In this document: positions 1 to 64,000 of the stretch, in pieces
Position numbering within the stretch: position 1 is the stretch's first letter
How the letters are laid out: the number at the start of each line of letters is the position of its first letter
Assembly: GCA_017504485.1 (NCBI GenBank)
Contig: JAFVRC010000022.1
Coordinates: 1 to 64,000 of the forward strand
Direction of reading: 5' to 3'
DNA length: 64,000 bases
Source: Alistipes sp.
GTDB lineage: Bacteria; Bacteroidota; Bacteroidia; Bacteroidales; Rikenellaceae
Position numbers and translations under genes: made by a program
Notes under the pieces: generated by a model
The model's input: only the letters and a program-made list of their open reading frames with translations
Told to the model about the DNA's origin: nothing
The model's database searches: none

Positions 1-658
1 ATGGGAGGTAGTAGTTCATCATCGAGAACATACCCTTCTTCATCTCACCACCATACCAAGTGTTGATGATAACCTGCTCGCGCGAAGTGATGTTGAAGAC
101 AACAGCTGTCTCCGAGTTGAGGCCCAGCTCCTTGTAGTTCTCAACCTTGGCCTTCGAGGCGTTGTAAACCACGAAGTCAGGCTCGAACGATGCGAGCTCC
201 TCCTCGGTAGGGCGGATGAACATATTCTTTACGAAGTGAGCCTGCCAAGCAACCTCCATGATGAAACGCACAGCCATGCGCGTATCGGCGTTAGCACCGC
301 AGAAGCCATCGACAACGAAGAGGCGCTTGTTCGAGAGCTCCTTCTGTGCGATAGCCTTCAGGGCTGCCCACGACTCCTCCGAGCAAGGCTTGTTGTCGTT
401 CTTGTAATCCTCCGAAGTCCACCATACGGTATCCTTCGAGTTCTCGTCCATAACGATGAACTTATCCTTTGGCGAGCGGCCCGTATAGACACCCGTCATC
501 ACGTTTACGGCACCAAGCTCGGTCTCCTGACCCTTGTCAAAGCCAGTCAAACCCTCCTTGGTCTCCTCGGCGAAGAGCTCCTCGTAGGATGGATTATAGA
601 CAACCTCGGTCGAACCGGTAATGCCATACTTCAATAAATCTTCTTTCTTAAAAGCCAT
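1..658 (-). CDS. pckA: ATP-dependent phosphoenolpyruvate carboxykinase, 5' part (runs off window)
   Basis: The enzyme converts oxaloacetate and ATP to phosphoenolpyruvate, ADP and CO2 in the cytoplasm; in anaerobic Bacteroidales it often runs towards oxaloacetate. The visible 219 residues start [13 protein letters not shown] and contain the family motif [10 protein letters not shown] (oxaloacetate-binding Arg), then [31 protein letters not shown] and an N-terminal-domain ending around [16 protein letters not shown]. The usual length is about 535 residues, so roughly 60% lies beyond base 1. The start ATG (658-656) is preceded by an A/T-rich leader. It is divergent from hemW; the 340-bp gap holds both promoters. 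The identity is clear from the protein; the direction of flux is inferred from the lifestyle. Confidence 0.95.
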
Positions 659-791
659 AGTTTTGAAATATTTTAATGTTAAACCTCTCTCTGTTTTCGT
701 TCTTGTAGCCAATCGACTCTGCATGTTGCTCACATCCTGTTCGTAGTTCTGTAGCACCACACTGTACGGAATTGGCCCTATTTTCTCGGTG

Positions 792-799
792 CAAATATA
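792..799 (-). promoter_or_regulatory. candidate -7 box for pckA
   Basis: On the minus strand this reads TATATTTG, a perfect match to the Bacteroidetes -7 consensus TAnnTTTG. It would give a leader of about 130 nt before pckA. No clear -33 TTTG lies at the right distance. Apart from this, the pckA leader and the hemW promoter, I see nothing coded in the 660-998 gap. Confidence 0.5.
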
Positions 800-985
800 C
801 TGCAAATATTTTAATTTACGAGCCCTTTGTGAAAAAAATAACACAAAAAGTGCCCTTTTGCCCTCCTCTCCCTATTCGGCACATAGCAGCACACTCTTGT
901 CGCGCCCAGCGTTCTCTGCGATGGCGACCATACAACTGCACAAAAAAGTTTTTGGCGAATCGTGCTCTATTCTCGAAAATATTTG

Positions 986-993
986 TATCTTTG
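986..993 (+). promoter_or_regulatory. -7 box for hemW, near-leaderless transcript
   Basis: The sequence TATCTTTG matches TAnnTTTG and ends only 5 bases before the ATG at 999. Transcription would therefore start at or just before the start codon. This supports choosing 999 over upstream in-frame ATGs, which would lie before the promoter. Confidence 0.6.
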
Positions 994-998
994 TAGAG

Positions 999-2111
999 AT
1001 GTCCGGACTATACATCCATATCCCGTTCTGCAAGCGGCAATGTGGCTATTGCGACTTTGCACGCACGACAAAGCTGCGGCTCATGCCGTCGGTTACACAG
1101 CGTATGCACGAGGAGCTGCGAGACGAGGCACCCTTTCTTGCCGACCGCAAGATCAGGACCATCTACTTCGGAGGCGGAACACCCTCGCTGTTGCGGCCTG
1201 CGGAGTTGGAGCAGTTTATTGAGGAGGCACGCGAGATGTTCGACTGCAAGGCGGTGGAGGAGATTACTGCAGAGGTAAATCCCGACGACGTGACAGCCGA
1301 ATATGTCGAGGCGCTGAGGCGCACGTCGATAAACCGAGTGTCGATGGGCATACAGTCGCTCGACGACGAGTGTCTGCGCTTCATGGGGCGGCGACACACG
1401 GCTGCCAAGGCCATCGAAGCGGTGCGGTTGTTGCAGAGTGGTGGGTTCGACAATCTGTCGGTCGATATAATCTTTGGCATCGAGGGCTTCGGCCACGAGA
1501 GTCTGCAACGCACACTCAACGGCATAACATCGCTCGATGTGCAACACATCTCGGCCTACCACCTCACCATCGAGCCAACGACACGTTTCGGTCGCCTACT
1601 CTCGGAGGGGAGACTGCGACAGGTGGCCGAGGAGCGTAGCGAAGAGGAGTTTTTGAGGGTGCACGAGCACCTTACCAAGGCCGGTTTCGAGCACTACGAA
1701 GTGTCGAACTACGCCCTTCCGGGATATCGCTCGCGCCACAACTCGTCGTACTGGACAGGAGCCGAGTATCTGGGCATAGGCCCCGGGGCACACTCCTTTG
1801 CCGGAGGTGTGCGACGTTGGTGCATGCAGTCGCCGGAGGAGTATATCGAGCAGGTGCGGTACGGCTCGGAGGTGCTCACATCACGCGATCGTCTGAACGA
1901 GTATCCGATGACCTCGCTGCGACGCGTTGAGGGCATCTCGCTCGACCACATAACATCGGAGTTTGGCGAGGAGCAGGCGACACGCATCGTGCAGCTGACA
2001 ACGCCTATCGTGGCGCGAGGCGCGCTTGTTCGCCAGGGCGCACAGCTCGCCATTCCACCCGAGAAGTTCTTGGTGTCGGATGCGGTGATAGAGTCGCTTT
2101 TCGGTGTGTAG
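999..2111 (+). CDS. hemW: HemW-like radical SAM protein (heme chaperone, coproporphyrinogen III oxidase-like)
   Basis: This is a radical SAM protein of the HemN/HemW family, 370 residues, which is the usual HemW size. The start MSGLYIHIPFCKRQCGYCDF carries the radical SAM cluster CxxxCxxC (residues 11, 15 and 18). It is followed by the SAM-binding GGGTPS and the VSMGIQSLDDECLRFMGR segment typical of this family. The C-terminal part has the HemN_C-type fold (EYLGIGPGAHSF, then a winged-helix-like end). HemW binds heme and is thought to deliver it; many genomes mislabel it as an oxygen-independent coproporphyrinogen oxidase. An open frame extends back to 789, but the promoter at 986-993 and the alignment with family N-termini favour 999. 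It stands alone, divergent from pckA. Confidence 0.92.
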   Translation: MSGLYIHIPFCKRQCGYCDFARTTKLRLMPSVTQRMHEELRDEAPFLADRKIRTIYFGGGTPSLLRPAELEQFIEEAREMFDCKAVEEITAEVNPDDVTAEYVEALRRTSINRVSMGIQSLDDECLRFMGRRHTAAKAIEAVRLLQSGGFDNLSVDIIFGIEGFGHESLQRTLNGITSLDVQHISAYHLTIEPTTRFGRLLSEGRLRQVAEERSEEEFLRVHEHLTKAGFEHYEVSNYALPGYRSRHNSSYWTGAEYLGIGPGAHSFAGGVRRWCMQSPEEYIEQVRYGSEVLTSRDRLNEYPMTSLRRVEGISLDHITSEFGEEQATRIVQLTTPIVARGALVRQGAQLAIPPEKFLVSDAVIESLFGV

Positions 2112-2176
2112 AGAGTGTAATAAAGGTTCCTATTTTATATATTGGTAAATATTATTAAAAAATTTTAATAAAACAC

Positions 2177-2207
2177 TTTTCAATATGGATAATTAATCGT
2201 ACCTTTG
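2177..2207 (+). promoter_or_regulatory. promoter of the glycogen operon
   Basis: The -7 box TACCTTTG lies at 2200-2207. A T-rich candidate -33 (CTTTTC, around 2176-2181) lies about 19 bp upstream. This gives a leader of about 33 nt before the ATG at 2247. Confidence 0.65.
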
Positions 2208-2246
2208 CGGCGAAAATTATAGAATATATAAACAAATCAGATAATT

Positions 2247-5200
2247 ATGAGTGAAATCAAGATGAATCCCGACGTGCTCTTCGAAGTGAGTTGGGAGGTA
2301 TGCAACAAGGTGGGCGGCATCCATACGGTGATTGCCACCAAGGCCTTGACCGTAACGAAAATTTTAGGCGACAAGTACATAACCATCGGCCCCGACTTCT
2401 CGCAGGACAGCGGCGTGTCGGAGTTCGAGGAGGATCCTGCGCTGCTCAAGTCGTGGCGACAGAACCTCTACAATGAGGGTATCCGCGTGCGCATCGGCCG
2501 TTGGAAGGTATGTGGCCGTCCAATAGCTATCCTCATCGACTTTACCACCCTCTTTGCCAGCAAGGACGAGGTGCTTAAGCAACTCTGGGAGGACTACCAC
2601 GTCGATTCGATCTCGGGACAGTGGGACTATGTGGAGCCTGTGCTCTTCGGCCACATCGCCGGCAAGGTTATCGAGTCGTATGTAGCCACATTCTGTGCTA
2701 CGACCGACAAGGCTGTGGCTCATTTCCACGAGTGGATGACTTGCGCAGGAGGCCTCTACCTCCGCAAGCACTCGCCGTACATCGCAACGGTGATGAGCAC
2801 GCACGCAACGGTTATGGGCCGTTGCATCGCCGGCAACCATCTGCCACTCTACGCCAATCTCGAGCAGTTCAATGCCGACGACTTGGCTCGCCAGTTCAAC
2901 GTCGTTGCCAAGCACTCGATCGAGAAGATTGGCGCGGCGAATCACGACGCTTTCCTCTCGGTGAGCGACATTACGGCTCGCGAGTGCAAGTATCTGCTCA
3001 AAAAGGAGGTCGATGTTGTTACTCCAAACGGCTTCGAGAACGATTTTGTATGGACTGGCACCGAGGCCGACACGAAGCGTGCCGAGGCTCGTCGTGCGAT
3101 GATTGCCGTAGCCGAGGCTACCCTCTCGCATAAATTCGAGAAGGAGCCGTTTATCATCGGCACTTCGGGCCGCTACGAGTTCCACAACAAGGGCCTCGAT
3201 ATCTTCTTCGACACATTAAAGGCTCTCGAGACATCGGGCAAGCTCGACCGCGAGATTCTCGCCTATGTAACCGTGCCTGCCGCAAATCACGGCGCACGCA
3301 CTGATCTGCAAGCCGCCATCAACGAGGGCAAGGCTATCGACGCTTCGCAGTATCGCTACTCGACGCACTACCTCGACAACCTCACCTACGATCAGGTAGC
3401 CACCGCCATCAACGGCTCGGTACTCGACCGCGCAGAGTCGAAGGTGAAGGTTATCTTCGTGCCTACATACCTCAACCAGAACGACGGTATCTTCAACAAG
3501 GATTACTACGAGCTTCTCATAGGTATGGATCTCACGCTCTACCCTTCGTACTACGAGCCGTGGGGTTACACGCCACTCGAGTCTGTCGCCTTCTCGGTGC
3601 CTACGGTGACGACCACGCTCGCCGGCTTCGGCATGTGGGCCAATCAGCAGGTCGAGCACAAGGGTGTAGTTGTCATTGAGCGTAACGACCACAATACGGC
3701 CCAAGCGGTAGCCGAAACGGCTGATGCCGTACTCCGCTTCATCGACCTCTCGGAGAAGCAGGTAGTCGAGGTGCGCAAGGCAGCCTTCGAGCTCTCGGAG
3801 CGTGCCCTGTGGGACAATATGTTCGAATACTACCGCGAGGCCTATGAGTGTGCCATCGAGAGCTGCATTGCTCGCACCAACCGCGCTGTATTGGGCGACG
3901 GCGGTGCCTCGAATGAGCAGATTAACTTCGTGCGCCAGCAGCTCTTCGTGGAGCGCCCTATCTGGCAGCGCGTGATGGTCGATAAGTCGCTACCAAAACG
4001 TCTGCGCCCGCTCGAGGAGCTCTCGCGCAACCTCTGGTGGAGCTGGACCCTCGGAGCCCGCGACCTCTTTGAGGATATCGACAAGGATTTGTGGGTAGCC
4101 GTGGATCGCAACCCTATCGCTCTGCTCGACAAACTCCCTATGGAGCGTCTGCGCGAGTTGGAGCAGGATACCGCATTCCTCGAGAAGATGGATTCGGTAT
4201 ATGCGCAGTTCAACGAATATATGAACGAGAAGCCGGCCGCAACGCCGAAAATTGCATACTTCTCGATGGAGTATGGTCTGCACCACACGCTTAAAATCTA
4301 CTCGGGCGGCTTGGGTATTCTCGCCGGTGACTACCTCAAGGAGGCCTCGGACAAGAATGTGCCGATGGTTGCCGTAGGTCTGCTCTACCGCTATGGCTAC
4401 TTCACGCAGCGTCTGTCGGCGCAGGGTGCACAGGAGGCTACCTACGAGGCACAGAACTTCTTCAAGCTCCCTATCTCGCCTGTCCGCGAGGCCGATGGTT
4501 CGTGGGTTACCGTACAGGTGGCTCTGCCGGGCCGTACACTCTCGGCTCGCGTATGGCTCTGCCAGGTGGGCCGCACGCCACTCTACCTGCTCGATGCCGA
4601 CTACGAGGCCAACCTCGAGGAGGATCGTCAAGTTACACACTACCTCTATGGTGGCGACTGGGAGAACCGCCTCAAGCAGGAGTTGCTGCTCGGCATCGGC
4701 GGTATCCGCGCCCTTACGAAGATGAACATCAAGCAGGATGTATATCACTGTAACGAGGGCCACGCCGCCTTCATCGGTATCGAGCGCATCCGCAACCTCA
4801 TCGCCCGCAAGCGTCTTTCGTTCTCGGAGGCATTGGAGGTTGTACGCTCGTCGTCGCTCTTCACCACACATACGCCTGTGCCTGCGGGCCACGATGCCTT
4901 CCCGGAGTCGATGATTCGTCAGTATATGGCCCACTATCCGGATGTTCTGGGTATCACCTGGGAGCAGTATATCAACCTCGGAAAGGTCAAGCCTAACGAC
5001 CCTAACGAGCGTTTCTCGATGTCGGTACTCGCCTGCAACCTCTCGCAGGAGGTCAATGGCGTGTCGTGGCTTCACGGCGAGGTATCGAAGGATATCCTCG
5101 GCAATATGTGGCCGGGATACTTCAAGAACGAGCTTCACATCGGCTATGTAACCAATGGAGTGCACTTCCCTACCTGGACCGCATCGAATATGCGCCGTCT

Positions 5201-6491
5201 CTATGCCCGCTTCTTCCCAGAGGGCTTCGAGGGCCACGTCTATAACATCCCTGAGTGGCAGAAGGTTCACGAGATATCCAACGAGGAGCTGTGGAACGAG
5301 CGTATGTTCCTCAAGAACCGACTGATAAAGACCATCAAGCGTCGCTATGCCGACCCTAAACAGGTGCGCCTCGACCGTCCGAGCCAGATGATTCAGGTGG
5401 CCGACCGCATCAAGCCGGAGGTGCTGACCATCGGTTTTGCACGCCGCTTCGCAACCTACAAGCGTGCCTACCTGCTCTTCACCAACTTGGAGCGTCTCTC
5501 GGCTATCGTCAATAACAAGCAGCACCCTGTGCAGTTCATCTTCGCAGGTAAGGCCCACCCGAATGATAAGCCGGGACAGGATCTCATCAAGCGCATCGTC
5601 GAGGTGTCATCGATGCCGGAGTTCGTAGGCAAGATTATCTTCTTGCAGAACTACGATATGGAACTCGCACGCCGCATGGTTCAGGGCGTGGACGTATGGC
5701 TCAACACCCCTACCCGCCCGCTCGAGGCCTCGGGTACGTCGGGCGAGAAGTGCGTGATGAACGGCGTTATGCAGTTCTCGGTGCTCGACGGATGGTGGGT
5801 TGAGGGCTACAAGGAGGGGGCCGGATGGATGCTCCCTATGGAGCGCACCTTCGCCGACCAGCGTCACCAGGACGAGCTCGACGCCGAGATGATCTACACG
5901 ACCATCGAGGAGCAGATTGCACCTAAATATTACGCGCGTAACGAGAAGGGTATCCCGAGCGACTGGTGCGAGTCGATTAAGCGCTGTATCGCCGACATCG
6001 CCTCGAACTTCACGACGAACCGTATGCTCATCGACTACGAGGAGCGTTTCTACAACAAACTCGGTGCACGCAAGCAGCTGCTCGTTGCCGACAACTACAT
6101 CCTCGCACGCCAGATTGCAGCATGGAAGCGCAAGGTTTCGGCCGCGTGGGACAACGTCAAGATTATCGACGTGCAGCGTGCCCGCGTGGACAAGGAGGCC
6201 TTCCTCGTTGGCGAGAGCTACCACTTCGGCGTAACACTCGACATTGCGAACCTCAATCCGGAGGATATCGGTGCCGAGTTGGTTGTTGCCAAGCCTATGG
6301 TTGGCAGCGAGGCAGCCAACGTGGATCACACCATCGCCTTGAAGCAGGTTGCCGTCGAAGGCAGCCGCGTAAGCTACGCTCTCGACTTCGTACCGACACG
6401 CACCGGAGCATTCGATATCGCACTCCGCATCTTCCCGAAGAACGAGAAGTTGCCATATCGCATGGACTTCGCGCTGGTAAAGTGGGCCTAA
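2247..6491 (+). CDS. glycogen synthase (GT3) - alpha-glucan phosphorylase (GT35) fusion
   Basis: One 1414-residue protein joins opposite activities. Residues 1 to about 560 are a eukaryote-type GT3 glycogen synthase: KVGGI at 21-25 (sugar-nucleotide site) and the E-x7-E pair E437/E445 in EPWGYTPLE. GT3 enzymes normally use UDP-glucose. Residues from about 578 (KRLRPLEELSRNLWWSW) to 1414 are a glucan phosphorylase of the short bacterial type (TIGR02094-like), with the PLP-lysine K1168 in EASGTSGEKCVMNG. It releases glucose-1-phosphate from alpha-1,4-glucan. It is the first gene of the glycogen operon behind a clear promoter. The linker around 555-577 contains no stop or start, so the fusion looks real. 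Both active sites appear intact; which direction dominates in the cell is unknown. Confidence 0.93.
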   Translation: MSEIKMNPDVLFEVSWEVCNKVGGIHTVIATKALTVTKILGDKYITIGPDFSQDSGVSEFEEDPALLKSWRQNLYNEGIRVRIGRWKVCGRPIAILIDFTTLFASKDEVLKQLWEDYHVDSISGQWDYVEPVLFGHIAGKVIESYVATFCATTDKAVAHFHEWMTCAGGLYLRKHSPYIATVMSTHATVMGRCIAGNHLPLYANLEQFNADDLARQFNVVAKHSIEKIGAANHDAFLSVSDITARECKYLLKKEVDVVTPNGFENDFVWTGTEADTKRAEARRAMIAVAEATLSHKFEKEPFIIGTSGRYEFHNKGLDIFFDTLKALETSGKLDREILAYVTVPAANHGARTDLQAAINEGKAIDASQYRYSTHYLDNLTYDQVATAINGSVLDRAESKVKVIFVPTYLNQNDGIFNKDYYELLIGMDLTLYPSYYEPWGYTPLESVAFSVPTVTTTLAGFGMWANQQVEHKGVVVIERNDHNTAQAVAETADAVLRFIDLSEKQVVEVRKAAFELSERALWDNMFEYYREAYECAIESCIARTNRAVLGDGGASNEQINFVRQQLFVERPIWQRVMVDKSLPKRLRPLEELSRNLWWSWTLGARDLFEDIDKDLWVAVDRNPIALLDKLPMERLRELEQDTAFLEKMDSVYAQFNEYMNEKPAATPKIAYFSMEYGLHHTLKIYSGGLGILAGDYLKEASDKNVPMVAVGLLYRYGYFTQRLSAQGAQEATYEAQNFFKLPISPVREADGSWVTVQVALPGRTLSARVWLCQVGRTPLYLLDADYEANLEEDRQVTHYLYGGDWENRLKQELLLGIGGIRALTKMNIKQDVYHCNEGHAAFIGIERIRNLIARKRLSFSEALEVVRSSSLFTTHTPVPAGHDAFPESMIRQYMAHYPDVLGITWEQYINLGKVKPNDPNERFSMSVLACNLSQEVNGVSWLHGEVSKDILGNMWPGYFKNELHIGYVTNGVHFPTWTASNMRRLYARFFPEGFEGHVYNIPEWQKVHEISNEELWNERMFLKNRLIKTIKRRYADPKQVRLDRPSQMIQVADRIKPEVLTIGFARRFATYKRAYLLFTNLERLSAIVNNKQHPVQFIFAGKAHPNDKPGQDLIKRIVEVSSMPEFVGKIIFLQNYDMELARRMVQGVDVWLNTPTRPLEASGTSGEKCVMNGVMQFSVLDGWWVEGYKEGAGWMLPMERTFADQRHQDELDAEMIYTTIEEQIAPKYYARNEKGIPSDWCESIKRCIADIASNFTTNRMLIDYEERFYNKLGARKQLLVADNYILARQIAAWKRKVSAAWDNVKIIDVQRARVDKEAFLVGESYHFGVTLDIANLNPEDIGAELVVAKPMVGSEAANVDHTIALKQVAVEGSRVSYALDFVPTRTGAFDIALRIFPKNEKLPYRMDFALVKWA

Positions 6492-6519
6492 AGCCCATCT
6501 CTGCACTACCGTATCATCT

Positions 6520-6547
6520 CCCTGCCTTTGCGCTCGCAAAGGCAGGG
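6520..6547. terminator. strong hairpin after the fusion gene
   Basis: A 13-base inverted repeat (CCCTGCCTTTGCG / CGCAAAGGCAGGG) lies just downstream of the stop at 6491, without a T-tract. The remaining 224-bp gap is A/T-rich up to the ATG at 6716. The hairpin could attenuate transcription or set a 3' end between the fusion gene and the debranching gene. I see no convincing second promoter, only a weak TAATTTTA at 6674. Confidence 0.5.
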
Positions 6548-6715
6548 TATGGTGCGAAATAGTTGCGCTTATGGCCACTCAACGTGGCCGAGATAAAAGT
6601 CACATTTTTCGTCAAAAAGGGTTGTTTTTGTAAAATTTTTCGCTTTTCGAGAACAATTTGACTAAAAATTTATTAATTTTACGGAAGCAGAAAACAAATC
6701 TATAAAAAAATAACT

Positions 6716-8704
6716 ATGTCGGGATTAACTTTTGACAAACAGGAACTCGGTAACCTGGAGTACTCGTTGCAGCGCGAAATGCTGGCAACAGACCGCCGCG
6801 GCGGATATATGAGTACGACCATCGTCGGCTGTAACACCCGTAAGTATCACGGTTTGATTGTCGCTCCGATCGATGCGAGCAACAATGCCTACGTGTTGCT
6901 CTCGTCGCTCGACGAGACTATCGTGCAGCACGACCAATCGTTCAACTTGGCTTTACACCGCTTCAAGGGTGTCTATGAGCCGCGCGGACACAAGTACATT
7001 ACCGATTTCGAGTACACGCCATGTCCGACGATTACCTATCGTGTGGGTGGTGTGATTTTACGCAAGGAGATTTTGTGGATCCACAAACGCACACAGATGA
7101 TGATTCGCTACACGCTCGTCGATGCACACTCCGAAACCACATTACGCCTGCGCCCATTCCTCGCCTTCCGCAACAAGCACGAACTCTCGAAGGCAAATAT
7201 GTACGCCAATGTGCGCTCGTATCCGGTAACAAATGGTGTGAAAAACCGCCTCTACGACGGATTTCCGTGGCTCTATATGCAGATATCGAAGGATGATGCA
7301 TCTTTTGTGCCTGCACCTGACTGGTACTACGACTTCGAATATCAGAAGGAGATTGAGCGCGGATACGAGGGTTACGAGGATCTGCTCACGACCGGTTACT
7401 TCGAGATGAAGATTAAGAAGGGTGAGAGCATCATCTTCTCGGCCTCGGTCGATGAGATGGGCTCCGGCGAGGAGATTATCTCGGCATACGAGACCTCGGT
7501 AGCACGTCGCACCCACAAAATCGACTTCGTAAGCTGCCTCCACCACTCGGCCCGCCAATTTATCATCCGCCGTCCGGGCAACCGCACGGAGGTTATAGCC
7601 GGATACCCGTGGTATTGGGTGGATGGCCGCTCGACATTCATCTCACTGCCGGGCCTCACTTTGGAGCAAGGCTACAAGGAGGACTGCATGGAGGTTCTCG
7701 ACACGATGGTTGCCGATATGCATAACGGCGACTTTGCCGGCTCGGCCTCGGCCGAGGTGGCGGCTGACGCTCCGCTCTGGTTCTTCTGGACACTGCAACA
7801 GCTCGAGGCACACATCGGCGGCAAGGCCGTGTGGGAGCGTTATGGCGCAGCGATGAAGGGTATCCTGAACGCCTACCGCCGCGGCTTCTATGGCGGCTGC
7901 GTTGCGATGCACACCAACGGCCTCGTATGGGCCGCTCGCGAGGGTGCTGCGCTGACGTGGATGAACAGCATGATGAATGGCGTGCCACAGACTCCGCGTG
8001 CAGGCTATACGGTAGAGATTAACGCCCTGTGGTACAACGCCGTGTCGTATGCTGTAGCTCTGGCCGCAAAACATGGCGACAAGGCCTTTGCCGCCGAATG
8101 GAAGGCTCTGCCGGATCAGATTCGCCAAAGCTTTGTCAATACTTTCTACCTCGCCGACGAGGGCTATCTGGCCGACTATGTCGATTTGCAGGGCGCAAAT
8201 CGTGCAATCCGCTGCAACCAGATTATCGCCTGCGGTCTGCCATACACGATGCTCGACGAGGTGCAGGTAGTAAGCATTTGGCGTACCGTACGTCAGCACC
8301 TGCTTACGCCTGTAGGTCTCCGTTCGCTGTCGCCTCGCAACCCGATGTTCGAATCGACCTACAAGGAGAATCCTATCGAGCAAGAGGCCGCATCGAAGAA
8401 TGGTGCCGTGTGGGTATGGCCCCTGATGTTCTACATCGAGTGCGCACTGCGCCTTGATGCCGACCGCTTCCTGGCCCATGCCGAGGATATGTTGGCAGCC
8501 TTCGATGACAATATCCAGACCTACTGCATCGGCTCGATGGCCGAGTATTACGATGCCAACCCTCCATTCGCACCACGCGGCGCCGTGTCGCAGGCTTCGA
8601 GTGTAGGCGGCGTGCTGTATATCAAGCAGCTCATCGAGCAGTACAAAGCGAAGGCCAAGCGTGCTGCAAAGCGCACGGTAGCTAAAAAGAGTGTTAAAAA
8701 ATAA
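6716..8704 (+). CDS. glycogen debranching enzyme (amylo-alpha-1,6-glucosidase, GH133 type)
   Basis: This 662-residue protein has the archaeal/bacterial debranching architecture. Its N-terminal domain begins MSGLTFDKQELGNLEYSLQR and includes DRRGGYMSTTIVGCNTRKYHG. The (alpha/alpha)6 GDE_C catalytic domain spans about residues 290-640, with the hallmark TPRAGYTVEINALWYNAV near residue 425-445 and SLSPRNPMF. It removes alpha-1,6 branch stubs left by the phosphorylase encoded just upstream. The Lys/Arg-rich C-terminal tail (AKRAAKRTVAKKSVKK) is an add-on, possibly binding polyanion or glycogen. The next gene begins 13 bases after its stop, consistent with one operon. No signal peptide, so cytoplasmic. 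Confidence 0.93.
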   Translation: MSGLTFDKQELGNLEYSLQREMLATDRRGGYMSTTIVGCNTRKYHGLIVAPIDASNNAYVLLSSLDETIVQHDQSFNLALHRFKGVYEPRGHKYITDFEYTPCPTITYRVGGVILRKEILWIHKRTQMMIRYTLVDAHSETTLRLRPFLAFRNKHELSKANMYANVRSYPVTNGVKNRLYDGFPWLYMQISKDDASFVPAPDWYYDFEYQKEIERGYEGYEDLLTTGYFEMKIKKGESIIFSASVDEMGSGEEIISAYETSVARRTHKIDFVSCLHHSARQFIIRRPGNRTEVIAGYPWYWVDGRSTFISLPGLTLEQGYKEDCMEVLDTMVADMHNGDFAGSASAEVAADAPLWFFWTLQQLEAHIGGKAVWERYGAAMKGILNAYRRGFYGGCVAMHTNGLVWAAREGAALTWMNSMMNGVPQTPRAGYTVEINALWYNAVSYAVALAAKHGDKAFAAEWKALPDQIRQSFVNTFYLADEGYLADYVDLQGANRAIRCNQIIACGLPYTMLDEVQVVSIWRTVRQHLLTPVGLRSLSPRNPMFESTYKENPIEQEAASKNGAVWVWPLMFYIECALRLDADRFLAHAEDMLAAFDDNIQTYCIGSMAEYYDANPPFAPRGAVSQASSVGGVLYIKQLIEQYKAKAKRAAKRTVAKKSVKK

Positions 8705-8717
8705 AAATATAGACAAG

Positions 8718-10028
8718 ATGAGAGTATTAATGTTTGGCTGGGAGTTTCCTCCGCACATTGCGGGTGGTCTCGGTACGGCCTGTTACGGAATGACTCGCGG
8801 ATTGGCTCGCAACGACGTAGATGTCACGTTTGTTATGCCTCGCGCCTCGGGCGATGAGGACGAGCGTTTTATCCGTGTGGTAAATGCTAGCGATGTCGAG
8901 ACCGTATTCGGCAAAGTCAGCACCGATGCTGCCGACATCATCGATAAGATGTCGTTCATACACATCGACTCAAACCTTGTGCCTTACCTTTCGCCGGAAG
9001 ATTATGCAAGCTACCACGACGAATTTGTAAAGACGGGCGAGAAACGTTGGGAGACTTCGGATATTTGGAGTCAGCGTTACACCTTCTCGGGCAAGTACGG
9101 AGCCAACCTCATGGAGGAGGTTGCTCGCTATGCCATCGTCGCAGCACAGGTAGCCAAAGATTTGGAGGGGCAGTTCGACGTTATCCACGCCCACGACTGG
9201 CTCACCTACTTCGCCGGCATCGCCGCCAAGCGAGTGTCGGGCAAGCCTCTCGTGGTGCATATGCACGCTACCTCTTTCGACCGCTCGTCGAGCGACAATA
9301 TCGACACACGCGTCTATGAGATTGAGCGTGCCGGTATGGCAGCCGCCGATAGGGTTATCGCCGTGTCGAACCTGACGCGCAATATCGTCATCGAGAAGTA
9401 CAATATTCCGGCCGAGAAGGTCGTGACCGTGCACAACGCCGTGCGTTTCGCCGAGAAGGAGAACGAGATGCCGGAGCGTGGCGTGAAGGACAAGATTGTA
9501 ACCTTCCTCGGTCGTATCACCTTCCAGAAGGGCCCTGACTACTTTGTCGAGGCTGCAGCGAAGGTCTTGAAGCGTGTGCCAAACGTGCGCTTCGTGATGG
9601 CCGGTTCGGGCGATATGATGAACCACGTCATCCGCCGCGTGGCACGCCTCGGCATTGCCGACCGCTTCCACTTCACGGGCTTCCTGAGGGGTGACGACGT
9701 GCACAAGATGTTCCAACTCTCGGATGTCTATATTATGCCATCCGTCTCGGAGCCATTCGGCATCTCGCCGTTGGAGGCCATGCGTGCCAACGTGCCTTCG
9801 ATTATCTCGAAGCAGTCGGGTGTGGCCGAGGTGTTGGACTACGCCGTGAAGGTCGATTACTGGGATGTGGATGCCATGGCAGATGCCATCTATGGTCTGA
9901 TTACCTACCCTGCCCTCTCGAAGATGTTCGCACAGAAGGGCCTGGAGGAGGTAACCAACCTCAAGTGGAACGATGCCGCCAAGAAGGTCAAGGCGGTTTA
10001 TGAGGATGCTATTGCATCGGCAAAATAA
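8718..10028 (+). CDS. GT4-type glycosyltransferase, glycogen synthase-like
   Basis: This 436-residue retaining GT-B glycosyltransferase starts MRVLMFGWEFPPHIAGGLGT; the GGLG loop is the sugar-nucleotide phosphate site. The second Rossmann domain has the E-x7-E pair E345/E353 (EPFGISPLE). An in-frame ATG at 8691 would overlap the debranching gene by 14 bases; I chose 8718 because the family N-terminus begins at MRVLMFGWE. Its position inside a glycogen operon argues for alpha-glucan synthesis or primer elongation, possibly with a different donor (ADP-glucose) from the GT3 enzyme upstream. The substrate cannot be read from the sequence. A GT4 enzyme for another glycoconjugate is possible but less likely here. 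Confidence 0.85.
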   Translation: MRVLMFGWEFPPHIAGGLGTACYGMTRGLARNDVDVTFVMPRASGDEDERFIRVVNASDVETVFGKVSTDAADIIDKMSFIHIDSNLVPYLSPEDYASYHDEFVKTGEKRWETSDIWSQRYTFSGKYGANLMEEVARYAIVAAQVAKDLEGQFDVIHAHDWLTYFAGIAAKRVSGKPLVVHMHATSFDRSSSDNIDTRVYEIERAGMAAADRVIAVSNLTRNIVIEKYNIPAEKVVTVHNAVRFAEKENEMPERGVKDKIVTFLGRITFQKGPDYFVEAAAKVLKRVPNVRFVMAGSGDMMNHVIRRVARLGIADRFHFTGFLRGDDVHKMFQLSDVYIMPSVSEPFGISPLEAMRANVPSIISKQSGVAEVLDYAVKVDYWDVDAMADAIYGLITYPALSKMFAQKGLEEVTNLKWNDAAKKVKAVYEDAIASAK

Positions 10029-10061
10029 CCGAATACAAGAAAAACAAAAACACACAAAAAT

Positions 10062-11267
10062 ATGAAAACAGTTTGTTTATATTTTCAGGTACATCAGCCT
10101 TGGCGACTGAAAACCTATCGCTTTTTCCACATCGGTAAGGATCACAACTACCTTGACGACCTGACCAACCGCGCCATCATGCAGAAAATTGCACGCGAGT
10201 GCTATCTGCCGATGAACGCTCTGCTCCTGAAGCTCATCAAGGAGAACAAGGGTGCCTTCCGCGTATCGTTCTCGCTGACGGGTACAGTTGTTGAGCAGTT
10301 CAAGACCTACGCTCCGGAGGTGCTCGATTCGTTCCGCGCACTTGTCGATACGGGCTGCGTAGAGCTACTCGCCGAGACCTACTCGCACTCGCTGGCCGCT
10401 CTCTCGTCGAAGGAGGACTTCAAGGAGCAGGTGAAGCGTCATACGGCAATGCTCAAGGCAGAGTTCGGCGTGAAGCCAAAGGCCTTCCGCAACACGGAGC
10501 TTATCTACTCGGACGAGATTGGCGAGATGGTGGGCGAGTTGGGCTTCAAGACAATGCTGGCCGAGGGCGCGAAGCACATCCTCGGATGGAAGTCGCCTGA
10601 TTTCGTATATGCCGGTGCGGCAGACCAGAGCCTGCGCCTCCTGCTGCGCAACTACAAACTCTCGGACGATATCGCTTTCCGCTTCTCGAATCAGGGCTGG
10701 GACGAGTACCCACTTACTGCCGACAAGTATGCCGGATGGCTCGCCGAGTCGAATGGCGAGGTTATCAACCTCTTTATGGACTACGAGACCTTTGGCGAGC
10801 ACCAGAAGGCCTCGACCGGCATCTTCGACTTTATGAAGAGTCTGCCAAAGGCCGTGCTTCGTCACGGCGACTTGCAGTTCGCCACCGTATCGGAAGCAGC
10901 CGCCAAGCACCAGCCGGTAGCCGTACTGCACTGCCCTCACGTTATGTCGTGGGCCGATGAGGAGCGCGACATCACCGCTTGGCTCGGCAACGACCTCCAG
11001 AATGAGGCCTTCGGCAAGCTCTACGCCATGAAGGAGAAGGTACGCTCGCTCAAGAGTGCCGACTTCGACTATGTGTGGAACTTCATGCAGACCTCGGACC
11101 ACTTCTACTATATGGCAACGAAGTGGCTCTCGGATGGCGACGTACACTCATACTTCAACCCTTACGGCTCATCGTATGAGGCATTCATTAACTATATGAA
11201 TGTCCTTTCGGACTTCCAGATTGAGGTCGAGAAGGCTTTGGCCGCCAAAAAGTCGCGCAAGAAGTAG
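10062..11267 (+). CDS. GH57 alpha-amylase-like enzyme
   Basis: This is a glycoside hydrolase family 57 protein of 401 residues. GH57 conserved regions are visible: HQP at 11-13, the segment ELLAETYSHSL at 101-111, the nucleophile E146 in AFRNTELIYSDE, and the acid/base D240 in FMDYETFGEHQ. The length fits the short alpha-amylase subgroup rather than GH57 branching enzymes, which are longer (over 500 residues). There is no signal peptide, so it would act on intracellular glycogen or maltodextrin as the last gene of the operon, 33 bases after the GT4 gene. A strong hairpin follows the stop. Exact specificity (amylase, 4-alpha-glucanotransferase or branching) is not decidable by reading. Confidence 0.9.
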   Translation: MKTVCLYFQVHQPWRLKTYRFFHIGKDHNYLDDLTNRAIMQKIARECYLPMNALLLKLIKENKGAFRVSFSLTGTVVEQFKTYAPEVLDSFRALVDTGCVELLAETYSHSLAALSSKEDFKEQVKRHTAMLKAEFGVKPKAFRNTELIYSDEIGEMVGELGFKTMLAEGAKHILGWKSPDFVYAGAADQSLRLLLRNYKLSDDIAFRFSNQGWDEYPLTADKYAGWLAESNGEVINLFMDYETFGEHQKASTGIFDFMKSLPKAVLRHGDLQFATVSEAAAKHQPVAVLHCPHVMSWADEERDITAWLGNDLQNEAFGKLYAMKEKVRSLKSADFDYVWNFMQTSDHFYYMATKWLSDGDVHSYFNPYGSSYEAFINYMNVLSDFQIEVEKALAAKKSRKK

Positions 11268-11290
11268 CAGGCTACGACTGCCAAACAACA

Positions 11291-11327
11291 AATTAGGGCG
11301 TGTTTCACATCGGAACACGCCCTAATT
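11291..11327. terminator. terminator between convergent glycogen operon and thioesterase
   Basis: A perfect 14-bp inverted repeat (AATTAGGGCGTGTT / AACACGCCCTAATT) has a 9-base loop and ends in TTGTT. It lies between two convergent operons and can serve both strands. Confidence 0.85.
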
Positions 11328-11346
11328 GTTGGATGTGTATAATAGG

Positions 11347-11826
11347 CTAAAATGCCGGAAGCTCCTCACCCTCGGTTTCGCAGCCGCACATTGCGGCAGG
11401 GGCATCCTTCGGCAGCAGGAAATAGACGCACGAAGCCTCGGTACACAACTCGCCATTACCATCGTAGAGTCGCCCCTCAACGTCTATAATATTGCGTCGC
11501 TGTCCCTTGACCGTGCCACGCAGCGTGAGTGGGCCGGCCGAGATATGCACGGGCTTGCGGTAGCGCAACTCCAAACGCGACGTAACGGCACCCGACTGCA
11601 ACTTACGCAGCACAACCCAGCCGCAGAGCTCATCGAGCAGCGTGGCCTGCACGCCGCCATGCACCGTGTCGAGCCAGCTGGCATACTCGCCATTCGGCGT
11701 CCAACGGCTCACGACCTCGTCGCCGTCCTCGTAGAACTCCATTCGCAACCCCTTATCGTGCGTAGGATCGCAACCGAAACAGTGGTAGCCCTCGATATCG
11801 AGGTACGGATTCTTCAACTTCTTCAT
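11347..11826 (-). CDS. hotdog-fold thioesterase (PaaI/4HBT family)
   Basis: A 159-residue hotdog protein. The central motif HGGVQATLLDE holds the HGG loop and the Asp/Glu of the 4HBT/PaaI active site, and the N-terminal CFGCDPTHDKGLRM block is typical of this subgroup. These enzymes hydrolyse acyl- or phenylacetyl-CoA thioesters; the substrate here is unknown. The C-terminal end (CGCETEGEELPAF) is an unusual short extension with two Cys. It is the last gene of the minus-strand batD-batE-recR-META cluster, 4 bases after the META lipoprotein gene, and is bounded by the 11291-11327 terminator. Confidence 0.85.
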   Translation of the reverse strand: MKKLKNPYLDIEGYHCFGCDPTHDKGLRMEFYEDGDEVVSRWTPNGEYASWLDTVHGGVQATLLDELCGWVVLRKLQSGAVTSRLELRYRKPVHISAGPLTLRGTVKGQRRNIIDVEGRLYDGNGELCTEASCVYFLLPKDAPAAMCGCETEGEELPAF

Positions 11827-11830
11827 CGCT

Positions 11831-12259
11831 CTATTTTTCGGGATTCGGAACAGCCTTGAATACAGCCTTTATAGAGCCGTCGTGCAGTAACATCAACAGG
11901 TCGTAGTCGATGTCATAATTGGTCGTAGCATCGAGCACACGGAGCATCGCCATCTCCAAATCCTCATTCTCGGGGCAGAGCATCTTTGTCGAGCCAAGGG
12001 CCGAAAAACGCAGGCTGCTCTTGCCATCGAGCACATACTGGCCGAGGAGACTGTTGCAAGCTCCGCGACCGCCGAGCGCACCCTCATTCAGGATGATGTT
12101 GAACGAGTCGTCGGGTAGCTGACGATCCACACCCTCCAACTGCACAAGGTGCCATACGGTACCCTCCAACGGCTTGGCGTTCTTATAACGCCAACGGCAC
12201 GACGAGCAGCAGCTACCAAGCAGCAGTGCCGTCACAAGAATCAATGTTAGTTTTCTCAT
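11831..12259 (-). CDS. META-domain (HslJ-like) lipoprotein
   Basis: A 142-residue protein from MRKLTLILVTALLLGSC, a lipoprotein signal with lipobox LGSC; a second Cys follows directly. The mature part matches the META/HslJ fold: EGTVWHLVQLEG, then GRGACNSLLGQY (the conserved G-x-x-x-CN of META domains), and STKMLCPENEDLEMAMLRVL. Family members are periplasmic or outer-membrane and are linked to stress or motility in other bacteria; the molecular role is not known. I chose 12259 over the in-frame ATG at 12307 because the longer form would overlap recR and hide the signal peptide. It lies between recR (25 bases) and the thioesterase gene (4 bases). Confidence 0.85.
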   Translation of the reverse strand: MRKLTLILVTALLLGSCCSSCRWRYKNAKPLEGTVWHLVQLEGVDRQLPDDSFNIILNEGALGGRGACNSLLGQYVLDGKSSLRFSALGSTKMLCPENEDLEMAMLRVLDATTNYDIDYDLLMLLHDGSIKAVFKAVPNPEK

Positions 12260-12284
12260 ATCTCTATATCTGTTTAGTGTAAGA

Positions 12285-12890
12285 CTATTGTCGGTCGGCC
12301 ACCTCACGACGATTCATCAACGCTTGCGTAATGGTGTGTTCATCGACATACTCCAACTCGTCGCCAAAGCCTATGCCACGAGCAATAGTCGTAATCTTGA
12401 CGTGCGGGAAGCGGCGCAACGAGTTCATCAGGTAGAAGAGTGTGGTCTCGCCCTCGACCGAGGCAGATATGGCTATTATCACCTCCTTGACCTCGCCCAG
12501 CGCGATTCGGTCAAGCAGCAGGTCGATGCGCAAGTCCGACGGGGCGATACCCTGCATGGGCGATATCACACCGCCCAAGACGCAGTATAGGCCGTTGTAT
12601 TGGTGGGTTTTCTCGATAGATAGAAGGTCCGACACCTGCTCGACAACGCAGAGCGTCGAGCGGTCGCGCATATGGTCGAGGCAAATGTCGCATACCTCGT
12701 TGTCCGACAAGTTGTTGCACTGTGCACATCGGCATATACGCGTGCGGAAGGCCGAGATACTATCGGTGAGCGACTCCACGTCGGGACGCTCCATCTTCAG
12801 TATATGCATCGCCAGGCGCAAGGCCGTGCGACGCCCCACACCCGGCAGGCGCGAGAGGTCATTGACTACGTTATCCAGCAATTTCGACAC
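12285..12890 (-). CDS. recR: recombination mediator RecR
   Basis: RecR, 201 residues, the normal length. The N-terminal helix-hairpin-helix (LSRLPGVGRRTALRLA) is followed by the C4 zinc finger CRCAQCNNLSDNEVCDIC at about 53-70. Then comes the Toprim domain starting LCVVEQVSDLLSIE with YNGLYCVLGGVISPM, and the C-terminal Walker B-like tail with IARGIGFGDELEYVD. RecR loads RecA at gaps with RecO/RecF. It sits 18 bases downstream of batE and upstream of the META lipoprotein; this company looks like operon convenience rather than shared function. Confidence 0.97.
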   Translation of the reverse strand: MSKLLDNVVNDLSRLPGVGRRTALRLAMHILKMERPDVESLTDSISAFRTRICRCAQCNNLSDNEVCDICLDHMRDRSTLCVVEQVSDLLSIEKTHQYNGLYCVLGGVISPMQGIAPSDLRIDLLLDRIALGEVKEVIIAISASVEGETTLFYLMNSLRRFPHVKITTIARGIGFGDELEYVDEHTITQALMNRREVADRQ

Positions 12891-12908
12891 GGCAATCCTC
12901 CTCTCCTC

Positions 12909-13685
12909 TTAAATCTGCTCGACGGAGCGGCTCTCAATCCACCCCTTCTTTCCGTCGGCAATCACAATCTCATACCAGCCATCCACTTCGGCAAGTATGC
13001 GCAGTTTCGTGCCCTCGTGCAGCACAAAGAGGTCGGTTGCCGAGCGGTCGGGCGAACTCTTGACCGAGATGGCCGACGACATCACCACCGCCTCCTCGCG
13101 CGAAAGTATGTCGTTACGCTCGGCCACAGCAAACGAGGTGGCTGCGACAAAGAGCAACACCATCACCACGCCTCCATAAAATCCCACCTTGCGCACCACA
13201 AGCCTCCGACCGAGCAGGAAGAGCAGCACCATCACGAGCAGCAGAGCCGCCGCAACCAATGAGAGGATGCTCCACGCCGTGCAGCTCATCGAGTTTTGGA
13301 GAGCCCGCACCCACGTCCTGACAAAGAACTCGGGCACGGCCGTTATACGATCCTTGGTCTGCGCCTCGGCCAACGCGAGATTGTGCTTCACGTCCTCATT
13401 CGACGGAGCGAGGCGTTGCGCCCTATTGTAGTGGAGGATAGCACGCCCCATATTACCCAACTTGAAGTAGGCATTACCGAGGTTATAGTGCAGTTTGAGC
13501 GAGTATTCGCCACCATCGGCTATCGCTTGATACTCCTCGGCAGCACGCGCATAATCGCCATCCACATAGGCTTGTTGCGCACGCTCCCACCGCGCCATCG
13601 AGGAGAGCGAGTCGCTCTGCGCCGAGGCAGCGGCAAGACATAGTAGCGCAAAGGCTGTTGCTAGTATATATCGAATATTTCTCAT
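12909..13685 (-). CDS. batE: BatE-like TPR/SH3 membrane protein
   Basis: A 258-residue protein with an N-terminal signal peptide (MRNIRYILATAFALLCLAAASA). Two to three TPR repeats follow (about 30-110, including YNLGNAYFKLGNMGRAILHYN). Two membrane helices lie at about 140-160 and 168-188, and a C-terminal bacterial SH3 domain covers about 200-258 (ISVKSSPDRSATDLFVLHEG). This is the Bacteroides aerotolerance BatE architecture. It follows batD by 4 bases, the order seen in complete bat operons. In Bacteroides the Bat proteins are proposed to form an envelope complex with BatA/BatB; those genes and the MoxR ATPase are not in this window. Confidence 0.87.
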   Translation of the reverse strand: MRNIRYILATAFALLCLAAASAQSDSLSSMARWERAQQAYVDGDYARAAEEYQAIADGGEYSLKLHYNLGNAYFKLGNMGRAILHYNRAQRLAPSNEDVKHNLALAEAQTKDRITAVPEFFVRTWVRALQNSMSCTAWSILSLVAAALLLVMVLLFLLGRRLVVRKVGFYGGVVMVLLFVAATSFAVAERNDILSREEAVVMSSAISVKSSPDRSATDLFVLHEGTKLRILAEVDGWYEIVIADGKKGWIESRSVEQI

Positions 13686-13689
13686 ACGG

Positions 13690-15498
13690 CTATCTTTTGA
13701 TTACCGACTCTATCTGCGAGACTATCTCTATTCCGTCGGCGTATATATCACTCATCTGCGCCGAGGCAATAGGCGAGTACTGCGCCTCCTCGCACTGCGA
13801 AATTATGGCGATGATGCGCTCGGCCTCGGCCTCCGCACCACGACGCACCAGCTCCTCGCTGACCGACTCCTTCGTCAGGTCGGCCACCGGAATGTTGAAA
13901 CGGTCGGCGAGGTATCCCCACAGCGCCCGCAAAATCTCCTCGTAGAAGGCTCGGCGGTCCTCCTCCTGCATATACTTCGCTGCCTTGCGGAAGCGTTGCA
14001 CGGCGACTCTATTGGCCCTGCGGCCGCGCACCAGCACCACATTGCTTCTATCTCGCAACATCTTGCGCACCACAAAGTATGCGACTATAGCCAACACCAC
14101 AAGCAGAGCCAGCAGCGCGAAGTAAAGAGGCGACAACACAAGAGGTGCTACACGACTGCGCAACATCGGTGTACCGAGCATTATGAAACGGATGTCGCTG
14201 CCGAGCAGACGCACATCCTCGCGCTTAACACCCACGGTTGAAGGGGCTGCCTGCTGGGCCGCCGAGGTATCGGGCCGCACGAGAATATCGAGCGGCTCGG
14301 CACGCAACGTGCAGTAGCGCTGTGTCTCGGTGTCGAAATAGGAGAACTCGACAGGCTCGATATGGTACTCGCCCTCGGCACGGGCGATAAACGGGTAGTC
14401 GAATTGGCGGTAGCCGATGCTTCCCGACCTCGAATTTTCAATCTTCTCGCTACTCTTTACATCGTACAGCTCGAAGGAGGCCGGAAGGTTAAGCTTCGGC
14501 GCCTGCACGAAGCTTAGGTTGCCGGAGCCCGAAATCTTCAGCGTGAGTGTCACGGCCGAATTGGCCGCCACGTCAGTCGAGGATACTTTTTGCGACATCG
14601 TATAACGCCCCACAGCACCTGCAAACGAGGCGGGAGCACCCGCCGGCAACTCCTTGACCTGCAACTTCACAGCCGGGGAGTGTAGCGCACGACGCACGTT
14701 ATACACCTCGTGACCCATATCGAAGAACGGATGGAAGCCTCTGCGCGAGGTCTGCACCATCACCTGTGCAACAATCGTTATCTCGGCAGGCTCGATGGTG
14801 ATAACACCACTCTGCTGCGGATAGAGCAGATATTCGGCCAAATTATAGACCTCATAGACCTTGCCGTTGTAGTTCTCGCGGAACGGGCCCTGCTCAACAT
14901 CGAGCTGCTGGCTCCAGAAACCACCGAATGACGGCATCTTCGCACCCTCCGAGCCTGCGATATTCACGCGGCTGTAGAGCTTGACCATCGCACGCAGCGG
15001 CTCACCCTTATAGACCGTCTGCCGCGAGAGCGAGAGCCTCAAAAGCAGGTCATCCTCGCCAATCTGGTTCGAAGCACCGGCTTCGCCACCCTGTGCCTGC
15101 GAGCTGCCCTTATTCTCGCGCACCTCAACGGCCATCGGGCTTGTCGAGTAGTTGCGCCCCTTGACCGCAATGGTCGCCGCACCTATCGTAAAGTTGCCAC
15201 TCTGGCGCGGCAGCAGAACGTAGGTTATCGTATAGCTCTCGCTACGCGTAGTCTTGCCGTTGATAATCTGTATCGACGAGCCTGTCGATACGGCCGGGCC
15301 GGCCACTACATCGAAGTTGTCGAATGACGGCGGCACGAAAGAGTTGTCGTCGGGCTTTGCCGAGAGCACAAACTCTACCCTTACGGCCTCGCCCACCGCC
15401 GCTATCATCGGGAGGTTAGCCGTGAAGGTCACCTCCTCGGCAGCACGCACCGAGCAGAGGGCACAAAGCGCCACGAGCAACATCGCTATCTTCTTCAT
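13690..15498 (-). CDS. batD: BatD (Bacteroides aerotolerance D) envelope protein
   Basis: A 602-residue protein from MKKIAMLLVALCALCSVRA, a clear signal peptide (an ATG four codons upstream at 15510 is possible). The large periplasmic part holds repeated immunoglobulin-like modules: FTANLPMIAAVGEAVRVEF, SESYTITYVLLPRQSGNFTI, and later YDVKSSEKIENS and FDYPFIARAEGEYHIEPVEF. A single membrane helix (about VLSPLYFALLALLVVLAIVAYFVV) precedes a cytoplasmic helical tail of about 120 residues. This is the BatD layout. It is directly followed by batE. Its function in aerotolerance is known genetically only. The upstream neighbour is fumarase rather than batA/B/C. Confidence 0.87.
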   Translation of the reverse strand: MKKIAMLLVALCALCSVRAAEEVTFTANLPMIAAVGEAVRVEFVLSAKPDDNSFVPPSFDNFDVVAGPAVSTGSSIQIINGKTTRSESYTITYVLLPRQSGNFTIGAATIAVKGRNYSTSPMAVEVRENKGSSQAQGGEAGASNQIGEDDLLLRLSLSRQTVYKGEPLRAMVKLYSRVNIAGSEGAKMPSFGGFWSQQLDVEQGPFRENYNGKVYEVYNLAEYLLYPQQSGVITIEPAEITIVAQVMVQTSRRGFHPFFDMGHEVYNVRRALHSPAVKLQVKELPAGAPASFAGAVGRYTMSQKVSSTDVAANSAVTLTLKISGSGNLSFVQAPKLNLPASFELYDVKSSEKIENSRSGSIGYRQFDYPFIARAEGEYHIEPVEFSYFDTETQRYCTLRAEPLDILVRPDTSAAQQAAPSTVGVKREDVRLLGSDIRFIMLGTPMLRSRVAPLVLSPLYFALLALLVVLAIVAYFVVRKMLRDRSNVVLVRGRRANRVAVQRFRKAAKYMQEEDRRAFYEEILRALWGYLADRFNIPVADLTKESVSEELVRRGAEAEAERIIAIISQCEEAQYSPIASAQMSDIYADGIEIVSQIESVIKR

Positions 15499-15547
15499 AA
15501 ATGTTTGCATACAAACACCTAACGCAAATTTTTATCTTTTATTGCCA

Positions 15548-15574
15548 GAGTAGGTGGTAGTCAGCCACCTACTC
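15548..15574. terminator. hairpin between fumarase and batD
   Basis: A perfect 10-bp stem (GAGTAGGTGG / CCACCTACTC) with a 7-base loop sits 48 bases after the fumarase stop and 37 before the batD start. There is no T-tract; it is probably a 3' end or attenuator. Confidence 0.6.
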
Positions 15575-15621
15575 CGAAACTGCCGGGAATGGTCAACAGC
15601 TACCCGGAACGATTTTGATTT

Positions 15622-17235
15622 TTAGTGGGCAAATTCGGCGAAGAAATCGTTACCCTTATCATCCACGATGATGAAGGCAGGGAAGTTCTCGACATAAATC
15701 TTGCGCACAGCCTCCATACCGAGCTCCGGAAAATCGACAACCTCGACGCTCTTGATAGAGTTCTTGGCGAGGATGGCCGCAGGACCACCGATAGAGCCGA
15801 GGTAGAAGCCACCGTTGGCCTGACAAGCGTCGGTCACAGCCTTCGAGCGGTTGCCCTTGGCAACCATAACCATCGAGCCGCCATTCTTCTGGAACAAATC
15901 AACGTAAGGGTCCATACGACCGGCTGTCGTAGGGCCAAACGAGCCCGAAGCCATGCCTGCAGGAGTCTTGGCAGGGCCTGCGTAATACACAGGGTGATTT
16001 TTGAAGTACTCCGGCATAGGCTTACCCTCGTCGAGCATCTGCTTGATGCGTGCGTGTGCGATATCGCGGGCAACGATGAGCGTACCCTTAAGGTTGAGGC
16101 GCGTCTTAATCGGATACTTCGTGAGAATCTCGCGCACCTTGTCCATACCCTCGTCGAGGTCGATATCCACGGCCGGCGACATGGCAGGAGCCTCGGCCGG
16201 AAGGAAGCGTGCAGGGTTCTTCTCGAGCTGCTCGAGGAAGATACCCTCCGGCGTAATCTTTGCCTTGATATTACGGTCGGCCGAGCAGCTTACGCCTATG
16301 GCCACAGGGCACGAAGCGGCGTGACGCGGAGCGCGGATTACACGCACGTCGTGAACGAGGTACTTACCACCGAACTGTGCGCCGATACCCATCTCTTGAC
16401 AAATCTTGAGAACCTTATCTTCCCACTCCAAGTCGCGGAAGCAGCGGCCACCCTCGTTGCCCGATGTAGGAAGCTCGTCGAGATAGCCCGCCGAAGCCTT
16501 CTTCACCGTAGCAAGACACATCTCGGCCGACGTACCGCCGATACATACGGCAAGATGGTACGGTGGGCAAGCCGACGTACCAAGATCCTTGATGTGCTCC
16601 TTGAAGAACTTTATGAGCGACTCCTCGTTGAGCAGGGCCTTGGTCTGCTGATAAAGGAATGTCTTGTTGGCCGAGCCACCACCTTTGGTGATGAAAAGGA
16701 ACTCGTACTCCATACCCGGATGACCGCCATAGATATCAATCTGTGCCGGAAGGTTAGAACCCGTGTTGTGCTCATCGGTCATCGTGATAGGCACCACCTG
16801 CGAGTAGCGGAGGTTACGCTCCTTGTACGTTTCGTACACACCACGCGTGATGCACTCGGCATCATCCACACCCGTATAAACATCTTCGCCCTTGTGAGCC
16901 ACGCAGATTGCCGTACCCGTATCCTGGCAGGTTGGCAACTCGCCCTCGGCCGCTACGACCGAGTTCATAAGCATCGTATAGGCCACGAACTTATCGTTGT
17001 CGGTAGCCTCCGCATCGTCGAGAATGTTGCGCAGCTTCTGCAAATGCGAGGCACGCAGATAGAACGACACGTCCTCGTATGCCGCCTTCGAGAGCAGCTC
17101 GAGACCCTTCGGATCGACCTTCAAAATCTTACGACCGTCGCACTCGACGACCTTCACATAATCCTTCGTCAAAAGACGATACTCGGTGTTGTCGCGCTCG
17201 ATTGGGAGCGGCTCCTGGTAGATAAACTCAGCCAT
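15622..17235 (-). CDS. class I fumarate hydratase (iron-sulfur)
   Basis: Class I, oxygen-sensitive fumarase of 537 residues, close to the usual 540-550 of the FumA/FumB type. It interconverts fumarate and malate with a [4Fe-4S] cluster. Likely cluster cysteines are C103 (PTCQDTG), C223 (SACPPYH) and C317 (GVSCSADR), placed as in E. coli FumA. The C-terminal beta domain carries [21 protein letters not shown] and [12 protein letters not shown]. In a fumarate-respiring or succinate-producing gut Bacteroidales it fits with PEP carboxykinase at the window start in the reductive branch to succinate. It is monocistronic by its own promoter (17311-17340) and following hairpin. Confidence 0.95.
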
Positions 17236-17310
17236 CTGTAAAATGTTTTATGTGGTTTATTAAATGTTTGTTTTCTTGCCGTTTTGTTTGTATGCAACGC
17301 ATACAATCGA

Positions 17311-17340
17311 CAAAATTACAAAAAATATGCGAAAAAACAA
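17311..17340 (-). promoter_or_regulatory. fumarase promoter
   Basis: On the minus strand, TTG at 17340-17338, a 19-bp spacer and TAATTTTG (17318-17311) match the Bacteroidetes -33/-7 pattern. The leader would be about 70 nt. Confidence 0.7.
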
Positions 17341-17377
17341 CACGTGCCCCACCTTTTTGCCGCACGATGTACGCAAG

Positions 17378-17407
17378 CGAGGTCGGCTGATTTCGTAGCC
17401 GACCTCG
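17378..17407. terminator. terminator downstream of clpB
   Basis: An 11-bp perfect stem (CGAGGTCGGCT / AGCCGACCTCG) with an 8-base loop lies 27 bases beyond the clpB stop. Confidence 0.75.
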
Positions 17408-17433
17408 TACGAGTTGAACAAAGAGTGCTGATT

Positions 17434-20031
17434 TTAGTTACTGAACGAGAGTTCGTCCGAGGAGCAGTCGATGACTATCGGTTTCGACTTATCGACCGTG
17501 CCGGCGAGGATACGCTTCGAAAGCTCGTTGATAACCTCGCGCTGAATAACTCGCTTGACAGGGCGTGCACCGTATGCCGCATCGTAGCCGACGTGGGCAA
17601 TCCACGCACGGGCCTTATCGGTCACACGCAGCTCTATGCCACTCTGGCGCAACATCTTATGGACTATACCGAGCTGAATATCGACAATCTGCGCAATATC
17701 TCTCTCGGAGAGAGGCTCGAACATCACAATCTCGTCGATACGGTTCAGAAACTCCGGTTTTAGCTGCTGCTTGAGCTGCTCGACAACCTCGCGGCGCGTA
17801 GCCTCAACAACCTCGGCCGGCACCTCTCCACCCTCGCTCAACGCACGCGAGAAGCGCTCCTGAATGGTGAAGGCACCCATATTCGAGGTCATGATGATTA
17901 TCGTATTGCGAAAATCGACCGTGCGCCCCTTGTTGTCGGTTAGGCGGCCGTCGTCAAGCACCTGCAATAAGATATTAAAGACGTCGGGGTGAGCCTTCTC
18001 GATTTCGTCGAGCAGAACAACCGAATACGGCTTGCGGCGCACCGCCTCGGTGAGCTGTCCGCCCTCGTCGTAGCCGACATATCCCGGAGGCGCACCGACC
18101 AAACGCGACACGGCGTGCCGCTCCTGATACTCACTCATATCGATTCGTGTCATCATATTCTCATCGTTGAAGAGGAACTCGGCCAGGGCACGCGCCAGCT
18201 CAGTCTTGCCGACACCCGTCGAGCCGAGGAAGATGAACGAGCCAATAGGCTTGCGGGCATCCGACAGACCGGCACGAGCACGGCGCACGGCATCCGACAC
18301 TACGGCAATAGCCTGCTCCTGCCCAACCACACGGCCGTGGAGCGCAGCTTCCATATTGAGGAGCTTCTCGCGCTCGGAGGCGAGCATTCGCGACACGGGT
18401 ATTCCTGTCCAACGCGACACCACCTCGGCGATATCCTCGGCATCGACCTCCTCCTTTATCATCGAGCCGGCCGAGGTGCTCTCTTTGAGTTGCTCGTTGA
18501 GCTTCGCAATACTGTTTTCGGCCTCGACAATCGAGCCGTAACGAATCTCGGCCACACGACCGTAATCGCCTATGCGCTCGGCCTGTTGCGCCTCGAGTTT
18601 GAGCTGCTCGATGCGCTCCTTCTCCTGCTGGATCTTGCGGATAAGATCGCGCTCGCCCTCCCACTTGGCACACATCGCCGAGGAGCGAGATTTAAGATCC
18701 TCAATCTCTTTGTCGAGTGTCGCAATACGCTCCTTGTCACCCTCGCGACGAATAGCCTCGCGCTCGATTTCGAGCTGGCGGATACGACGGTCGAGCGAAT
18801 CAAGTTCCTCGGGCACGGAGTTCATCTCCAAGCGCAGACGCGAGGCAGCCTCATCGACCAAATCTATCGCCTTATCGGGCAGAAAACGGGTGGTTATATA
18901 GCGGTGCGAAAGCTCCACGGCCGATACTATCGCCTCATCCTTGATACGCACCTTATGGTGATTCTCGTAACGCTCCTTCAGACCTCGCAGAATCGACACT
19001 GCATCCTCGGGCGACGGCTCCTCGACCATCACTTTCTGGAAGCGTCGCTCGAGTGCCTTATCCTGCTCGAAATACTTCTGAAATTCGTCGAGCGTCGTGG
19101 CCCCGATGGTGCGCAATTCGCCTCGCGCAAGGGCCGGTTTGAGAATGTTGGCCGCATCCATCGCACCGCTCGACTTGCCGGCTCCGACAAGCGTATGAAT
19201 CTCGTCGATGAAAAGCAGCACTTCGCCCTCACTATCAATCACTTCGTTGATTACGGCTTTGAGTCGTTCCTCGAACTCGCCCTGATATTTTGCGCCTGCA
19301 ATCAGGGCTCCCATATCGAGCGAAAAGATACGCTTCGAGCGGAGATTTTCGGGCACATCGCCGTCGATAATTCGGTGGGCAATACCCTCGACAATGGCTG
19401 TCTTGCCGACACCCGCTTCGCCGACCAAAACCGGATTATTTTTGGTGCGGCGCGAGAGTATCTGCAACACACGTCGTATCTCCTCGTCACGACCTATCAC
19501 GGGGTCGAGTTTCCCCTGTCGAGCCATCTCGTTGAGGTCGATGGCATACTTGCCCAACGCGTCGAACTCCTGCGAGGAGTTTTGCGAATCGACCGTCGCA
19601 CCTTTGCGGAACTGCTTGATGGCCTCGATGAGCGACTTCTCGGAGGCTCCGTTGCGTTTAAGAATCTCGGAGGCCTCGCCGCGCTCCGACACAAGGGCGA
19701 GCAGAAGGTGCTCGACCGAGGCGTACTTATCCTTGAACTTTGAGGTAAAATCTACGGCTCGCTGCACGACAAGCGACAGGTCGCGCGAGAAGAACGACTC
19801 GCCGCCCGATACCTTTGGTAGTCGTGCAACGGCCTCTGAAACCTCCTTGCGGAGCATCGGCACAGCGACACCTACGCGCCCCAACAAAAAAGCGCCGAGG
19901 GCATTGTCGTCGGCCACCACAACTTCAAGCAGATGCAGCGGCTCGACAGCCTGCTGCTGATGCTTGTGAGCAAGAGCCGCGGCACTCTGCAACGCCTCTT
20001 GCGCCTTGATTGTCAATGTGTTAATATTCAT
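17434..20031 (-). CDS. clpB: ClpB disaggregase (Hsp100)
   Basis: ClpB of 865 residues, full length. The N-domain ([17 protein letters not shown]) precedes AAA-1 with Walker A GEAGVGKT near residue 203 and Walker [12 protein letters not shown]. The coiled-coil middle domain runs from about 400 to 525 (Glu/Lys/Arg-rich, [20 protein letters not shown]). AAA-2 has Walker A GSTGVGKT near residue 602 and the ClpB signature [18 protein letters not shown]. There is no ClpP-binding loop. It extracts proteins from aggregates with DnaK/DnaJ. It is divergent from dnaX; the 200-bp gap contains a palindrome and direct repeat that could be a heat-shock operator. No TAnnTTTG box is visible for this strand, so a different promoter may be used. 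Confidence 0.97.
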
Positions 20032-20106
20032 AATATATGGTTTTAATTAAACTTTTCCTACAATCTGTTTTTCGCCCCAACAAAAGTTTTGCCAATCCCC
20101 CTTGGC

Positions 20107-20131
20107 GTGCCATCGTGGCACAATCGTGGCA
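20107..20131. promoter_or_regulatory. operator-like palindrome plus direct repeat between clpB and dnaX
   Basis: A perfect palindrome GTGCCA-TCG-TGGCAC lies at 20107-20121, and the 9-mer ATCGTGGCA occurs twice (20112-20120 and 20123-20131). It sits 76 bp upstream of the clpB start and 86 bp upstream of the dnaX -7 box. No known operator is recognised. Confidence 0.4.
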
Positions 20132-20216
20132 GTATATGGCACCCATCGTATGACACTATCCGCCAAAATGACATAAAAAATATGCGCCCGTAGGGCGACT
20201 ATCCGCGAAAATTTAC

Positions 20217-20224
20217 TACCTTTG
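20217..20224 (+). promoter_or_regulatory. dnaX -7 box, near-leaderless
   Basis: TACCTTTG matches the -7 consensus and ends 8 bases before the dnaX ATG at 20233, so the leader would be only a few bases. Confidence 0.65.
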
Positions 20225-20232
20225 TCGCGATT

Positions 20233-22044
20233 ATGGAGAAGTTTATAGTTTCGGCACGCAAGTATCGCCCGGCAACCTTCGCAAGTGTTGTCGGTCAGAA
20301 GCACATCACCTCGACGCTCAAAAACGCTATCGAGCGCAATCAACTGGCGCACGCCTACCTCTTCTGCGGACCCCGCGGCGTGGGCAAGACAACTTGCGCC
20401 CGAATTTTCGCAAAGGCGATAAACTGCCTCAACCCACAGGGTGCCGAAGCGTGCAACGAGTGCGACTCGTGCCGTTCGTTCAACGAGGGGCGCTCGCTCA
20501 ACATCCACGAGTTGGATGCCGCCTCGAACAACTCGATTGACGACATCCGCAACCTCATAGAGCAGGTGCGCGTCATTCCACAGGTGGGGCACTACTCGGT
20601 CTTTATCATCGACGAGGTGCATATGCTCTCGACGGCCGCCTTCAACGCATTCCTCAAAACCCTCGAGGAGCCGCCACAGCACGCTATCTTCATCCTCGCC
20701 ACGACCGAGAAGCACAAGATTATCCCGACGATTCTTTCGCGCTGCCAGATATACGACTTCAACCGTATCCGCGTAGAGGATGCTGTGGAGTATCTGCGCT
20801 ACATCGCCCAGAACGAGGGCGTGACGAGCGACGAGGAGTCGCTCAACCTCATAGCGCAGAAGGCTGATGGCGGTATGCGCGATGCACTGTCGATGTTCGA
20901 CAAAGCGGTGTCGTTCTGCGGCGCCAAGCTCGACTACCACTCGGTAGCTGCCACACTCAACGTGCTCGACTACGACACCTACTTCCAATTTACCGATATG
21001 CTCGCAAAGGGCGACTACATAAATGCGCTGTTGGAGTTCGACCGCGTGCTGTCGCGAGGATTTTCGGGCCAGACCTTCATGAACGGACTCAACAAGCACA
21101 TTCGCGACCTGCTGATGGCCAAGGGCCCTGCCATATCGCTTATCGAATATACAGGGGCATTGCTTGAACGCTATCGCACACAAGCGGCAGAGAGTGCCAC
21201 AGAGTTCCTTTTCGGAGCCATAGCACTGCTGACGGAGGCCGATGCAAAGTTGAACATATCGTCGAACCAACGACTGCTTGTAGAGCTTACGCTGATGAAG
21301 ATTGCAGCAATAGCTCAAAAAAAAAATAGCGTACTGACGCTGCCCGTAGCCGAGGAGTATCCTCTGCCCGACCTTAACGCGCGGCAAGTATCTGCAAACA
21401 AGGATGTTGCACAACCGCAAGCTCCACAACCCGTTGTTGTCCCTGCCGCAATGCCACGGGCATCACAGCAGCCTTGTGAGGTTCAGCAGCCTACCGTTGT
21501 GCCAACTCCGCAGCCCATTGTCGAGCCTGCAGCCGCACAACCTGCGCCTACAACCACTCCGGCTCGACCTGCTTCGCCGAAGGAGACCGAGGGCTCTTCG
21601 TTTATCGCCGGAGGCTCGCTCTCGTCGTTGCTCTATAAAGTAGGGGCGGCCAACGGTGAAGGGGAGATTACTACCGAGGCCAAGATTGATATCGCAAGCG
21701 AGGATAAGCTCGAAGCGGCAAAGGATATTATCGTTAAGCGTATGTGCGAGGAGCGTCCTCGTCTGGTGTCAGCCTTCGAGAATATCGTCTTTCGGGGCAA
21801 CCACGTCTGCCTGACGGTGCCGACAACCGCCCTGCGCGACGAGCTCAACGCCGTGCGGCACGAGGTGGCCGAGAGCATAGCTCACCTTGCCGGCATCTCA
21901 GGAGTACTCTCGGTGGATGTTGAGGTGCGCGAGGTGGAGCTGAAGATGCGCCCCGTGAAGTTGGAGGACAGAGTGCACCATATCGTCAAGAAGGCGCCGG
22001 CCTTCGAAGAGTTGCGCAAGACCTTCGACCTCGATGTAGAGTAG
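20233..22044 (+). CDS. dnaX: DNA polymerase III subunit tau (gamma/tau)
   Basis: Clamp-loader subunit of 603 residues. It has Walker A GPRGVGKT at 46-53, zinc cysteines C65, C74, C77 and C80 (CNECDSC), Walker B FIIDEVHML and SRC-type FNAFLKTLEEP. Domains I-III end near residue 365. A Pro/Ala/Gln-rich linker (about 375-455) then leads to the tau-specific C-terminal region (about 460-603). An uninterrupted run of ten A residues at 21317-21326 encodes Q-K-K-N at 362-365, exactly at the domain III end. A slip in either direction runs into TAG or TGA within three codons, giving 365- or 367-residue products like gamma. It is followed by tyrS 44 bases on. Confidence 0.96.
   Translation: MEKFIVSARKYRPATFASVVGQKHITSTLKNAIERNQLAHAYLFCGPRGVGKTTCARIFAKAINCLNPQGAEACNECDSCRSFNEGRSLNIHELDAASNNSIDDIRNLIEQVRVIPQVGHYSVFIIDEVHMLSTAAFNAFLKTLEEPPQHAIFILATTEKHKIIPTILSRCQIYDFNRIRVEDAVEYLRYIAQNEGVTSDEESLNLIAQKADGGMRDALSMFDKAVSFCGAKLDYHSVAATLNVLDYDTYFQFTDMLAKGDYINALLEFDRVLSRGFSGQTFMNGLNKHIRDLLMAKGPAISLIEYTGALLERYRTQAAESATEFLFGAIALLTEADAKLNISSNQRLLVELTLMKIAAIAQKKNSVLTLPVAEEYPLPDLNARQVSANKDVAQPQAPQPVVVPAAMPRASQQPCEVQQPTVVPTPQPIVEPAAAQPAPTTTPARPASPKETEGSSFIAGGSLSSLLYKVGAANGEGEITTEAKIDIASEDKLEAAKDIIVKRMCEERPRLVSAFENIVFRGNHVCLTVPTTALRDELNAVRHEVAESIAHLAGISGVLSVDVEVREVELKMRPVKLEDRVHHIVKKAPAFEELRKTFDLDVE
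21317..21326 (+). promoter_or_regulatory. candidate slippage site (A10) for tau/gamma production
   Basis: Ten consecutive A in frame as c-aa aaa aaa aa-t. One extra A in the message gives Q-K-K-K then TAG; one fewer gives Q-K-K-I-A-Y then TGA. Both stops follow at once, so either error yields a protein of clamp-loader domains only. Thermus dnaX uses transcriptional slippage at an A run and E. coli uses a -1 ribosomal frameshift at AAAAAAG; use here is inference. Confidence 0.5.
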
Positions 22045-22088
22045 CAAACAATGAGTGAGAACGAATAGAAACAACACAATACAGAGTT

Positions 22089-23390
22089 ATGAGCACAAGA
22101 AAAAATTTTGTTGAGGAGTTGCAGTGGCGCGGCATGATTCACACGATTATGCCGGGAGCCGAAGAGCAGCTCGAGAAGGAGATGACAACCGCCTACCTCG
22201 GCATCGACCCTACGGCCGACTCGCTGCATATCGGCCACTTGGTGGGCGTAATGATATTGAAGCACTTGCAGATGTGCGGACACCGCCCGATTGCCTTGGT
22301 CGGTGGTGCAACGGGTATGATTGGCGACCCTTCGGGCAAGTCGCAGGAGCGTAACCTGCTGAACGAGGAGGCACTGCGCCACAATCAGGAGGCCATCAAG
22401 CGTCAGCTATCGAAGCTTATTGACTTCGACTCGGAGGCCGAGAATGCAGCCATAATGGTCAATAATTACGACTGGATGAAGGAGTTCTCGTTCCTCGACT
22501 TCGCACGCGAAATTGGCAAGTGCATCACCGTGAACTACATGATGGCCAAGGACTCGGTGAAGAAGCGTTTCAATGGCGAGGGCGACGGTATGTCGTTCAC
22601 CGAGTTTACATATCAGCTCTTGCAGGGCTACGACTTCCTGCACCTCTACCAGACGATGAACTGCAAGGTGCAGCTCGGCGGTGCCGACCAGTGGGGCAAC
22701 ATCACCACCGGCACGGAGCTCATCCGCCGCAAGCTCGGCTCGGAGGCCGAGGCGTTTGCCATCACCTGCCCGCTCATCACCAAAGCCGACGGCACGAAGT
22801 TCGGCAAGACCGAGAGCGGCAACGTATGGCTCGATGCACGCTACACCTCGCCGTATAAGTTCTACCAATTCTGGCTGAACGTGAGCGACGACGATGCGAA
22901 GCGTTACATCAAAATCTTCACGTTGCTCGACCGCGAGACTATCGAGTCGCTGATTGCCGAGCACGAGGAGGCGCCACATCTGCGTCTGTTGCAAAAGCGT
23001 CTGGCCGAGGAGGTTACAACTATGATTCACTCACGCGAAGAGTATGAGAAGGCTGTCGAGGCCTCGCAAATTCTCTTCGGCGGAGCAACGTCGGATGCGC
23101 TGCGCCGCCTCGACGAGCATACACTCCTGCAGGTGTTCGACGGCGTGCCGCAGTTCACCATCAAGCGCGAGGAACTTGGCTGCTCGATTATCGACCTCTG
23201 CGCCGAAAAGACACAGGTATTCCCATCAAAGGGTGAGTGCCGCAAGATGATTCAGGGCGGCGGCGTATCGCTCAACAAGGAGAAGGTGACGGATATTCAG
23301 CGTGCCGTGACGGAGGAGGATTTGATTACCGAGAAGTATATACTCGTGCAGCGCGGTAAGAAGAACTACTACCTCATAACCGTCGAGTAG
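22089..23390 (+). CDS. tyrS: tyrosyl-tRNA synthetase
   Basis: Class I tyrosyl-tRNA synthetase, 433 residues. The HIGH motif is at 47-50 ([10 protein letters not shown]), the tyrosine pocket around [24 protein letters not shown], and the KMSKS-equivalent is KFGKT. The C-terminal S4-like RNA-binding domain starts near 370 ([19 protein letters not shown]). It charges tRNA-Tyr. It lies between dnaX and folB; the folB start codon follows its TAG with no gap. Confidence 0.97.
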
Positions 23391-23753
23391 GTGGAGCACA
23401 AGCTATATACAATAGATGTGGAGGGCATGGATTTCCATGCCTTCCACGGTTGCTATGCACTCGAGCAGCGGACAGGGAGCCACTTCGAAGTGTCGTTGCG
23501 TATCACAACCGAGCTGGGAACGGTTGCCGAGAGCGACGACGTAACAAAGGCGGTGAACTACCTCTCCGTATATGAAGTTGTACGCCGCGTGATGGGCATT
23601 ACACAGCACACAATCGAGCGCGTGGCCACGAACATCATCGCAGCCCTGCGCGAGCAGTTTCCGCAGATCGAGCAGGTGGAGTGCCGCGTCACGAAGCTCG
23701 CTCCGCCACTGGGTGGCAAGGTGGCGCGTGTGAGCGTCACGATACGAGGTTAG
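23391..23753 (+). CDS. folB: dihydroneopterin aldolase FolB
   Basis: 120-residue FolB, the usual length. It begins with GTG on the base after the tyrS stop, so translation is probably coupled. The tunnelling-fold motifs are present: VEGMDFHAFHGCYALEQRTG (catalytic region), VNYLSVYEVV, and TKLAPPLGGKVARVSVTI, where the final Lys belongs to the pterin site. It cleaves dihydroneopterin to hydroxymethyldihydropterin in folate synthesis, two steps after FolE, whose gene lies at 51.9 kb in this window. No upstream ATG is possible without invading tyrS. Confidence 0.93.
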   Translation: MEHKLYTIDVEGMDFHAFHGCYALEQRTGSHFEVSLRITTELGTVAESDDVTKAVNYLSVYEVVRRVMGITQHTIERVATNIIAALREQFPQIEQVECRVTKLAPPLGGKVARVSVTIRG

Positions 23754-23787
23754 GTTCGAGAGAATGATAGGTTAGTTTAGTAAGAAT

Positions 23788-25092
23788 ATGAGTGAAAAGA
23801 GTAGAGATTCATTCGGCTCCAAGATAGGGGCCATACTTGTCGCCGCAGGCAGCACAATAGGCCTCGGCAGTATTTGGCGTTTTCCGTATATCGCCGGCGA
23901 GCAAGGAGGAGGAGCGTTTTTGCTGCTCTACCTTGTCTGCATCCTTATCCTCGGCATACCTATTATGTTGTCCGAGTTTGCGATAGGCTCCTACACGCGC
24001 AAAAGCCCCGTCTATGCCTACAAGCAGCTCTCGCGCCGCTGGACGTGGCTCGGCTACAACAGCATCGTCGTCTCGCTACTCATCTCGGGCTTCTACTACG
24101 TCGTGTCGGGATGGTCGCTGCAATACTTCATCTCGTCGATTGACGGCTCACTCTACACCTCCGGCGACTTCCACTCGCTCTTCGAGGAGTTCCGCACCTC
24201 GTGGCGCGAGCCTCTTTACACAGTGATATTCATCTTGATGACCCACTTCATCGTGGTGCGAGGCGCAAAAAAGGGGTTGGAGCGCGTGTCGGATGTGATG
24301 ATGCCGCTGTTGCTCGCCATCCTTGTGATTATGGCCGTGCGCTCCGCGATGATGGAGGGGGCAGCCGAGGGCTACAAGTTCCTCTTCAAGCCCGATTTCA
24401 ACAAGGCCTTCACCGTCAAGACCATAATCAGCGCCATCGGCCAAGCGTTCTTCGCCCTGTCGATAGGTCTCGGCTGCATGATTGCCTACTCCTCCTATTT
24501 CAAGAAGGGTACAAACCTCACATCGACGGCCTTCTCCGTCTCGCTTATGACCTTCGCTGTGGCTGTGCTGTCGGGCGTCGTAATATTCCCGGCCGTATTC
24601 TCAGTCGAGGGATTGGAGCCTACGGCGGGCCCGACGCTCATCTTCGAGACTCTGCCATTTATCTTCGCCGATATGTCGATGCCGCAGTTCTGGTCGACAA
24701 TATTCTTCCTGTTGGTGGCTATGGCATCACTCACCTCGACAATATCGTTCCACGAAGTGCTGACGCAGTACCTCGAGGAGTTCCACACGATGTCGCGTCG
24801 CACGGCCGCCTCGATAGTCACTCTCGTATCTATCGGAGCTTCGGCTCTATGCCTGTGGTCGCCGCTCTTCTTTGATGCTTTCGATGTCATCACAGCCGAT
24901 GTGCTTATGCCACTCGGCGGATTCTTCACGGCCATCTTCGCCGGCTGGATACTCAACCCCAAGATATTCCGCAAACAGATGTCGATGGACAACACGCGGC
25001 CAGCACGCCTCTTCCCCGTGCTGCTCTTCCTGCTGCGTTGGGTGTGCCCGATACTGCTGGGTGTAACATTTTTATACAATTTGGCATTTTAG
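23788..25092 (+). CDS. neurotransmitter:sodium symporter (NSS/SNF) family transporter
   Basis: A 434-residue membrane protein with about 11 hydrophobic segments. It opens with SFGSKIGAILVAAGSTIGLGSIWRFPYIAGEQGGGAF, the TM1 signature of the NSS family, with the unwound Gly-rich segment that binds substrate and sodium. A later segment, AFFALSIGLGCMIAYSSY, is the TM6 counterpart. Members take up amino acids with sodium (LeuT, Tyt1). The 11-TM form without TM12 is common in bacteria. The substrate is unknown; the preceding tyrS is weak contextual support for tyrosine. It is 34 bases after folB and probably in the same operon. Confidence 0.9.
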   Translation: MSEKSRDSFGSKIGAILVAAGSTIGLGSIWRFPYIAGEQGGGAFLLLYLVCILILGIPIMLSEFAIGSYTRKSPVYAYKQLSRRWTWLGYNSIVVSLLISGFYYVVSGWSLQYFISSIDGSLYTSGDFHSLFEEFRTSWREPLYTVIFILMTHFIVVRGAKKGLERVSDVMMPLLLAILVIMAVRSAMMEGAAEGYKFLFKPDFNKAFTVKTIISAIGQAFFALSIGLGCMIAYSSYFKKGTNLTSTAFSVSLMTFAVAVLSGVVIFPAVFSVEGLEPTAGPTLIFETLPFIFADMSMPQFWSTIFFLLVAMASLTSTISFHEVLTQYLEEFHTMSRRTAASIVTLVSIGASALCLWSPLFFDAFDVITADVLMPLGGFFTAIFAGWILNPKIFRKQMSMDNTRPARLFPVLLFLLRWVCPILLGVTFLYNLAF

Positions 25093-25138
25093 GGCGCAGT
25101 GTTTGATATAAGCTCTTCGTAAATCCAAAAAAAATTAC

Positions 25139-25146
25139 TATTTTTG
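25139..25146 (+). promoter_or_regulatory. aldolase -7 box
   Basis: TATTTTTG fits TAnnTTTG, 44 bases before the ATG at 25191. The region upstream has no clear TTTG at 19-21 bp. Confidence 0.5.
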
Positions 25147-25190
25147 GGCCGAAAAAGAGAAACGTTCAACTTTTCTAATAACATAAAACT

Positions 25191-26192
25191 ATGATTTCGT
25201 ACAAGGAATTGGGCCTCGTGAACACCAAGGAGATGTTCGCAAAGGCAATCAAGGGCGGTTACGCCATCCCTGCATTCAACTTCAACAACATGGAGCAGTT
25301 GCAGGCTATCATTATGGCTTCGGCAGAGACCAAATCGCCTGTTATCCTTCAGGTGTCGAAGGGCGCTCGTAACTACGCTAACCAGACGCTCCTCCGCTAC
25401 ATGGCAGAGGGTGCTGTGGAGTATGCCAAGGAGCTTGGCTGGGCAAAGCCACAGATTGTGCTTCACCTCGACCACGGTGATTCGTTTGAGACCTGCAAGT
25501 CGTGCGTGGATATGGGCTTCTCGTCGGTGATGATCGACGGCTCGCACCTCCCATACGAGGAGAATGTAGCCCTGACGAAGAAGGTCGTTGAGTATGCTCA
25601 CCAGTTCGACGTAACGGTTGAGGGCGAGCTCGGCGTATTGGCCGGCGTTGAGGATGAGGTTTGCGCCGAGGAGAGCCACTACACCAAGCCAGAGGAGGTT
25701 GTAGATTTCGTCACCAAGACGGGTTGCGACTCGCTCGCCATCTCGATTGGCACGTCGCACGGTGCCTACAAGTTCACCCCTGAGCAGTGCACCATCGACC
25801 CACAGACCGGCCGCCTCGTGCCACCACCATTGGCATTCGACGTGTTGGCAGCTATCGAGAAGGAGCTTCCGGGCTTCCCTATCGTGCTCCACGGCTCGTC
25901 GTCGGTACCACAGGAGGAGGTTGAGACCATCAACAAGTATGGCGGTGCGTTGAAGGCTGCCGTAGGTATTCCTGAGGAGCAGCTTCGTCAGGCTGCCAAG
26001 TCGGCTGTTTGCAAGATTAACATCGACTCTGACTCGCGTCTTGCTATGACGGCCGCTATCCGCGAGGTGTTCGCTACGAACCCTGCGGAATTCGACCCAC
26101 GCAAGTACCTCGGCCCTGCTCGTGAGAATATGAAGAAGCAGTACATCCACAAGATTAAGGAGGTACTCGGCTCGGACGGCAAGGCAGAGTAA
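25191..26192 (+). CDS. fba: class II fructose-1,6-bisphosphate aldolase
   Basis: A zinc-dependent aldolase of 333 residues. It has the catalytic and zinc segment VLHLDHGDSFETC (His-x-x-His type), VEGELGVLAGVEDE (metal Glu), GTSHGAYKF (zinc His and phosphate loop) and VLHGSSSVP (zinc His). It splits fructose-1,6-bisphosphate into dihydroxyacetone phosphate and glyceraldehyde-3-phosphate in glycolysis and the reverse in gluconeogenesis. It has its own promoter and a strong terminator, so it is monocistronic. The codon use is strongly biased, as expected for a highly expressed enzyme. Confidence 0.96.
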   Translation: MISYKELGLVNTKEMFAKAIKGGYAIPAFNFNNMEQLQAIIMASAETKSPVILQVSKGARNYANQTLLRYMAEGAVEYAKELGWAKPQIVLHLDHGDSFETCKSCVDMGFSSVMIDGSHLPYEENVALTKKVVEYAHQFDVTVEGELGVLAGVEDEVCAEESHYTKPEEVVDFVTKTGCDSLAISIGTSHGAYKFTPEQCTIDPQTGRLVPPPLAFDVLAAIEKELPGFPIVLHGSSSVPQEEVETINKYGGALKAAVGIPEEQLRQAAKSAVCKINIDSDSRLAMTAAIREVFATNPAEFDPRKYLGPARENMKKQYIHKIKEVLGSDGKAE

Positions 26193-26216
26193 CCATACTA
26201 TCTACATTCAACAGCA

Positions 26217-26254
26217 TGGGAGTGTCTATCAAGTTTTTAGACACTCCCATTTTG
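26217..26254 (+). terminator. aldolase terminator, repeat family copy A
   Basis: A 12-bp perfect stem (TGGGAGTGTCTA / TAGACACTCCCA) with a 9-base loop is followed by TTTTG. The stem, loop and a downstream tail (GAAGTTGTGTAACAAGGC-like) recur at 55296 and 57346, so this is a dispersed repeat and not only a terminator. Confidence 0.85.
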
Positions 26255-26274
26255 TCAGAAGTTGTGTAACAAGG

Positions 26275-27600
26275 CTATCTATACTCGACCGATATCTTGT
26301 ATGGCACACCGTTCAACACGGCCACACGTCCACGGTAGTAGGTACCATACTTGCCTATGAGCGAGGTAACCGTAGTCTCGCAAAATACCGACACAAACCA
26401 CTTGCCGGCCTTCGGGCTATCGACCACAAGGCGTTTCTTTACACCGCGAGCCACATTCTTCAACATCGTATTGTCGTGGAAAGCCGGCTCGCCGCGCTTG
26501 GCGCACAGCGTAAGGTCGAAGCGAGGCACACCCTCGTAAGACTCGAGGCGAATAACCATCTGGCGGCAATGCTTCGGCACATCGACCTCGAAGTGGTGAT
26601 ACTGCCGGTCGCCGATACGAGTATATTCGGGCATAGCATCCTCGGTCTTGCGGTTCATCTCGCGCGGAGCACCCGGAATGAGCTTTCCCTTGATTATAGG
26701 CTGCGGATTACCATCCATAGCGTAGAGCATCATCGCCGACATATACTCCAAACGCTCGCCCTGCACCACCCCCTCGGGGTGCGAACCGCACATTATGACG
26801 CGACCACTCTTCTCATTGGCCTTGTAGGCCCACGCGCTCATCCGGCCATTAATCTTCACACGATTGTTATCTTCGTAGATATAGGTCGAGAGGAGCTCCG
26901 TACCCTTCGGCATAGGGTGCTGGGCGGTGGAGTAGGCTATACATCCGCCATTGTGGCGCACGCTATCGACCATGCCATCACCCCCGAAGTCAAAGTAGCG
27001 CATCAGCGGGCTTCGGCGGTCGATACGCATCGCCGTATAAGCCTTCTGTAGGCGCGTATATCGGGTAATCCCGGGCCATAGGCCGAGATAGTACGCCTTG
27101 TTGCGCAGTTCCCCTTTGGGCGATATGTTGCTCAACGAGGCGAGGTATGCTCCGGCGCAGGTGCCAACGTATGAGCCTCCGGCCGCCACATACTCGCGCA
27201 GTCGGTCGCGCCCCTGCTCGGTGAGCGACACGGCATGTTTGCGCGACTTGCCGCCATTCACATATATCATTCTGAAGCGCGGCGCACCATCGGGATAGAG
27301 CAGCCAGCCATTCGTATCGTCCTTGCTGCCGCAGAAGATTTCGCGCTGTCGAACAGTGTCGCGCTGTGAGAGTTTCTCCGTAGCGGCCGAGGCAAAATAG
27401 TCCATCGAAAGTCCCATATAGCGCGTGGCTGGCAATGATGTACGCGAGGAGAGGGCGATACCGCCATCCATAAACACATCTTTATAGAAACCGCGCCCGC
27501 GCGCGAGCACCTCGGCGCGACTCTTCTCGCAATTGCGCCCTGCACTCTCCATAGGCAACATTGCGCATAGTAGTAAAGATAGTAGAATAATGCGTATCAT
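26275..27600 (-). CDS. secreted class I amidotransferase-like (BPL_N-type) protein
   Basis: A 441-residue exported protein from MIRIILLSLLLCAMLPMESA. The N-terminal half is a glutamine-amidotransferase-like fold with the nucleophile elbow YVGTCAGAYLAS (C148), as in the biotin-protein-ligase N-domain (BPL_N) family; YVNGGKSRKH and CGSHPEGV are further conserved-looking pieces. The C-terminal 110 residues (HHFEVDVPKHCRQMVIRLE onward) look like a beta-sandwich of the pre-peptidase C-terminal type. Function is unknown; secreted GATase-like proteins may be hydrolases. An in-frame ATG at 27660 would add 20 residues before the signal peptide and is less likely. No operon partner: tRNA-Thr and a terminator lie upstream. 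Confidence 0.75.
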   Translation of the reverse strand: MIRIILLSLLLCAMLPMESAGRNCEKSRAEVLARGRGFYKDVFMDGGIALSSRTSLPATRYMGLSMDYFASAATEKLSQRDTVRQREIFCGSKDDTNGWLLYPDGAPRFRMIYVNGGKSRKHAVSLTEQGRDRLREYVAAGGSYVGTCAGAYLASLSNISPKGELRNKAYYLGLWPGITRYTRLQKAYTAMRIDRRSPLMRYFDFGGDGMVDSVRHNGGCIAYSTAQHPMPKGTELLSTYIYEDNNRVKINGRMSAWAYKANEKSGRVIMCGSHPEGVVQGERLEYMSAMMLYAMDGNPQPIIKGKLIPGAPREMNRKTEDAMPEYTRIGDRQYHHFEVDVPKHCRQMVIRLESYEGVPRFDLTLCAKRGEPAFHDNTMLKNVARGVKKRLVVDSPKAGKWFVSVFCETTVTSLIGKYGTYYRGRVAVLNGVPYKISVEYR

Positions 27601-27674
27601 AGATTGTAGTTTAAGGGTTACTACCACAAAGATAGACAAAGTTGCAGATATTTGCAACACCCCTCATATAGCCA

Positions 27675-27704
27675 CAAAAAAAAGATAGAGGGAAACCCTC
27701 TATC
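27675..27704 (-). terminator. intrinsic terminator of tRNA-Thr
   Basis: On the minus strand, a 9-bp stem (GATAGAGGG / CCCTCTATC, loop TTT) is followed directly by eight or nine T, 8 bases after the tRNA end. Confidence 0.9.
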
Positions 27705-27711
27705 CTCTTCG

Positions 27712-27783
27712 AGCCGATTCCGAGATTTGAACTCGGGACCCCTTCATTACGAGTGAAGTGCTCTACCGCTGAGCTAAATCGGC
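27712..27783 (-). tRNA. tRNA-Thr (anticodon CGT)
   Basis: The minus strand folds as a tRNA: acceptor GCCGATT/AATCGGC, D-arm GCTC..GAGC, anticodon stem CTTCA/TGAAG with loop CTCGTAA (anticodon CGT at 27751-27749), and T-arm with GTTCAAATC. It reads ACG threonine codons. CCA is not encoded, as usual in this phylum. A single-gene unit with its own terminator. Confidence 0.95.
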
Positions 27784-27854
27784 AACGATTTCTCGCATTT
27801 TGCGTGTGCAAATATCGTAAAATTTATTTATTATCACAAATATTCGGCAAAAAA

Positions 27855-27886
27855 TTGTTGAAAACTATCAACTTTTTGTATTTTCG
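27855..27886 (+). promoter_or_regulatory. promoter of the LTA synthase-like gene
   Basis: TTG at 27855-27857, a 21-bp spacer and TATTTTCG at 27879-27886 (one mismatch to TAnnTTTG). The leader is about 15 nt. Confidence 0.5.
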
Positions 27887-27907
27887 CCCTGAGAAACACA
27901 CTTTTTT

Positions 27908-29731
27908 ATGCTCTATAACCTGCTCTTTCTCGCTCTGCTCTTCGCCACTACGGTGATATTGGGAGCGATACAGAAACCCCTCTTTCTGATATGGTATCAC
28001 ACACTCGCCTCGGGCTGCGATGCGGCCGACTTCGCGGGCGTTGTTGCAAACGGATTGAAGCTCGACATTACCATCGCCGGCTACATCACCGCTCTGCCTT
28101 TGCTGATTATGCTCGTCGCGCTGTGGCTACCCAATGGAGGAGGCAAGGCCACAAAGCGCATTATACGCGTGTACCTATATGTTATGGCAGCCATCGTCGC
28201 CGTGCTCTTTGCCGGCAACCTCTCGCTCTACGGCTATTGGAGCTTTCCGCTCGACGGCTCGGTAATGCAGTATCTGGCCGACCCGAAACACGCCGCAGCG
28301 AGCGTTCCCGTGGGCGAGGCCATAGCCTACTCGACCATCGCACTACTCTACTTCGCCTTCGAGGTGTGGATATACAGCCTCACACTGCGCCTCTTACGGC
28401 CATGCAGCGCAAAGCTTGCCGTGAAGTTTGGCGTAGCGTGCGCCCTGCTGCTCGCCATAGGCCTCGACTTTTTGGCCATACGCGGTGGCACAACGACCGC
28501 CACGGCGAATGTATCGAAGGTCTATTTCAGCGGCAATATGTTCCTCAACCACGCAGCCGTAAATCCCACCTTCTCGCTATTGTCGAGCCTCTCGAAGCGC
28601 GGCGCTGAGGGTGCCGACTACCACTTCTTCGAGGATGAGCAATGTGCCGAAATTGTCGCCTCGCTGCGAGACTCGGAGGCTGTTGGGCAGGAGTCGCTGT
28701 TGCGCTCGTCGCGCCCCGATATTATACTCATCCTTGCCGAGAGTTTCGGCCGTAGCACGGCCGATGCCGTAGTGAATGGCGAGGCTGTAGCCCCCAACTT
28801 CCAGCGTCTCAAAAAGGAGGGTATATACTTCGAGAATATCTACGCCTCTTCGTTCCGTACCGACCGCGGCACAGCAGCTACGCTGAGCGGCTTTCCGGCA
28901 CAGACCAAGAGTTCTATAATGAAGAGTCCGGCCAAGAGTCGCCACCTCGCCTCGATAGCCCGCTCATTGCGCCGCGAGGGTTATACCACGCGATTTATAC
29001 ACGGCGGAGACCTCAACTTTACGAATATGGCTTCGTACCTGTACAGCACCGGATACGACCACCTCACCGACCTCAAATCGCTCGACAAGGATGCGCCGAC
29101 GGGCAAGTGGGGCTACGACGATGAGGTGATGGCAGAGGTGTTTCTGGAGGATATAGAGGAGGTGCAATCGCCACTCTTCTCGACGTGGCTCACGCTCTCG
29201 AGTCACGAGCCTTTCGACGTTCCAGAGCACCATTTCGACGACCCGATGCTCAACTCCATGTGGTTTGTTGACAAGCAGATAGCTCGCGTTGTCGCCTCGC
29301 TCAAAGAGAGTAGCCGCTGGGACAACACGCTCGTCATCATCATCGCCGACCACGCCTACCCATATCCATACGGTGTGGCCAACAGTTCGCCGGAGCGGCA
29401 CCACATTCCGATGTTGTGGCTCGGTGGAGCAATTGCCCAGAGTCGCACAATCGCAACCTACGCCTCGCAGACCGACATTGCAGCGACACTCCTCGCGCAG
29501 CTTGGCATTACGCACGATGACTTCCCGTTCAGCCGCAACATAATGAAGAGCTCTACTCCGCACTTCGGCTACTACGTCTTCAACAACGGCTTCGGCGTGG
29601 TCGATGAGCGTGGCTCGACCATCTTCGATTGCACGAGCGGCCGCACGATATCGCAGTTCGAGAGTGCGCAACACATCGACTACGGCAAGGCTCTCTTGCA
29701 GGCGACATATCGCACTATCGAGGCACTGTAG
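27908..29731 (+). CDS. LTA synthase-family membrane sulfatase/phosphotransferase
   Basis: A 607-residue protein with five N-terminal membrane helices (residues 1 to about 200) and an extracytoplasmic alkaline-phosphatase-fold domain. Metal and active-site motifs: DIILILAESFGRS (metal Glu), nucleophile Thr322 in RTDRGTAATLSGFP, and IIADHAYPYPYG (metal Asp/His). These proteins transfer phosphoglycerol or phosphoethanolamine onto envelope polymers or lipids. Gram-negative Bacteroidales lack lipoteichoic acid, so the acceptor here may be lipid A, capsule or another glycan; this is inference. The start ATG follows a promoter by about 20 bases. No functional partner next to it. Confidence 0.87.
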   Translation: MLYNLLFLALLFATTVILGAIQKPLFLIWYHTLASGCDAADFAGVVANGLKLDITIAGYITALPLLIMLVALWLPNGGGKATKRIIRVYLYVMAAIVAVLFAGNLSLYGYWSFPLDGSVMQYLADPKHAAASVPVGEAIAYSTIALLYFAFEVWIYSLTLRLLRPCSAKLAVKFGVACALLLAIGLDFLAIRGGTTTATANVSKVYFSGNMFLNHAAVNPTFSLLSSLSKRGAEGADYHFFEDEQCAEIVASLRDSEAVGQESLLRSSRPDIILILAESFGRSTADAVVNGEAVAPNFQRLKKEGIYFENIYASSFRTDRGTAATLSGFPAQTKSSIMKSPAKSRHLASIARSLRREGYTTRFIHGGDLNFTNMASYLYSTGYDHLTDLKSLDKDAPTGKWGYDDEVMAEVFLEDIEEVQSPLFSTWLTLSSHEPFDVPEHHFDDPMLNSMWFVDKQIARVVASLKESSRWDNTLVIIIADHAYPYPYGVANSSPERHHIPMLWLGGAIAQSRTIATYASQTDIAATLLAQLGITHDDFPFSRNIMKSSTPHFGYYVFNNGFGVVDERGSTIFDCTSGRTISQFESAQHIDYGKALLQATYRTIEAL

Positions 29732-29815
29732 CTCGCTTTTTTTCGGAGAAAAATGGCTGAAATTGCATCTTTTTTCGTAACTTCGCAAGAAGTATAACCC
29801 TTAAAACTATCGAAT

Positions 29816-31240
29816 ATGATTACTTTTATATGTTGTCTTGTAGTGCTGATAGTCGCCTACTTTGGCTATGGCAAGTATCTTGAGCGCGTGTGCAGCATTG
29901 ATGCAAATGCCTCTGTTCCAAGCAAGGAGCTCTACGACGGAGTGGACTATGTGCCTATGTCGCAGTGGCGCGTATTCCTCGTTCAGCTGCTCAATATCGC
30001 AGGTATAGGCCCTATCTTCGGAGCTATCCTCGGCGCCTGCTTCGGCCCTGTCGCCTTCATCTGGATTACCCTTGGCGGCATATTCTTCGGTGCGATGCAC
30101 GACTTTATGTCGGGTGTGATGCTGGTGCGCCACAAGGGTTTGAGTTTCACAGAGGTCGTGGGCAACTACTTCGGCCGCGGCATGTCGCTCTTCGTGCGCA
30201 TCTTGGCCATCGTGCTGCTCGTGCTCGTAGGTGTCGTGTTCCTGCGCAGTCCTGCCAGCATCCTCAGTGGAACATTCGCCAATGTGCCCTACGAGTGGTG
30301 GATTGCTATTATCCTCATCTACTACTTCGTTGCCACACTCCTGCCCGTCGATAAGATTATCGGCAAGATATACCCTATCTTCGGTGCGGCACTGATATTC
30401 ATGGCCATAGGTCTGCTTGGCGTACTCTTCTTCGGCGACTACGAGATACCCGAACTGACGCTGCACAACTCGCAGCTCGACGCCGAAGCTATGCCTATAA
30501 TGCCGACGCTCTTTATCACCATCGCGTGCGGCGCAATATCGGGCTTCCACGTTACGCAGAGCCCACTTATGGCGCGTTGCGTACGCAGCGAGAAGGATTG
30601 CCGCCCCGTATTCTTCGGAGCGATGATTTCGGAGTCGATAATCGCCCTTATCTGGGCCGCAGCCGCCATGGCCTTCTTCGGCGGAGCCGACAGCCTCGCC
30701 TCGACAATGGCCGAGCATGGTAACAATGCGGCGTGGGCTGTCAATACAATCACCAGCAGCACCCTCGGCAAGGTAGGCGCACTGCTTGCTCTGCTCGGCG
30801 TAGTGGCCGCACCTATCACATCGGGCGACACGGCCTTCCGCTCGGCACGCCTCATCATTGCCGATATATTCCACATCGAGCAGCGTAGCAAGCTCAAACG
30901 CCTATATATCAGCGTTCCTCTCTTTGCCGTAGGAGTTGTGATGCTGTTCGTCAATTTCGACGTTGTATGGCGCTACTTTTCGTGGACAAACCAATTCCTC
31001 GCAACCATCGTTTTGTGGTGTATCACGGTCTATCTGTGCCGTCGCAAAAAGTGCATTGCAATATCGCTTATACCTGCAATTTTCATGACTTACGTCTGCC
31101 TCTCATTTATGTTCGTTTCGACGCAATTTATCGGTCTTGGTAGCACTACGCTCGCCTACGCATTGGGCGGCATAGCAACACTTGCGGTCGTGGCGATTAT
31201 GGGATGGAAGTTGCGTGACGAATACAAACACTTATCGTAA
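29816..31240 (+). CDS. cstA: carbon starvation protein CstA family transporter
   Basis: A 474-residue protein with about 12 membrane helices. It shows the CstA N-terminal hallmarks VDYVPMSQWRVFLVQLLNIAGIGPIFGAILGACFGP and GAMHDFMSGVMLVRHKG, and later PITSGDTAFRSARLI. E. coli CstA is about 700 residues and moves pyruvate or peptides; the Bacteroidetes form is shorter, as here. A possible -7 box (TAACTTCG, 29778-29785, one mismatch) lies 30 bases upstream. The small unknown gene that follows starts 4 bases after the stop and is very likely cotranscribed. Confidence 0.92.
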   Translation: MITFICCLVVLIVAYFGYGKYLERVCSIDANASVPSKELYDGVDYVPMSQWRVFLVQLLNIAGIGPIFGAILGACFGPVAFIWITLGGIFFGAMHDFMSGVMLVRHKGLSFTEVVGNYFGRGMSLFVRILAIVLLVLVGVVFLRSPASILSGTFANVPYEWWIAIILIYYFVATLLPVDKIIGKIYPIFGAALIFMAIGLLGVLFFGDYEIPELTLHNSQLDAEAMPIMPTLFITIACGAISGFHVTQSPLMARCVRSEKDCRPVFFGAMISESIIALIWAAAAMAFFGGADSLASTMAEHGNNAAWAVNTITSSTLGKVGALLALLGVVAAPITSGDTAFRSARLIIADIFHIEQRSKLKRLYISVPLFAVGVVMLFVNFDVVWRYFSWTNQFLATIVLWCITVYLCRRKKCIAISLIPAIFMTYVCLSFMFVSTQFIGLGSTTLAYALGGIATLAVVAIMGWKLRDEYKHLS

Positions 31241-31244
31241 AAAT

Positions 31245-31937
31245 ATGGGCATCCTCCATCTAAAACCGACAGATAAGCAGACATTTATACTTATAGGCAA
31301 GGGGGCCGAAGCCTCTCTCGCCCAGCAGTTCGACGCGGCACACAAGGCCGAAAGTGAAGGTCGCTTCGAAGAGGCATGCAATATCCGATATGTCGCATTT
31401 CAGCATATTGTCGAGGCTCTACCCGAAGAGGAGACTATCGAGCTCGATTGGGAGCATGCGAACACCCGTGCAGCGATGGAGATTATCCACGCCTCGGCCA
31501 TCGACAATCTCCTTGCCGGCGATGCAGAGCTTGCCGCCGCACAACTCGAACTGCTGCTCGAATGCGACAGCGAGGACCATACCGAGGCCACCTCGCAGTT
31601 GGCCATCTGCTACATGGCTTTGGGCGAGAACGATTGTTTGGAGGATATAATTACGGATATCGACCCAAAATCGGCGCTCAAACCCTTCGCCGAGCTGTGG
31701 CTCGACCACCGCAGCAACAATGCCCCGTCAAACGAGGCCCTCAACGCGCTCCGTCGTCACACGGCCATAGTCACCGAGCTGCGGCGCGACGAACACCCGA
31801 CCGACGATAATTTCATTCGCGACATTACCTCTGAACGACCGTCAAAAGAGGCTTTAGCTCGCGAATTTTACCTGAAATTGGAGCCTGTCTTTGCGCAAAA
31901 CGCAACACTCAAAGAGTGGCTCCGAACAGTCATTTAG
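31245..31937 (+). CDS. conserved hypothetical, helical TPR-like protein
   Basis: A 230-residue acidic cytoplasmic protein from MGILHLKPTDKQTFILIGKG; I do not recognise a family. It is almost wholly predicted helix, with Ala/Leu/Glu-rich segments (SLAQQFDAAHKAESEGRFEEACN; AAQLELLLECDSEDHTEATSQLAICYMALGEND) that look like degenerate TPR repeats. No signal peptide or membrane helix. An open frame extends upstream to 31182 but that would overlap cstA by 59 bases, so 31245 is chosen. The tight spacing to cstA (4 bases) suggests a linked role, for example in regulating the transporter, but that is a guess. Confidence 0.7.
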   Translation: MGILHLKPTDKQTFILIGKGAEASLAQQFDAAHKAESEGRFEEACNIRYVAFQHIVEALPEEETIELDWEHANTRAAMEIIHASAIDNLLAGDAELAAAQLELLLECDSEDHTEATSQLAICYMALGENDCLEDIITDIDPKSALKPFAELWLDHRSNNAPSNEALNALRRHTAIVTELRRDEHPTDDNFIRDITSERPSKEALAREFYLKLEPVFAQNATLKEWLRTVI

Positions 31938-31961
31938 GCCCTGTTTGCGGCAAAATCTCAT

Positions 31962-31999
31962 GAGGCTCCGAAAAAAGCATTTTCGGGCCTCTTTTTTTT
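31962..31999 (+). terminator. terminator of the cstA operon
   Basis: A stem GAGGCTCCGAAAA / TTTTCGGGCCTC (one mismatch) is followed by eight T (31992-31999). Confidence 0.85.
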
Positions 32000-32045
32000 G
32001 CGCCCTTATAACATACTGTTATACAGCGACTTGCGAAGCCGATTC

Positions 32046-32055
32046 GGGGGGGGGG
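32046..32055. repeat. poly-G tract (G10) upstream of the pilus operon
   Basis: Ten consecutive G lie about 65 bp upstream of the -7 box for the DUF3575 gene. Long G runs mutate by slipped-strand mispairing and are used for phase variation in other bacteria. Confidence 0.9.
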
Positions 32056-32119
32056 ATTTTTGGAAGTATTTTTTTTCGAAAAAATTTGTCGAAAATGGTA
32101 TTTTTTATCACAAAATACC

Positions 32120-32127
32120 TACCTTTG
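32120..32127 (+). promoter_or_regulatory. promoter -7 box of the pilus operon
   Basis: TACCTTTG matches the consensus. No TTTG lies at 19-21 bp upstream (nearest at 32085-32088, 31 bp away), so the promoter may be weak or need an activator. The leader is about 65 nt and contains an out-of-frame 17-codon ATG reading (32131-32184). Confidence 0.6.
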
Positions 32128-32198
32128 CAGATGGAAAGCATGGTTTTTGATTACCATCGCAGGACATTTGCGATGTTTGGTTAGTTAAGGGCAAGAAG

Positions 32199-33443
32199 TT
32201 GAAACAGATTCGTAGGGTAATACTATCGGGATTATGTGCCATAATGGCTCTGGGCGTTTCGGCTCGTGAGATCGAGCACCAGGTTATTGTGGACATACCG
32301 TTTCTCCTGGGGGGGGGAAGTACGGAGGATATACACCGCGATCTGGACTTCGTTGCCCTTGCTAATTGTATCAACGAACTCGACAAGCTCGCCAAAGACC
32401 ACTCCGCCACAATCAAGGAGATAATCTATTACAGTTCAGTCTCTCCGGAGGGCCCTCTCGAGACCAACCGTCAGCTCTGCCGCGAGCGTCTGCTCACCAC
32501 CAAGCGCATAATCGAGTCGAAACTCTCATTCCCGGACAGCATCGTAAAATACGAGAACCGCTTCGTTCCGTGGCGCGAATACCTCCTGCCGGCCGTGATG
32601 GCCAACGACTCGCTCCCGTACCGTGAGGAGATTATCGAAATCATCTCGAAGGAGCCGGGCGATGGCGAAGAGGACAATCGCCGCACAATATTAAAGCGTG
32701 CACGCGGTGGCGCACTATGGGAGGTAGTGCGCGATAACTATTTTGAGCATATGCGTAAGGGCGGCGCGCTGATTACTGTCATCCGCGTAGTCAATGAGCC
32801 TATCTGCCACACGCCAATATTCGACGATGGCATTACTCTTGTACCTGTGGAGTCCCTATCCATCGACACAACCTACGTGGAGCCTGTTGTCGAGGAGGAG
32901 AAGGAGCCGCGCCATGCAGTCTCGATAAAGACGAATGCTGCATCGTGGGCTGCGCTTATCACAAACCTTGGCTTCGAGGTTAAGCTCGCGCCGCGCTGGT
33001 CAATCGACGTGATGGGAGCTTACTCGCCATACAATATGTTCGTCGGCGACCGCAAGATTCGCGTGTTCGGCATACGGCCGGAGGTACGCTACTGGTGGGG
33101 CGAGCCGATGAAACGTGGTCACTTCCTCGGCCTGCACGGCCACACCGCAGGATTCAACCTACAAGTTGGAGACAAGTACCGCTATCAGGACCCTAACCAC
33201 GCTCTGTGGGGCGTAGGTCTCGCCTATGGCTACGCTTTGCCACTCGGCAAGAAGGAGCGTTGGGGAGTAGAATTCACCATCGGCGTAGGATATGCCCGCA
33301 TCAAGTATGACAAATATGAGGGACGCGACAACGGACAGTTCCTTGAACGTAAAACAATAAACTATTTCGGCCCGACACGCCTCGGTATCGACTTCTCGTA
33401 CCGATTCGACATTGCGGGCAAAAACAAACGGCAAAAGCGATAG
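32199..33443 (+). CDS. OmpA-like/DUF3575 outer-membrane protein of the pilus locus
   Basis: A 414-residue protein with a TTG start (no ATG is available in frame before an upstream stop at 32148) and the signal peptide MKQIRRVILSGLCAIMALGVSA. Residues about 75-110 (SSVSPEGPLETNRQLCRERL) resemble the OmpA C-terminal peptidoglycan-binding signature. The C-terminal half (from about 245: VSIKTNAASWAALITNLGFE to SYRFD) is a DUF3575 beta-barrel-like domain. DUF3575 proteins often lie in Bacteroides fimbrial loci, and here it precedes the FimB/Mfa2-like gene by 6 bases. A G9 run at 32309-32317 encodes LGGG near residue 38; a one-base change would remove the whole protein. An outer-membrane assembly or anchoring role is inferred. 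Confidence 0.82.
   Translation: MKQIRRVILSGLCAIMALGVSAREIEHQVIVDIPFLLGGGSTEDIHRDLDFVALANCINELDKLAKDHSATIKEIIYYSSVSPEGPLETNRQLCRERLLTTKRIIESKLSFPDSIVKYENRFVPWREYLLPAVMANDSLPYREEIIEIISKEPGDGEEDNRRTILKRARGGALWEVVRDNYFEHMRKGGALITVIRVVNEPICHTPIFDDGITLVPVESLSIDTTYVEPVVEEEKEPRHAVSIKTNAASWAALITNLGFEVKLAPRWSIDVMGAYSPYNMFVGDRKIRVFGIRPEVRYWWGEPMKRGHFLGLHGHTAGFNLQVGDKYRYQDPNHALWGVGLAYGYALPLGKKERWGVEFTIGVGYARIKYDKYEGRDNGQFLERKTINYFGPTRLGIDFSYRFDIAGKNKRQKR
32309..32317 (+). repeat. poly-G tract (G9) inside the DUF3575 coding sequence
   Basis: Nine G within codons 37-40. In the sequenced state the frame is open; gain or loss of one G gives a truncated protein. It lies 254 bp downstream of the G10 tract. 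Confidence 0.9.
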
Positions 33444-33449
33444 CAACAA

Positions 33450-34631
33450 GTGAGGAGATTGAAGAACATACTGCTTCTTTGGTGCCTGTCGCTTATGGCG
33501 GCGGGCTGCGATCTTACTATCCACGAGTATCCGGATAATGAGATCTCTACTCCTATTGTCAATTTCACGCTCAACCTCAACTTCGACACCGAGATGCCGC
33601 TCTATACCGTCATGGAGTTGAGCAAGAAGAGCCGCGCCGACATCTCGCCGGACGACCTCGATGTGCGCTACATCATCAACGTCTATCGCAACACCAACGC
33701 ACGTCAAGAGAGCCGCGACATCATCCAGCAGCGCATCGTAACCAAAGACGATATAACGGTGCTCAACCACAGCGTCGATTTCCAACTCGACGAGGGCGAC
33801 TATATCTTCCTCGTATGGGCCGACTATGTGGATGCCGGCACTACGAACCACAAGTTCTACAACGCCGACAACTTCGAGAGCATCAGCCTCATTGCCGAGA
33901 ATAATATCTACATTCCGGCCAACACCGACTACCGCGATGCATTCCGCGGTCGCCAGACGGCTACCGTCTCGGCGCAGAACGAGGAGAATGCCGCCACTGT
34001 CGAGATGAAGCGTCCATTCGCCAAGTACCGTTTCGTGACAACCGACCTCGAGGAGTTCATCACCAAGATGATTGCGCTGAAGGCCAAGGCCGAGGCGGAG
34101 CGTCGTGCGCAGGAGGCTGCGGCACGCGGCGAGAATGGCACTGAGAACGAGGAGCCGGAGGGCACCAAAGGTGATGACACCGACGACACGAAGGTAGATA
34201 CCAAGCTCGAGGTCAACCTCGAGGACTACTACGTAATCTTCGAATATGCCGGTTGGGTGAACGTGGCCTACAACGCCTACACCGACCGCTCGGATATCTC
34301 GTTACAGGGTATGCGCTTCCGCTCGGATATCAGACGTATCAACGCCACGGATGCCGAAATCGGCTTCGACTATGTCATCGTAAATAGCAGTGAGGATAGC
34401 GAGACCGGCCGCGAGTTCATTCCGCAGGTAGAGCTCCGTCTGCACGTTTATCAGAAGAGCGAAACGCCTGACGGCGAAGATGTCGAGGTGGGCGGCTTTG
34501 CCAAGCGATTTATCGACCTTAAGCGTAGCCACCTGACCGAGGTGCGAGGCAAGTTCCTCTCGTCGCAGGCCGATGGTGCCGTAGGTATATCACCTGGATT
34601 CGACGACGAGTTCACTTACGAAATTAAATAA
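33450..34631 (+). CDS. FimB/Mfa2-family fimbrial anchor lipoprotein
   Basis: A 393-residue lipoprotein from a GTG start, MRRLKNILLLWCLSLMAAGC (lipobox AAGC). The mature part has the FimB/Mfa2 pattern: DLTIHEYPDN, VNFTLNLNFDTEMPLYTVMEL, GDYIFLVWADYVDAGT, and NIYIPANTDYRDAF. In Porphyromonas these proteins anchor the fimbria to the outer membrane and end its growth. About residues 206-252 form a charged, disordered insertion (KAKAEAERRAQEAAARGENG then acidic EEPEGTKGDDTDD), unusual for the family. It is followed 73 bases later by the first large fimbrillin. Strong context with four pilin-like genes supports the call. Confidence 0.85.
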   Translation: MRRLKNILLLWCLSLMAAGCDLTIHEYPDNEISTPIVNFTLNLNFDTEMPLYTVMELSKKSRADISPDDLDVRYIINVYRNTNARQESRDIIQQRIVTKDDITVLNHSVDFQLDEGDYIFLVWADYVDAGTTNHKFYNADNFESISLIAENNIYIPANTDYRDAFRGRQTATVSAQNEENAATVEMKRPFAKYRFVTTDLEEFITKMIALKAKAEAERRAQEAAARGENGTENEEPEGTKGDDTDDTKVDTKLEVNLEDYYVIFEYAGWVNVAYNAYTDRSDISLQGMRFRSDIRRINATDAEIGFDYVIVNSSEDSETGREFIPQVELRLHVYQKSETPDGEDVEVGGFAKRFIDLKRSHLTEVRGKFLSSQADGAVGISPGFDDEFTYEIK

Positions 34632-34704
34632 TCGTACGCGCAATATATAATATATAGGTATAGACAACTAACAAATTACAAATTAACTAATAAAAACAAG
34701 TAAC

Positions 34705-37700
34705 ATGAAAAAACTTTTCCTTATGATGACGGCTGTTGCGGCGATGCTCGCAACGTCGTGCGTGCAGGATGTTGCCGAGGATGTTCAGATCAGCGGCGCA
34801 GAGGGCGTTGTACTCTTCTCGGTTGAGGCTCCGGAGCTTGGCTCGCGTGCCGAAATCGGCGATGGTACGAAGGCTTCGCACCTCGAGTATGTTGTCTATG
34901 ATGCGCAGTGGAGCTACCTCACCGAGGGTACCGCTACATTCAATGCCGACCTTAAGGCCACTATCGAGTTGCGCCTTGTGAACAACAAGGAGTACAACTT
35001 CGCTTTCTGGGCTTCGGTCAAGGAGAACGATTACTACACCTTCGACAAGAACGCGGCTACCGTTACGGTAGATTACAGCGGCAAGGCCAACGACGAGAAC
35101 CGCGATGCATTCTTCGGTCAGCTGACGGGCCTCGTAGTTAATGGCACGATGAACGAGTCGGTGAAGCTCTATCGTCCTTTTGCGCAGGTAAACTGGGGTA
35201 CGAATGATGTTGCCGCAGCCAAGACGGCGGGCTTCGACATCTCGACGACCGGCACGGTAGTATATGAGGCAGAGGCTTACACTACCCTCAACCTGAAGAA
35301 TGGTGCGGTAGATGGCCTTCAGGCTGTTACATTCACGGCTGCCGACCTCGTGTCGAACACGGGCGACAAGGAGCAGCTCGAGACCAAGGAGCACGGCAAC
35401 TACACTTGGTTGTCGATGAACTACCTCCTCTGGACCGCAGATCAGGGTACGCTCACCTCGAACAAAATCACCATCACGGATGACAAGAATCAGCAGGTTG
35501 TCGTTAGCTACCCTAACGCCAATGTACGTCGTAACTGGCGTACAAACCTCGTGGGTTCACTCCTCACGGATCAGACCAACATCGTTGTTGAGATTCTCCC
35601 TGGTTTTGCTGATCAGTACGACGTTGAGTTGTGGGATGGTCAGGCAAAGCAGCCGGCTGTTGTTGACGGCAAATATCAGATTAACGATGCTGCCGAGCTC
35701 GCTTGGTTCTTCGGCAAGAAGATGGACAAGAGCGCAATCCTCTTGAACGACATCAACCTCGCAGGTCTAACCGTTACCCCTATCAATGGCGGTATTCCTG
35801 TATCGTCGATGTCGGAGAGTGGCCGTCAGGTATTCGACGGTAACGGCAAGACCATCTCGAACTTCATGGTTTCGACGACGGATATGAGCGGCGGTCTCTT
35901 CGCTACGCTCACCAGCGATACGGTTAAGAACCTCACTATCGACGGTGCAACGGTTGTTGTCGATGGCAATGGCGAGCAGTATGCTGCTATCGTAGCCGGT
36001 AAGGCTTACGGCCAGTGCGTATTCGAAAACGTAACGGTTAAGAACTCGAAGGTTGATGGTATCAACAAGGTTGGTGCAATCGTTGGCCACATCGAGGATG
36101 CCGAGCTCACGATTACGAACTGCACCATCGAGAACACGACGGTTGAGAACCACGAGGTGGGCACGCGTGCCGCTAACCCTAATGCAGAGGTTGGTTTGGC
36201 AGGTATGGCCGTAGGTTACATCAACGCCGATTTCAACTCGACTATCGAGGTTGCTATCAAGGGCTGTACGATGAACGTAACGAATGGCCGTGGCAACAAG
36301 GACCGCGCTAACGGTAAGATTGTCGGCGGTATTCAGGGCAATGGCAAGGTGACTATCAACGCTACGGAACTCGACGTTGAGCTCAACGAGGAGGCTAACG
36401 GCTACGAGTCGGTTTATGGCAGCCTTGTAGGTGCTGTTCGCTCGGGTGCTCCTACGCTCACCATCGAGGTTGAGGATGTTCTTGCAACGTGGCCGGCAAC
36501 CTTCGCCGAGGCTCTGAACAAGGGTGGTGTTATCGGTCTTGTTGCCGGTGAGTACGACCTTCCACGAAATATCGGTGCTGCAAACCTCACGCTCCGCGGT
36601 CTTGGCGACAAGACGGAGGTTGTCCTCAATGCAAAGCAGAGCGTAAGCTTTGGCAACAGCGCAATTATCAACTTCGAGAATGTAACCTACAAGGTACCTT
36701 ACGGCCTGTGGTATGACGAGCACCAGCACGGCTTCCTCCACTTTGCAAAGCAGTTCAATATGACCGGTTGCTTGATTGATGGTGGCCACCTCCGCCTGAA
36801 TGTCCAGGAGGGTAACATCGAGGAGTGTGAGTTCGTTGTACCGACCTCGAGCGGCTGGGACGGCTACGCTATCCACTACTATGGCACGGAGAACTCGACG
36901 CTCAACGTGAAGAAGTCGAAGTTCACGACTGCCGGCAAGGCTATCTGCATCTTCAGCGAGGGTCCAAAGGCTTACAACCTCAATGTCGAGGAGTGCGAGT
37001 TCACCTCGTCGAACCCTGCGACCGACAAGGCTGCTATTCAGATGCACTCGGAGTGGGGTATCTGGGGTAATGTGAACATCACGAAATCGACCGCTACGGG
37101 CTTCGCCGCTGTGAATGGTGGTCTGTGGAACGATGTTAATAACGGCGTAACTCCTGCCGTTCCTAACAACAAGTTCAACGTAACGGTTGATGGCGAGGTT
37201 GCACAGGTTGCCGGTCTGACGCTCGTTGCCGGCTACAAGGCTCTCGCTACGAATGCCGAGGGTGAGTACTGCCTCTTCAACACGCAGTCGATTGCCGATT
37301 GGCACGACTTTGCCCAGGCAAACCTCTACACCAAGACCCACGGTGTTACCTATAAGCTCCTGAACGATATCGACGCAAAGGGCTATGTTTGGGAGTCGAT
37401 GTGGTTGTCGGAGAGCCGTAACGGTATGGTTATCGACGGTAACAACCACACTATCTCGAACCTTGTAACCAATGGCGGACTCTTCGGTGGTACCGCTTCG
37501 GGCTACAATGGCACGGCTGCCGTGGTTAAGAATCTCACTTTTGCGAACCTCTCGACCGTAAGCGGCCACTGGAACGCAGCTATCTGGGGCGCACTCTACG
37601 GCGATATAACCCTCGAAAATGTGAAGGTTGTTGATTCGGAGCTTACGGGTAAGTGTAACGTCGGCGCATTCATCGCCGGCGCTGCGAACGAGAATTTCAA

Positions 37701-38661
37701 CAAGCACACCGTAATCTTCAAGGATTGCCAAGTGCTTAACAGCAAGCTCGTTGGCGAGGGCTACGCAAGCCAGGATCCTACGGGAGCTTCGGGCTTCATG
37801 GGCCGCGCATTCAATAATCTGTACATTGAGTTCAAGGGCACGAATGTCGTTGATGATGCCACTGTTATCACCAACGAGAACGGCCTCGTGGGTGGCCGTG
37901 TATATGGCTACACCATCTATGATAACGGCTTCAAGGGCACGGGTGCTTGCGACGGCTTCGTAAATCTGGCGGGCGTAAAATACGTCGAGACTTCAGATTT
38001 GTCGGTGCTCGCTCCGGAGGGCTCGAACACAAAGACGGTTGCTGCAGGTACGACTGTTGTTCTGACGGATGACATCAGCAACCCTGCCGGCTCGGGCGGC
38101 TACGGCGTTGCCGGCCTTACGGTAGCAGGTGGTGTGCTCGATGGCAATGGCCACACGCTGACCACAACGGGTGCTAACGGCACTTGGGATGCAGGTGTAT
38201 ATCACAGCGGTGGTACGATAAAGAACCTCACCGTTGGCGGCTCGTTCCGTGGCATCTTCACGGCCGGCTGCTCGTCGGATATCAATGTTGAGAACGTGGT
38301 TATCGACAACGTATGCTACTGCTTCAACTCGGATACGGCAAACCCTAACTACTCGGTAAACTTCAAGAACGTGGTGCTCAATGGTTGGACCAGTTTCACC
38401 TCGGGCTACAAGTCGGTGAACTTCACGGACTGCACCTTCTCGCAGGGCACGGGTAAATATAAGTACGCATACTGCCGTCCTTATCAGGCTACGACCTTCA
38501 CCAACTGCGACTTCAACGATGGTGCTACGGATACTTACGCTATCGACTCGGACCGTGGCGTTGTCCTCACCTTCGTAAACTGCCGTTACAATGGCGTTGC
38601 TCTAACGGCCGAGAACGTAGGCAACCTCGTAAGCAACGTGGCTAACGTGGTTATCAAATAA
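34705..38661 (+). CDS. fimbrillin-beta-helix fusion lipoprotein 1
   Basis: 1318 residues. Lipoprotein signal MKKLFLMMTAVAAMLATSC (Cys19); Arg48 in ELGSRAEIG sits where FimA (Arg46) and Mfa1 (Arg49) are cut by a trypsin-like protease. Residues about 20-300 are a fimbrillin-like (DUF6562-like) domain with EYNFAFWA, NDENRDAFFGQ, YRPFAQVNWG, and a closing VEILPGFADQYD. From 300 to the end it changes to a Gly/Asn/Thr-rich repetitive region with GLUG-like pieces (FDGNGKTISNF, GGLFATLTSDTVKNLTIDG) and dozens of short strands typical of a parallel beta-helix. It shares its last 190 residues' design with protein 2. Likely a surface adhesin or pilus tip subunit; the ligand is unknown. First of three similar genes in a row. 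Confidence 0.82.
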   Translation: MKKLFLMMTAVAAMLATSCVQDVAEDVQISGAEGVVLFSVEAPELGSRAEIGDGTKASHLEYVVYDAQWSYLTEGTATFNADLKATIELRLVNNKEYNFAFWASVKENDYYTFDKNAATVTVDYSGKANDENRDAFFGQLTGLVVNGTMNESVKLYRPFAQVNWGTNDVAAAKTAGFDISTTGTVVYEAEAYTTLNLKNGAVDGLQAVTFTAADLVSNTGDKEQLETKEHGNYTWLSMNYLLWTADQGTLTSNKITITDDKNQQVVVSYPNANVRRNWRTNLVGSLLTDQTNIVVEILPGFADQYDVELWDGQAKQPAVVDGKYQINDAAELAWFFGKKMDKSAILLNDINLAGLTVTPINGGIPVSSMSESGRQVFDGNGKTISNFMVSTTDMSGGLFATLTSDTVKNLTIDGATVVVDGNGEQYAAIVAGKAYGQCVFENVTVKNSKVDGINKVGAIVGHIEDAELTITNCTIENTTVENHEVGTRAANPNAEVGLAGMAVGYINADFNSTIEVAIKGCTMNVTNGRGNKDRANGKIVGGIQGNGKVTINATELDVELNEEANGYESVYGSLVGAVRSGAPTLTIEVEDVLATWPATFAEALNKGGVIGLVAGEYDLPRNIGAANLTLRGLGDKTEVVLNAKQSVSFGNSAIINFENVTYKVPYGLWYDEHQHGFLHFAKQFNMTGCLIDGGHLRLNVQEGNIEECEFVVPTSSGWDGYAIHYYGTENSTLNVKKSKFTTAGKAICIFSEGPKAYNLNVEECEFTSSNPATDKAAIQMHSEWGIWGNVNITKSTATGFAAVNGGLWNDVNNGVTPAVPNNKFNVTVDGEVAQVAGLTLVAGYKALATNAEGEYCLFNTQSIADWHDFAQANLYTKTHGVTYKLLNDIDAKGYVWESMWLSESRNGMVIDGNNHTISNLVTNGGLFGGTASGYNGTAAVVKNLTFANLSTVSGHWNAAIWGALYGDITLENVKVVDSELTGKCNVGAFIAGAANENFNKHTVIFKDCQVLNSKLVGEGYASQDPTGASGFMGRAFNNLYIEFKGTNVVDDATVITNENGLVGGRVYGYTIYDNGFKGTGACDGFVNLAGVKYVETSDLSVLAPEGSNTKTVAAGTTVVLTDDISNPAGSGGYGVAGLTVAGGVLDGNGHTLTTTGANGTWDAGVYHSGGTIKNLTVGGSFRGIFTAGCSSDINVENVVIDNVCYCFNSDTANPNYSVNFKNVVLNGWTSFTSGYKSVNFTDCTFSQGTGKYKYAYCRPYQATTFTNCDFNDGATDTYAIDSDRGVVLTFVNCRYNGVALTAENVGNLVSNVANVVIK
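35081..35214 (+). repeat. near-identical paralog block in fimbrillin gene 1
   Basis: About 134 bp coding for the GKANDENRDAFFGQ...YRPFAQVNWGTNDVA stretch. It differs at only a few bases from 39081-39215 and 42484-42617 in the next two genes. Confidence 0.85.
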
Positions 38662-38705
38662 GTTACTGCAAACATAATTAACCAATTAATTAATATCTAC
38701 ACGCA

Positions 38706-41700
38706 ATGAAAAAGTTTTATCTTCTGCTTACGGCAATCGCTGCATTGTTCGTAACGTCGTGCGCCAACGAGCCTTTGGCTGACGACATTCAGGTAAGCGG
38801 TGCCGAGGGTGTCGTAAACTTCTCGGTCGAGGCACCTGAGTTCGGTTCGCGTACAATGATTGGCAATGGATTGAAGGCTACGCACCTCGTCTATGCTGTT
38901 TATGACAACCAGTGGAACTACCTCACCGAGGGTACGGCTACGTTCCAGAACCTCGTGGCCAACGTATCGCTCCGCCTGGTGAACAACAAGGAGTACAACT
39001 TCGTATTCTGGGCTTCGGTCGAGGGCAACTCGTACTACACGCTCGATACGACGACGGCTACCGTGACTGTTAGCTACGCAGGCAAGGCCAACGATGAGAA
39101 CCGCGATGCGTTCTTCGGTCAGTTGAAGGGTCTCGTGGTTAATGGCACGATGAATGAGTCGGTGAAGCTCTACCGTCCTTTTGCGCAGGTAAACTGGGGT
39201 ACGAATGATGTTGCCGACGCAAAGCGAGTTGGTTTCGATATCACGAAGACTTCGGGTGCTACGGTAACCTATACGACCAAGGCCTACACCACTCTCGACC
39301 TGAAGGAGGGTGCTGTTAGCGGCTTAACGGATGTTGCTTTCGAGGCACAGACGCACGTTTCGAACAGCTATGTTGACGAGACGGGTGCCGACGAACTTCT
39401 CAAGACGAAGGCAGGCAACACCTATCACTGGGTATCGATGAACTACCTGCTCTGGTCGGCCGATCAGGGTACGCTCGATGTGAACAAGATTGTTATCGAG
39501 GATGGTAAGGGCCAGCAGGTTGAGGTTAGCTACCCTAACGCCAATGTACGTCGTAATTGGCGCACGAACCTCGTTGGTGCGCTCCTTACGGATCAGGCCA
39601 ACATCACGGTTGAGATTGTTCCGGGCTTCGACGATCAGTACGATGTAGAGGTTGAGGAGTATGTTTCGACTGCCATTACTACGACTGCACAGCTCAAGGA
39701 TGCTATCAACAACGCTACTGCTCCACTCGTTATCACGCTCGGCGAGCAGACGCGTGCTGCGTCGGACCTCGTATTCGAGTTCGACGAGATTGAGATTCCT
39801 TCGGGCAAGGATATCACCATCGTTGCCGGTGAGGGTGTAAATGCGACGCTCAACGGTCAGTTCTTCGTTACAGGCCGCCTCCAGATTGAGGGTGTGACGC
39901 TCTCGAACGAGAAGGCTACGACCGAGGGTATCTCGAAGAAGGGTGGCAACGCTATCTACGTTCAGACGGAGGGTTATCTGGCTGTTCGCAACTCGACCTT
40001 CGAGGTTGTGAAGGCTACGGGTATCACTTCGTGGTGGTCGACCGGCAAGGGTACGAATGTCGTCGTTGAGAACTGCGTGTTCAACTGCCACGGCAACCGC
40101 CCATTGCAGATTGAGAGCAACGCTACGATTACGGGCTGTACGTTCAACGACCCTTATCGCTACGCCGCACAGCTCACTTGCAGCAACGCAATCGTTAATT
40201 TCCACAATAATACGCTCACGCAGAGCACCACATCGGGCAAGCCGACTTACGGTTTGCAGCTCACGAGCGACTATGGCAACTCGAACCTCGTAATCAATGG
40301 CTCGGGCAACACCATCGAGGGTAAGGATGCTACCGATGCTCTCTACGTTTATGAGACGGGTACGGGCACGAGCAACGGCTTCGTTGACCTTGCAACCATC
40401 GAGTTCAACCTCGAGGACGGCAAGCTCTATCAGCTCGACGGCGACTCGCTCTCGCCTTGTATCGCTTCGGTTGAGGACTTGCAGAAGCTCGCCGAGGAGG
40501 TAAACGCCGGTAATAACTACAAAGGTAAGACCGTGGTATTGGTTGCCGACCTCGACCTCGCAGGCATCAGCAACTGGACTCCAATCGGTATCGGTTCGGC
40601 TCACTTCCAAGGCTCGTTTGATGGTGCTAACCACACGATTAAGAACCTCAAGATTGATGCGACGAGTGCTTATGTCGGTCTGTTCGGTTACGCCCGTATC
40701 GGCGTGATTAAGAACCTCACCATCGAGAACGCTGACGTGAAGGGTACTTCGTTTGCAGCAGCTCTCTGCGGTATGGCCGAGACTGCAAGCTTCGAGAACA
40801 TCACCCTCAAGGGTGGTATCTACGTCGAGGGTACAGGTCAGGACATCGGTGCCTTGACGGGTTACACCTATGGTAAGATTACCGATGTGACGGTAGATGC
40901 CGACTATGGCAGCTACGTTAAGGGTGCTTCGTACTTTGGTGGCGTTGTAGGCTACGCAGGCGAGGGCAGCACAGTCTTCACGCGCGTTAAGTCGAACATC
41001 AACGTCTTCGGTAAGACTTATATGGTTGGCGGTATTGTAGGTCTGGCCCAGTATGGCGTTACGTTCACCGACTGCGAGTGCAGCGGCGATGTATCGCTCC
41101 TCGAGGGTGATCCTGCTAGTGCGAACAGATGGATGCGTATTGGCGGTATCGCCGGCTCGTGGATGGAGAACAATACGTATGCCGTAACGCTCACGAACTG
41201 CTCTTACACGGGTAAGCTCTTCAGCCAGAAGACCGATGGTACTGTAGCTACGAAGTTCGACTACGACGGCTTGGTAGGCCGTGGCTATAATGCTGACGGC
41301 ACGGGCAAGCTCATCATCGATGGCAAGGCTGCCTACAACTGCACCTTCATTACCAGCGCACCTACGACGGTTGATACGGCTCTGGTAAATGGTGGCGACG
41401 TTGTTCTCTCGGGCGATGTAGCCGTAGATACAGAGAGCACTACGGGTAACAGCGGCTATGGCAAGACGGGTGTAGCAGTTAAGGAGGGTGAGCTCGACCT
41501 TAACGGCAACACGCTCTCGGTTTCGAACAGCGCGTGGGGCACTTGGGACTGCGTGGTTACCACGACGGGTGGTACCATCAAGAACGGTACGATTAAGGGT
41601 GCTATGCGCGGTATCTTTATGGGCAGCGCAACGGCCGATGTATATATCGACAATATCGTGCTGGAGGATGTTGTCTACACCTTCAACTCGGACGGTGGCA

Positions 41701-42002
41701 GCAAGGAGTATGGCGTATATATCAGCAATACGACGCTCAACGGCTGGACGAGCTTCTCGAATGTGCACAAGGAGGTTGTCTTCACCTCGTGCAAGTTCGG
41801 CAAGGGTAGCGGCTATGCATTCTGCCGCCCTTATCAGCCAACCGTATTCAAGAACTGCGAGTTCGCCGAGGGCTTCCAGCTTGACGGCGCACAGGCCAAG
41901 GGTCACGTCTTCGAGAACTGTACGCTGGGTGGCGTAGCTCTGACAAGCGAGAATATCGCTACGTTGGTATATACGGGTGCTGCAGATGTTATCGTGAAGT
42001 AA
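38706..42002 (+). CDS. fimbrillin-beta-helix fusion lipoprotein 2
   Basis: 1098 residues, 45 bases after gene 1. Signal MKKFYLLLTAIAALFVTSC (Cys19), candidate processing Arg49 (EFGSRTMIG). The fimbrillin domain (about 20-302) is closest at DNA level to gene 3 and ends VEIVPGFDDQYD. It is followed by a beta-helix-like region of about 790 residues: a right-handed-helix style block (GNAIYVQTEGYLAVRNSTF, CVFNCHGNRPLQIESNATI), a GLUG-like block (FDGANHTIKNLKIDATSAY, VGLFGYARIGVIKNLTIEN) and a C-terminal block alike protein 1 (LDLNGNTLSVSN, YAFCRPYQPTVFKNCEF). So it looks like a mosaic of modules found in its neighbours. Role as in gene 1: surface adhesin or tip pilin, inferred. Confidence 0.82.
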   Translation: MKKFYLLLTAIAALFVTSCANEPLADDIQVSGAEGVVNFSVEAPEFGSRTMIGNGLKATHLVYAVYDNQWNYLTEGTATFQNLVANVSLRLVNNKEYNFVFWASVEGNSYYTLDTTTATVTVSYAGKANDENRDAFFGQLKGLVVNGTMNESVKLYRPFAQVNWGTNDVADAKRVGFDITKTSGATVTYTTKAYTTLDLKEGAVSGLTDVAFEAQTHVSNSYVDETGADELLKTKAGNTYHWVSMNYLLWSADQGTLDVNKIVIEDGKGQQVEVSYPNANVRRNWRTNLVGALLTDQANITVEIVPGFDDQYDVEVEEYVSTAITTTAQLKDAINNATAPLVITLGEQTRAASDLVFEFDEIEIPSGKDITIVAGEGVNATLNGQFFVTGRLQIEGVTLSNEKATTEGISKKGGNAIYVQTEGYLAVRNSTFEVVKATGITSWWSTGKGTNVVVENCVFNCHGNRPLQIESNATITGCTFNDPYRYAAQLTCSNAIVNFHNNTLTQSTTSGKPTYGLQLTSDYGNSNLVINGSGNTIEGKDATDALYVYETGTGTSNGFVDLATIEFNLEDGKLYQLDGDSLSPCIASVEDLQKLAEEVNAGNNYKGKTVVLVADLDLAGISNWTPIGIGSAHFQGSFDGANHTIKNLKIDATSAYVGLFGYARIGVIKNLTIENADVKGTSFAAALCGMAETASFENITLKGGIYVEGTGQDIGALTGYTYGKITDVTVDADYGSYVKGASYFGGVVGYAGEGSTVFTRVKSNINVFGKTYMVGGIVGLAQYGVTFTDCECSGDVSLLEGDPASANRWMRIGGIAGSWMENNTYAVTLTNCSYTGKLFSQKTDGTVATKFDYDGLVGRGYNADGTGKLIIDGKAAYNCTFITSAPTTVDTALVNGGDVVLSGDVAVDTESTTGNSGYGKTGVAVKEGELDLNGNTLSVSNSAWGTWDCVVTTTGGTIKNGTIKGAMRGIFMGSATADVYIDNIVLEDVVYTFNSDGGSKEYGVYISNTTLNGWTSFSNVHKEVVFTSCKFGKGSGYAFCRPYQPTVFKNCEFAEGFQLDGAQAKGHVFENCTLGGVALTSENIATLVYTGAADVIVK
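38958..39214 (+). repeat. near-identical paralog block in fimbrillin gene 2
   Basis: A 257-bp block that matches 42361-42617 in gene 3 with only scattered differences, mostly silent. Such blocks can recombine or undergo gene conversion. Confidence 0.85.
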
Positions 42003-42017
42003 CAAGACGACAATTCA

Positions 42018-42047
42018 GGGATTGGGCCTTTGATCGGGCCCTATCCC
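42018..42047 (+). terminator. hairpin between fimbrillin genes 2 and 3
   Basis: GGGATTGGGCC / GGGCCCTATCCC pair with one mismatch around an 8-base loop. There is no T-tract, so it may lower transcription into gene 3 or protect a 3' end rather than end all transcripts. Confidence 0.55.
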
Positions 42048-42108
42048 ACAAAGACAAGTAACACACAAAACAATTAAAACAAATTTAACAACTTAAAAAA
42101 CTAGCGCT

Positions 42109-45100
42109 ATGAAAAAAGTAATTTTGATGCTTACGGCGGTTGTGGCAATGCTCGCAACGTCGTGTGTGCAGGATGTTACCGAGGACGTACAGGTGACGGG
42201 TGCTGAGGGCGTGGTTAATTTCACGGTTCAGGCTCCGGAGCTTGGTTCGCGTACATTGATTGGCAACGGCCAGAAGGCCGAGAAGCTCGTCTATGCGGTC
42301 TATGATGCACAGTGGGTTTACCTGACAGAGGGTACGGCGGATTTCGACGATCAGTTGAAGGCCAACGTATCGCTCCGCCTTGTGAACAACAAGGAGTACA
42401 ACTTCGTATTCTGGGCTTCGGTCGAGGGCAACTCGTACTACACGCTCGATACGACGACGGCCGAGGTGACTGTTAGCTACGCAGGCAAGGCCAACGACGA
42501 GAACCGCGATGCATTCTTCGGTCAGTTGACGGGCCTCGTGGTTAATGGCACGATGAATGAGTCGGTGAAGCTCTATCGTCCTTTTGCGCAGGTAAACTGG
42601 GGTACGAATGATGTTGCGGAGGCCAAGACGGGCGGCTTTGACGTAACGAAGGGCGCAGGTGCTACGGTCGTTTATGAGACCGAGGCCTACACGAAGCTCT
42701 CGTTGAAGGATGGCTCGGTAGATGGTCTGACGGCAGTAACCTTCACGGCCGAGGATCTCGTTTCGAACACATACGTTGACGAGAACGGCGCAGATGAGCT
42801 CCTCGTGACGAAGGCCAGTGGCATATACACTTGGGTTGCGATGAACTACATCCTCTGGACTGCCGACCGCGGTACGCTCACGTCGAACAAGATTACCGTG
42901 ACAGACGGTGACGGCGAGACGGTTGTCGTTAACTACCCTAACGCCAACGTACAGCGTAACTGGCGCACCAACCTTGTCGGTTCGCTCCTCACGGATCAGA
43001 CCAACATCGTTGTTGAGATCCTCCCTGGCTTCGATGGCGAGTACTCGAATGAGGCTTTCCTTGCATGGGCTACCCAGAATGGCGGCTCGTTCAAGCTCCT
43101 TGGCGACCTCGCTGTTACGAGCAACCCTCAGGGCTTCACCGTAGATAAGGATCTCAATATCGATCTCAACGGCCACACGCTGACCCTCCCTAACACGACC
43201 GAGGGTGCTCGTGCTCGCCTCTTCACGGTTACGGGTAACGCAAATCTCACCATTACCAATGGCTCGATTGTTATCGAGAGCACGAATGGTATGGTAGATG
43301 GCACCAACGCTTCGACCGGTGGCTCGTCGGTTGTATATTCGGAGTCCACGGGTAAGGTTACACTTGAGGATGTAAACCTTACGGGCAGCCAGCGTGGTGG
43401 TCACCGTGTTATTGACCTCTTTGCCGGTGAGGCCGAGGTTACCGACTGTAATATCGACGTAAACTACGGTGCCGGTGTTGTTGTAGGTGAGAATTCGAAG
43501 GGTACGATCAACAACTCGAACATTACCGTAAATGGTATGTACAGCCAAGTTTGGAACTCCGTATGCTTCGGTGTATGGGGCGGTGGTGAGCTTACCATCA
43601 ATGGCGGTAACTACACACTGAACAACAACGACACCTATGCCACAGGCGCATCGCACGGCGGTTGGGTTGGTATCATTATGAACTCGGGTGGTACTATCAC
43701 CATCAACGACGGAGCTTTTGAGAATGTTCCTGCCGCAGGCTTTATGCCGCAGTATGAGCGTGCTGTTCTCCACAGCGAGGCTGCGAGTGGTTCGATTGCA
43801 ACCTATAACATTATCGGTGGCAAGTATAATCCACAGGAGGATTTGATTATCGACGGTTACGATGACGGTGTTGGCAAGCGTTATACCAATATTGCAGGTA
43901 ATGGCACTATTGCCGACTCGGACAATGATGGCTGGTATACGATTGAGGATAACAAGGGTTATGTAGTAAATGGTACGGAGTACCTCGTTTCGACGGGTGC
44001 AGGTCTTGCAGCTGCCGTTACGGATGCTCCTGCAACGGCTACCATGAAGCTTACGGCTGACGTGGACTTGACGGGTGTTGCCTACACGCCGCGCTCGTTC
44101 TCGAAGCTCGTCTTCGACGGTCAGGGCCACACTATCAGTGGTGTTGTGGTTGAGAATGCCAATCAGGCAGCTCTCTTCGGCAAGACGTGGGACTTCGACA
44201 TCAAGGACGTTACGCTCGCCAACTCGACCTTCGTAGGTCAGAATATCGACGGTGAGGATGCTGCTGCTGCATTTGTCGGCTTCTATCAGTCATTCTCCGG
44301 CGCATCTTGCAAGCTCACGAACTGCCATGTCGAGGGCTGTACTATCGGCTCGGCCAAGTATGTCGGTGGTCTTGTAGCCTACAAGAACGGCACCAGCTCG
44401 ACTTTGACCTTCGAGAACTGCTCGGTTAAGGGCTCGACCATCGTGTCGCAGTACACCGAGGATGGCGGTGCTTCGTACAAGGGCCACGCCGGCGGTTTGG
44501 TAGGTCTTGTTGATACGGCCTCCATCAGCGGCTGTGTAGTTGAGGGCAACACGTTCAACGTGGCCGGCCCACGCTGCGGTCTCTTCATCGGCTCGGCACA
44601 GGCTAACTCGCCGGTGTCGGGTGAGGCTACGGGCAACACGGGCCTCACGCAGCTCTGCGGTGCTATCAACAATATTACCGATTGGAGCAACGTGAATGTA
44701 GCCTACAAGGTTAAGACCGCTGCCGAGTTGCAGGCGTTCATCGCCAACACGGCTGTAGGTGAGGTTAAGAACGTCGCTCTTGCTGCCGGAACGTACAATG
44801 GTCTCTTCAACGTAAATGGCAAGAAGACCATCAATATCTCTTCGACCGAGGGTGCTGTTATCGACGGTCTGGTAAATGGTATGGATTGGGCTACGATTTC
44901 GCTCAAGGGCCTCACCTTGCAGAATACCAACGACGTGGGTACGGACATCGCCAACCGCGACGACCAGAAGGGTGCTTGCGTAGGTGCTTATGTTGCCAAC
45001 ATCACGATTGAGGAGTGTACGTTCAACCTCCTGAACAAGGGCGGTATCTATATCGACTCGGACCGCACTGATGGCTGGGCAGCAGATTGGGATGGCTACA

Positions 45101-45492
45101 ACTTGCGCGTTAAGGACTGCGTGTTCAACTGTGCAGGCAAGCGTCCTATCCAGTGCCGTCCTAACGTGCTGATTGACGGCTGTACGTTCAACGACCAGTA
45201 TCGTTACTCGGTTCAGATTCGCTTCAACCCGCAGGATGCTTCGGAGAAGGTTACCTTCACGAACAACAAGATTGTGAATCCTTGCGTATCGTCGGGCAAG
45301 GGCTTCTGCGCCGGCATCACCATCAAGACGTCGGATGAGGTTAAGGATGTAGTATTCGACATCGCAGGCAACACGTTGGAGTCGTCGCTCTTCTCGGAGC
45401 TGCTCTATGTGTATGACGATGGCAATGTGGCTAACCTCCATCTCGACACCTGCACGATTCCGTCGGACATAACCTTCGTTCCGGAGCCGTAA
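42109..45492 (+). CDS. fimbrillin-beta-helix fusion lipoprotein 3
   Basis: 1127 residues. Signal MKKVILMLTAVVAMLATSC (Cys19), candidate processing Arg48 (ELGSRTLIG), fimbrillin domain to about 302 (ending VEILPGFDGEYS). The extension begins directly with EAFLAWATQNGGSFKLLGD, and carries beta-helix pieces (DLNGHTLTLPNTTEGARARL, TITNGSIVIES, GGELTINGGNYTLNNND) and a GLUG-like part (FDGQGHTISGVVVEN). A late block (CVFNCAGKRPIQCRPNVLI, CTFNDQYRYSVQIRFN) is homologous to one in protein 2. The C-terminus differs from proteins 1 and 2. It is 106 bases after gene 2, with a hairpin in the gap and a strong terminator behind it. Surface adhesin or tip pilin, inferred. Confidence 0.82.
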   Translation: MKKVILMLTAVVAMLATSCVQDVTEDVQVTGAEGVVNFTVQAPELGSRTLIGNGQKAEKLVYAVYDAQWVYLTEGTADFDDQLKANVSLRLVNNKEYNFVFWASVEGNSYYTLDTTTAEVTVSYAGKANDENRDAFFGQLTGLVVNGTMNESVKLYRPFAQVNWGTNDVAEAKTGGFDVTKGAGATVVYETEAYTKLSLKDGSVDGLTAVTFTAEDLVSNTYVDENGADELLVTKASGIYTWVAMNYILWTADRGTLTSNKITVTDGDGETVVVNYPNANVQRNWRTNLVGSLLTDQTNIVVEILPGFDGEYSNEAFLAWATQNGGSFKLLGDLAVTSNPQGFTVDKDLNIDLNGHTLTLPNTTEGARARLFTVTGNANLTITNGSIVIESTNGMVDGTNASTGGSSVVYSESTGKVTLEDVNLTGSQRGGHRVIDLFAGEAEVTDCNIDVNYGAGVVVGENSKGTINNSNITVNGMYSQVWNSVCFGVWGGGELTINGGNYTLNNNDTYATGASHGGWVGIIMNSGGTITINDGAFENVPAAGFMPQYERAVLHSEAASGSIATYNIIGGKYNPQEDLIIDGYDDGVGKRYTNIAGNGTIADSDNDGWYTIEDNKGYVVNGTEYLVSTGAGLAAAVTDAPATATMKLTADVDLTGVAYTPRSFSKLVFDGQGHTISGVVVENANQAALFGKTWDFDIKDVTLANSTFVGQNIDGEDAAAAFVGFYQSFSGASCKLTNCHVEGCTIGSAKYVGGLVAYKNGTSSTLTFENCSVKGSTIVSQYTEDGGASYKGHAGGLVGLVDTASISGCVVEGNTFNVAGPRCGLFIGSAQANSPVSGEATGNTGLTQLCGAINNITDWSNVNVAYKVKTAAELQAFIANTAVGEVKNVALAAGTYNGLFNVNGKKTINISSTEGAVIDGLVNGMDWATISLKGLTLQNTNDVGTDIANRDDQKGACVGAYVANITIEECTFNLLNKGGIYIDSDRTDGWAADWDGYNLRVKDCVFNCAGKRPIQCRPNVLIDGCTFNDQYRYSVQIRFNPQDASEKVTFTNNKIVNPCVSSGKGFCAGITIKTSDEVKDVVFDIAGNTLESSLFSELLYVYDDGNVANLHLDTCTIPSDITFVPEP
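42361..42617 (+). repeat. near-identical paralog block in fimbrillin gene 3
   Basis: Partner of 38958-39214: same length, coding for ANVSLRLVNNKEYNFVFWAS through WGTNDVA. Confidence 0.85.
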
Positions 45493-45502
45493 ATAACAAT
45501 GC

Positions 45503-45541
45503 AACAGCGGAAATCCCACTTTGCGTGGGGTCTCCGCTGTT
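45503..45541 (+). terminator. terminator after the fimbrillin fusion genes
   Basis: An outer 9-bp stem (AACAGCGGA / TCCGCTGTT) and an inner 5-bp stem (CCCAC / GTGGG) lie 11 bases after the stop; A-rich sequence follows. It separates the big fimbrillins from the short pilin gene. Confidence 0.8.
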
Positions 45542-45600
45542 ACTCAAAAAAATTGGCGACTTGTGTTTCATTGAAAGAAAAGGGTCGTTTGTTGAATTTA

Positions 45601-45632
45601 TTTGGTCAATAGACGATAAAAGCCTACTTTCG
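45601..45632 (+). promoter_or_regulatory. promoter of the short pilin gene
   Basis: TTTG at 45601-45604, a 20-bp spacer and TACTTTCG at 45625-45632 (one mismatch). This is one of the best-spaced promoters in the window. The leader is about 57 nt. Confidence 0.7.
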
Positions 45633-45694
45633 CGCTGATTTTGTGCAATAAACAGGCAATAACAACAATTCAACATTAACCAATAAAAACTCAA

Positions 45695-46711
45695 ATGAAA
45701 AAGATTTTTACTTTGATGGCAGCTGTTGCGGCTCTCTTCGCAACTTCTTGCACGCAGGAGACCGATGTAGTGTCGGTAGATGGTGGTGAAACGCTCGTAA
45801 CCTTGACGGCCGAGGCTCCACAGTTTACTCGTGCTATCGGTGACGGTAAGACGGCAAAGAACCTCTTCTTTGCAGTGTATGACGACCAGTGGAAGTTCCT
45901 CAAGGAGGGTACTTCGACTTTCAACGACGAGCTTAAGGCTACGGTAAACCTTCGACTCGTGAACAACAAGACCTACAACTTCGTGTTCTGGGCACAGGCC
46001 GAGGGTGCAGATGCTTACTACACCATCGATTGGGACAAGGCCGCTACGGCAAATGCAGTGCCAAAGGTGGCTGTTAACTACGGCACCAAGGCTAACGACG
46101 AGAAGCGCGACGCCTTCTTCGGTCAGGAGCCAAACCTCTTGGTGAATGGTACTATTAGCGGCAAGGTGATTCCTCTCTACCGTCCTTTCGCACAAATCAA
46201 CTTCGGTGCTTCGTATGAGGAGGTTGACGAGGCAAAGATTGGCGGTTTCGACATCACGACCGGCACGAATGCCAACGTGAAGTTCGACGTAACGGCCTAC
46301 TCACAGCTCTCGTTGAAGGATGGCGCTATCCTCGATGCAGGCAGCCCTACGACCGTATCGTTCACTGCCGAGCAGCTTATGAACGACATTACGGGCACTG
46401 CTCTCGTGGCAAAGCACAAGAACACCGATCCTAACGGCCAGGAGCTCACCGAGGAGAAGAGCTACCACTGGGTATCGATGAACTATATACTCTGGACTGC
46501 TGACCGTGGTACGCTCGACACGAACACCATCACGGTAACTACCGCTGCCGGCAAGGTTGTTGAGGCCAAGGCTCCACAGGCTAACGTACAGCGCAATTGG
46601 AAGACCAACATCGTAGGTCGCCTCTTCACCGATCCGGTTGAGTTCATCGTTGAGATCAAGCCTGGATTCAACGACGAGGAGTACACGGAGACCTTCCCTG
46701 ATCGCCAGTAA
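45695..46711 (+). CDS. short fimbrillin-like lipoprotein, candidate shaft pilin
   Basis: 338 residues. Signal MKKIFTLMAAVAALFATSC (Cys19) and Arg46 (QFTRAIGDG), the same position as the FimA cleavage Arg. It shares the family landmarks TYNFVFWAQ, NDEKRDAFFGQ, YRPFAQINFG, NYILWTADRGTL and NVQRNWKTNIVGRLFTD. It ends only about 15 residues after the VEIKPGFND that marks the domain boundary in the three large paralogs, so it is the pilin domain alone. It has its own promoter and terminator and is the most diverged at DNA level. The simplest reading is an abundant stalk subunit with the larger ones as minor tips; a free surface lipoprotein is the alternative. Confidence 0.8.
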   Translation: MKKIFTLMAAVAALFATSCTQETDVVSVDGGETLVTLTAEAPQFTRAIGDGKTAKNLFFAVYDDQWKFLKEGTSTFNDELKATVNLRLVNNKTYNFVFWAQAEGADAYYTIDWDKAATANAVPKVAVNYGTKANDEKRDAFFGQEPNLLVNGTISGKVIPLYRPFAQINFGASYEEVDEAKIGGFDITTGTNANVKFDVTAYSQLSLKDGAILDAGSPTTVSFTAEQLMNDITGTALVAKHKNTDPNGQELTEEKSYHWVSMNYILWTADRGTLDTNTITVTTAAGKVVEAKAPQANVQRNWKTNIVGRLFTDPVEFIVEIKPGFNDEEYTETFPDRQ

Positions 46712-46736
46712 TCGCGTCTGAATACGATATGCAATG

Positions 46737-46771
46737 GGGCTGTCCGACCAATGGTCGTGACAGCCCTTTTT
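46737..46771 (+). terminator. terminator of the short pilin gene
   Basis: GGGCTGTC / GACAGCCC with an inner CGACC / GGTCG extension is followed by TTTTT. A canonical intrinsic terminator 26 bases after the stop. Confidence 0.9.
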
Positions 46772-46793
46772 GTCGAAGAGGGCAAATCTTTTT

Positions 46794-46825
46794 TTTGCTT
46801 TTTTAAGTGCCATTTCATAACTTTG
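46794..46825 (+). promoter_or_regulatory. promoter of the GH109-like gene
   Basis: TTTG at 46794-46797, 20-bp spacer, TAACTTTG at 46818-46825: a full consensus match. The leader is about 25 nt. Confidence 0.8.
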
Positions 46826-46855
46826 TAGCACGAAAACCTAAAAAACTCGAAAACT

Positions 46856-48259
46856 ATGAAGATTAAATCTTTGTTCCTCGCGCTCGTTACCGCCACTCTT
46901 TTGGTAACGACAGCATGCAACGACGGAAAACCTTACAAGATTATCGACGGTACGATACACTTCAAGACACCGGAGCGACCTGCCGGACAGCAAGATGTCA
47001 TCGCTCTGACGGCCGAGCCCCTTGAGACCGTGCGTGTCGGCTTTATTGGCCTCGGTATGCGCGGCCCGGGTGCCGTGAAGCTCTGGGCGCAAATTCCGAA
47101 TACCGAGATTGTGGCACTCTGCGACCTGCGACCCGAGGGAATAGAGAGAGCCCAGAAGTACCTCGACCGCTTCAATCGCCCGCGTGCGGAGGTATATACC
47201 GGCTCGATAGAGGCGTGGCGCGAGCTCTGCCAGCGCGAAGATATCGACATCGTGTATATCGCAACCGACTGGGAGAACCACGCACACATGGCTAAATATG
47301 CGATGGAGTGCGGCAAGCATGTCGCAATTGAGGTACCATCGGCAATGACACTCAACGAAATCTGGGACCTTATCAACACCTCGGAGCGCACACGCCGCCA
47401 CTGTATGCAGCTCGAGAACTGTGTCTACGACTATTTCGAGCTTACGACACTCAACATGGCGCAGCAGGGTCTTTTCGGCGAAATACTCCATGCCGAAGGT
47501 GCATATATACACTGCCTCGACAATCTTTGGGGCCGCTTCTACCAAAATTGGCGACTTCGCTACAACCGCGACCATCGCGGCGACATATACGCTACACACG
47601 GCATAGGCCCGATTTGTCAGGCCCTCAACATCCACCGCGGCGACCGTATGAAGACCCTCGTGGCGATGAATACCAAAGCGGTGCTCGGGTATGAGTATTG
47701 GGAGCAGGTGACGGGCGAGAAGTACGACGGCGAGTTCAAGAATGGCGACCAAACGACAACACTCATCAGCACCGAGAATGGCAAGGTGATGCAGATACAC
47801 CACAACGTGATGACTCCGCGCCCTTATTCGCGCGACTATGCCCTCGTAGGCACGAAGGGATATGCCACGAAGTATCCGGTACAAGGCTATCTGCTGCACG
47901 CCGAAGCACTCGGGGAGGTCGATCACGAGAACCTTAACTCGCACAAATTCCTGCCCGAGGATATCAAGGCGCAGATGATGGAGAAGTATATGCACCCTAT
48001 CACCCGTGAGGTGGGTGCCATAGCCAAGAAGGCCGGTGGCCACGGAGGTATGGACTACATAATGATTTACCGCCTCGTCTACTGCTTGCGCAACGGCCTG
48101 CCTCTCGATATGGATGTTTACGACTTGGCCGAGTGGTGCTGCCTGGCAGAGCTCGGTGCGGCATCTATCGAGAATGGCTCGAAGCCGGTCGCTGTGCCCG
48201 ACTTCACGCGCGGCAACTGGAACAAGGTCGATGGCTACCGCCACGCAATGGCCGAGTAG
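46856..48259 (+). CDS. GH109-type NAD-dependent glycosidase (Gfo/Idh/MocA fold) lipoprotein
   Basis: 467 residues. Lipoprotein signal MKIKSLFLALVTATLLVTTAC (Cys21). A Rossmann NAD site follows (VRVGFIGLGMRGPGAVKL), then ALCDLRPEGIERAQ, IVYIATDWENHAHMA and CGKHVAIEVPSAM. The C-terminal half holds HRGDIYATHGIGPICQALNI and GGHGGMDYIMIYRL, features of the GH109 family. GH109 includes alpha-N-acetylgalactosaminidases that remove the blood group A sugar through a transient NAD oxidation. Export and lipidation fit a mucin-glycan role in a gut bacterium. Family membership is fairly sure; substrate is inferred. An ordinary Gfo/Idh/MocA oxidoreductase is the alternative. It is a single gene with its own promoter and terminator. 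Confidence 0.87.
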   Translation: MKIKSLFLALVTATLLVTTACNDGKPYKIIDGTIHFKTPERPAGQQDVIALTAEPLETVRVGFIGLGMRGPGAVKLWAQIPNTEIVALCDLRPEGIERAQKYLDRFNRPRAEVYTGSIEAWRELCQREDIDIVYIATDWENHAHMAKYAMECGKHVAIEVPSAMTLNEIWDLINTSERTRRHCMQLENCVYDYFELTTLNMAQQGLFGEILHAEGAYIHCLDNLWGRFYQNWRLRYNRDHRGDIYATHGIGPICQALNIHRGDRMKTLVAMNTKAVLGYEYWEQVTGEKYDGEFKNGDQTTTLISTENGKVMQIHHNVMTPRPYSRDYALVGTKGYATKYPVQGYLLHAEALGEVDHENLNSHKFLPEDIKAQMMEKYMHPITREVGAIAKKAGGHGGMDYIMIYRLVYCLRNGLPLDMDVYDLAEWCCLAELGAASIENGSKPVAVPDFTRGNWNKVDGYRHAMAE

Positions 48260-48278
48260 CGCAACCATAGATAAAGAA

Positions 48279-48316
48279 CGAGGGGCCGACCATACAGGTT
48301 AGCCCCTCGCCTTTTT
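48279..48316. terminator. shared terminator of the GH109 gene and rnpB
   Basis: CGAGGGGC / GCCCCTCG stem with a 15-base loop, then CCTTTTTCG on the plus strand. It lies between convergent transcription units. Confidence 0.8.
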
Positions 48317-48650
48317 CGCAGAATCCGTAAGCCGAGTTCTGTTCTATTCCATCATTTATCTAGGACGACGGTCTCCCGCCGCCTCAAGCGGTTTACCCCT
48401 CGGCATCGGGCGAGCAACCCTTAATTGCCGATATACATAACCTTGCAACCCGTGAGACGTACGGCCGGACGACATTGCTGCCTCCGCGGTGGGCTCTTAC
48501 CCCGCCTTTTCACCCTTACCACGACTCGGCGTGGCGGTTATTCTCTGTTACGCTACTATGCCCTCTCGAACATCAAGCCATTAACTTGCACGGTGCTCTG
48601 TGTTGCTCGGACTTTCCTCTCCCCTATCGGGCAGCGATGGATCGATCCTG
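48317..48650 (-). ncRNA. rnpB: RNase P RNA (class A)
   Basis: On the minus strand the 5' part has the universal GAGGAAAGTCCGAGCAACA block (P4 and CR-I region, 48619-48602 area), an internal GGCGGGGTAAGAGCCCACCGC segment, and near the 3' end ACAGAACTCGGCTTACGGAT, the P4 3' half. About 334 nt, typical of bacterial type A. It cleaves 5' leaders from tRNA precursors. The ends are estimated from the promoter and the terminator. Apparent reading frames through it are not genes. Confidence 0.95.
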
Positions 48651-48655
48651 CGCTG

Positions 48656-48663
48656 CAAAGATA
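48656..48663 (-). promoter_or_regulatory. rnpB -7 box
   Basis: TATCTTTG on the minus strand, which sets the RNA start near 48650. Confidence 0.7.
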
Positions 48664-48677
48664 ACTAAAATTTCGTA

Positions 48678-49214
48678 TTACAAGCGCGTATGCCACAAAA
48701 TCGAGGCCTCCGCATCCCACTCGGGCAGCGGTTTGGGCTCGAAGTCCGAGTAGCCGAGGGCTATGACACACTCGACCTTGCACCCCTCGGGGATATCGAG
48801 GAATGTGCCGAGATACTCCTCGGCCTGCTCGCCCTGCGGCTCATTTTGCAGGCGCGGACGGCCGCCGACATGCACCCAGCACGAAGCCAAGCCATGCTCG
48901 ACAATCGAGAGTTGAAGCATCGTGGCCGAGATGGCACAGTTCTCGCGCCAAAGGTCGGTCTTGGTCGTGTCGCCCATAACGACAATGGCGGCAGGAGCAC
49001 CGGTCATAAAGCCCGAGCCATAGTCGCGCATATCGGCAATCTTGTCGAGCGTTTCGCGGTCATCGACAATCATAAAACGTGTGGTATGCATATTACGCGA
49101 CGAGGGGGCCGTGAGTGCATCGTGCACAATATCGAGAAGCACCTCGCGCGATGGCACCGTGGGCGAGAATTTACGCACACTGCGGCGCGTATTGATTACT
49201 TGCTTAAAATCCAT
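48678..49214 (-). CDS. nitroreductase-family flavoprotein
   Basis: 178 residues from MDFKQVINTRRSVRKFSP; RRSVRKF is the FMN-phosphate contact of the nitroreductase fold. Further family features are TAPSSRNMHTTRFMIVDD, AAIVVMGD, ENCAISATMLQLSIVEHGLASCWV (dimer and FMN region) and the C-terminal EWDAEASILWHTRL. Such enzymes use NAD(P)H and FMN on quinones, nitro compounds or flavins; the physiological substrate is unknown. An upstream ATG at 49247 overlaps the promoter box (49245-49252), so 49214 is preferred. Monocistronic; the sialidase-like gene behind it is also on the minus strand but separated by 69 bases. Confidence 0.9.
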   Translation of the reverse strand: MDFKQVINTRRSVRKFSPTVPSREVLLDIVHDALTAPSSRNMHTTRFMIVDDRETLDKIADMRDYGSGFMTGAPAAIVVMGDTTKTDLWRENCAISATMLQLSIVEHGLASCWVHVGGRPRLQNEPQGEQAEEYLGTFLDIPEGCKVECVIALGYSDFEPKPLPEWDAEASILWHTRL

Positions 49215-49244
49215 AATATCTATGTTTGTTGGTCTTGCGTAGTG

Positions 49245-49252
49245 CAAAAATA
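49245..49252 (-). promoter_or_regulatory. nitroreductase -7 box
   Basis: TATTTTTG on the minus strand, about 30 bases before the chosen start codon. Confidence 0.55.
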
Positions 49253-49283
49253 GTGAAAAACTTCCATATTCCCGCGCTGCGGC

Positions 49284-50393
49284 CTATCGTTTTTTCACGA
49301 CTCGGCCCTTGACAGTCCATACGCCGTTCTTCCCTCGGCCGACACCTCCGACCGACATAACCGCAATAACGGTACTATCGTCTATCTCGGCCAGCGAATT
49401 CCACAGAGCACATCCATCCTCGGCGAGGTTGGGAAGCGGCGTGGTGCGATGGCGGAAGTTGCGGGCATTTTTATCACCAACATAGACCTGCATATTGGCA
49501 AACTTATGGCCACGGTCCTTGCGTCCCTCGGTCGATTGCACCGAAAGAAGGGTGTGCCTATCGCCAAGACGGATAAGGTATGGGGCTCCGGCATAGATGG
49601 TATCACCAACAGCCCAACGACCAACCACAGCCTCCTCGCGCCGCTCGTCGTCACCCGTAACGGGGCCATCCTTCCAATTGTTTCGCGTGCGGACAATGAC
49701 AGGCTTAAATCGACCTCGAATACCATTATCCTCGATGGCCATGGCTATCTCCTTGGAGTGAGGCAGGTAGATAGGCACGGGCATACCATCGCGCTTGCCG
49801 ACGCGAAACGATACCTTCTCGGCACGGCTCCACGTCTTGCCCTCGTCATAGGAGCAAATGAGCGATATCTCCTGCTCGGAGCTGGCGGTATATGGTGCTT
49901 CGTTGGCAAAGTAGATGTGCAACTCACCCGAAGGGAGTTGCAGTGGTATGGGCTCCCAGCAGCCATCACGGAAGAGCGGCTTGGCGACATATAGGTCGCG
50001 CCCCCGGCTCCAGCTACGCCCACCATCCTCGGAGGTGGCGCACATAATCTTGTATGGCAGACCCGTATCGGGGCGTGGGCGGGCGTTCCATGTGAAGAGC
50101 AGCTTGCCGCTATGCAATTGCAGCATCTCGCTATTAGTATAGCTATACTCCTCGTCACGAGCGACCTCTATCGGCGCGCTCCAACTATCGCACTTATCAT
50201 CGCTGAAACGAATCCACACCGCACCACCTGCGCCATAGACCAATGCGTGGCGATTATCCACCCTCTTGATGCGGGCATAGCCACCACGAGCAACAAAGGA
50301 GGAGGTGTCGCTCCAATCGATAGTGATGTTTGTCGAGGCGCACCCCACCATAACGGCAGCAGCGAGCGCGAGCATTAGCTTCAATATCTGCAT
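49284..50393 (-). CDS. sialidase-superfamily (BNR/Asp-box) lipoprotein
   Basis: 369 residues with lipoprotein signal MQILKLMLALAAAVMVGC (Cys18). At least three Asp-box (S-x-D-x-G-x-x-W) motifs: SDDKCDSWS (degenerate), SEDGGRSWSRG and SYDEGKTWSRA, which mark a six-bladed propeller. Candidate catalytic pieces include YARIKRVDNRH (Arg) and EEYSYTNSEMLQL (Glu). It could be an exo-sialidase (GH33) or a related propeller hydrolase such as GH93; the FRIP-type Arg motif of GH33 is not clear, so specificity is open. It starts about 13 bases after a predicted transcription start, divergent from the HAD gene. Together with GH109 nearby it suggests host-glycan use. Confidence 0.75.
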   Translation of the reverse strand: MQILKLMLALAAAVMVGCASTNITIDWSDTSSFVARGGYARIKRVDNRHALVYGAGGAVWIRFSDDKCDSWSAPIEVARDEEYSYTNSEMLQLHSGKLLFTWNARPRPDTGLPYKIMCATSEDGGRSWSRGRDLYVAKPLFRDGCWEPIPLQLPSGELHIYFANEAPYTASSEQEISLICSYDEGKTWSRAEKVSFRVGKRDGMPVPIYLPHSKEIAMAIEDNGIRGRFKPVIVRTRNNWKDGPVTGDDERREEAVVGRWAVGDTIYAGAPYLIRLGDRHTLLSVQSTEGRKDRGHKFANMQVYVGDKNARNFRHRTTPLPNLAEDGCALWNSLAEIDDSTVIAVMSVGGVGRGKNGVWTVKGRVVKKR

Positions 50394-50412
50394 AGAATCT
50401 TCGTATTATTCA

Positions 50413-50420
50413 CAAAATTA
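50413..50420 (-). promoter_or_regulatory. sialidase-like gene -7 box
   Basis: TAATTTTG on the minus strand, 20 bases before the start codon; it is 12 bases from the plus-strand box of the divergent HAD gene. Confidence 0.55.
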
Positions 50421-50431
50421 ATAAAAATTAC

Positions 50432-50439
50432 TATCTTTG
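50432..50439 (+). promoter_or_regulatory. HAD-rdgB-folE operon -7 box
   Basis: TATCTTTG, 25 bases before the ATG at 50465. It shares a short divergent promoter region with the sialidase-like gene. Confidence 0.65.
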
Positions 50440-50464
50440 TAGCAATTATCCAAAATAGATTGAT

Positions 50465-51316
50465 ATGGAGGAAACGAATCAGAAATTCACTATCGCACTG
50501 ATATACGACTTCGACGGCACGCTCGCCGCAGGAAATATGCAGGAGTATGACTTCATCCCCGCCGTAGGCAAGAGCAACATCGAGTTCTGGGACGAGTCGA
50601 ACCGCCTCGCACAGGAGCAGGATGCCGATCAGATACTTACCTACATGGCCCTGATGATTCGCGAGGCGCAGGCCAAGGGGTTGTCGCTGCGCCGCGAGGC
50701 TTTTCAGGAGTCGGGCAAGCGCGTAGAGCTCTTTCCGGGCGTGATGGAGTGGTTCGACCGCATAAATGCATACGGCGAGGAGCGCGGTGTGCGCGTGCTG
50801 CACTACATCAACTCGTCGGGCCTCAAGGAGATTATCGAGGGTACCCCTATCGCCGACAAGTTCCGCAAGATATACGCCTGCTCGTTCCTCTACAACGTCG
50901 ATGGCATAGCCTACTGGCCTGGCGTGGCGGTGAACTACACCAACAAAACGCAATTTATCTTCAAGATTAACAAGGGTGTGGAGTCGGTCTATGACACCAA
51001 GCTCGTCAATCGCTATATGGAGGAGAAGCAGCGTCCCGTGCCATTCTCGCGCATGATATATGTGGGCGATGGAACGACCGACATTCCATGTATGCGTCTT
51101 GTGAAGAACTTCGGCGGCCACTCCATCGCCGTCTATAACCCGAAGGACGAGGAGAAACGCGGCAATATGAACACCCTTATCCGCGACAACCGCGTAAATC
51201 ACGTCTGCCCGGCCGATTACAGCGAGGGCAAGGAGATAGATATCGTTGTCAAGGCCATCATCGACAAGTGCGTGGCCGACAACCGCCTCGCTCAACTTGA
51301 AACCGAGATTTTGTAA
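50465..51316 (+). CDS. HAD-superfamily phosphatase
   Basis: 283 residues. HAD motif I DFDGT (D15, D17), motif II within [10 protein letters not shown], a Lys motif near [15 protein letters not shown], and motif [17 protein letters not shown] cap of about 100 residues lies between motifs I and II ([18 protein letters not shown]...). The segment resembles the phosphoserine phosphatase-like branch, but I cannot assign a substrate. It is the first gene of a tight operon: rdgB starts 5 bases after its stop and folE 8 bases after rdgB. A house-cleaning role on nucleotide or pterin phosphates would suit the company, but that is inference. Confidence 0.87.
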
Positions 51317-51321
51317 AGCGT

Positions 51322-51909
51322 ATGAGGCAGATAATTTTCGCTACGAACAATGCCCACAAGTTGGGCGAAGTGCAGGCTCTCTTGGATGGAGTCTTCGCAC
51401 TCAAAACGCTGCGTGAGTGCGGCATCACGGAGGATATACCCGAGACGGCCGCGACGCTCGAGGGCAATGCGTTGCAGAAGGCACGCTACGTCTATGAGCG
51501 CACGGGGTGCGACTGCTTTGCCGACGATACGGGGTTGGAGGTCGAGGCGTTGGGCGGTGAGCCCGGTGTGCGCTCGGCACGCTATGCCACCGACGGCCAC
51601 AACTTTGCGGCCAACAACCGTCTGCTGCTCCGCAACCTCGAGGGCAAGAGCGACCGCCGAGCACACTTCCGCACCGTTATTGCACTGATACTCGGGGGCG
51701 AAGAGTACCTCTTCGAGGGGCGCGTGGATGGCACGATAATAGGCCACGAGGCTGGTGCCGAGGGTTTCGGCTACGACCCGCTCTTCGTGCCCGAGGGCGA
51801 GGAGCGCACCTTTGCGGAAATGGCCGCCGAGGAGAAGAATGCCATCTCGCACCGCGGCCGTGCCGTGGCAAAACTCGTAGAGTTTCTACAAACCAAAACA
51901 AAAAACTAA
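51322..51909 (+). CDS. rdgB: XTP/dITP diphosphatase (RdgB/HAM1 family)
   Basis: 195 residues, family size. N-terminal [20 protein letters not shown] (the T-N-N-x-x-K substrate loop), [25 protein letters not shown] (catalytic Asp and metal site) and [13 protein letters not shown]. It hydrolyses non-canonical purine nucleoside triphosphates (XTP, dITP) to monophosphates, keeping them out of DNA. Operon position between the HAD phosphatase and folE. Confidence 0.96.
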
Positions 51910-51917
51910 AAAAGACT

Positions 51918-52520
51918 ATGGCAAACTACAAGCGTGAAGATAACTACGACCTCGAAACCATCGAGAAATTGAAGTACCACTATAGCGAGGTGCTGCGCCT
52001 GCTCGGCGAGGACCCCGAGCGCGAGGGATTAATCAAAACCCCCGAGCGTGTGGCAAAGGCGTGGTCATACCTCACGAAGGGCTACGACGAGGATCCGATA
52101 GCCATCCTGCAATCGGCAATGTTCAAGGAGGAGTACAAGCAAATGGTCGTCGTGAAGGATATCGAGCTCTTCTCGGTCTGCGAGCACCATATGCTCCCCT
52201 TTGTCGGCAAGGCGCACGTTGCCTACATCCCGAATGGCACCATCACAGGGCTCTCGAAGGTGGCTCGCGTAGTGGAGTGCTTCGCCCGCCGCTTGCAGGT
52301 GCAGGAGAGACTGACTGTACAGATTCGCGACTGCATACAGCAGGCACTGAACCCCGTCGGTGTGGCGGTCGTAATCGAGGCTTCACACATGTGTATGCAG
52401 ATGCGCGGCGTCGAGAAGCAGGGCTCGAAGACCACCACGTCGGCCTTCACGGGTATCTTCCTCTCGGACCCTCGCACTCGAGAGGAGTTTATGTCGATAA
52501 TCTCGTCGAAGCTGCAATAG
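51918..52520 (+). CDS. folE: GTP cyclohydrolase I (FolE)
   Basis: 200 residues. Zinc ligands C88, H91 (CEHHMLPF) and C159 (MCMQMRG), with the 71-residue spacing seen in E. coli FolE. Also [19 protein letters not shown] and [24 protein letters not shown]. It makes dihydroneopterin triphosphate from GTP, the first folate step; FolB in this window acts downstream. Last gene of the HAD-rdgB-folE operon; rpsO follows behind its own promoter. Confidence 0.97.
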
Positions 52521-52564
52521 TCGAGGAGGCGGGCTCTCGAAAAGAGCTTATTATCTGCAATTTA

Positions 52565-52596
52565 TTTGGTGGAACGGATTTTAATTCCTATATTTG
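52565..52596 (+). promoter_or_regulatory. rpsO-pnp promoter
   Basis: TTTG at 52565-52568, 20-bp spacer, TATATTTG at 52589-52596: full consensus. The 64-nt leader could host S15 autoregulation, but I cannot see a known structure. Confidence 0.8.
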
Positions 52597-52666
52597 CACC
52601 GCTTTGGCGTTATTCACGGTAAGGGGAATGCGCACGAAGTGCTAAACTTTTAAATAACAAAACATT

Positions 52667-52939
52667 ATGGCTTATTTAACAGCAGAGAAAAAGCAAGAGC
52701 TTTTCGGTCAGTACGGCAAGTCTAACGTGGATACCGGTTCCCCAGAGAGCCAGATTGCACTGTTTTCGTACCGTATCAGCCACCTTACAGAGCACCTCAA
52801 GAACAACCGTCACGACTTCGGTACGCAGCGTGCCATGTTGCGTATGATTGGTAAGCGTCGCCAGTTGTTGGAGTACTTGAAGGAGGTTGATATCGAGCGT
52901 TACCGCGCTATCGTTAAAGCACTCAACCTTCGTAAGTAA
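52667..52939 (+). CDS. rpsO: 30S ribosomal protein S15
   Basis: 90 residues, the full S15 length. It has the four-helix S15 sequence: TGSPESQIALFSYRISHLTEHLK, then NNRHDFGTQRAMLRMIGKRRQLLEYL, the 16S rRNA contact region. It binds the central domain of 16S rRNA early in 30S assembly. The rpsO-pnp order is conserved across bacteria; a terminator-like hairpin between them may make pnp partly read-through. Confidence 0.98.
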   Translation: MAYLTAEKKQELFGQYGKSNVDTGSPESQIALFSYRISHLTEHLKNNRHDFGTQRAMLRMIGKRRQLLEYLKEVDIERYRAIVKALNLRK

Positions 52940-52949
52940 GAGGGCACGA

Positions 52950-52984
52950 AATGAAGGCAACCAGAGGACTGCGTTGCCTTCATT
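52950..52984 (+). terminator. hairpin between rpsO and pnp
   Basis: A perfect 12-bp stem (AATGAAGGCAAC / GTTGCCTTCATT) with an 11-base loop and TTGCTTG after it. In other bacteria the rpsO-pnp gap holds an RNase III or terminator structure that limits pnp; similar use is likely here. Confidence 0.75.
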
Positions 52985-53008
52985 TTGCTTGTTGATGAAG
53001 AGGAAAAG

Positions 53009-55267
53009 ATGAAATTTTTTGATGAACAGATGACTATGGAAGAGAAGAAATTGTACAATGCTGTACAGAAGTTTATCCCACTAGAGGGTAACCGCGAGAT
53101 TATGATTGAGACCGGCAAGTTGGCCAAGCAGGCCGACGGTTCGGTAGTTGTTAAGCAGGGTGACACGATGCTCCTCGCAACGGTAGTTGCTGCCAAGGAG
53201 GCCAAGGAGGGTACCGACTTTATGCCTTTGCAGGTCGAGTACAAGGAGAAGTTTGCTGCTGCAGGTCGCATCCCGGGCGGCTTCATGAAGCGCGAGGGCA
53301 AGGCTAGCGACAACGAGGTGCTCGTTGCGCGTCTTATTGACCGTGCGCTCCGCCCACTGTTCCCATCGGACTACCACGCCGACGTCTTCGTGACGGTAAA
53401 TCTTATCTCGGCAGACAAAGATATTCAGGCCGACGCACTGGCAGGTCTTGCCGCTTCGGCTGCCTTGGCCGTATCGGACATTCCGTTTGGCGGCCCTATC
53501 TCGGAGGTGCGCGTAGCACGCATCAACGGTGAGTATTGTATCAATCCTACCTTCTCGCAGATGAAGGATGTGGATCTCGATATTATGGTCGGTGGTACGA
53601 TCGACAATATCCTGATGGTCGAGGGTGAGATGAAGGAGGTTAGCGAGGATGTTATGCTCGGTGCCATCAAGTACGCTCACGAGGCCATCAAACAGCACTG
53701 TGCCGTGCAGATCGAGCTTATGAAGGAGCTCGGCAAGGATGTTAAGCGCACCTACTGCCACGAGACGAATGACGAGGAGCTCCGTCAAACCATCATCACC
53801 GAGCTCTACGACAAGGCTTACGCCATCGCTACGAGCGGCACGATGAAGCACGAGCGCTCGGATGCCTTCGATGCATTGGAGGCCGAGTTCGCATCGCGCT
53901 ACACCGAGGAGGAGCTCGAGGAGAAGGCTCCGCTCATCCACAAGTACTTCCACGATGACGTGCAGAAGATGGCTATGCGCAATATGATTCTCGACGAGGG
54001 TAAGCGTCTTGACGGCCGTCGCACCGACGAGATTCGCCCTATCTGGTGCGAGACTAACTACCTGCCATGCGCTCATGGTTCGGCTATCTTCACGCGTGGC
54101 GAGACGCAGTCGCTCTCGACCGTTACGCTCGGCACGAAGCTCGACGAGAAGATGCTCGACGAGGTGCTCGTTCAGGGCAGCGAGCAGTTCACGCTCCACT
54201 ACAACTTCCCTCCATTCTCGACGGGCGAGGCTCGCCCTGCACGCGGTGTCAGCCGCCGCGAGATTGGTCATGGCCACCTTGCTTGGCGTGCGCTGAAGCC
54301 TATGGTGCCACTGGGCGAGGAGAACCCTTACGCCGTGCGCGTAGTGTCGGACATCTTGGAGTCGAATGGTTCGTCGTCGATGGCTACCGTCTGCGCCGGC
54401 TGTATGGCTCTGATGGATGCAGGTGTTAAGCTCAAGAAGCCTGTGTCGGGTATCGCTATGGGTCTTATCTCGGACTCGAAGACGGGCCGCTGGGCCGTAT
54501 TGTCGGATATCCTCGGCGATGAGGACCACCTCGGCGATATGGACTTCAAGGTTACGGGTACGCGCGACGGTATCACCGCTACGCAGATGGACATAAAGGT
54601 AGATGGCCTCTCGTATGAGGTGTTGGCTGCCGCTCTGGAGCAGGCACGTCTGGGCCGTCTGCACATCCTCGACAAGATTACGGAGTGCATCGCCGAGCCT
54701 CGCGAGGATTACAAGCCATTCGTTCCGCGCATCGAGCAGATTTCGATTGACAAGGACTTCATCGGTGCCGTTATCGGCCCGGGTGGTAAGGTCATTCAGG
54801 ATATTCAGAAGACTACCAATACGACCATCACCATCACCGAGACCGACACTTGCGGCTTGGTTGATGTCTTCGGCCAGAACAAGGAGGATATCGACGCAGC
54901 AATGGCGCGTATCAAGGGTATCGTTGCCGTGCCGGAGGTTGGCGAAGAGTACCACGGAACCATCAAGTCGATTGTCGATTTCGGTGCTTTCGTAGAGATT
55001 CTGCCGGGCAAGGAGGCTCTGCTCCACATCTCGGAGATCGACTACAAGCGTTTCGAGACCATGGAGGAGACAGGCCTCAAGGAGGGCGATGAGATTGATG
55101 TTAAGCTGATTGGCATTGATCAGAAGACCAACAAGCTTCGTCTTTCGCACAAGGCACTTCTTCCAAAGCCGGAGGGCTGGGTAGAGCCGGAGCGTAAACC
55201 TCGCGCGCCGCGTGGCGACAAGGAGCGTGGCGACCGCCGTCCGCGTCGCGACCACCACAAGGAGTAA
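53009..55267 (+). CDS. pnp: polyribonucleotide nucleotidyltransferase (PNPase)
   Basis: 752 residues from [15 protein letters not shown]. Two RNase PH domains: the first starts at [19 protein letters not shown]; the second has the catalytic [20 protein letters not shown] (catalytic and metal Asp). They are followed by a KH domain ([15 protein letters not shown]) and an S1 domain ([20 protein letters not shown]), then a basic tail ([19 protein letters not shown]). It degrades RNA 3' to 5' with phosphate. The open frame starts 24 bases earlier at a TTG inside the hairpin; the ATG at 53009 is chosen, and 53030 or 53036 are possible. Downstream of rpsO as in most bacteria. Confidence 0.96.
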
Positions 55268-55295
55268 TCGGGAGTAAAATCCTACTCTGAATAGA

Positions 55296-55328
55296 AGGGA
55301 GTGTCTAACAAGTTTCTAGGCACTCCCT
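55296..55328 (+). terminator. pnp terminator, repeat family copy B
   Basis: A 12-bp stem (AGGGAGTGTCTA / TAGGCACTCCCT, one G-T pair) with loop ACAAGTTTC. It shares stem, loop and tail with copies at 26217 and 57346. Confidence 0.8.
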
Positions 55329-55348
55329 TGTTGTTGGAAGTTGTATAT

Positions 55349-55394
55349 GAAGTGACCCCAAAAGTTTGGACAAAAAAACTTTTGGGGTCACTTC
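55349..55394. repeat. 19-bp inverted repeat resembling paired IS ends
   Basis: GAAGTGACCCCAAAAGTTT and its exact reverse complement flank an 8-base loop. The arm continues TGGACA and looks like the terminal inverted repeat of IS3-family (IS150-group) elements in Bacteroidetes. No transposase is present; it may be a remnant, a tiny MITE or a hairpin in the pnp 3' region. Confidence 0.6.
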
Positions 55395-55456
55395 AAAATG
55401 TTCGGCTTTTTGTTATTTCACGCGGGCATTTTGTCAATTCACGGGTAAATTTTCGT

Positions 55457-55553
55457 AAAAAGTAGATATATCTTTTTGTTTTGTCAAAAAATATATATCT
55501 TTGTACCATAATAGGCATATACCCTATTTGGCAAAAGAGAAAAAGTAGATATA
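55457..55553 (+). promoter_or_regulatory. promoter region of the OmpA/TPR lipoprotein, flanked by direct repeats
   Basis: TATCTTTG at 55496-55503 is the -7 box; TTTG at 55475-55478 is 17 bp away. The 14-mer AAAAAGTAGATATA occurs at 55457-55470 and 55540-55553. The leader would be about 83 nt. The rest of the 55268-55592 gap holds repeat B and the palindrome, with no gene. Confidence 0.6.
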
Positions 55554-55592
55554 CGAACAATTTTTTAACTTTTTAATCATTTCAAAAACGCT

Positions 55593-57317
55593 ATGAAAAA
55601 TCTTTTTAAGATGACTCTGCTGCTCGCTGCATCGGCTATGGTGCTGACGGGTTGCGACTGCTTCAAGAAGATGGCAAAGAATGCAGACGACGTGAAGGTT
55701 AGCTGCACTCCTGAGGTTCTCACCCTCAACCACGGCACCGTAGTTGCCGACGTGAAGGCCGAGATTCCTGCCAAGTACTTCAACAAGACCGCTTCGTTGA
55801 AGGTTACCCCTGCTATTGTTTACGCTTCGGGCATCACCAAGGGCGAGGCTCTTCTGCTCCAGGGCGAGAAGGTGGCCGATAACGGCGTACTCGTAAAGAC
55901 GGGCGAGGCTCTCTCGCTTAACCGTCAGGTGAAGTTCGCCTACACGCCGGAGATGAACGTCAGCCAGCTTGTGCTCCTCGTTGAGGTTAAGTGCAAGAGC
56001 GGCAAGTGCAAGGAGTACACGCTCGTGAATGCAAACGACGGCTCGCTCGCTTCGAAGGAGCAGGTTGCCGCTTTGGCACAGGGTGGCAAGGCCGCCTCGG
56101 AGGCTGCTGCGGCCGTAGGTTTGGCTATCGCCAAGGGTGTGAACACGTTGCAGGCTGATCTCAACTATGCAGAGGCTATGCAGGTTGCTGCCAACAACTA
56201 CAAGAACGTAACGACTCACGTTGTGAAGGCCGACATCGTTTACCGCATCAACTCGTCGCTCGTAGGTCGCAAGGCTGTTGAGACCGAGGAGGTTAAGGCC
56301 CTCAAGGCTGCTGTCGAGGCTAACAAGGCCAACGACCGCGCCGTACAGAGCGTATATGTAAACGGTTACGCTTCGCCGGATGGCCCTGAGAAGTTCAACG
56401 ACAAGCTCTCGCAGAAGCGTTCGAAGACCGGTTTGAAGGCCGTTGAGAAGCTCCTCAAGGAGTCGGGCCTCAATATCGATGCTGCCGCTTACGGTGAGGA
56501 CTGGGAGGGATTCCAGGAGGCTGTTGCCGCTTCGAACATCGCCGACAAGGATCTTATCCTTCAGGTGTTGAAGATGTATTCGTCGAGCGCCGAGCGTGAG
56601 AAGGAGATCAAGAATATGTCGAATGTATTCAAGTCGCTCAAGACCGACGTGCTGCCACAGCTCCGCCGTGCGCAGATCGTGAACTCGGCTGACGTGACTG
56701 GCAAGACCGACGAGGAGATGTTGGCTCTCGTGAATGCGGGCAAGGTTGCAGAGCTCTGCATCGAGGAGCAGCTCCACATCGCAGAGGTTTGCCCTGCTGT
56801 TGCCGAGGTAGTTCTCACGGAGGCTGCCAAGACGGGCGACGCTCGCGCACTCAACAACCTCGCTATCGTATATGCCAAGGCCGGCAACTACGACAAGGCT
56901 CTCGAGTGCCTCAACAAGGCTGACAAGAAGGGTATCACCTCGGAGTTGAACAACAACTACGCTCTGGTATATGCCGCAAAGGGTGATGTTGAGAAGGCTA
57001 ACAGCTATGCTGCAAACGCTACGGCTGATGCCAAGGCTCTCGTGGCTGCTGCTAACGGCAACTACGCTTCGGCTGCACAGACCCTCAAGTCGGGCTACAA
57101 TGCTGCCATCGCACAGGTTCAGAACGGCAACCTCGCCGCTGCAAAGCAGAGCATCGCCAGCGATATGTCGGCCAAGGCTGACTACCTCCGCGCGGTAATC
57201 GCTTGCAAGGAGGGCGATTTGAAGGAGGCCAAGAGCCAACTCAACAGCGCAGTATCGAAGGATGCTTCGCTCGCACAGAAGGCTGCTACCGACGTAAACC
57301 TCGCCGCTTTGAAGTAG
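55593..57317 (+). CDS. OmpA-like/TPR outer-membrane lipoprotein
   Basis: 574 residues. Lipoprotein signal MKNLFKMTLLLAASAMVLTGC (lipobox LTGC, Cys21). The first 200 mature residues are beta-rich (VKVSCTPEVLTLNHGTVVAD) with Cys pairs. An OmpA-like segment follows around 250-300: VYVNGYASPDGPEKFNDKLS and QKRSKTGLKAVEKLL, the peptidoglycan-binding type. TPR-like repeats lie at about 420-510 (ALNNLAIVYAKAGNYDKALE). The strongly biased, Ala/Lys-rich codon use suggests high expression. I do not recognise a named family; similar abundant lipoproteins occur across Bacteroidales. It has its own promoter and terminator (copy C). Confidence 0.8.
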   Translation: MKNLFKMTLLLAASAMVLTGCDCFKKMAKNADDVKVSCTPEVLTLNHGTVVADVKAEIPAKYFNKTASLKVTPAIVYASGITKGEALLLQGEKVADNGVLVKTGEALSLNRQVKFAYTPEMNVSQLVLLVEVKCKSGKCKEYTLVNANDGSLASKEQVAALAQGGKAASEAAAAVGLAIAKGVNTLQADLNYAEAMQVAANNYKNVTTHVVKADIVYRINSSLVGRKAVETEEVKALKAAVEANKANDRAVQSVYVNGYASPDGPEKFNDKLSQKRSKTGLKAVEKLLKESGLNIDAAAYGEDWEGFQEAVAASNIADKDLILQVLKMYSSSAEREKEIKNMSNVFKSLKTDVLPQLRRAQIVNSADVTGKTDEEMLALVNAGKVAELCIEEQLHIAEVCPAVAEVVLTEAAKTGDARALNNLAIVYAKAGNYDKALECLNKADKKGITSELNNNYALVYAAKGDVEKANSYAANATADAKALVAAANGNYASAAQTLKSGYNAAIAQVQNGNLAAAKQSIASDMSAKADYLRAVIACKEGDLKEAKSQLNSAVSKDASLAQKAATDVNLAALK

Positions 57318-57345
57318 TAAGTTTGCTCGCCGAGCAATAATAAAA

Positions 57346-57381
57346 TGGGAGTGTCTAACAAGTTTTAGACACTCCCATTTT
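57346..57381 (+). terminator. terminator, repeat family copy C
   Basis: TGGGAGTGTCTA / TAGACACTCCCA with loop ACAAGTTT, then TTTTGTTG. It differs from copy A only in the loop, and the tail ATAACAAGGC (to 57405) is shared too. Confidence 0.85.
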
Positions 57382-57426
57382 GTTGTTAGTAGTGGTATAA
57401 CAAGGCGTGTGTGTAGCTCGAAAAGA

Positions 57427-58170
57427 TTAATATATCGAGTGATTTACGATTCGTAGGCCGATGCCTCCATCCACATAATCGACCACGCCGCAGAGGGTAA
57501 ATTTGCCCGTGGGCACTGCCTCGTCGGCATAGTCGCAGGTGCCGAGTGTGCGCAGAGGGAGCGTGTTGCCGCCGTCATCGACAAGAGTACGCGTGGTGGT
57601 TGCAAGGTTGCCCTCCTCGTCGCGGTCGCACCATCGCATATCGGGCAGCGTGTTGTCGAGGCTGACGTTGCGCACAACAACAGGAAGAGCCATATCGGCT
57701 GTCGAGATATTGTCGAGTCGCCGCTCGGCGTAGCTAAACTCGCAGCCGAGGCTCTCGACACGAATATAGCGCGAGAACATCTGCGCGGCGATATTATCGA
57801 CCGGATAGTCGCCCGTAGGCACAGCGCCGAGCACCACCTTGTCGCCAAGGCGACCGAGCGCGAGGCCATTGCAATAGATGGTTACACGGGAGTTTATGGG
57901 TAGGATGGCCGCTATATCGCGCTCTTCGAAGGCTACCTCTATGCCGTGTGAGCCGTCGAAGAGCACGAAGCTCTTGTGATACTCGCCGAGCCAATCGTTT
58001 GCGACGACCGTACCTACAATCGAAATATCCTCGACTATATGGCACACGCGGCCGCTGCACATCGCCTTGAGGTCGGCAATGGTGCGCACGGCACTCTCGG
58101 TGCGCGAGTCAGAGCTACTGCATGCCGCAAGCAGTAGTAGCAGAGGGGCTATCCAAAGGCGAAACATCAC
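57427..58170 (-). CDS. DUF5689-like lipoprotein B
   Basis: 247 residues. Signal MMFRLWIAPLLLLLAAC (lipobox LAAC). The mature part matches the DUF5689 pattern: TIADLKAMCSG, a beta-barrel (OB-like) domain with VGTVVANDWLGEYHKSFVLFDGSHGIEVAF, and a second domain ending TLCGVVDYVDGGIGLRIVNHS. Its start overlaps the preceding DUF5689 gene by 56 bases, so the two are translationally linked and probably arose by duplication. Function unknown; DUF5689 proteins are surface or periplasmic in Bacteroidetes. Last gene of the mscS operon. Confidence 0.78.
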   Translation of the reverse strand: MMFRLWIAPLLLLLAACSSSDSRTESAVRTIADLKAMCSGRVCHIVEDISIVGTVVANDWLGEYHKSFVLFDGSHGIEVAFEERDIAAILPINSRVTIYCNGLALGRLGDKVVLGAVPTGDYPVDNIAAQMFSRYIRVESLGCEFSYAERRLDNISTADMALPVVVRNVSLDNTLPDMRWCDRDEEGNLATTTRTLVDDGGNTLPLRTLGTCDYADEAVPTGKFTLCGVVDYVDGGIGLRIVNHSIY

Positions 58171-58927
58171 TCCAGAGAGATGGTTTTATGACAAAATGGC
58201 GGCCATCACCTGCACCGACACTCTCGTAGTGCAGTATGCCTCGCAGCGTAACCTCGCCGCACGGCACGGCATAGTTGGCGAAGTCGGCATAGTAGCTCGT
58301 CGAGCAGTAGAGCTGATGGCCGTCGTTCGTAACAAATCGGCGATAGCCGCACATCGTGACCTCCTCCTCTTCGAGCGGCTCATAGCGCAGCCCCGACACA
58401 GCGACCAGTGTGCCACACATCGCGACACTCAACTCGCGGCACTCGACCTCGGTGGCGACAAGTGGCAGCGCACTGCTCTCGCGCCTGACAAACGAGGCCA
58501 GCAGCGACGGCACATCGAATGATGCGGGGCGCAAAGCCGAGGGGTCGGTCGGCAGACCTATCTGCACGATATTGTCGCGTAGCACCACGGCACACCCTTC
58601 GAGCGACATCGAGATGCGCACCCCGAGCGGATAGAGCGAGTGGTTATCGTAGAGGCCCGAGAGAATCTCCGCACCGGCAGTTGCATCCTCAATGAAGAAC
58701 GAGCGGTAGAAGTTACCCTCCTTGTCCGACGAGATGACGCGCCCCTCGACGACCATACGGCTCTCGATTGTCGCCACGCGCTCCGAGCAGCGCGAGCGTA
58801 GCTCGGCAATGGTGGCGGTCGGAGCCTCGAGCTGCTCGCCACCCTCGTATGGACTATGATTATCGTAACAAGCCGTCACAAGCAACAAGGCTGCGACGGC
58901 TTGCAAGGCTATACGGCCCATATTCAA
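58115..58927 (-). CDS. DUF5689-like lipoprotein A
   Basis: 270 residues. Signal MNMGRIALQAVAALLLVTAC (lipobox VTAC). Same layout as its neighbour: TIAELRSRCSERVATI, VEGRVISSDKEGNFYRSFFIEDATAGAEI, then a C-terminal domain with LRGILHYESVGAGDGRHFVI. It follows the DUF5606 gene with no gap: its start codon ends one base before the DUF5606 stop. The 56-base overlap with lipoprotein B is in another frame, so both sequences are constrained there. No substrate can be inferred. Confidence 0.78.
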   Translation of the reverse strand: MNMGRIALQAVAALLLVTACYDNHSPYEGGEQLEAPTATIAELRSRCSERVATIESRMVVEGRVISSDKEGNFYRSFFIEDATAGAEILSGLYDNHSLYPLGVRISMSLEGCAVVLRDNIVQIGLPTDPSALRPASFDVPSLLASFVRRESSALPLVATEVECRELSVAMCGTLVAVSGLRYEPLEEEEVTMCGYRRFVTNDGHQLYCSTSYYADFANYAVPCGEVTLRGILHYESVGAGDGRHFVIKPSLWSDVSPLDSPSATTACGMQ

Positions 58928-59326
58928 CTACTCCTCGGGCAGTACAAACTCCGTGAATCCGGCCTCGACCAAGAGGTTGAACCACGCCACAGCCTTCTTG
59001 ATATCCGAGAGATGCACACGCTCCTTGTCGTAGTCGGGCAGCACGGTGCCGAAGAACTCCTTGAGACGCTCGGCGCTCTCCTTGTGCGAGAGGGCCTTTG
59101 CGCCGCCCGTGTGGGCATACATCTTGGTGAATACGTCGGCCAAAGCTATATCCTCGCCCTCGGTGAACATCGAAATTTCGGTCAGCGCGCTGACGTGCGA
59201 CGTTACGGGGGCATTCATACGCTTGCCATCGAGGAGCGACTCGACGATTACACCATTGCGCGATTGCGCCACATACTTATACAACCCCGGCTGGCCGGCG
59301 ATTGCCAAAATATCCTTCAATTCCAT
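58928..59326 (-). CDS. DUF5606 protein
   Basis: 132 residues, small and cytoplasmic, beginning MELKDILAIAGQPGLYKYVAQ. This matches the Bacteroidetes-specific DUF5606 family (GKPGLYK-like start, EGEDIALADVFTKMY, and a C-terminal helical half). The N-terminal region looks like a small beta barrel of about 60 residues. Function unknown. It lies 31 bases after the MscS gene and directly before the two DUF5689 genes. Confidence 0.82.
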   Translation of the reverse strand: MELKDILAIAGQPGLYKYVAQSRNGVIVESLLDGKRMNAPVTSHVSALTEISMFTEGEDIALADVFTKMYAHTGGAKALSHKESAERLKEFFGTVLPDYDKERVHLSDIKKAVAWFNLLVEAGFTEFVLPEE

Positions 59327-59357
59327 ACGCTTTATTGATTTTTGCTATTGTTGCTAC

Positions 59358-60278
59358 TTATTTGTTGGTTATATGCACATCGAGCTGCGGGAACGGGAAG
59401 TTGGCGCCGCACTTCGGCAGTTCGTTATACATCCGCTCGTTATACTCGAAATAGAGGTCCCAATAGTCCGCCGTATTGCACCACACGCGCACCGAGAGCA
59501 CCACGGCACTGTCGGCCAACTGCGAGAGATAGACCACCGGTGCGGCCGGCTCGATCAGCACACGGCTATCGCCCTCGAACATCGCCAGAATCGCCGTGCG
59601 GAGCTTCTCGACATCGTCGCCATACGACACCGAAAGCGACCATTCGACACGGCGGCGGTCGGCCTGCGAGAAGTTGTCGATAATCGAGGTCGAGATAGAG
59701 TTGTTCGGGATATATATCTTGCGGTTGTCGGTGGTTTTGAGGCGCGTAGAGAAGAGGCCTATCTCATCGACCGTGCCCGACTGCCCCTGCGCCGTGATGT
59801 AGTCGCCGACCTTGTATGGCCGCAGGATGAGCAGCACCACGCCGCCCGCAAAGTTCTGCAACGTGCCACTCAGTGCCATACCTATCGCCAAGCCGGCCGA
59901 AGCGAAGAGCGCCAGCACCGACGAAGTATTCACGCCGAGCGTCTGCACGATAATCAGCAGCAGCACAATCATCATCACCGCCTTGACCGCCGAGCGGAGG
60001 AAGGTGCGCAGCGAGAGCTCGACCTCGTGATGCACGAAGGCGCGGTCCAGAATCCGCACTATCCAGCGTATAATCTGGCGGCCGACGATGTAGATAAACA
60101 TCGCCAAGACAATCTTGATGACAATCCACACACAATCGCGCACCAAGGCGTTGAGCACCTCGTTGTAGTCGGCCGAGACAATTCGGTTATACACCTCGGC
60201 CATCTGCGCCTTCTGCACGCTGTCGGGCAGCATCAGATCCGAGGAGTCAAGTTGTGGTGTTTGAAGCAGAAACGGCAT
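59358..60278 (-). CDS. MscS-family mechanosensitive channel
   Basis: 306 residues with about three N-terminal membrane helices. The pore helix TM3 is in SSVLALFASAGLAIGMALSGTLQNFAGGVVLLILRPYKVGDYI, the Gly/Ala-rich MscS signature, followed by the beta domain (GTVDEIGLFSTRLKTTDNRKIYIPNN) and the mixed alpha/beta C-terminal domain. It opens under hypo-osmotic shock to release small solutes from the cytoplasm. First gene of the operon with DUF5606 and the DUF5689 pair; a consensus promoter lies 22-30 bases upstream. Confidence 0.94.
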   Translation of the reverse strand: MPFLLQTPQLDSSDLMLPDSVQKAQMAEVYNRIVSADYNEVLNALVRDCVWIVIKIVLAMFIYIVGRQIIRWIVRILDRAFVHHEVELSLRTFLRSAVKAVMMIVLLLIIVQTLGVNTSSVLALFASAGLAIGMALSGTLQNFAGGVVLLILRPYKVGDYITAQGQSGTVDEIGLFSTRLKTTDNRKIYIPNNSISTSIIDNFSQADRRRVEWSLSVSYGDDVEKLRTAILAMFEGDSRVLIEPAAPVVYLSQLADSAVVLSVRVWCNTADYWDLYFEYNERMYNELPKCGANFPFPQLDVHITNK

Positions 60279-60306
60279 CTATTCTATCGTTTTATTCAGA
60301 ATTGTG

Positions 60307-60337
60307 CAAATATATACATTTTTGGCCATAGCGCAAA
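60307..60337 (-). promoter_or_regulatory. mscS promoter
   Basis: On the minus strand, TTTG at 60337-60334, a 19-bp spacer and TATATTTG at 60314-60307. The leader is about 22 nt. Confidence 0.75.
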
Positions 60338-60390
60338 ATTTTAGTCCGTGCGCTACGCGCAAAAGCCCAAAAAGCCAAAAGCCTAATTTA

Positions 60391-62217
60391 CTAAAAAGCG
60401 GAGACGGCGCGCACATAGTAGCCGCGGCTCTTATCGTAGATGCCGGCGAGGCCGCCATCCACACTGAGATACAACGCGTAAAACTCACCACTCCGTTTAT
60501 TATTGTATTTATTGTATTCTGTGGAAGACCAATAAAAACTAGCTATTTCAGCTCCATTATTTGCAAGGGCTGCATTTAGCTTCTCTATGGAGCGATATAT
60601 AGCCAACAGTTCCTCTCGTGCCGGCAGATACCACCCTTCGCCCAGAGTGGCGCACCAAGCAAAGGCAGGGTATTTCGATTGCCAATTAGGAATCTGCTCG
60701 ACCTTGGCCATATTATTTGCGCCATGATATTCATCATCTGCACCAATCAAGCGCTTTTGCTCATCTTCGTCCGATGTCCAAGGAATTCTATTTTCCGACT
60801 GCGTAAGGCTTACTATCTTGCCGTGGCGGCCATCTTCGGATACCTCAAACACCACGCCCTGCTTTTTGCCATCATCGTAAAGGTCGCCCACCTTATAGGT
60901 TCCGGGCGCACCGCCTACAGACGTAGCGGACAGCGTTTTCGCGCTCCGTAACTCGATTTTCAGCGAGGCGGTTACACCCTCGCGAACCGTAATCTTCTCG
61001 GTCTTGGGGGTATAGCCCTCGCGACGCAGCTCTACGTTATGCTCACCGACCAGCAGGTCGCAGAGGAGCGGTGTGCGCCCCATATTTTTGCCGTCGATAT
61101 AGATATCGGCCATAGCAGGTACTGACGAGATGTCTGCCGAGCCGACAATAGGCTGCGGAGTGGGCAGGGAGTAGCTCTGCTCCGCGGTCGCGGAGGTGAC
61201 GGCCTGCGAGAGGGTTGTGGTGCGGTGGCCGGCCTTACGTGCCTCGAAGATATAGGTACCCGAGGCGAGCATGCCGCGCCAAGGCGATAACCCTTTAAGT
61301 TCGTTATTAACCCATATCTCCACACCCTCGCCTGCCGAGAGGGTAACCATAGCGGCATCGGCTTTGAGCGACACCTTACGCTCGACCTTCGCGCCCGATA
61401 CGGTAAAGGTGCCCGAAGACTCGTGGTAGCCACCGGCCATCACACGATAGGAGTAGGTGCCATTCTGCAAGACAGTCTGCGCAAAGCCCTCCCGTGTGGT
61501 GCAAGGCTTGTCGTCGATAAAGAGCACGGCAGTCTTGGGCTCCAACTCGAATACTACATATTGTGGGCGCGAGGTGGCGGTATTGACCGCTATGCGGAAC
61601 GATATATTCTCGCGACTGACATCCACCTGCTGCTCGGCACGTGCAGCACCTTGTTCGAGGCGCAGCGTATGGTTGCCCGGCACGACATCTTGCACCACAA
61701 GATCGTAGTTCTCGCCAATCGTGCCTCGATACACATCGTCGAGATATACCGAAGCACCCTTTGTGTTCGAGCGCACGACAATCGGCAACAGTATATCGAG
61801 TCGCGCTTCGAGGCGGTACTCCTTGTCGCCTTCGAGGTCGAGCGACACCTCATTCGAATCGCCAAACGTGTCGTGGTGCAGATAGAAGCGCGTAGGGCTC
61901 TTGGCCGTAAGCTCGATAATCAGGCCGTTGCCCTCGGAGGCCACATCGCGGCGCATAACAATCACATTGCCGCCGATAGGCTTGACCGAGAGGCCCTCGA
62001 TCTCCTCGCGCGTCATACGATTGATGTGCATCTTGATACGCGCACACGGACGGCGCGAAAGGTCGGGGGCTATCTTATCGATAGCCACGCCCGACAGCAC
62101 GTCGGTCTGCACGGGAGCGAAGCTCGAAGCGTCGATTTCGAGTGTATTTTTGGCACTCTGCGCCGAGGCACCAAGCCACACGACGACAGATAGTAGGGCG
62201 GTAATGAGTCTCTTCAT
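60391..62217 (-). CDS. PEGA-domain protein with C-terminal FISUMP/Lcl-like (DUF1566-type) domain
   Basis: 608 residues, signal peptide MKRLITALLSVVVWLGASA. The middle carries several PEGA repeats: SNTKGASVYLDDVYRGTIGE, LEPKTAVLFIDDKPCTTREG, AGEGVEIWVNNELKGLSPWR and SSVPAMADIYIDGKNMGRTP, which usually bind other envelope proteins or glycans. The last 150 residues (YKVGDLYDDGKKQGVVFEVS through FYALYLSVDGGLAGIYDKSRG) fit the DUF1566/FISUMP type domain with WSSTEY. No catalytic residues are evident. It follows the PHP-domain gene by 14 bases and ends that operon. A surface scaffold or ligand-binding role is inferred. Confidence 0.8.
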   Translation of the reverse strand: MKRLITALLSVVVWLGASAQSAKNTLEIDASSFAPVQTDVLSGVAIDKIAPDLSRRPCARIKMHINRMTREEIEGLSVKPIGGNVIVMRRDVASEGNGLIIELTAKSPTRFYLHHDTFGDSNEVSLDLEGDKEYRLEARLDILLPIVVRSNTKGASVYLDDVYRGTIGENYDLVVQDVVPGNHTLRLEQGAARAEQQVDVSRENISFRIAVNTATSRPQYVVFELEPKTAVLFIDDKPCTTREGFAQTVLQNGTYSYRVMAGGYHESSGTFTVSGAKVERKVSLKADAAMVTLSAGEGVEIWVNNELKGLSPWRGMLASGTYIFEARKAGHRTTTLSQAVTSATAEQSYSLPTPQPIVGSADISSVPAMADIYIDGKNMGRTPLLCDLLVGEHNVELRREGYTPKTEKITVREGVTASLKIELRSAKTLSATSVGGAPGTYKVGDLYDDGKKQGVVFEVSEDGRHGKIVSLTQSENRIPWTSDEDEQKRLIGADDEYHGANNMAKVEQIPNWQSKYPAFAWCATLGEGWYLPAREELLAIYRSIEKLNAALANNGAEIASFYWSSTEYNKYNNKRSGEFYALYLSVDGGLAGIYDKSRGYYVRAVSAF

Positions 62218-62231
62218 TCTTGTAAATCGGA

Positions 62232-63434
62232 CTATTGAGCAGCGAGCTCGTCCATCATAATTTTATAGTAAGGGTGGGTGCCGTGCGGCGACTTCTCGGT
62301 CGAGCACCACATATTCATAATGCTGAAGGCGATATTCTTCTCCGGTGCAACGGTAATGGTCGTCGTCTGAAAGGTGCCGAGCGTGATGATAGACTTGCCA
62401 CGGCGCAGCTCGTAAGGCACCGACGAGAGGTTGGTAATAGCCACCGTGCGGTCGCCCTTCGACGAAGTTGCGACAATAGAGACGCGCACCGAGGCCTTGA
62501 AGAGCTCCTTCAAGAGCGTTTGGTCGCCGATGATATTGCCGGCCGAGTAGGCCAATGTGCGACGCTCGGTCAGGGCCTCCTTGACGGCCTCCACGCTGCA
62601 CTCCTTGGCAAAGACAAGGGTGCAGGTGCGCAAGTAGCCGCGCGAGGCATAGCCCGCAGCTGTTGTGCCGTGCGCATCCGTACCGCCCGCCATAAACAGA
62701 TTCTCGTCGAGGCAACGCTTGATCATCTTCGGAGCAAACTGGTAGCCATTGACAACCTCAACGCCGTCGATCAAGCCTGCGGCATAGACGCGCTGCTGAA
62801 ACTCGTTCTTCTCGGAGGTCTTGCGGCGCCACACGGGGTGGTTGTGCATGATGAGCGCACCCTGCTGCTTCGCCCGACGGAACGACTGCTCGGCATCGGG
62901 GTGGTAAATCTTGTTCACATCCTTGACGAACAGCGCGTTATAGTGGCCCACAGAGTCGGGGTGGCGTGAAATCTCGACACCCGGGATAATCTTCACACCA
63001 AATCGCTTGCCGTACTTCTCGGCCTCGCGCCACGCGATATTAAGGTCGGTCAAGATGCCGCGCTTGTCGGCCGGCTCGCGGTGGATAAGGTGGTTGGCCG
63101 CCTCGACCTTGCCCTTGTGGTAGCCACAGGTGGCATCGAGGAACCGCTGCTCGTTGGGGCGATACTCGAGGTGGTCGGTGATGGCGATAATATCCATACC
63201 ATCGTAGTAGGCCTCCTCGACGCGCGCACGCGGCGCGAGGTAGCCATCCGAGTAGATGGTGTGGGTGTGCAGGTCGGCACGGTAGATATTGTAGCCATTG
63301 ACCTGCGGCAGAATCATCTCGGCACGCTGCTTGCTGCGCTTGCCCAGATTGATTTTATCGGCCGGCAGCTTCTGCGCCACGGCATTGGCGAGAGCAAAGC
63401 TCGCCAATGCCAACAGTACAAATATCCTCTTCAT
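62232..63434 (-). CDS. secreted PHP-domain metallohydrolase (CehA/McbA-like)
   Basis: 400 residues, signal peptide MKRIFVLLALASFALANAVA. The PHP metal-site motifs are complete: DLHTHTIYSDG (His-x-His), ITDH, PGVEIS (Glu), IMHNHP (His) and GGTDAHG (Asp and His). This points to a di- or trinuclear metal phosphoesterase like the CehA/McbA group. The C-terminal 120 residues form a beta-rich domain (TVAITNLSSVPYELRRGKS). Exported phosphodiesterase or phosphatase activity is inferred; substrate unknown. The next upstream gene, partly in the window, is a paralog 9 bases away, and the PEGA gene follows, so three secreted products are made together. Confidence 0.87.
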   Translation of the reverse strand: MKRIFVLLALASFALANAVAQKLPADKINLGKRSKQRAEMILPQVNGYNIYRADLHTHTIYSDGYLAPRARVEEAYYDGMDIIAITDHLEYRPNEQRFLDATCGYHKGKVEAANHLIHREPADKRGILTDLNIAWREAEKYGKRFGVKIIPGVEISRHPDSVGHYNALFVKDVNKIYHPDAEQSFRRAKQQGALIMHNHPVWRRKTSEKNEFQQRVYAAGLIDGVEVVNGYQFAPKMIKRCLDENLFMAGGTDAHGTTAAGYASRGYLRTCTLVFAKECSVEAVKEALTERRTLAYSAGNIIGDQTLLKELFKASVRVSIVATSSKGDRTVAITNLSSVPYELRRGKSIITLGTFQTTTITVAPEKNIAFSIMNMWCSTEKSPHGTHPYYKIMMDELAAQ

Positions 63435-63443
63435 TGCTTATGT

Positions 63444-64000
63444 CTATTTATTGAGTTTGAGTTCGATAGTCGGATGCTGGTAATCGACGTGAATCATATT
63501 CTTCACCGTGAAGGCGACCTTCTCGCTCGGAAGCGCAACGGCCATACTCTTCATCGCCGGCAGCGTCACAACTCTGTTGCCATAGCAGAGTGTATAATCA
63601 AACGAGGTGGTGTTGGTCAGCATAACCTGCACCCCCTTCTTATTGGTATAGAGGTAGTCAGCCCTCACCGAGGCGCGGAAGAACTTCTCGAGGAGCGACA
63701 GCTCGCCGATGATATTGCCACCGCAGTAGCCGAGCGTGCGCTGCGATAGAAACGCCTTGCGCAACTCCTTCTCACTCGTATCCTTGGCGAAGATAAGCGT
63801 CATATCGCGGAAGAAGCCAAGGTCGCGGAACATCGGCGTAGTCGAGGAGTGGACATCAGTGGCTGACACCACGTAGAGCTTCTTCTCGACAGCGCGGCGC
63901 ACAACCTTCGGATAGAAGGAGCAGCCATTGCTCACCTCGATGCCATCGATAAGCCCCTCGGCATATACCTTCTTCTCGAACTCGGTCATATCGGTCGAGG
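63444..64000 (-). CDS. PHP-domain metallohydrolase paralog, 3' part (runs off window)
   Basis: The visible 185 codons are the C-terminal half of a paralog of the downstream PHP protein; the frame stays open to base 64000. It aligns with it through AEGLIDGIEVSNGCSFYPK, SATDVHSSTTP (the late metal motif, with TDVH where the paralog has TDAH), LIFAKDTSEKELRKAF, GGNIIGELSLLEKFFRASVR and the final beta domain. The metal-site N-terminal motifs lie beyond the window. First visible gene of the PHP-PHP-PEGA operon, 9 bases before the next start. Confidence 0.85.
   Translation of the reverse strand, partial: STDMTEFEKKVYAEGLIDGIEVSNGCSFYPKVVRRAVEKKLYVVSATDVHSSTTPMFRDLGFFRDMTLIFAKDTSEKELRKAFLSQRTLGYCGGNIIGELSLLEKFFRASVRADYLYTNKKGVQVMLTNTTSFDYTLCYGNRVVTLPAMKSMAVALPSEKVAFTVKNMIHVDYQHPTIELKLNK

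Follow-up and report, generated by a model that had tools for sequence, protein, structure and literature searches.

Tip pilins that carry C-terminal binding domains, and that are cut by a surface protease so that a groove is opened, have already been described for the type V pili of the Bacteroidales (PMC12632263). PMC9409006 lists the P. gingivalis proteins FimD (670 aa), FimE (550 aa), and Mfa5 (1228 aa). The original prediction for the locus studied here, that no described pilus has subunits of this kind, is not supported in the light of these large tip proteins and of the long Mfa_like_1 frames that are common in relatives: the family is present in 20/20 relatives, and many of its matches lie in frames of more than 500 aa. 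Because PMC12632263 describes tip pilins whose C-terminal domain serves in binding, we treat the locus as a variant of the known tip-pilin kind and dropped the idea of a categorically new pilus. Its giant proteins, which combine one pilus-subunit plug with different heads, look like a stock of mutually exchangeable tip adhesins for a pilus of known class.

Gene content and layout of the locus

The window is a 64,000-nucleotide stretch of a contig from Alistipes, a gut-type bacterium. At positions 32199-46711, six plus-strand frames were confirmed: those of a DUF3575 protein and an Mfa2-like anchor, followed by three giant lipoproteins and a 338-aa lipoprotein. With their Pfam matches to DUF3575, DUF6562, and Mfa2, they bear out the predicted type V pilus-like gene set in which a pilin-type domain is joined to a bulky C-terminal part. 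The first gene (32199..33443, TTG start) encodes a 414-aa outer-membrane-type protein that had been read as OmpA/DUF3575. The DUF3575 assignment holds (E 3e-45); the N-terminal half is OmpA-like only by resemblance, and an OmpA match was found solely in the DUF3575 homologue of a second locus in this genome (L125), below cut-off. Next follows a 393-aa FimB/Mfa2-like anchor lipoprotein (33450..34631, GTG start) with a lipobox and matches above the Pfam cut-off to both DUF6562 (E 3.8e-65) and Mfa2 (PF08842, E 5.3e-6).

Giant 1 (34705-38661, 1318 aa), giant 2 (38706-42002, 1098 aa), and giant 3 (42109-45492, 1127 aa) each consist of a fimbrillin-like DUF6562 domain, hereafter the docking domain, and a long C-terminal part. 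The docking domain of giant 1 (34705..35643; E 3e-9, boundary from the HMM) comprises a signal peptide, lipobox Cys19, and Arg48; that of giant 2 (38706..39674; E 2e-11, or 5.1e-13 for the domain alone) has Cys19 and Arg49, and that of giant 3 (42109..43056; E 2e-11) has Cys19 and Arg48. The last gene (45695..46711) encodes the 338-aa single-domain fimbrillin-like lipoprotein (DUF6562 E 2.7e-8, Arg46), which has 43-54% identity to the docking domains found in the window and in SIG179 and is a candidate stalk or adaptor subunit. NCBIfam models gave weak matches only for the window proteins; for the 338-aa protein, this was the FimD tip adhesin model, with an E of 0.011 that falls far short of the cut-off. 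As predicted, a VEI-PGF landmark closes the fimbrillin domain in all four proteins (VEILPGFADQ, VEIVPGFDDQ, and VEILPGFDGE in the giants; VEIKPGFNDE in the 338-aa protein, which ends 13 residues after PGF). The landmark coincides with the end of the DUF6562 model, and the anchor stops there as well.

A right-handed beta-helix had been proposed for the C-terminal parts of all three giants, and at the profile level it is found in two. The C-terminal part of giant 2 (39675..42002, 775 aa) matches Beta_helix PF13229 above cut-off (E 9.7e-7), and that of giant 3 (43057..45492, 811 aa) matches it in three stretches (E 5.8e-8). The adhesin-like part of giant 1 (35644..38661, 1005 aa) has sub-cut-off matches only (Pectate_lyase_5, E 0.0015; M26_N, E 0.011); since it is homologous to that of giant 2 over 221 columns (43%, E 1e-45) and in two shorter segments, it probably adopts a beta-helix too. 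Giants 1 and 2 also share a recurring C-terminal cap module of ~170 aa, delimited with an iterated HMM (38113..38628 and 41469..41966, respectively). A phmmer search with the C-terminal part of giant 2 gave no result. Six stretches taken from the window and L007 were searched for signs of invertible promoters; they showed no more than short inverted repeats, with 80-87% complementarity in the pairs set farthest apart.

Docking domains, heads, and anchors in related genomes

Two further fusions stand alone elsewhere in the same genome (1046 and 930 aa), and the predicted fusion recurs in relatives, so the architecture of the giants is not a product of chance. In the stretches fetched from 17 genomes, including this one, we counted 72 fusions against 21 anchors, along with 19 short forms. 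Besides this genome, the stretches represent 15 of 21 same-genus genomes that are of good quality and have DUF6562 (all but G006, G019, G039, G073, G089, and G149). Ten fusions face two anchors in G105, and eight face a single anchor in each of G040, G065, and G084. The expected co-occurrence with a FimB/Mfa2-like gene was observed, in that every genome with a DUF6562 frame of at least 480 aa has an anchor (19/19 and 14/14 in two surveys, counted from tables). A DUF3575 homologue lies -12 to +35 bp upstream of 17/21 anchors; three of the other four anchors are at contig ends, and the fourth has a weak match 924 bp away. In eight genomes from seven other genera, the locus consists of DUF3575, anchor, and one fusion, and nothing more; two of these three-gene loci sit in single-contig genomes (G409 and G442). 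A short member, sought in all eight genomes, was absent from the locus and gave only partial matches elsewhere in the genome. Clostripain-type proteases (C11), a candidate family for cleavage at Arg, occur in 24/25 carriers; because 16/16 non-carriers tested have them as well, their presence is uninformative, and we discarded it as supporting evidence.

Conservation in the docking domain centers on two residues. The lipobox pattern is present in all 70 fusions with a closed 5' end (72 in all) and in 17/19 short forms. In an alignment of 82 of the 90 docking domains (all except seven short forms and one fusion truncated at its 5' end), the lipobox Cys and a single Arg at the site expected for type V maturation, located from sequence alone, are invariant (82/82 each), with Thr or Ser preceding the Arg in 79/82. 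By eye, six of the eight unaligned domains have the Arg, one short form lacks it, and one is cut off; among 17 order-level members, it is present in 15 by column and 16 by eye, one being without it. Nineteen of 21 anchors have the lipobox pattern, and the maturation-site column of 20 aligned anchors (one identical copy dropped) holds Arg in 7 and Lys in 1.

Profile comparison ties the docking domains to the anchors (hhalign 99.9%, or 99.8% with signal peptides removed), and with an E threshold of 0.1, 14/82 of them match Mfa2 in Pfam, the strongest at 9.6e-10. Against classical Mfa_like_1 fimbrillins, hhalign found no profile similarity (1.6%). A link to FimA-type pilins (95.6%) fell to 16.5% without signal peptides; the score rests mostly on the signal-peptide region, which weakens this link. 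Profile searches of solved structures gave neither docking domains nor anchors a credible match, whereas solved pilins are retrieved by FimA-type and Mfa_like_1 profiles; the 338-aa protein reached 3r4r at E 0.4. Our literature search found no paper naming DUF6562.

Within genomes, unrelated C-terminal parts stand on docking domains that are up to 97% alike. Thirty-six within-genome pairs have docking domains scoring at least 60 (identity x coverage), and in 31 of them the C-terminal parts score below 15. We aligned the DNA of eleven pairs (ten from the top of the pair list plus L009/L008): similarity stops within ~25 residues of the domain end in ten, for one of these at a contig end. The best match of a C-terminal part lies in the same genome for 16/65, compared with a mean of 4.8 for shuffled labels, and the docking-domain tree clusters by genome (37 changes versus 68.7 shuffled). 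Sister genomes (G065/G105 and G040/G084) nevertheless keep orthologous docking domains in common; exchange among docking domains is therefore partial, and full concerted evolution was not upheld.

The C-terminal parts range from 180 to 1069 aa. In the 71 scanned (one fusion frame crossing Ns was dropped from later counts), matches at E up to 0.01 were to GLUG (14), Beta_helix (7), M26_N (6), Pectate_lyase_5, annotated as "adhesive" (5), BspA-type LRR_5 (4), fn3 (3), and the starch-binding CBM26 (2). A portion of the C-terminal parts thus carry binding-type domains, from which binding is predicted. The beta-helix, originally taken as the type of the C-terminal part, proved too narrow a description, and we dropped it as the defining head.

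A proposed display system and its alternatives

We propose, with a probability of roughly 0.65, that the locus encodes adhesins for the tip of a display system resembling a type V pilus, in which a constant plug with exchangeable heads is docked by strand exchange. Each giant would be made as a lipoprotein and would then reach the cell surface. Cleavage at the conserved Arg behind the first strand would free it from its lipid and open a groove in the fimbrillin-like domain, to be filled by a strand of a lipid-anchored partner; in the presumed subunit order, this partner would be the Mfa2-like anchor, directly or via a small number of short subunits, the 338-aa protein among them. The C-terminal part, a beta-helix here and other binding-type modules elsewhere, would project outward as a ligand-binding head. 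One anchor could serve several heads, encoded beside it and scattered over the genome, and recombination would keep the docking domains alike while the heads diverge. Directly observed are the gene content and order, the conserved lipobox and Arg, the variable heads on a constant plug, and the profile assignments. Counting against the proposal are the Arg in 7/20 anchors, the missing similarity to solved structures and to Mfa_like_1, the FimA-type link that fades without signal peptides, the 41/72 fusions with no anchor nearby on the fetched stretch, the within-genome best matches of C-terminal parts, and the only partial homogenisation of docking domains. We count as supported the earlier suggestion that a tip or shaftless role is the fitting position for a bulky C-terminal fusion. 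Perhaps the giants are displayed on the anchor with no shaft at all. In a more tentative version of the proposal, which we would not yet bet on, the system is a pilus-derived display without a pilus: an anchor, one cleaved and plugged adhesin held by strand exchange, and DUF3575 as outer-membrane partner, the plug being a genus-wide recombining connector for up to ten heads.

Could the giants instead polymerise through their own fimbrillin domains into a filament shaped like a bottle brush, each subunit bearing a C-terminal rod? Their docking domains are closely related to the 338-aa protein, the Arg is kept in both, and several giants stand in tandem. Yet the last strand of the giants continues straight into the next domain, eight loci have one giant alone, and in one characterised type V pilus the C-terminal tail of the shaft pilin Mfa1 matters for polymerisation and that of the tip pilin Mfa3 does not (PMC5789003); we consider such a filament unlikely. 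To a similar degree, we doubt that the giants are ordinary lipid-retaining surface lipoproteins, to which anchor and Arg are irrelevant. The uniform lipobox of the fusions fits this idea, as do the 41/72 fusions without an anchor within 10 kb on the fetched stretch and the two solitary fusions of our own genome; the invariance of the Arg at the maturation position, with its preceding Thr or Ser, and the anchor in every surveyed genome with a fusion-length frame argue against it.

Polysaccharide lyases occur among right-handed beta-helices, and one C-terminal part touches Glyco_hydro_49, below cut-off. The C-terminal parts might on this basis, instead of adhesins, be glycan-degrading enzymes of the pectate-lyase type held on a pilin stub, but the commoner Pfam matches are the GLUG-to-CBM26 set given above, M26_N is by name the N-terminal non-peptidase part, and no window protein matched a catalytic Pfam family above cut-off. 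We regard this reading as very improbable.

The preferred reading, tip adhesins on a constant plug, gives DUF6562, a Pfam family of unknown function, a testable role and connects DUF3575 proteins with type V-like anchors. It suggests a way in which uncultured gut bacteria could change what they bind, by exchanging the heads that sit on a shared connector. If the pilus-less version is true, one or two anchors would serve as many as ten exchangeable adhesins in a strain. The three-gene loci outside the genus are small enough for a direct test of shaftless adhesin display by an anchor.

Relation to known systems

The giants share with Bacteroidales type V tip pilins (FimC-E, Mfa3-5, and the Bacteroides tip pilins) a lipoprotein precursor, an Arg behind the first strand, an anchor gene, and an extra C-terminal domain for binding, predicted in the case of the giants (PMC12632263; PMC5789003). 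They differ in their DUF6562 docking domain, which has no detectable profile similarity to Mfa_like_1 and is common to unrelated heads, in the many scattered copies per anchor, in the 180- to 1069-aa span of C-terminal parts, and in that some loci lack a short pilin. P. gingivalis Mfa5 is likewise a very large tip protein (1228 aa; PMC9409006) and has one variable and one conserved half (PMC8313007), as the giants have variable and constant parts. In Mfa5, however, export is by the type IX route with a CTD and the N-terminal half varies, whereas the giants have a constant lipoprotein N-terminal domain and a variable C-terminal part; no window protein matched a CTD model in the NCBIfam scan.

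Within the same genome, the classical Mfa_like_1 locus L125 has the same order: a DUF3575/OmpA protein, a DUF5119 anchor-like lipoprotein, three short Mfa_like_1 proteins (318, 334, and 331 aa), and two giants (1122 and 1223 aa). It uses other protein families, and Pfam gives its giants no match above cut-off; for the first of them, an Mfa_like_1 match below cut-off (E 1.5e-4) appears in one scan and is absent from a second. FimH-type two-domain adhesins combine a constant pilin-type plug with a variable binding head, as proposed here, but in the giants the head sits at the C-terminus and is far larger, and they are secreted by a different route.

The locus and the probable fold of its docking domain

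All six reading frames that the original prediction placed at 32199-46711 were found, on the + strand. Pfam searches identified DUF3575 in the first protein, DUF6562 and Mfa2 in the second (the FimB/Mfa2-like anchor, 33450-34631), and DUF6562 in the remaining four, which comprise three giant lipoproteins (giants 1, 2, and 3, of 1318, 1098, and 1127 amino acids) and a protein of 338 amino acids. In the giants, the N-terminal DUF6562 domain, here called the docking domain, ends at residue 313-323 according to our own HMM. The VEI-PGF motif, predicted to mark the end of the fimbrillin domain, is real; it forms the last stretch of the DUF6562 model, and the anchor stops there as well. A β-helix had been proposed for all three giants, and this is supported above the Pfam cutoff for giants 2 and 3; the C-terminal part of giant 1 shares sequence with that of giant 2, although its own Pfam matches are all below the cutoff. 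A cap module of ~170 residues lies near the C terminus of giants 1 and 2 and was found again at the end of several other such proteins. Between giant 3 and the gene for the 338-amino-acid protein lies a terminator-like inverted repeat (45503-45541; 17-nucleotide arms, 5-nucleotide gap, 88%), and this gene may therefore be transcribed separately.

Homology between docking domains and anchors extends over almost their full length (99.9%; 99.8% without signal peptides). DUF6562 is matched by 78 of 82 docking domains, and Mfa2 by 14, at E values up to 0.1. Profile comparison of docking domains with the classical Mfa_like_1 family was negative (1.6%), and comparison with FimA-type pilins gave 95.6%, a value that falls to 16.5% without signal peptides. 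Mfa_like_1 and FimA-type profiles, used as positive controls, retrieved solved pilins; DUF6562 profiles retrieved no pilin among solved structures, one search yielding an unrelated chain (E = 0.14) and the other nothing. Through its link to Mfa2, the docking domain likely has a fimbrillin fold.

Conserved docking domains and variable C-terminal parts

Giants 2 and 3 have docking domains with 91 to 96% DNA identity across a patch of ~300 alignment columns and 59 to 84% in the remaining alignment windows within the domain; similar mosaics also involve the distant C14 copy. In the metagenome-assembled genome SIG179, identical DNA of 607 to 681 bp lies inside the docking domain on three separate contigs, two of which diverge right after the domain, while the third stops there. 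Docking domains scored at least 60 (identity × coverage) in 36 of 183 within-genome pairs, 31 of which had C-terminal parts below 15, and in 26 of 2302 between-genome pairs, 16 of which had C-terminal parts below 15. When the eleven top pairs were aligned as DNA, similarity ceased no more than ~25 residues from the end of the domain in ten (in one of these at a contig end) and ran to the end of the gene in one tandem pair. Of 66 docking domains, 40 had their best match within their own genome, against a mean of 5.0 after shuffling; for C-terminal parts, the count was 16 of 65 (shuffled mean, 4.8), so these also cluster by genome, but less than the docking domains do. The docking-domain tree is likewise grouped by genome, with incomplete homogenization. 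A reverse case occurs in giants of genomes G065 and G105, which have a C-terminal part in common at 93 and docking domains at 66. The simplest reading is that recombination has occurred between docking domains and C-terminal parts.

A Pfam scan of 71 C-terminal parts (E up to 0.01) matched GLUG in 14, Beta_helix in 7, M26_N in 6, Pectate_lyase_5 (a domain named as adhesive) in 5, LRR_5 and LRR_8 in 4 each, fn3 in 3, CBM26 in 2, and others; the best E value for BspA-type LRR_5 was 8.6e-103. Many of the 71 had no Pfam match at this threshold. By their predicted domains, these parts are binding-type modules of several kinds.

Distribution, minimal loci, and the conserved arginine

DUF6562 occurs in 58 of 151 genomes of the genus, and in 21 of the 61 of good quality. 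A DUF6562 frame of at least 480 amino acids was present in 19 of 22 genomes, all 19 also carrying an anchor-length frame above 170 bits. At the level of the order, DUF6562 was matched in 17 of 295 genomes; as read off the result tables, a fusion-length frame occurs in 14 of these, each of which has a high-scoring anchor-length frame as well. A DUF3575 homolog was found at 13 of 14 order-level loci. With classes set by our own thresholds, stretches fetched from 16 genomes and SIG179 held 72 fusions (docking domain plus C-terminal part), 21 anchors, and 19 single-domain short forms. An anchor lies within 10 kb of 31 fusions; none lies within 10 kb of the other 41 on the fetched stretch, some stretches stopping at contig ends. 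A DUF3575 homolog precedes 17 of 21 anchors at −12 to +35 bp; of the other four anchors, three are at contig ends and one has a weak match 924 bp away. Classical Mfa_like_1 was found in all 20 relatives searched, with many matches inside frames of more than 500 amino acids, and fimbrillin fusions thus extend beyond the DUF6562 family. In genome G408, one anchor is followed by four consecutive DUF6562-type proteins of 518 to 541 amino acids (stretch L137, 3996-10841), one of which lacks the conserved arginine described below.

Six DUF6562 matches in the window's own genome (1.92 Mb, 82% complete) exceed the cutoff, and with our own profile the 338-amino-acid protein is recognized as one more full-length member. 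This genome also carries two fusions outside the window (1046 and 930 amino acids), which have no anchor beside them and lie next to a gene resembling, by eye, a PiT-type phosphate transporter (stretch L007, 9358-14796). In SIG179, a similar gene lies near a fusion (stretch L008, 3040-12772), a hint that the satellite site may be conserved. On L008, a 936-amino-acid lipoprotein (5765-8575) is encoded between these two genes; it has a Thr-Arg-Thr stretch near its N terminus and no Pfam match at an E value of 0.001. In the window's own genome, three long frames on contigs 44, 11, and 13 (1304, 1442, and 1400 amino acids) weakly match the first 90 to 100 columns of the docking profile (E = 5.6e-6 to 3.1e-5) and are perhaps further giant lipoproteins of a related kind.

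Six columns are invariant in the alignment of 82 docking domains, among them the lipobox cysteine and one arginine, which is preceded by Thr or Ser in 79. Arginine in this region is the type V pilin cut site (Arg49 in Mfa1, Arg43 in Mfa3, and Arg54 in Mfa4; PMC5789003). At this column, 7 of 20 anchors have Arg and 1 has Lys, a loose fit at best to an anchor that stays uncut. The cutter named in PMC12632263 is a C11 (clostripain family) protease; it is present in 24 of 25 carriers and in all 16 noncarriers tested, so its presence is not specific to carriers.

In eight genomes of seven genera, none of them the window's (G316, G409, G442, G171, G339, G263, G289, and G439), the locus consists of DUF3575, an anchor, and one fusion (624 to 848 amino acids), with no short pilin in the locus. 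The G409 anchor contains one in-frame stop, and that of G439, hidden by an overlap filter in the locus listing, was counted from the order-level genome search. Further docking-profile matches in these eight genomes were partial only, some of them in FimA-type proteins; one, a 312-amino-acid frame in G439 (columns 59 to 269, E = 1.9e-6), could be a distant short form. The arginine is present in all eight fusions (shifted by one alignment position in G171), which suggests that they shed their lipid and need the anchor. Its retention in single-fusion loci lacking a short pilin is the basis for a reading in which an anchor would display one cleaved, plugged adhesin on the surface without a pilus shaft. 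Alternatively, a shaft may be borrowed from other families, because the nine minimal-type genomes (these eight and G385) include six with Mfa_like_1 above the cutoff and seven with a FimA-type match. In G171, there was no FimA match, and the single Mfa_like_1 match was below the cutoff and in the frame of its own Mfa2-type protein.

Surroundings and relation to known systems

Downstream of the cluster, on the same strand, is a gene with a GH109 C-terminal domain (PF21252) and a GFO/IDH/MocA fold (46856-48259), which may point to mucin or blood-group sugars. The window also encodes a lipoprotein of BNR/sialidase-type appearance by eye (49284-50393, − strand), a 608-amino-acid protein with PEGA domains and a sub-cutoff Lcl_C match (60391-62217, − strand), and a glycogen-type metabolism cluster (2247-11267) with a 1414-amino-acid glycogen synthase/phosphorylase fusion, a debranching enzyme, a glycosyltransferase, and a GH57 protein.

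A second, classical-family type V-like locus lies on contig 3 of the same genome (stretch L125, 3292-15699). It encodes a DUF3575/OmpA protein, a DUF5119 anchor-like lipoprotein, three short Mfa_like_1 proteins, and two giants (1122 and 1223 amino acids) with no Pfam match above the cutoff. The genes of the window are thus arranged like those of a classical-type locus in which other families occupy the corresponding positions. In the open-licence papers searched, we found nothing on the DUF6562 family itself, on giants of this size with many copies per anchor, on exchange between docking domains and C-terminal parts, or on loci without a stalk. In kind, the window locus fits with described tip pilins that bear C-terminal binding domains.
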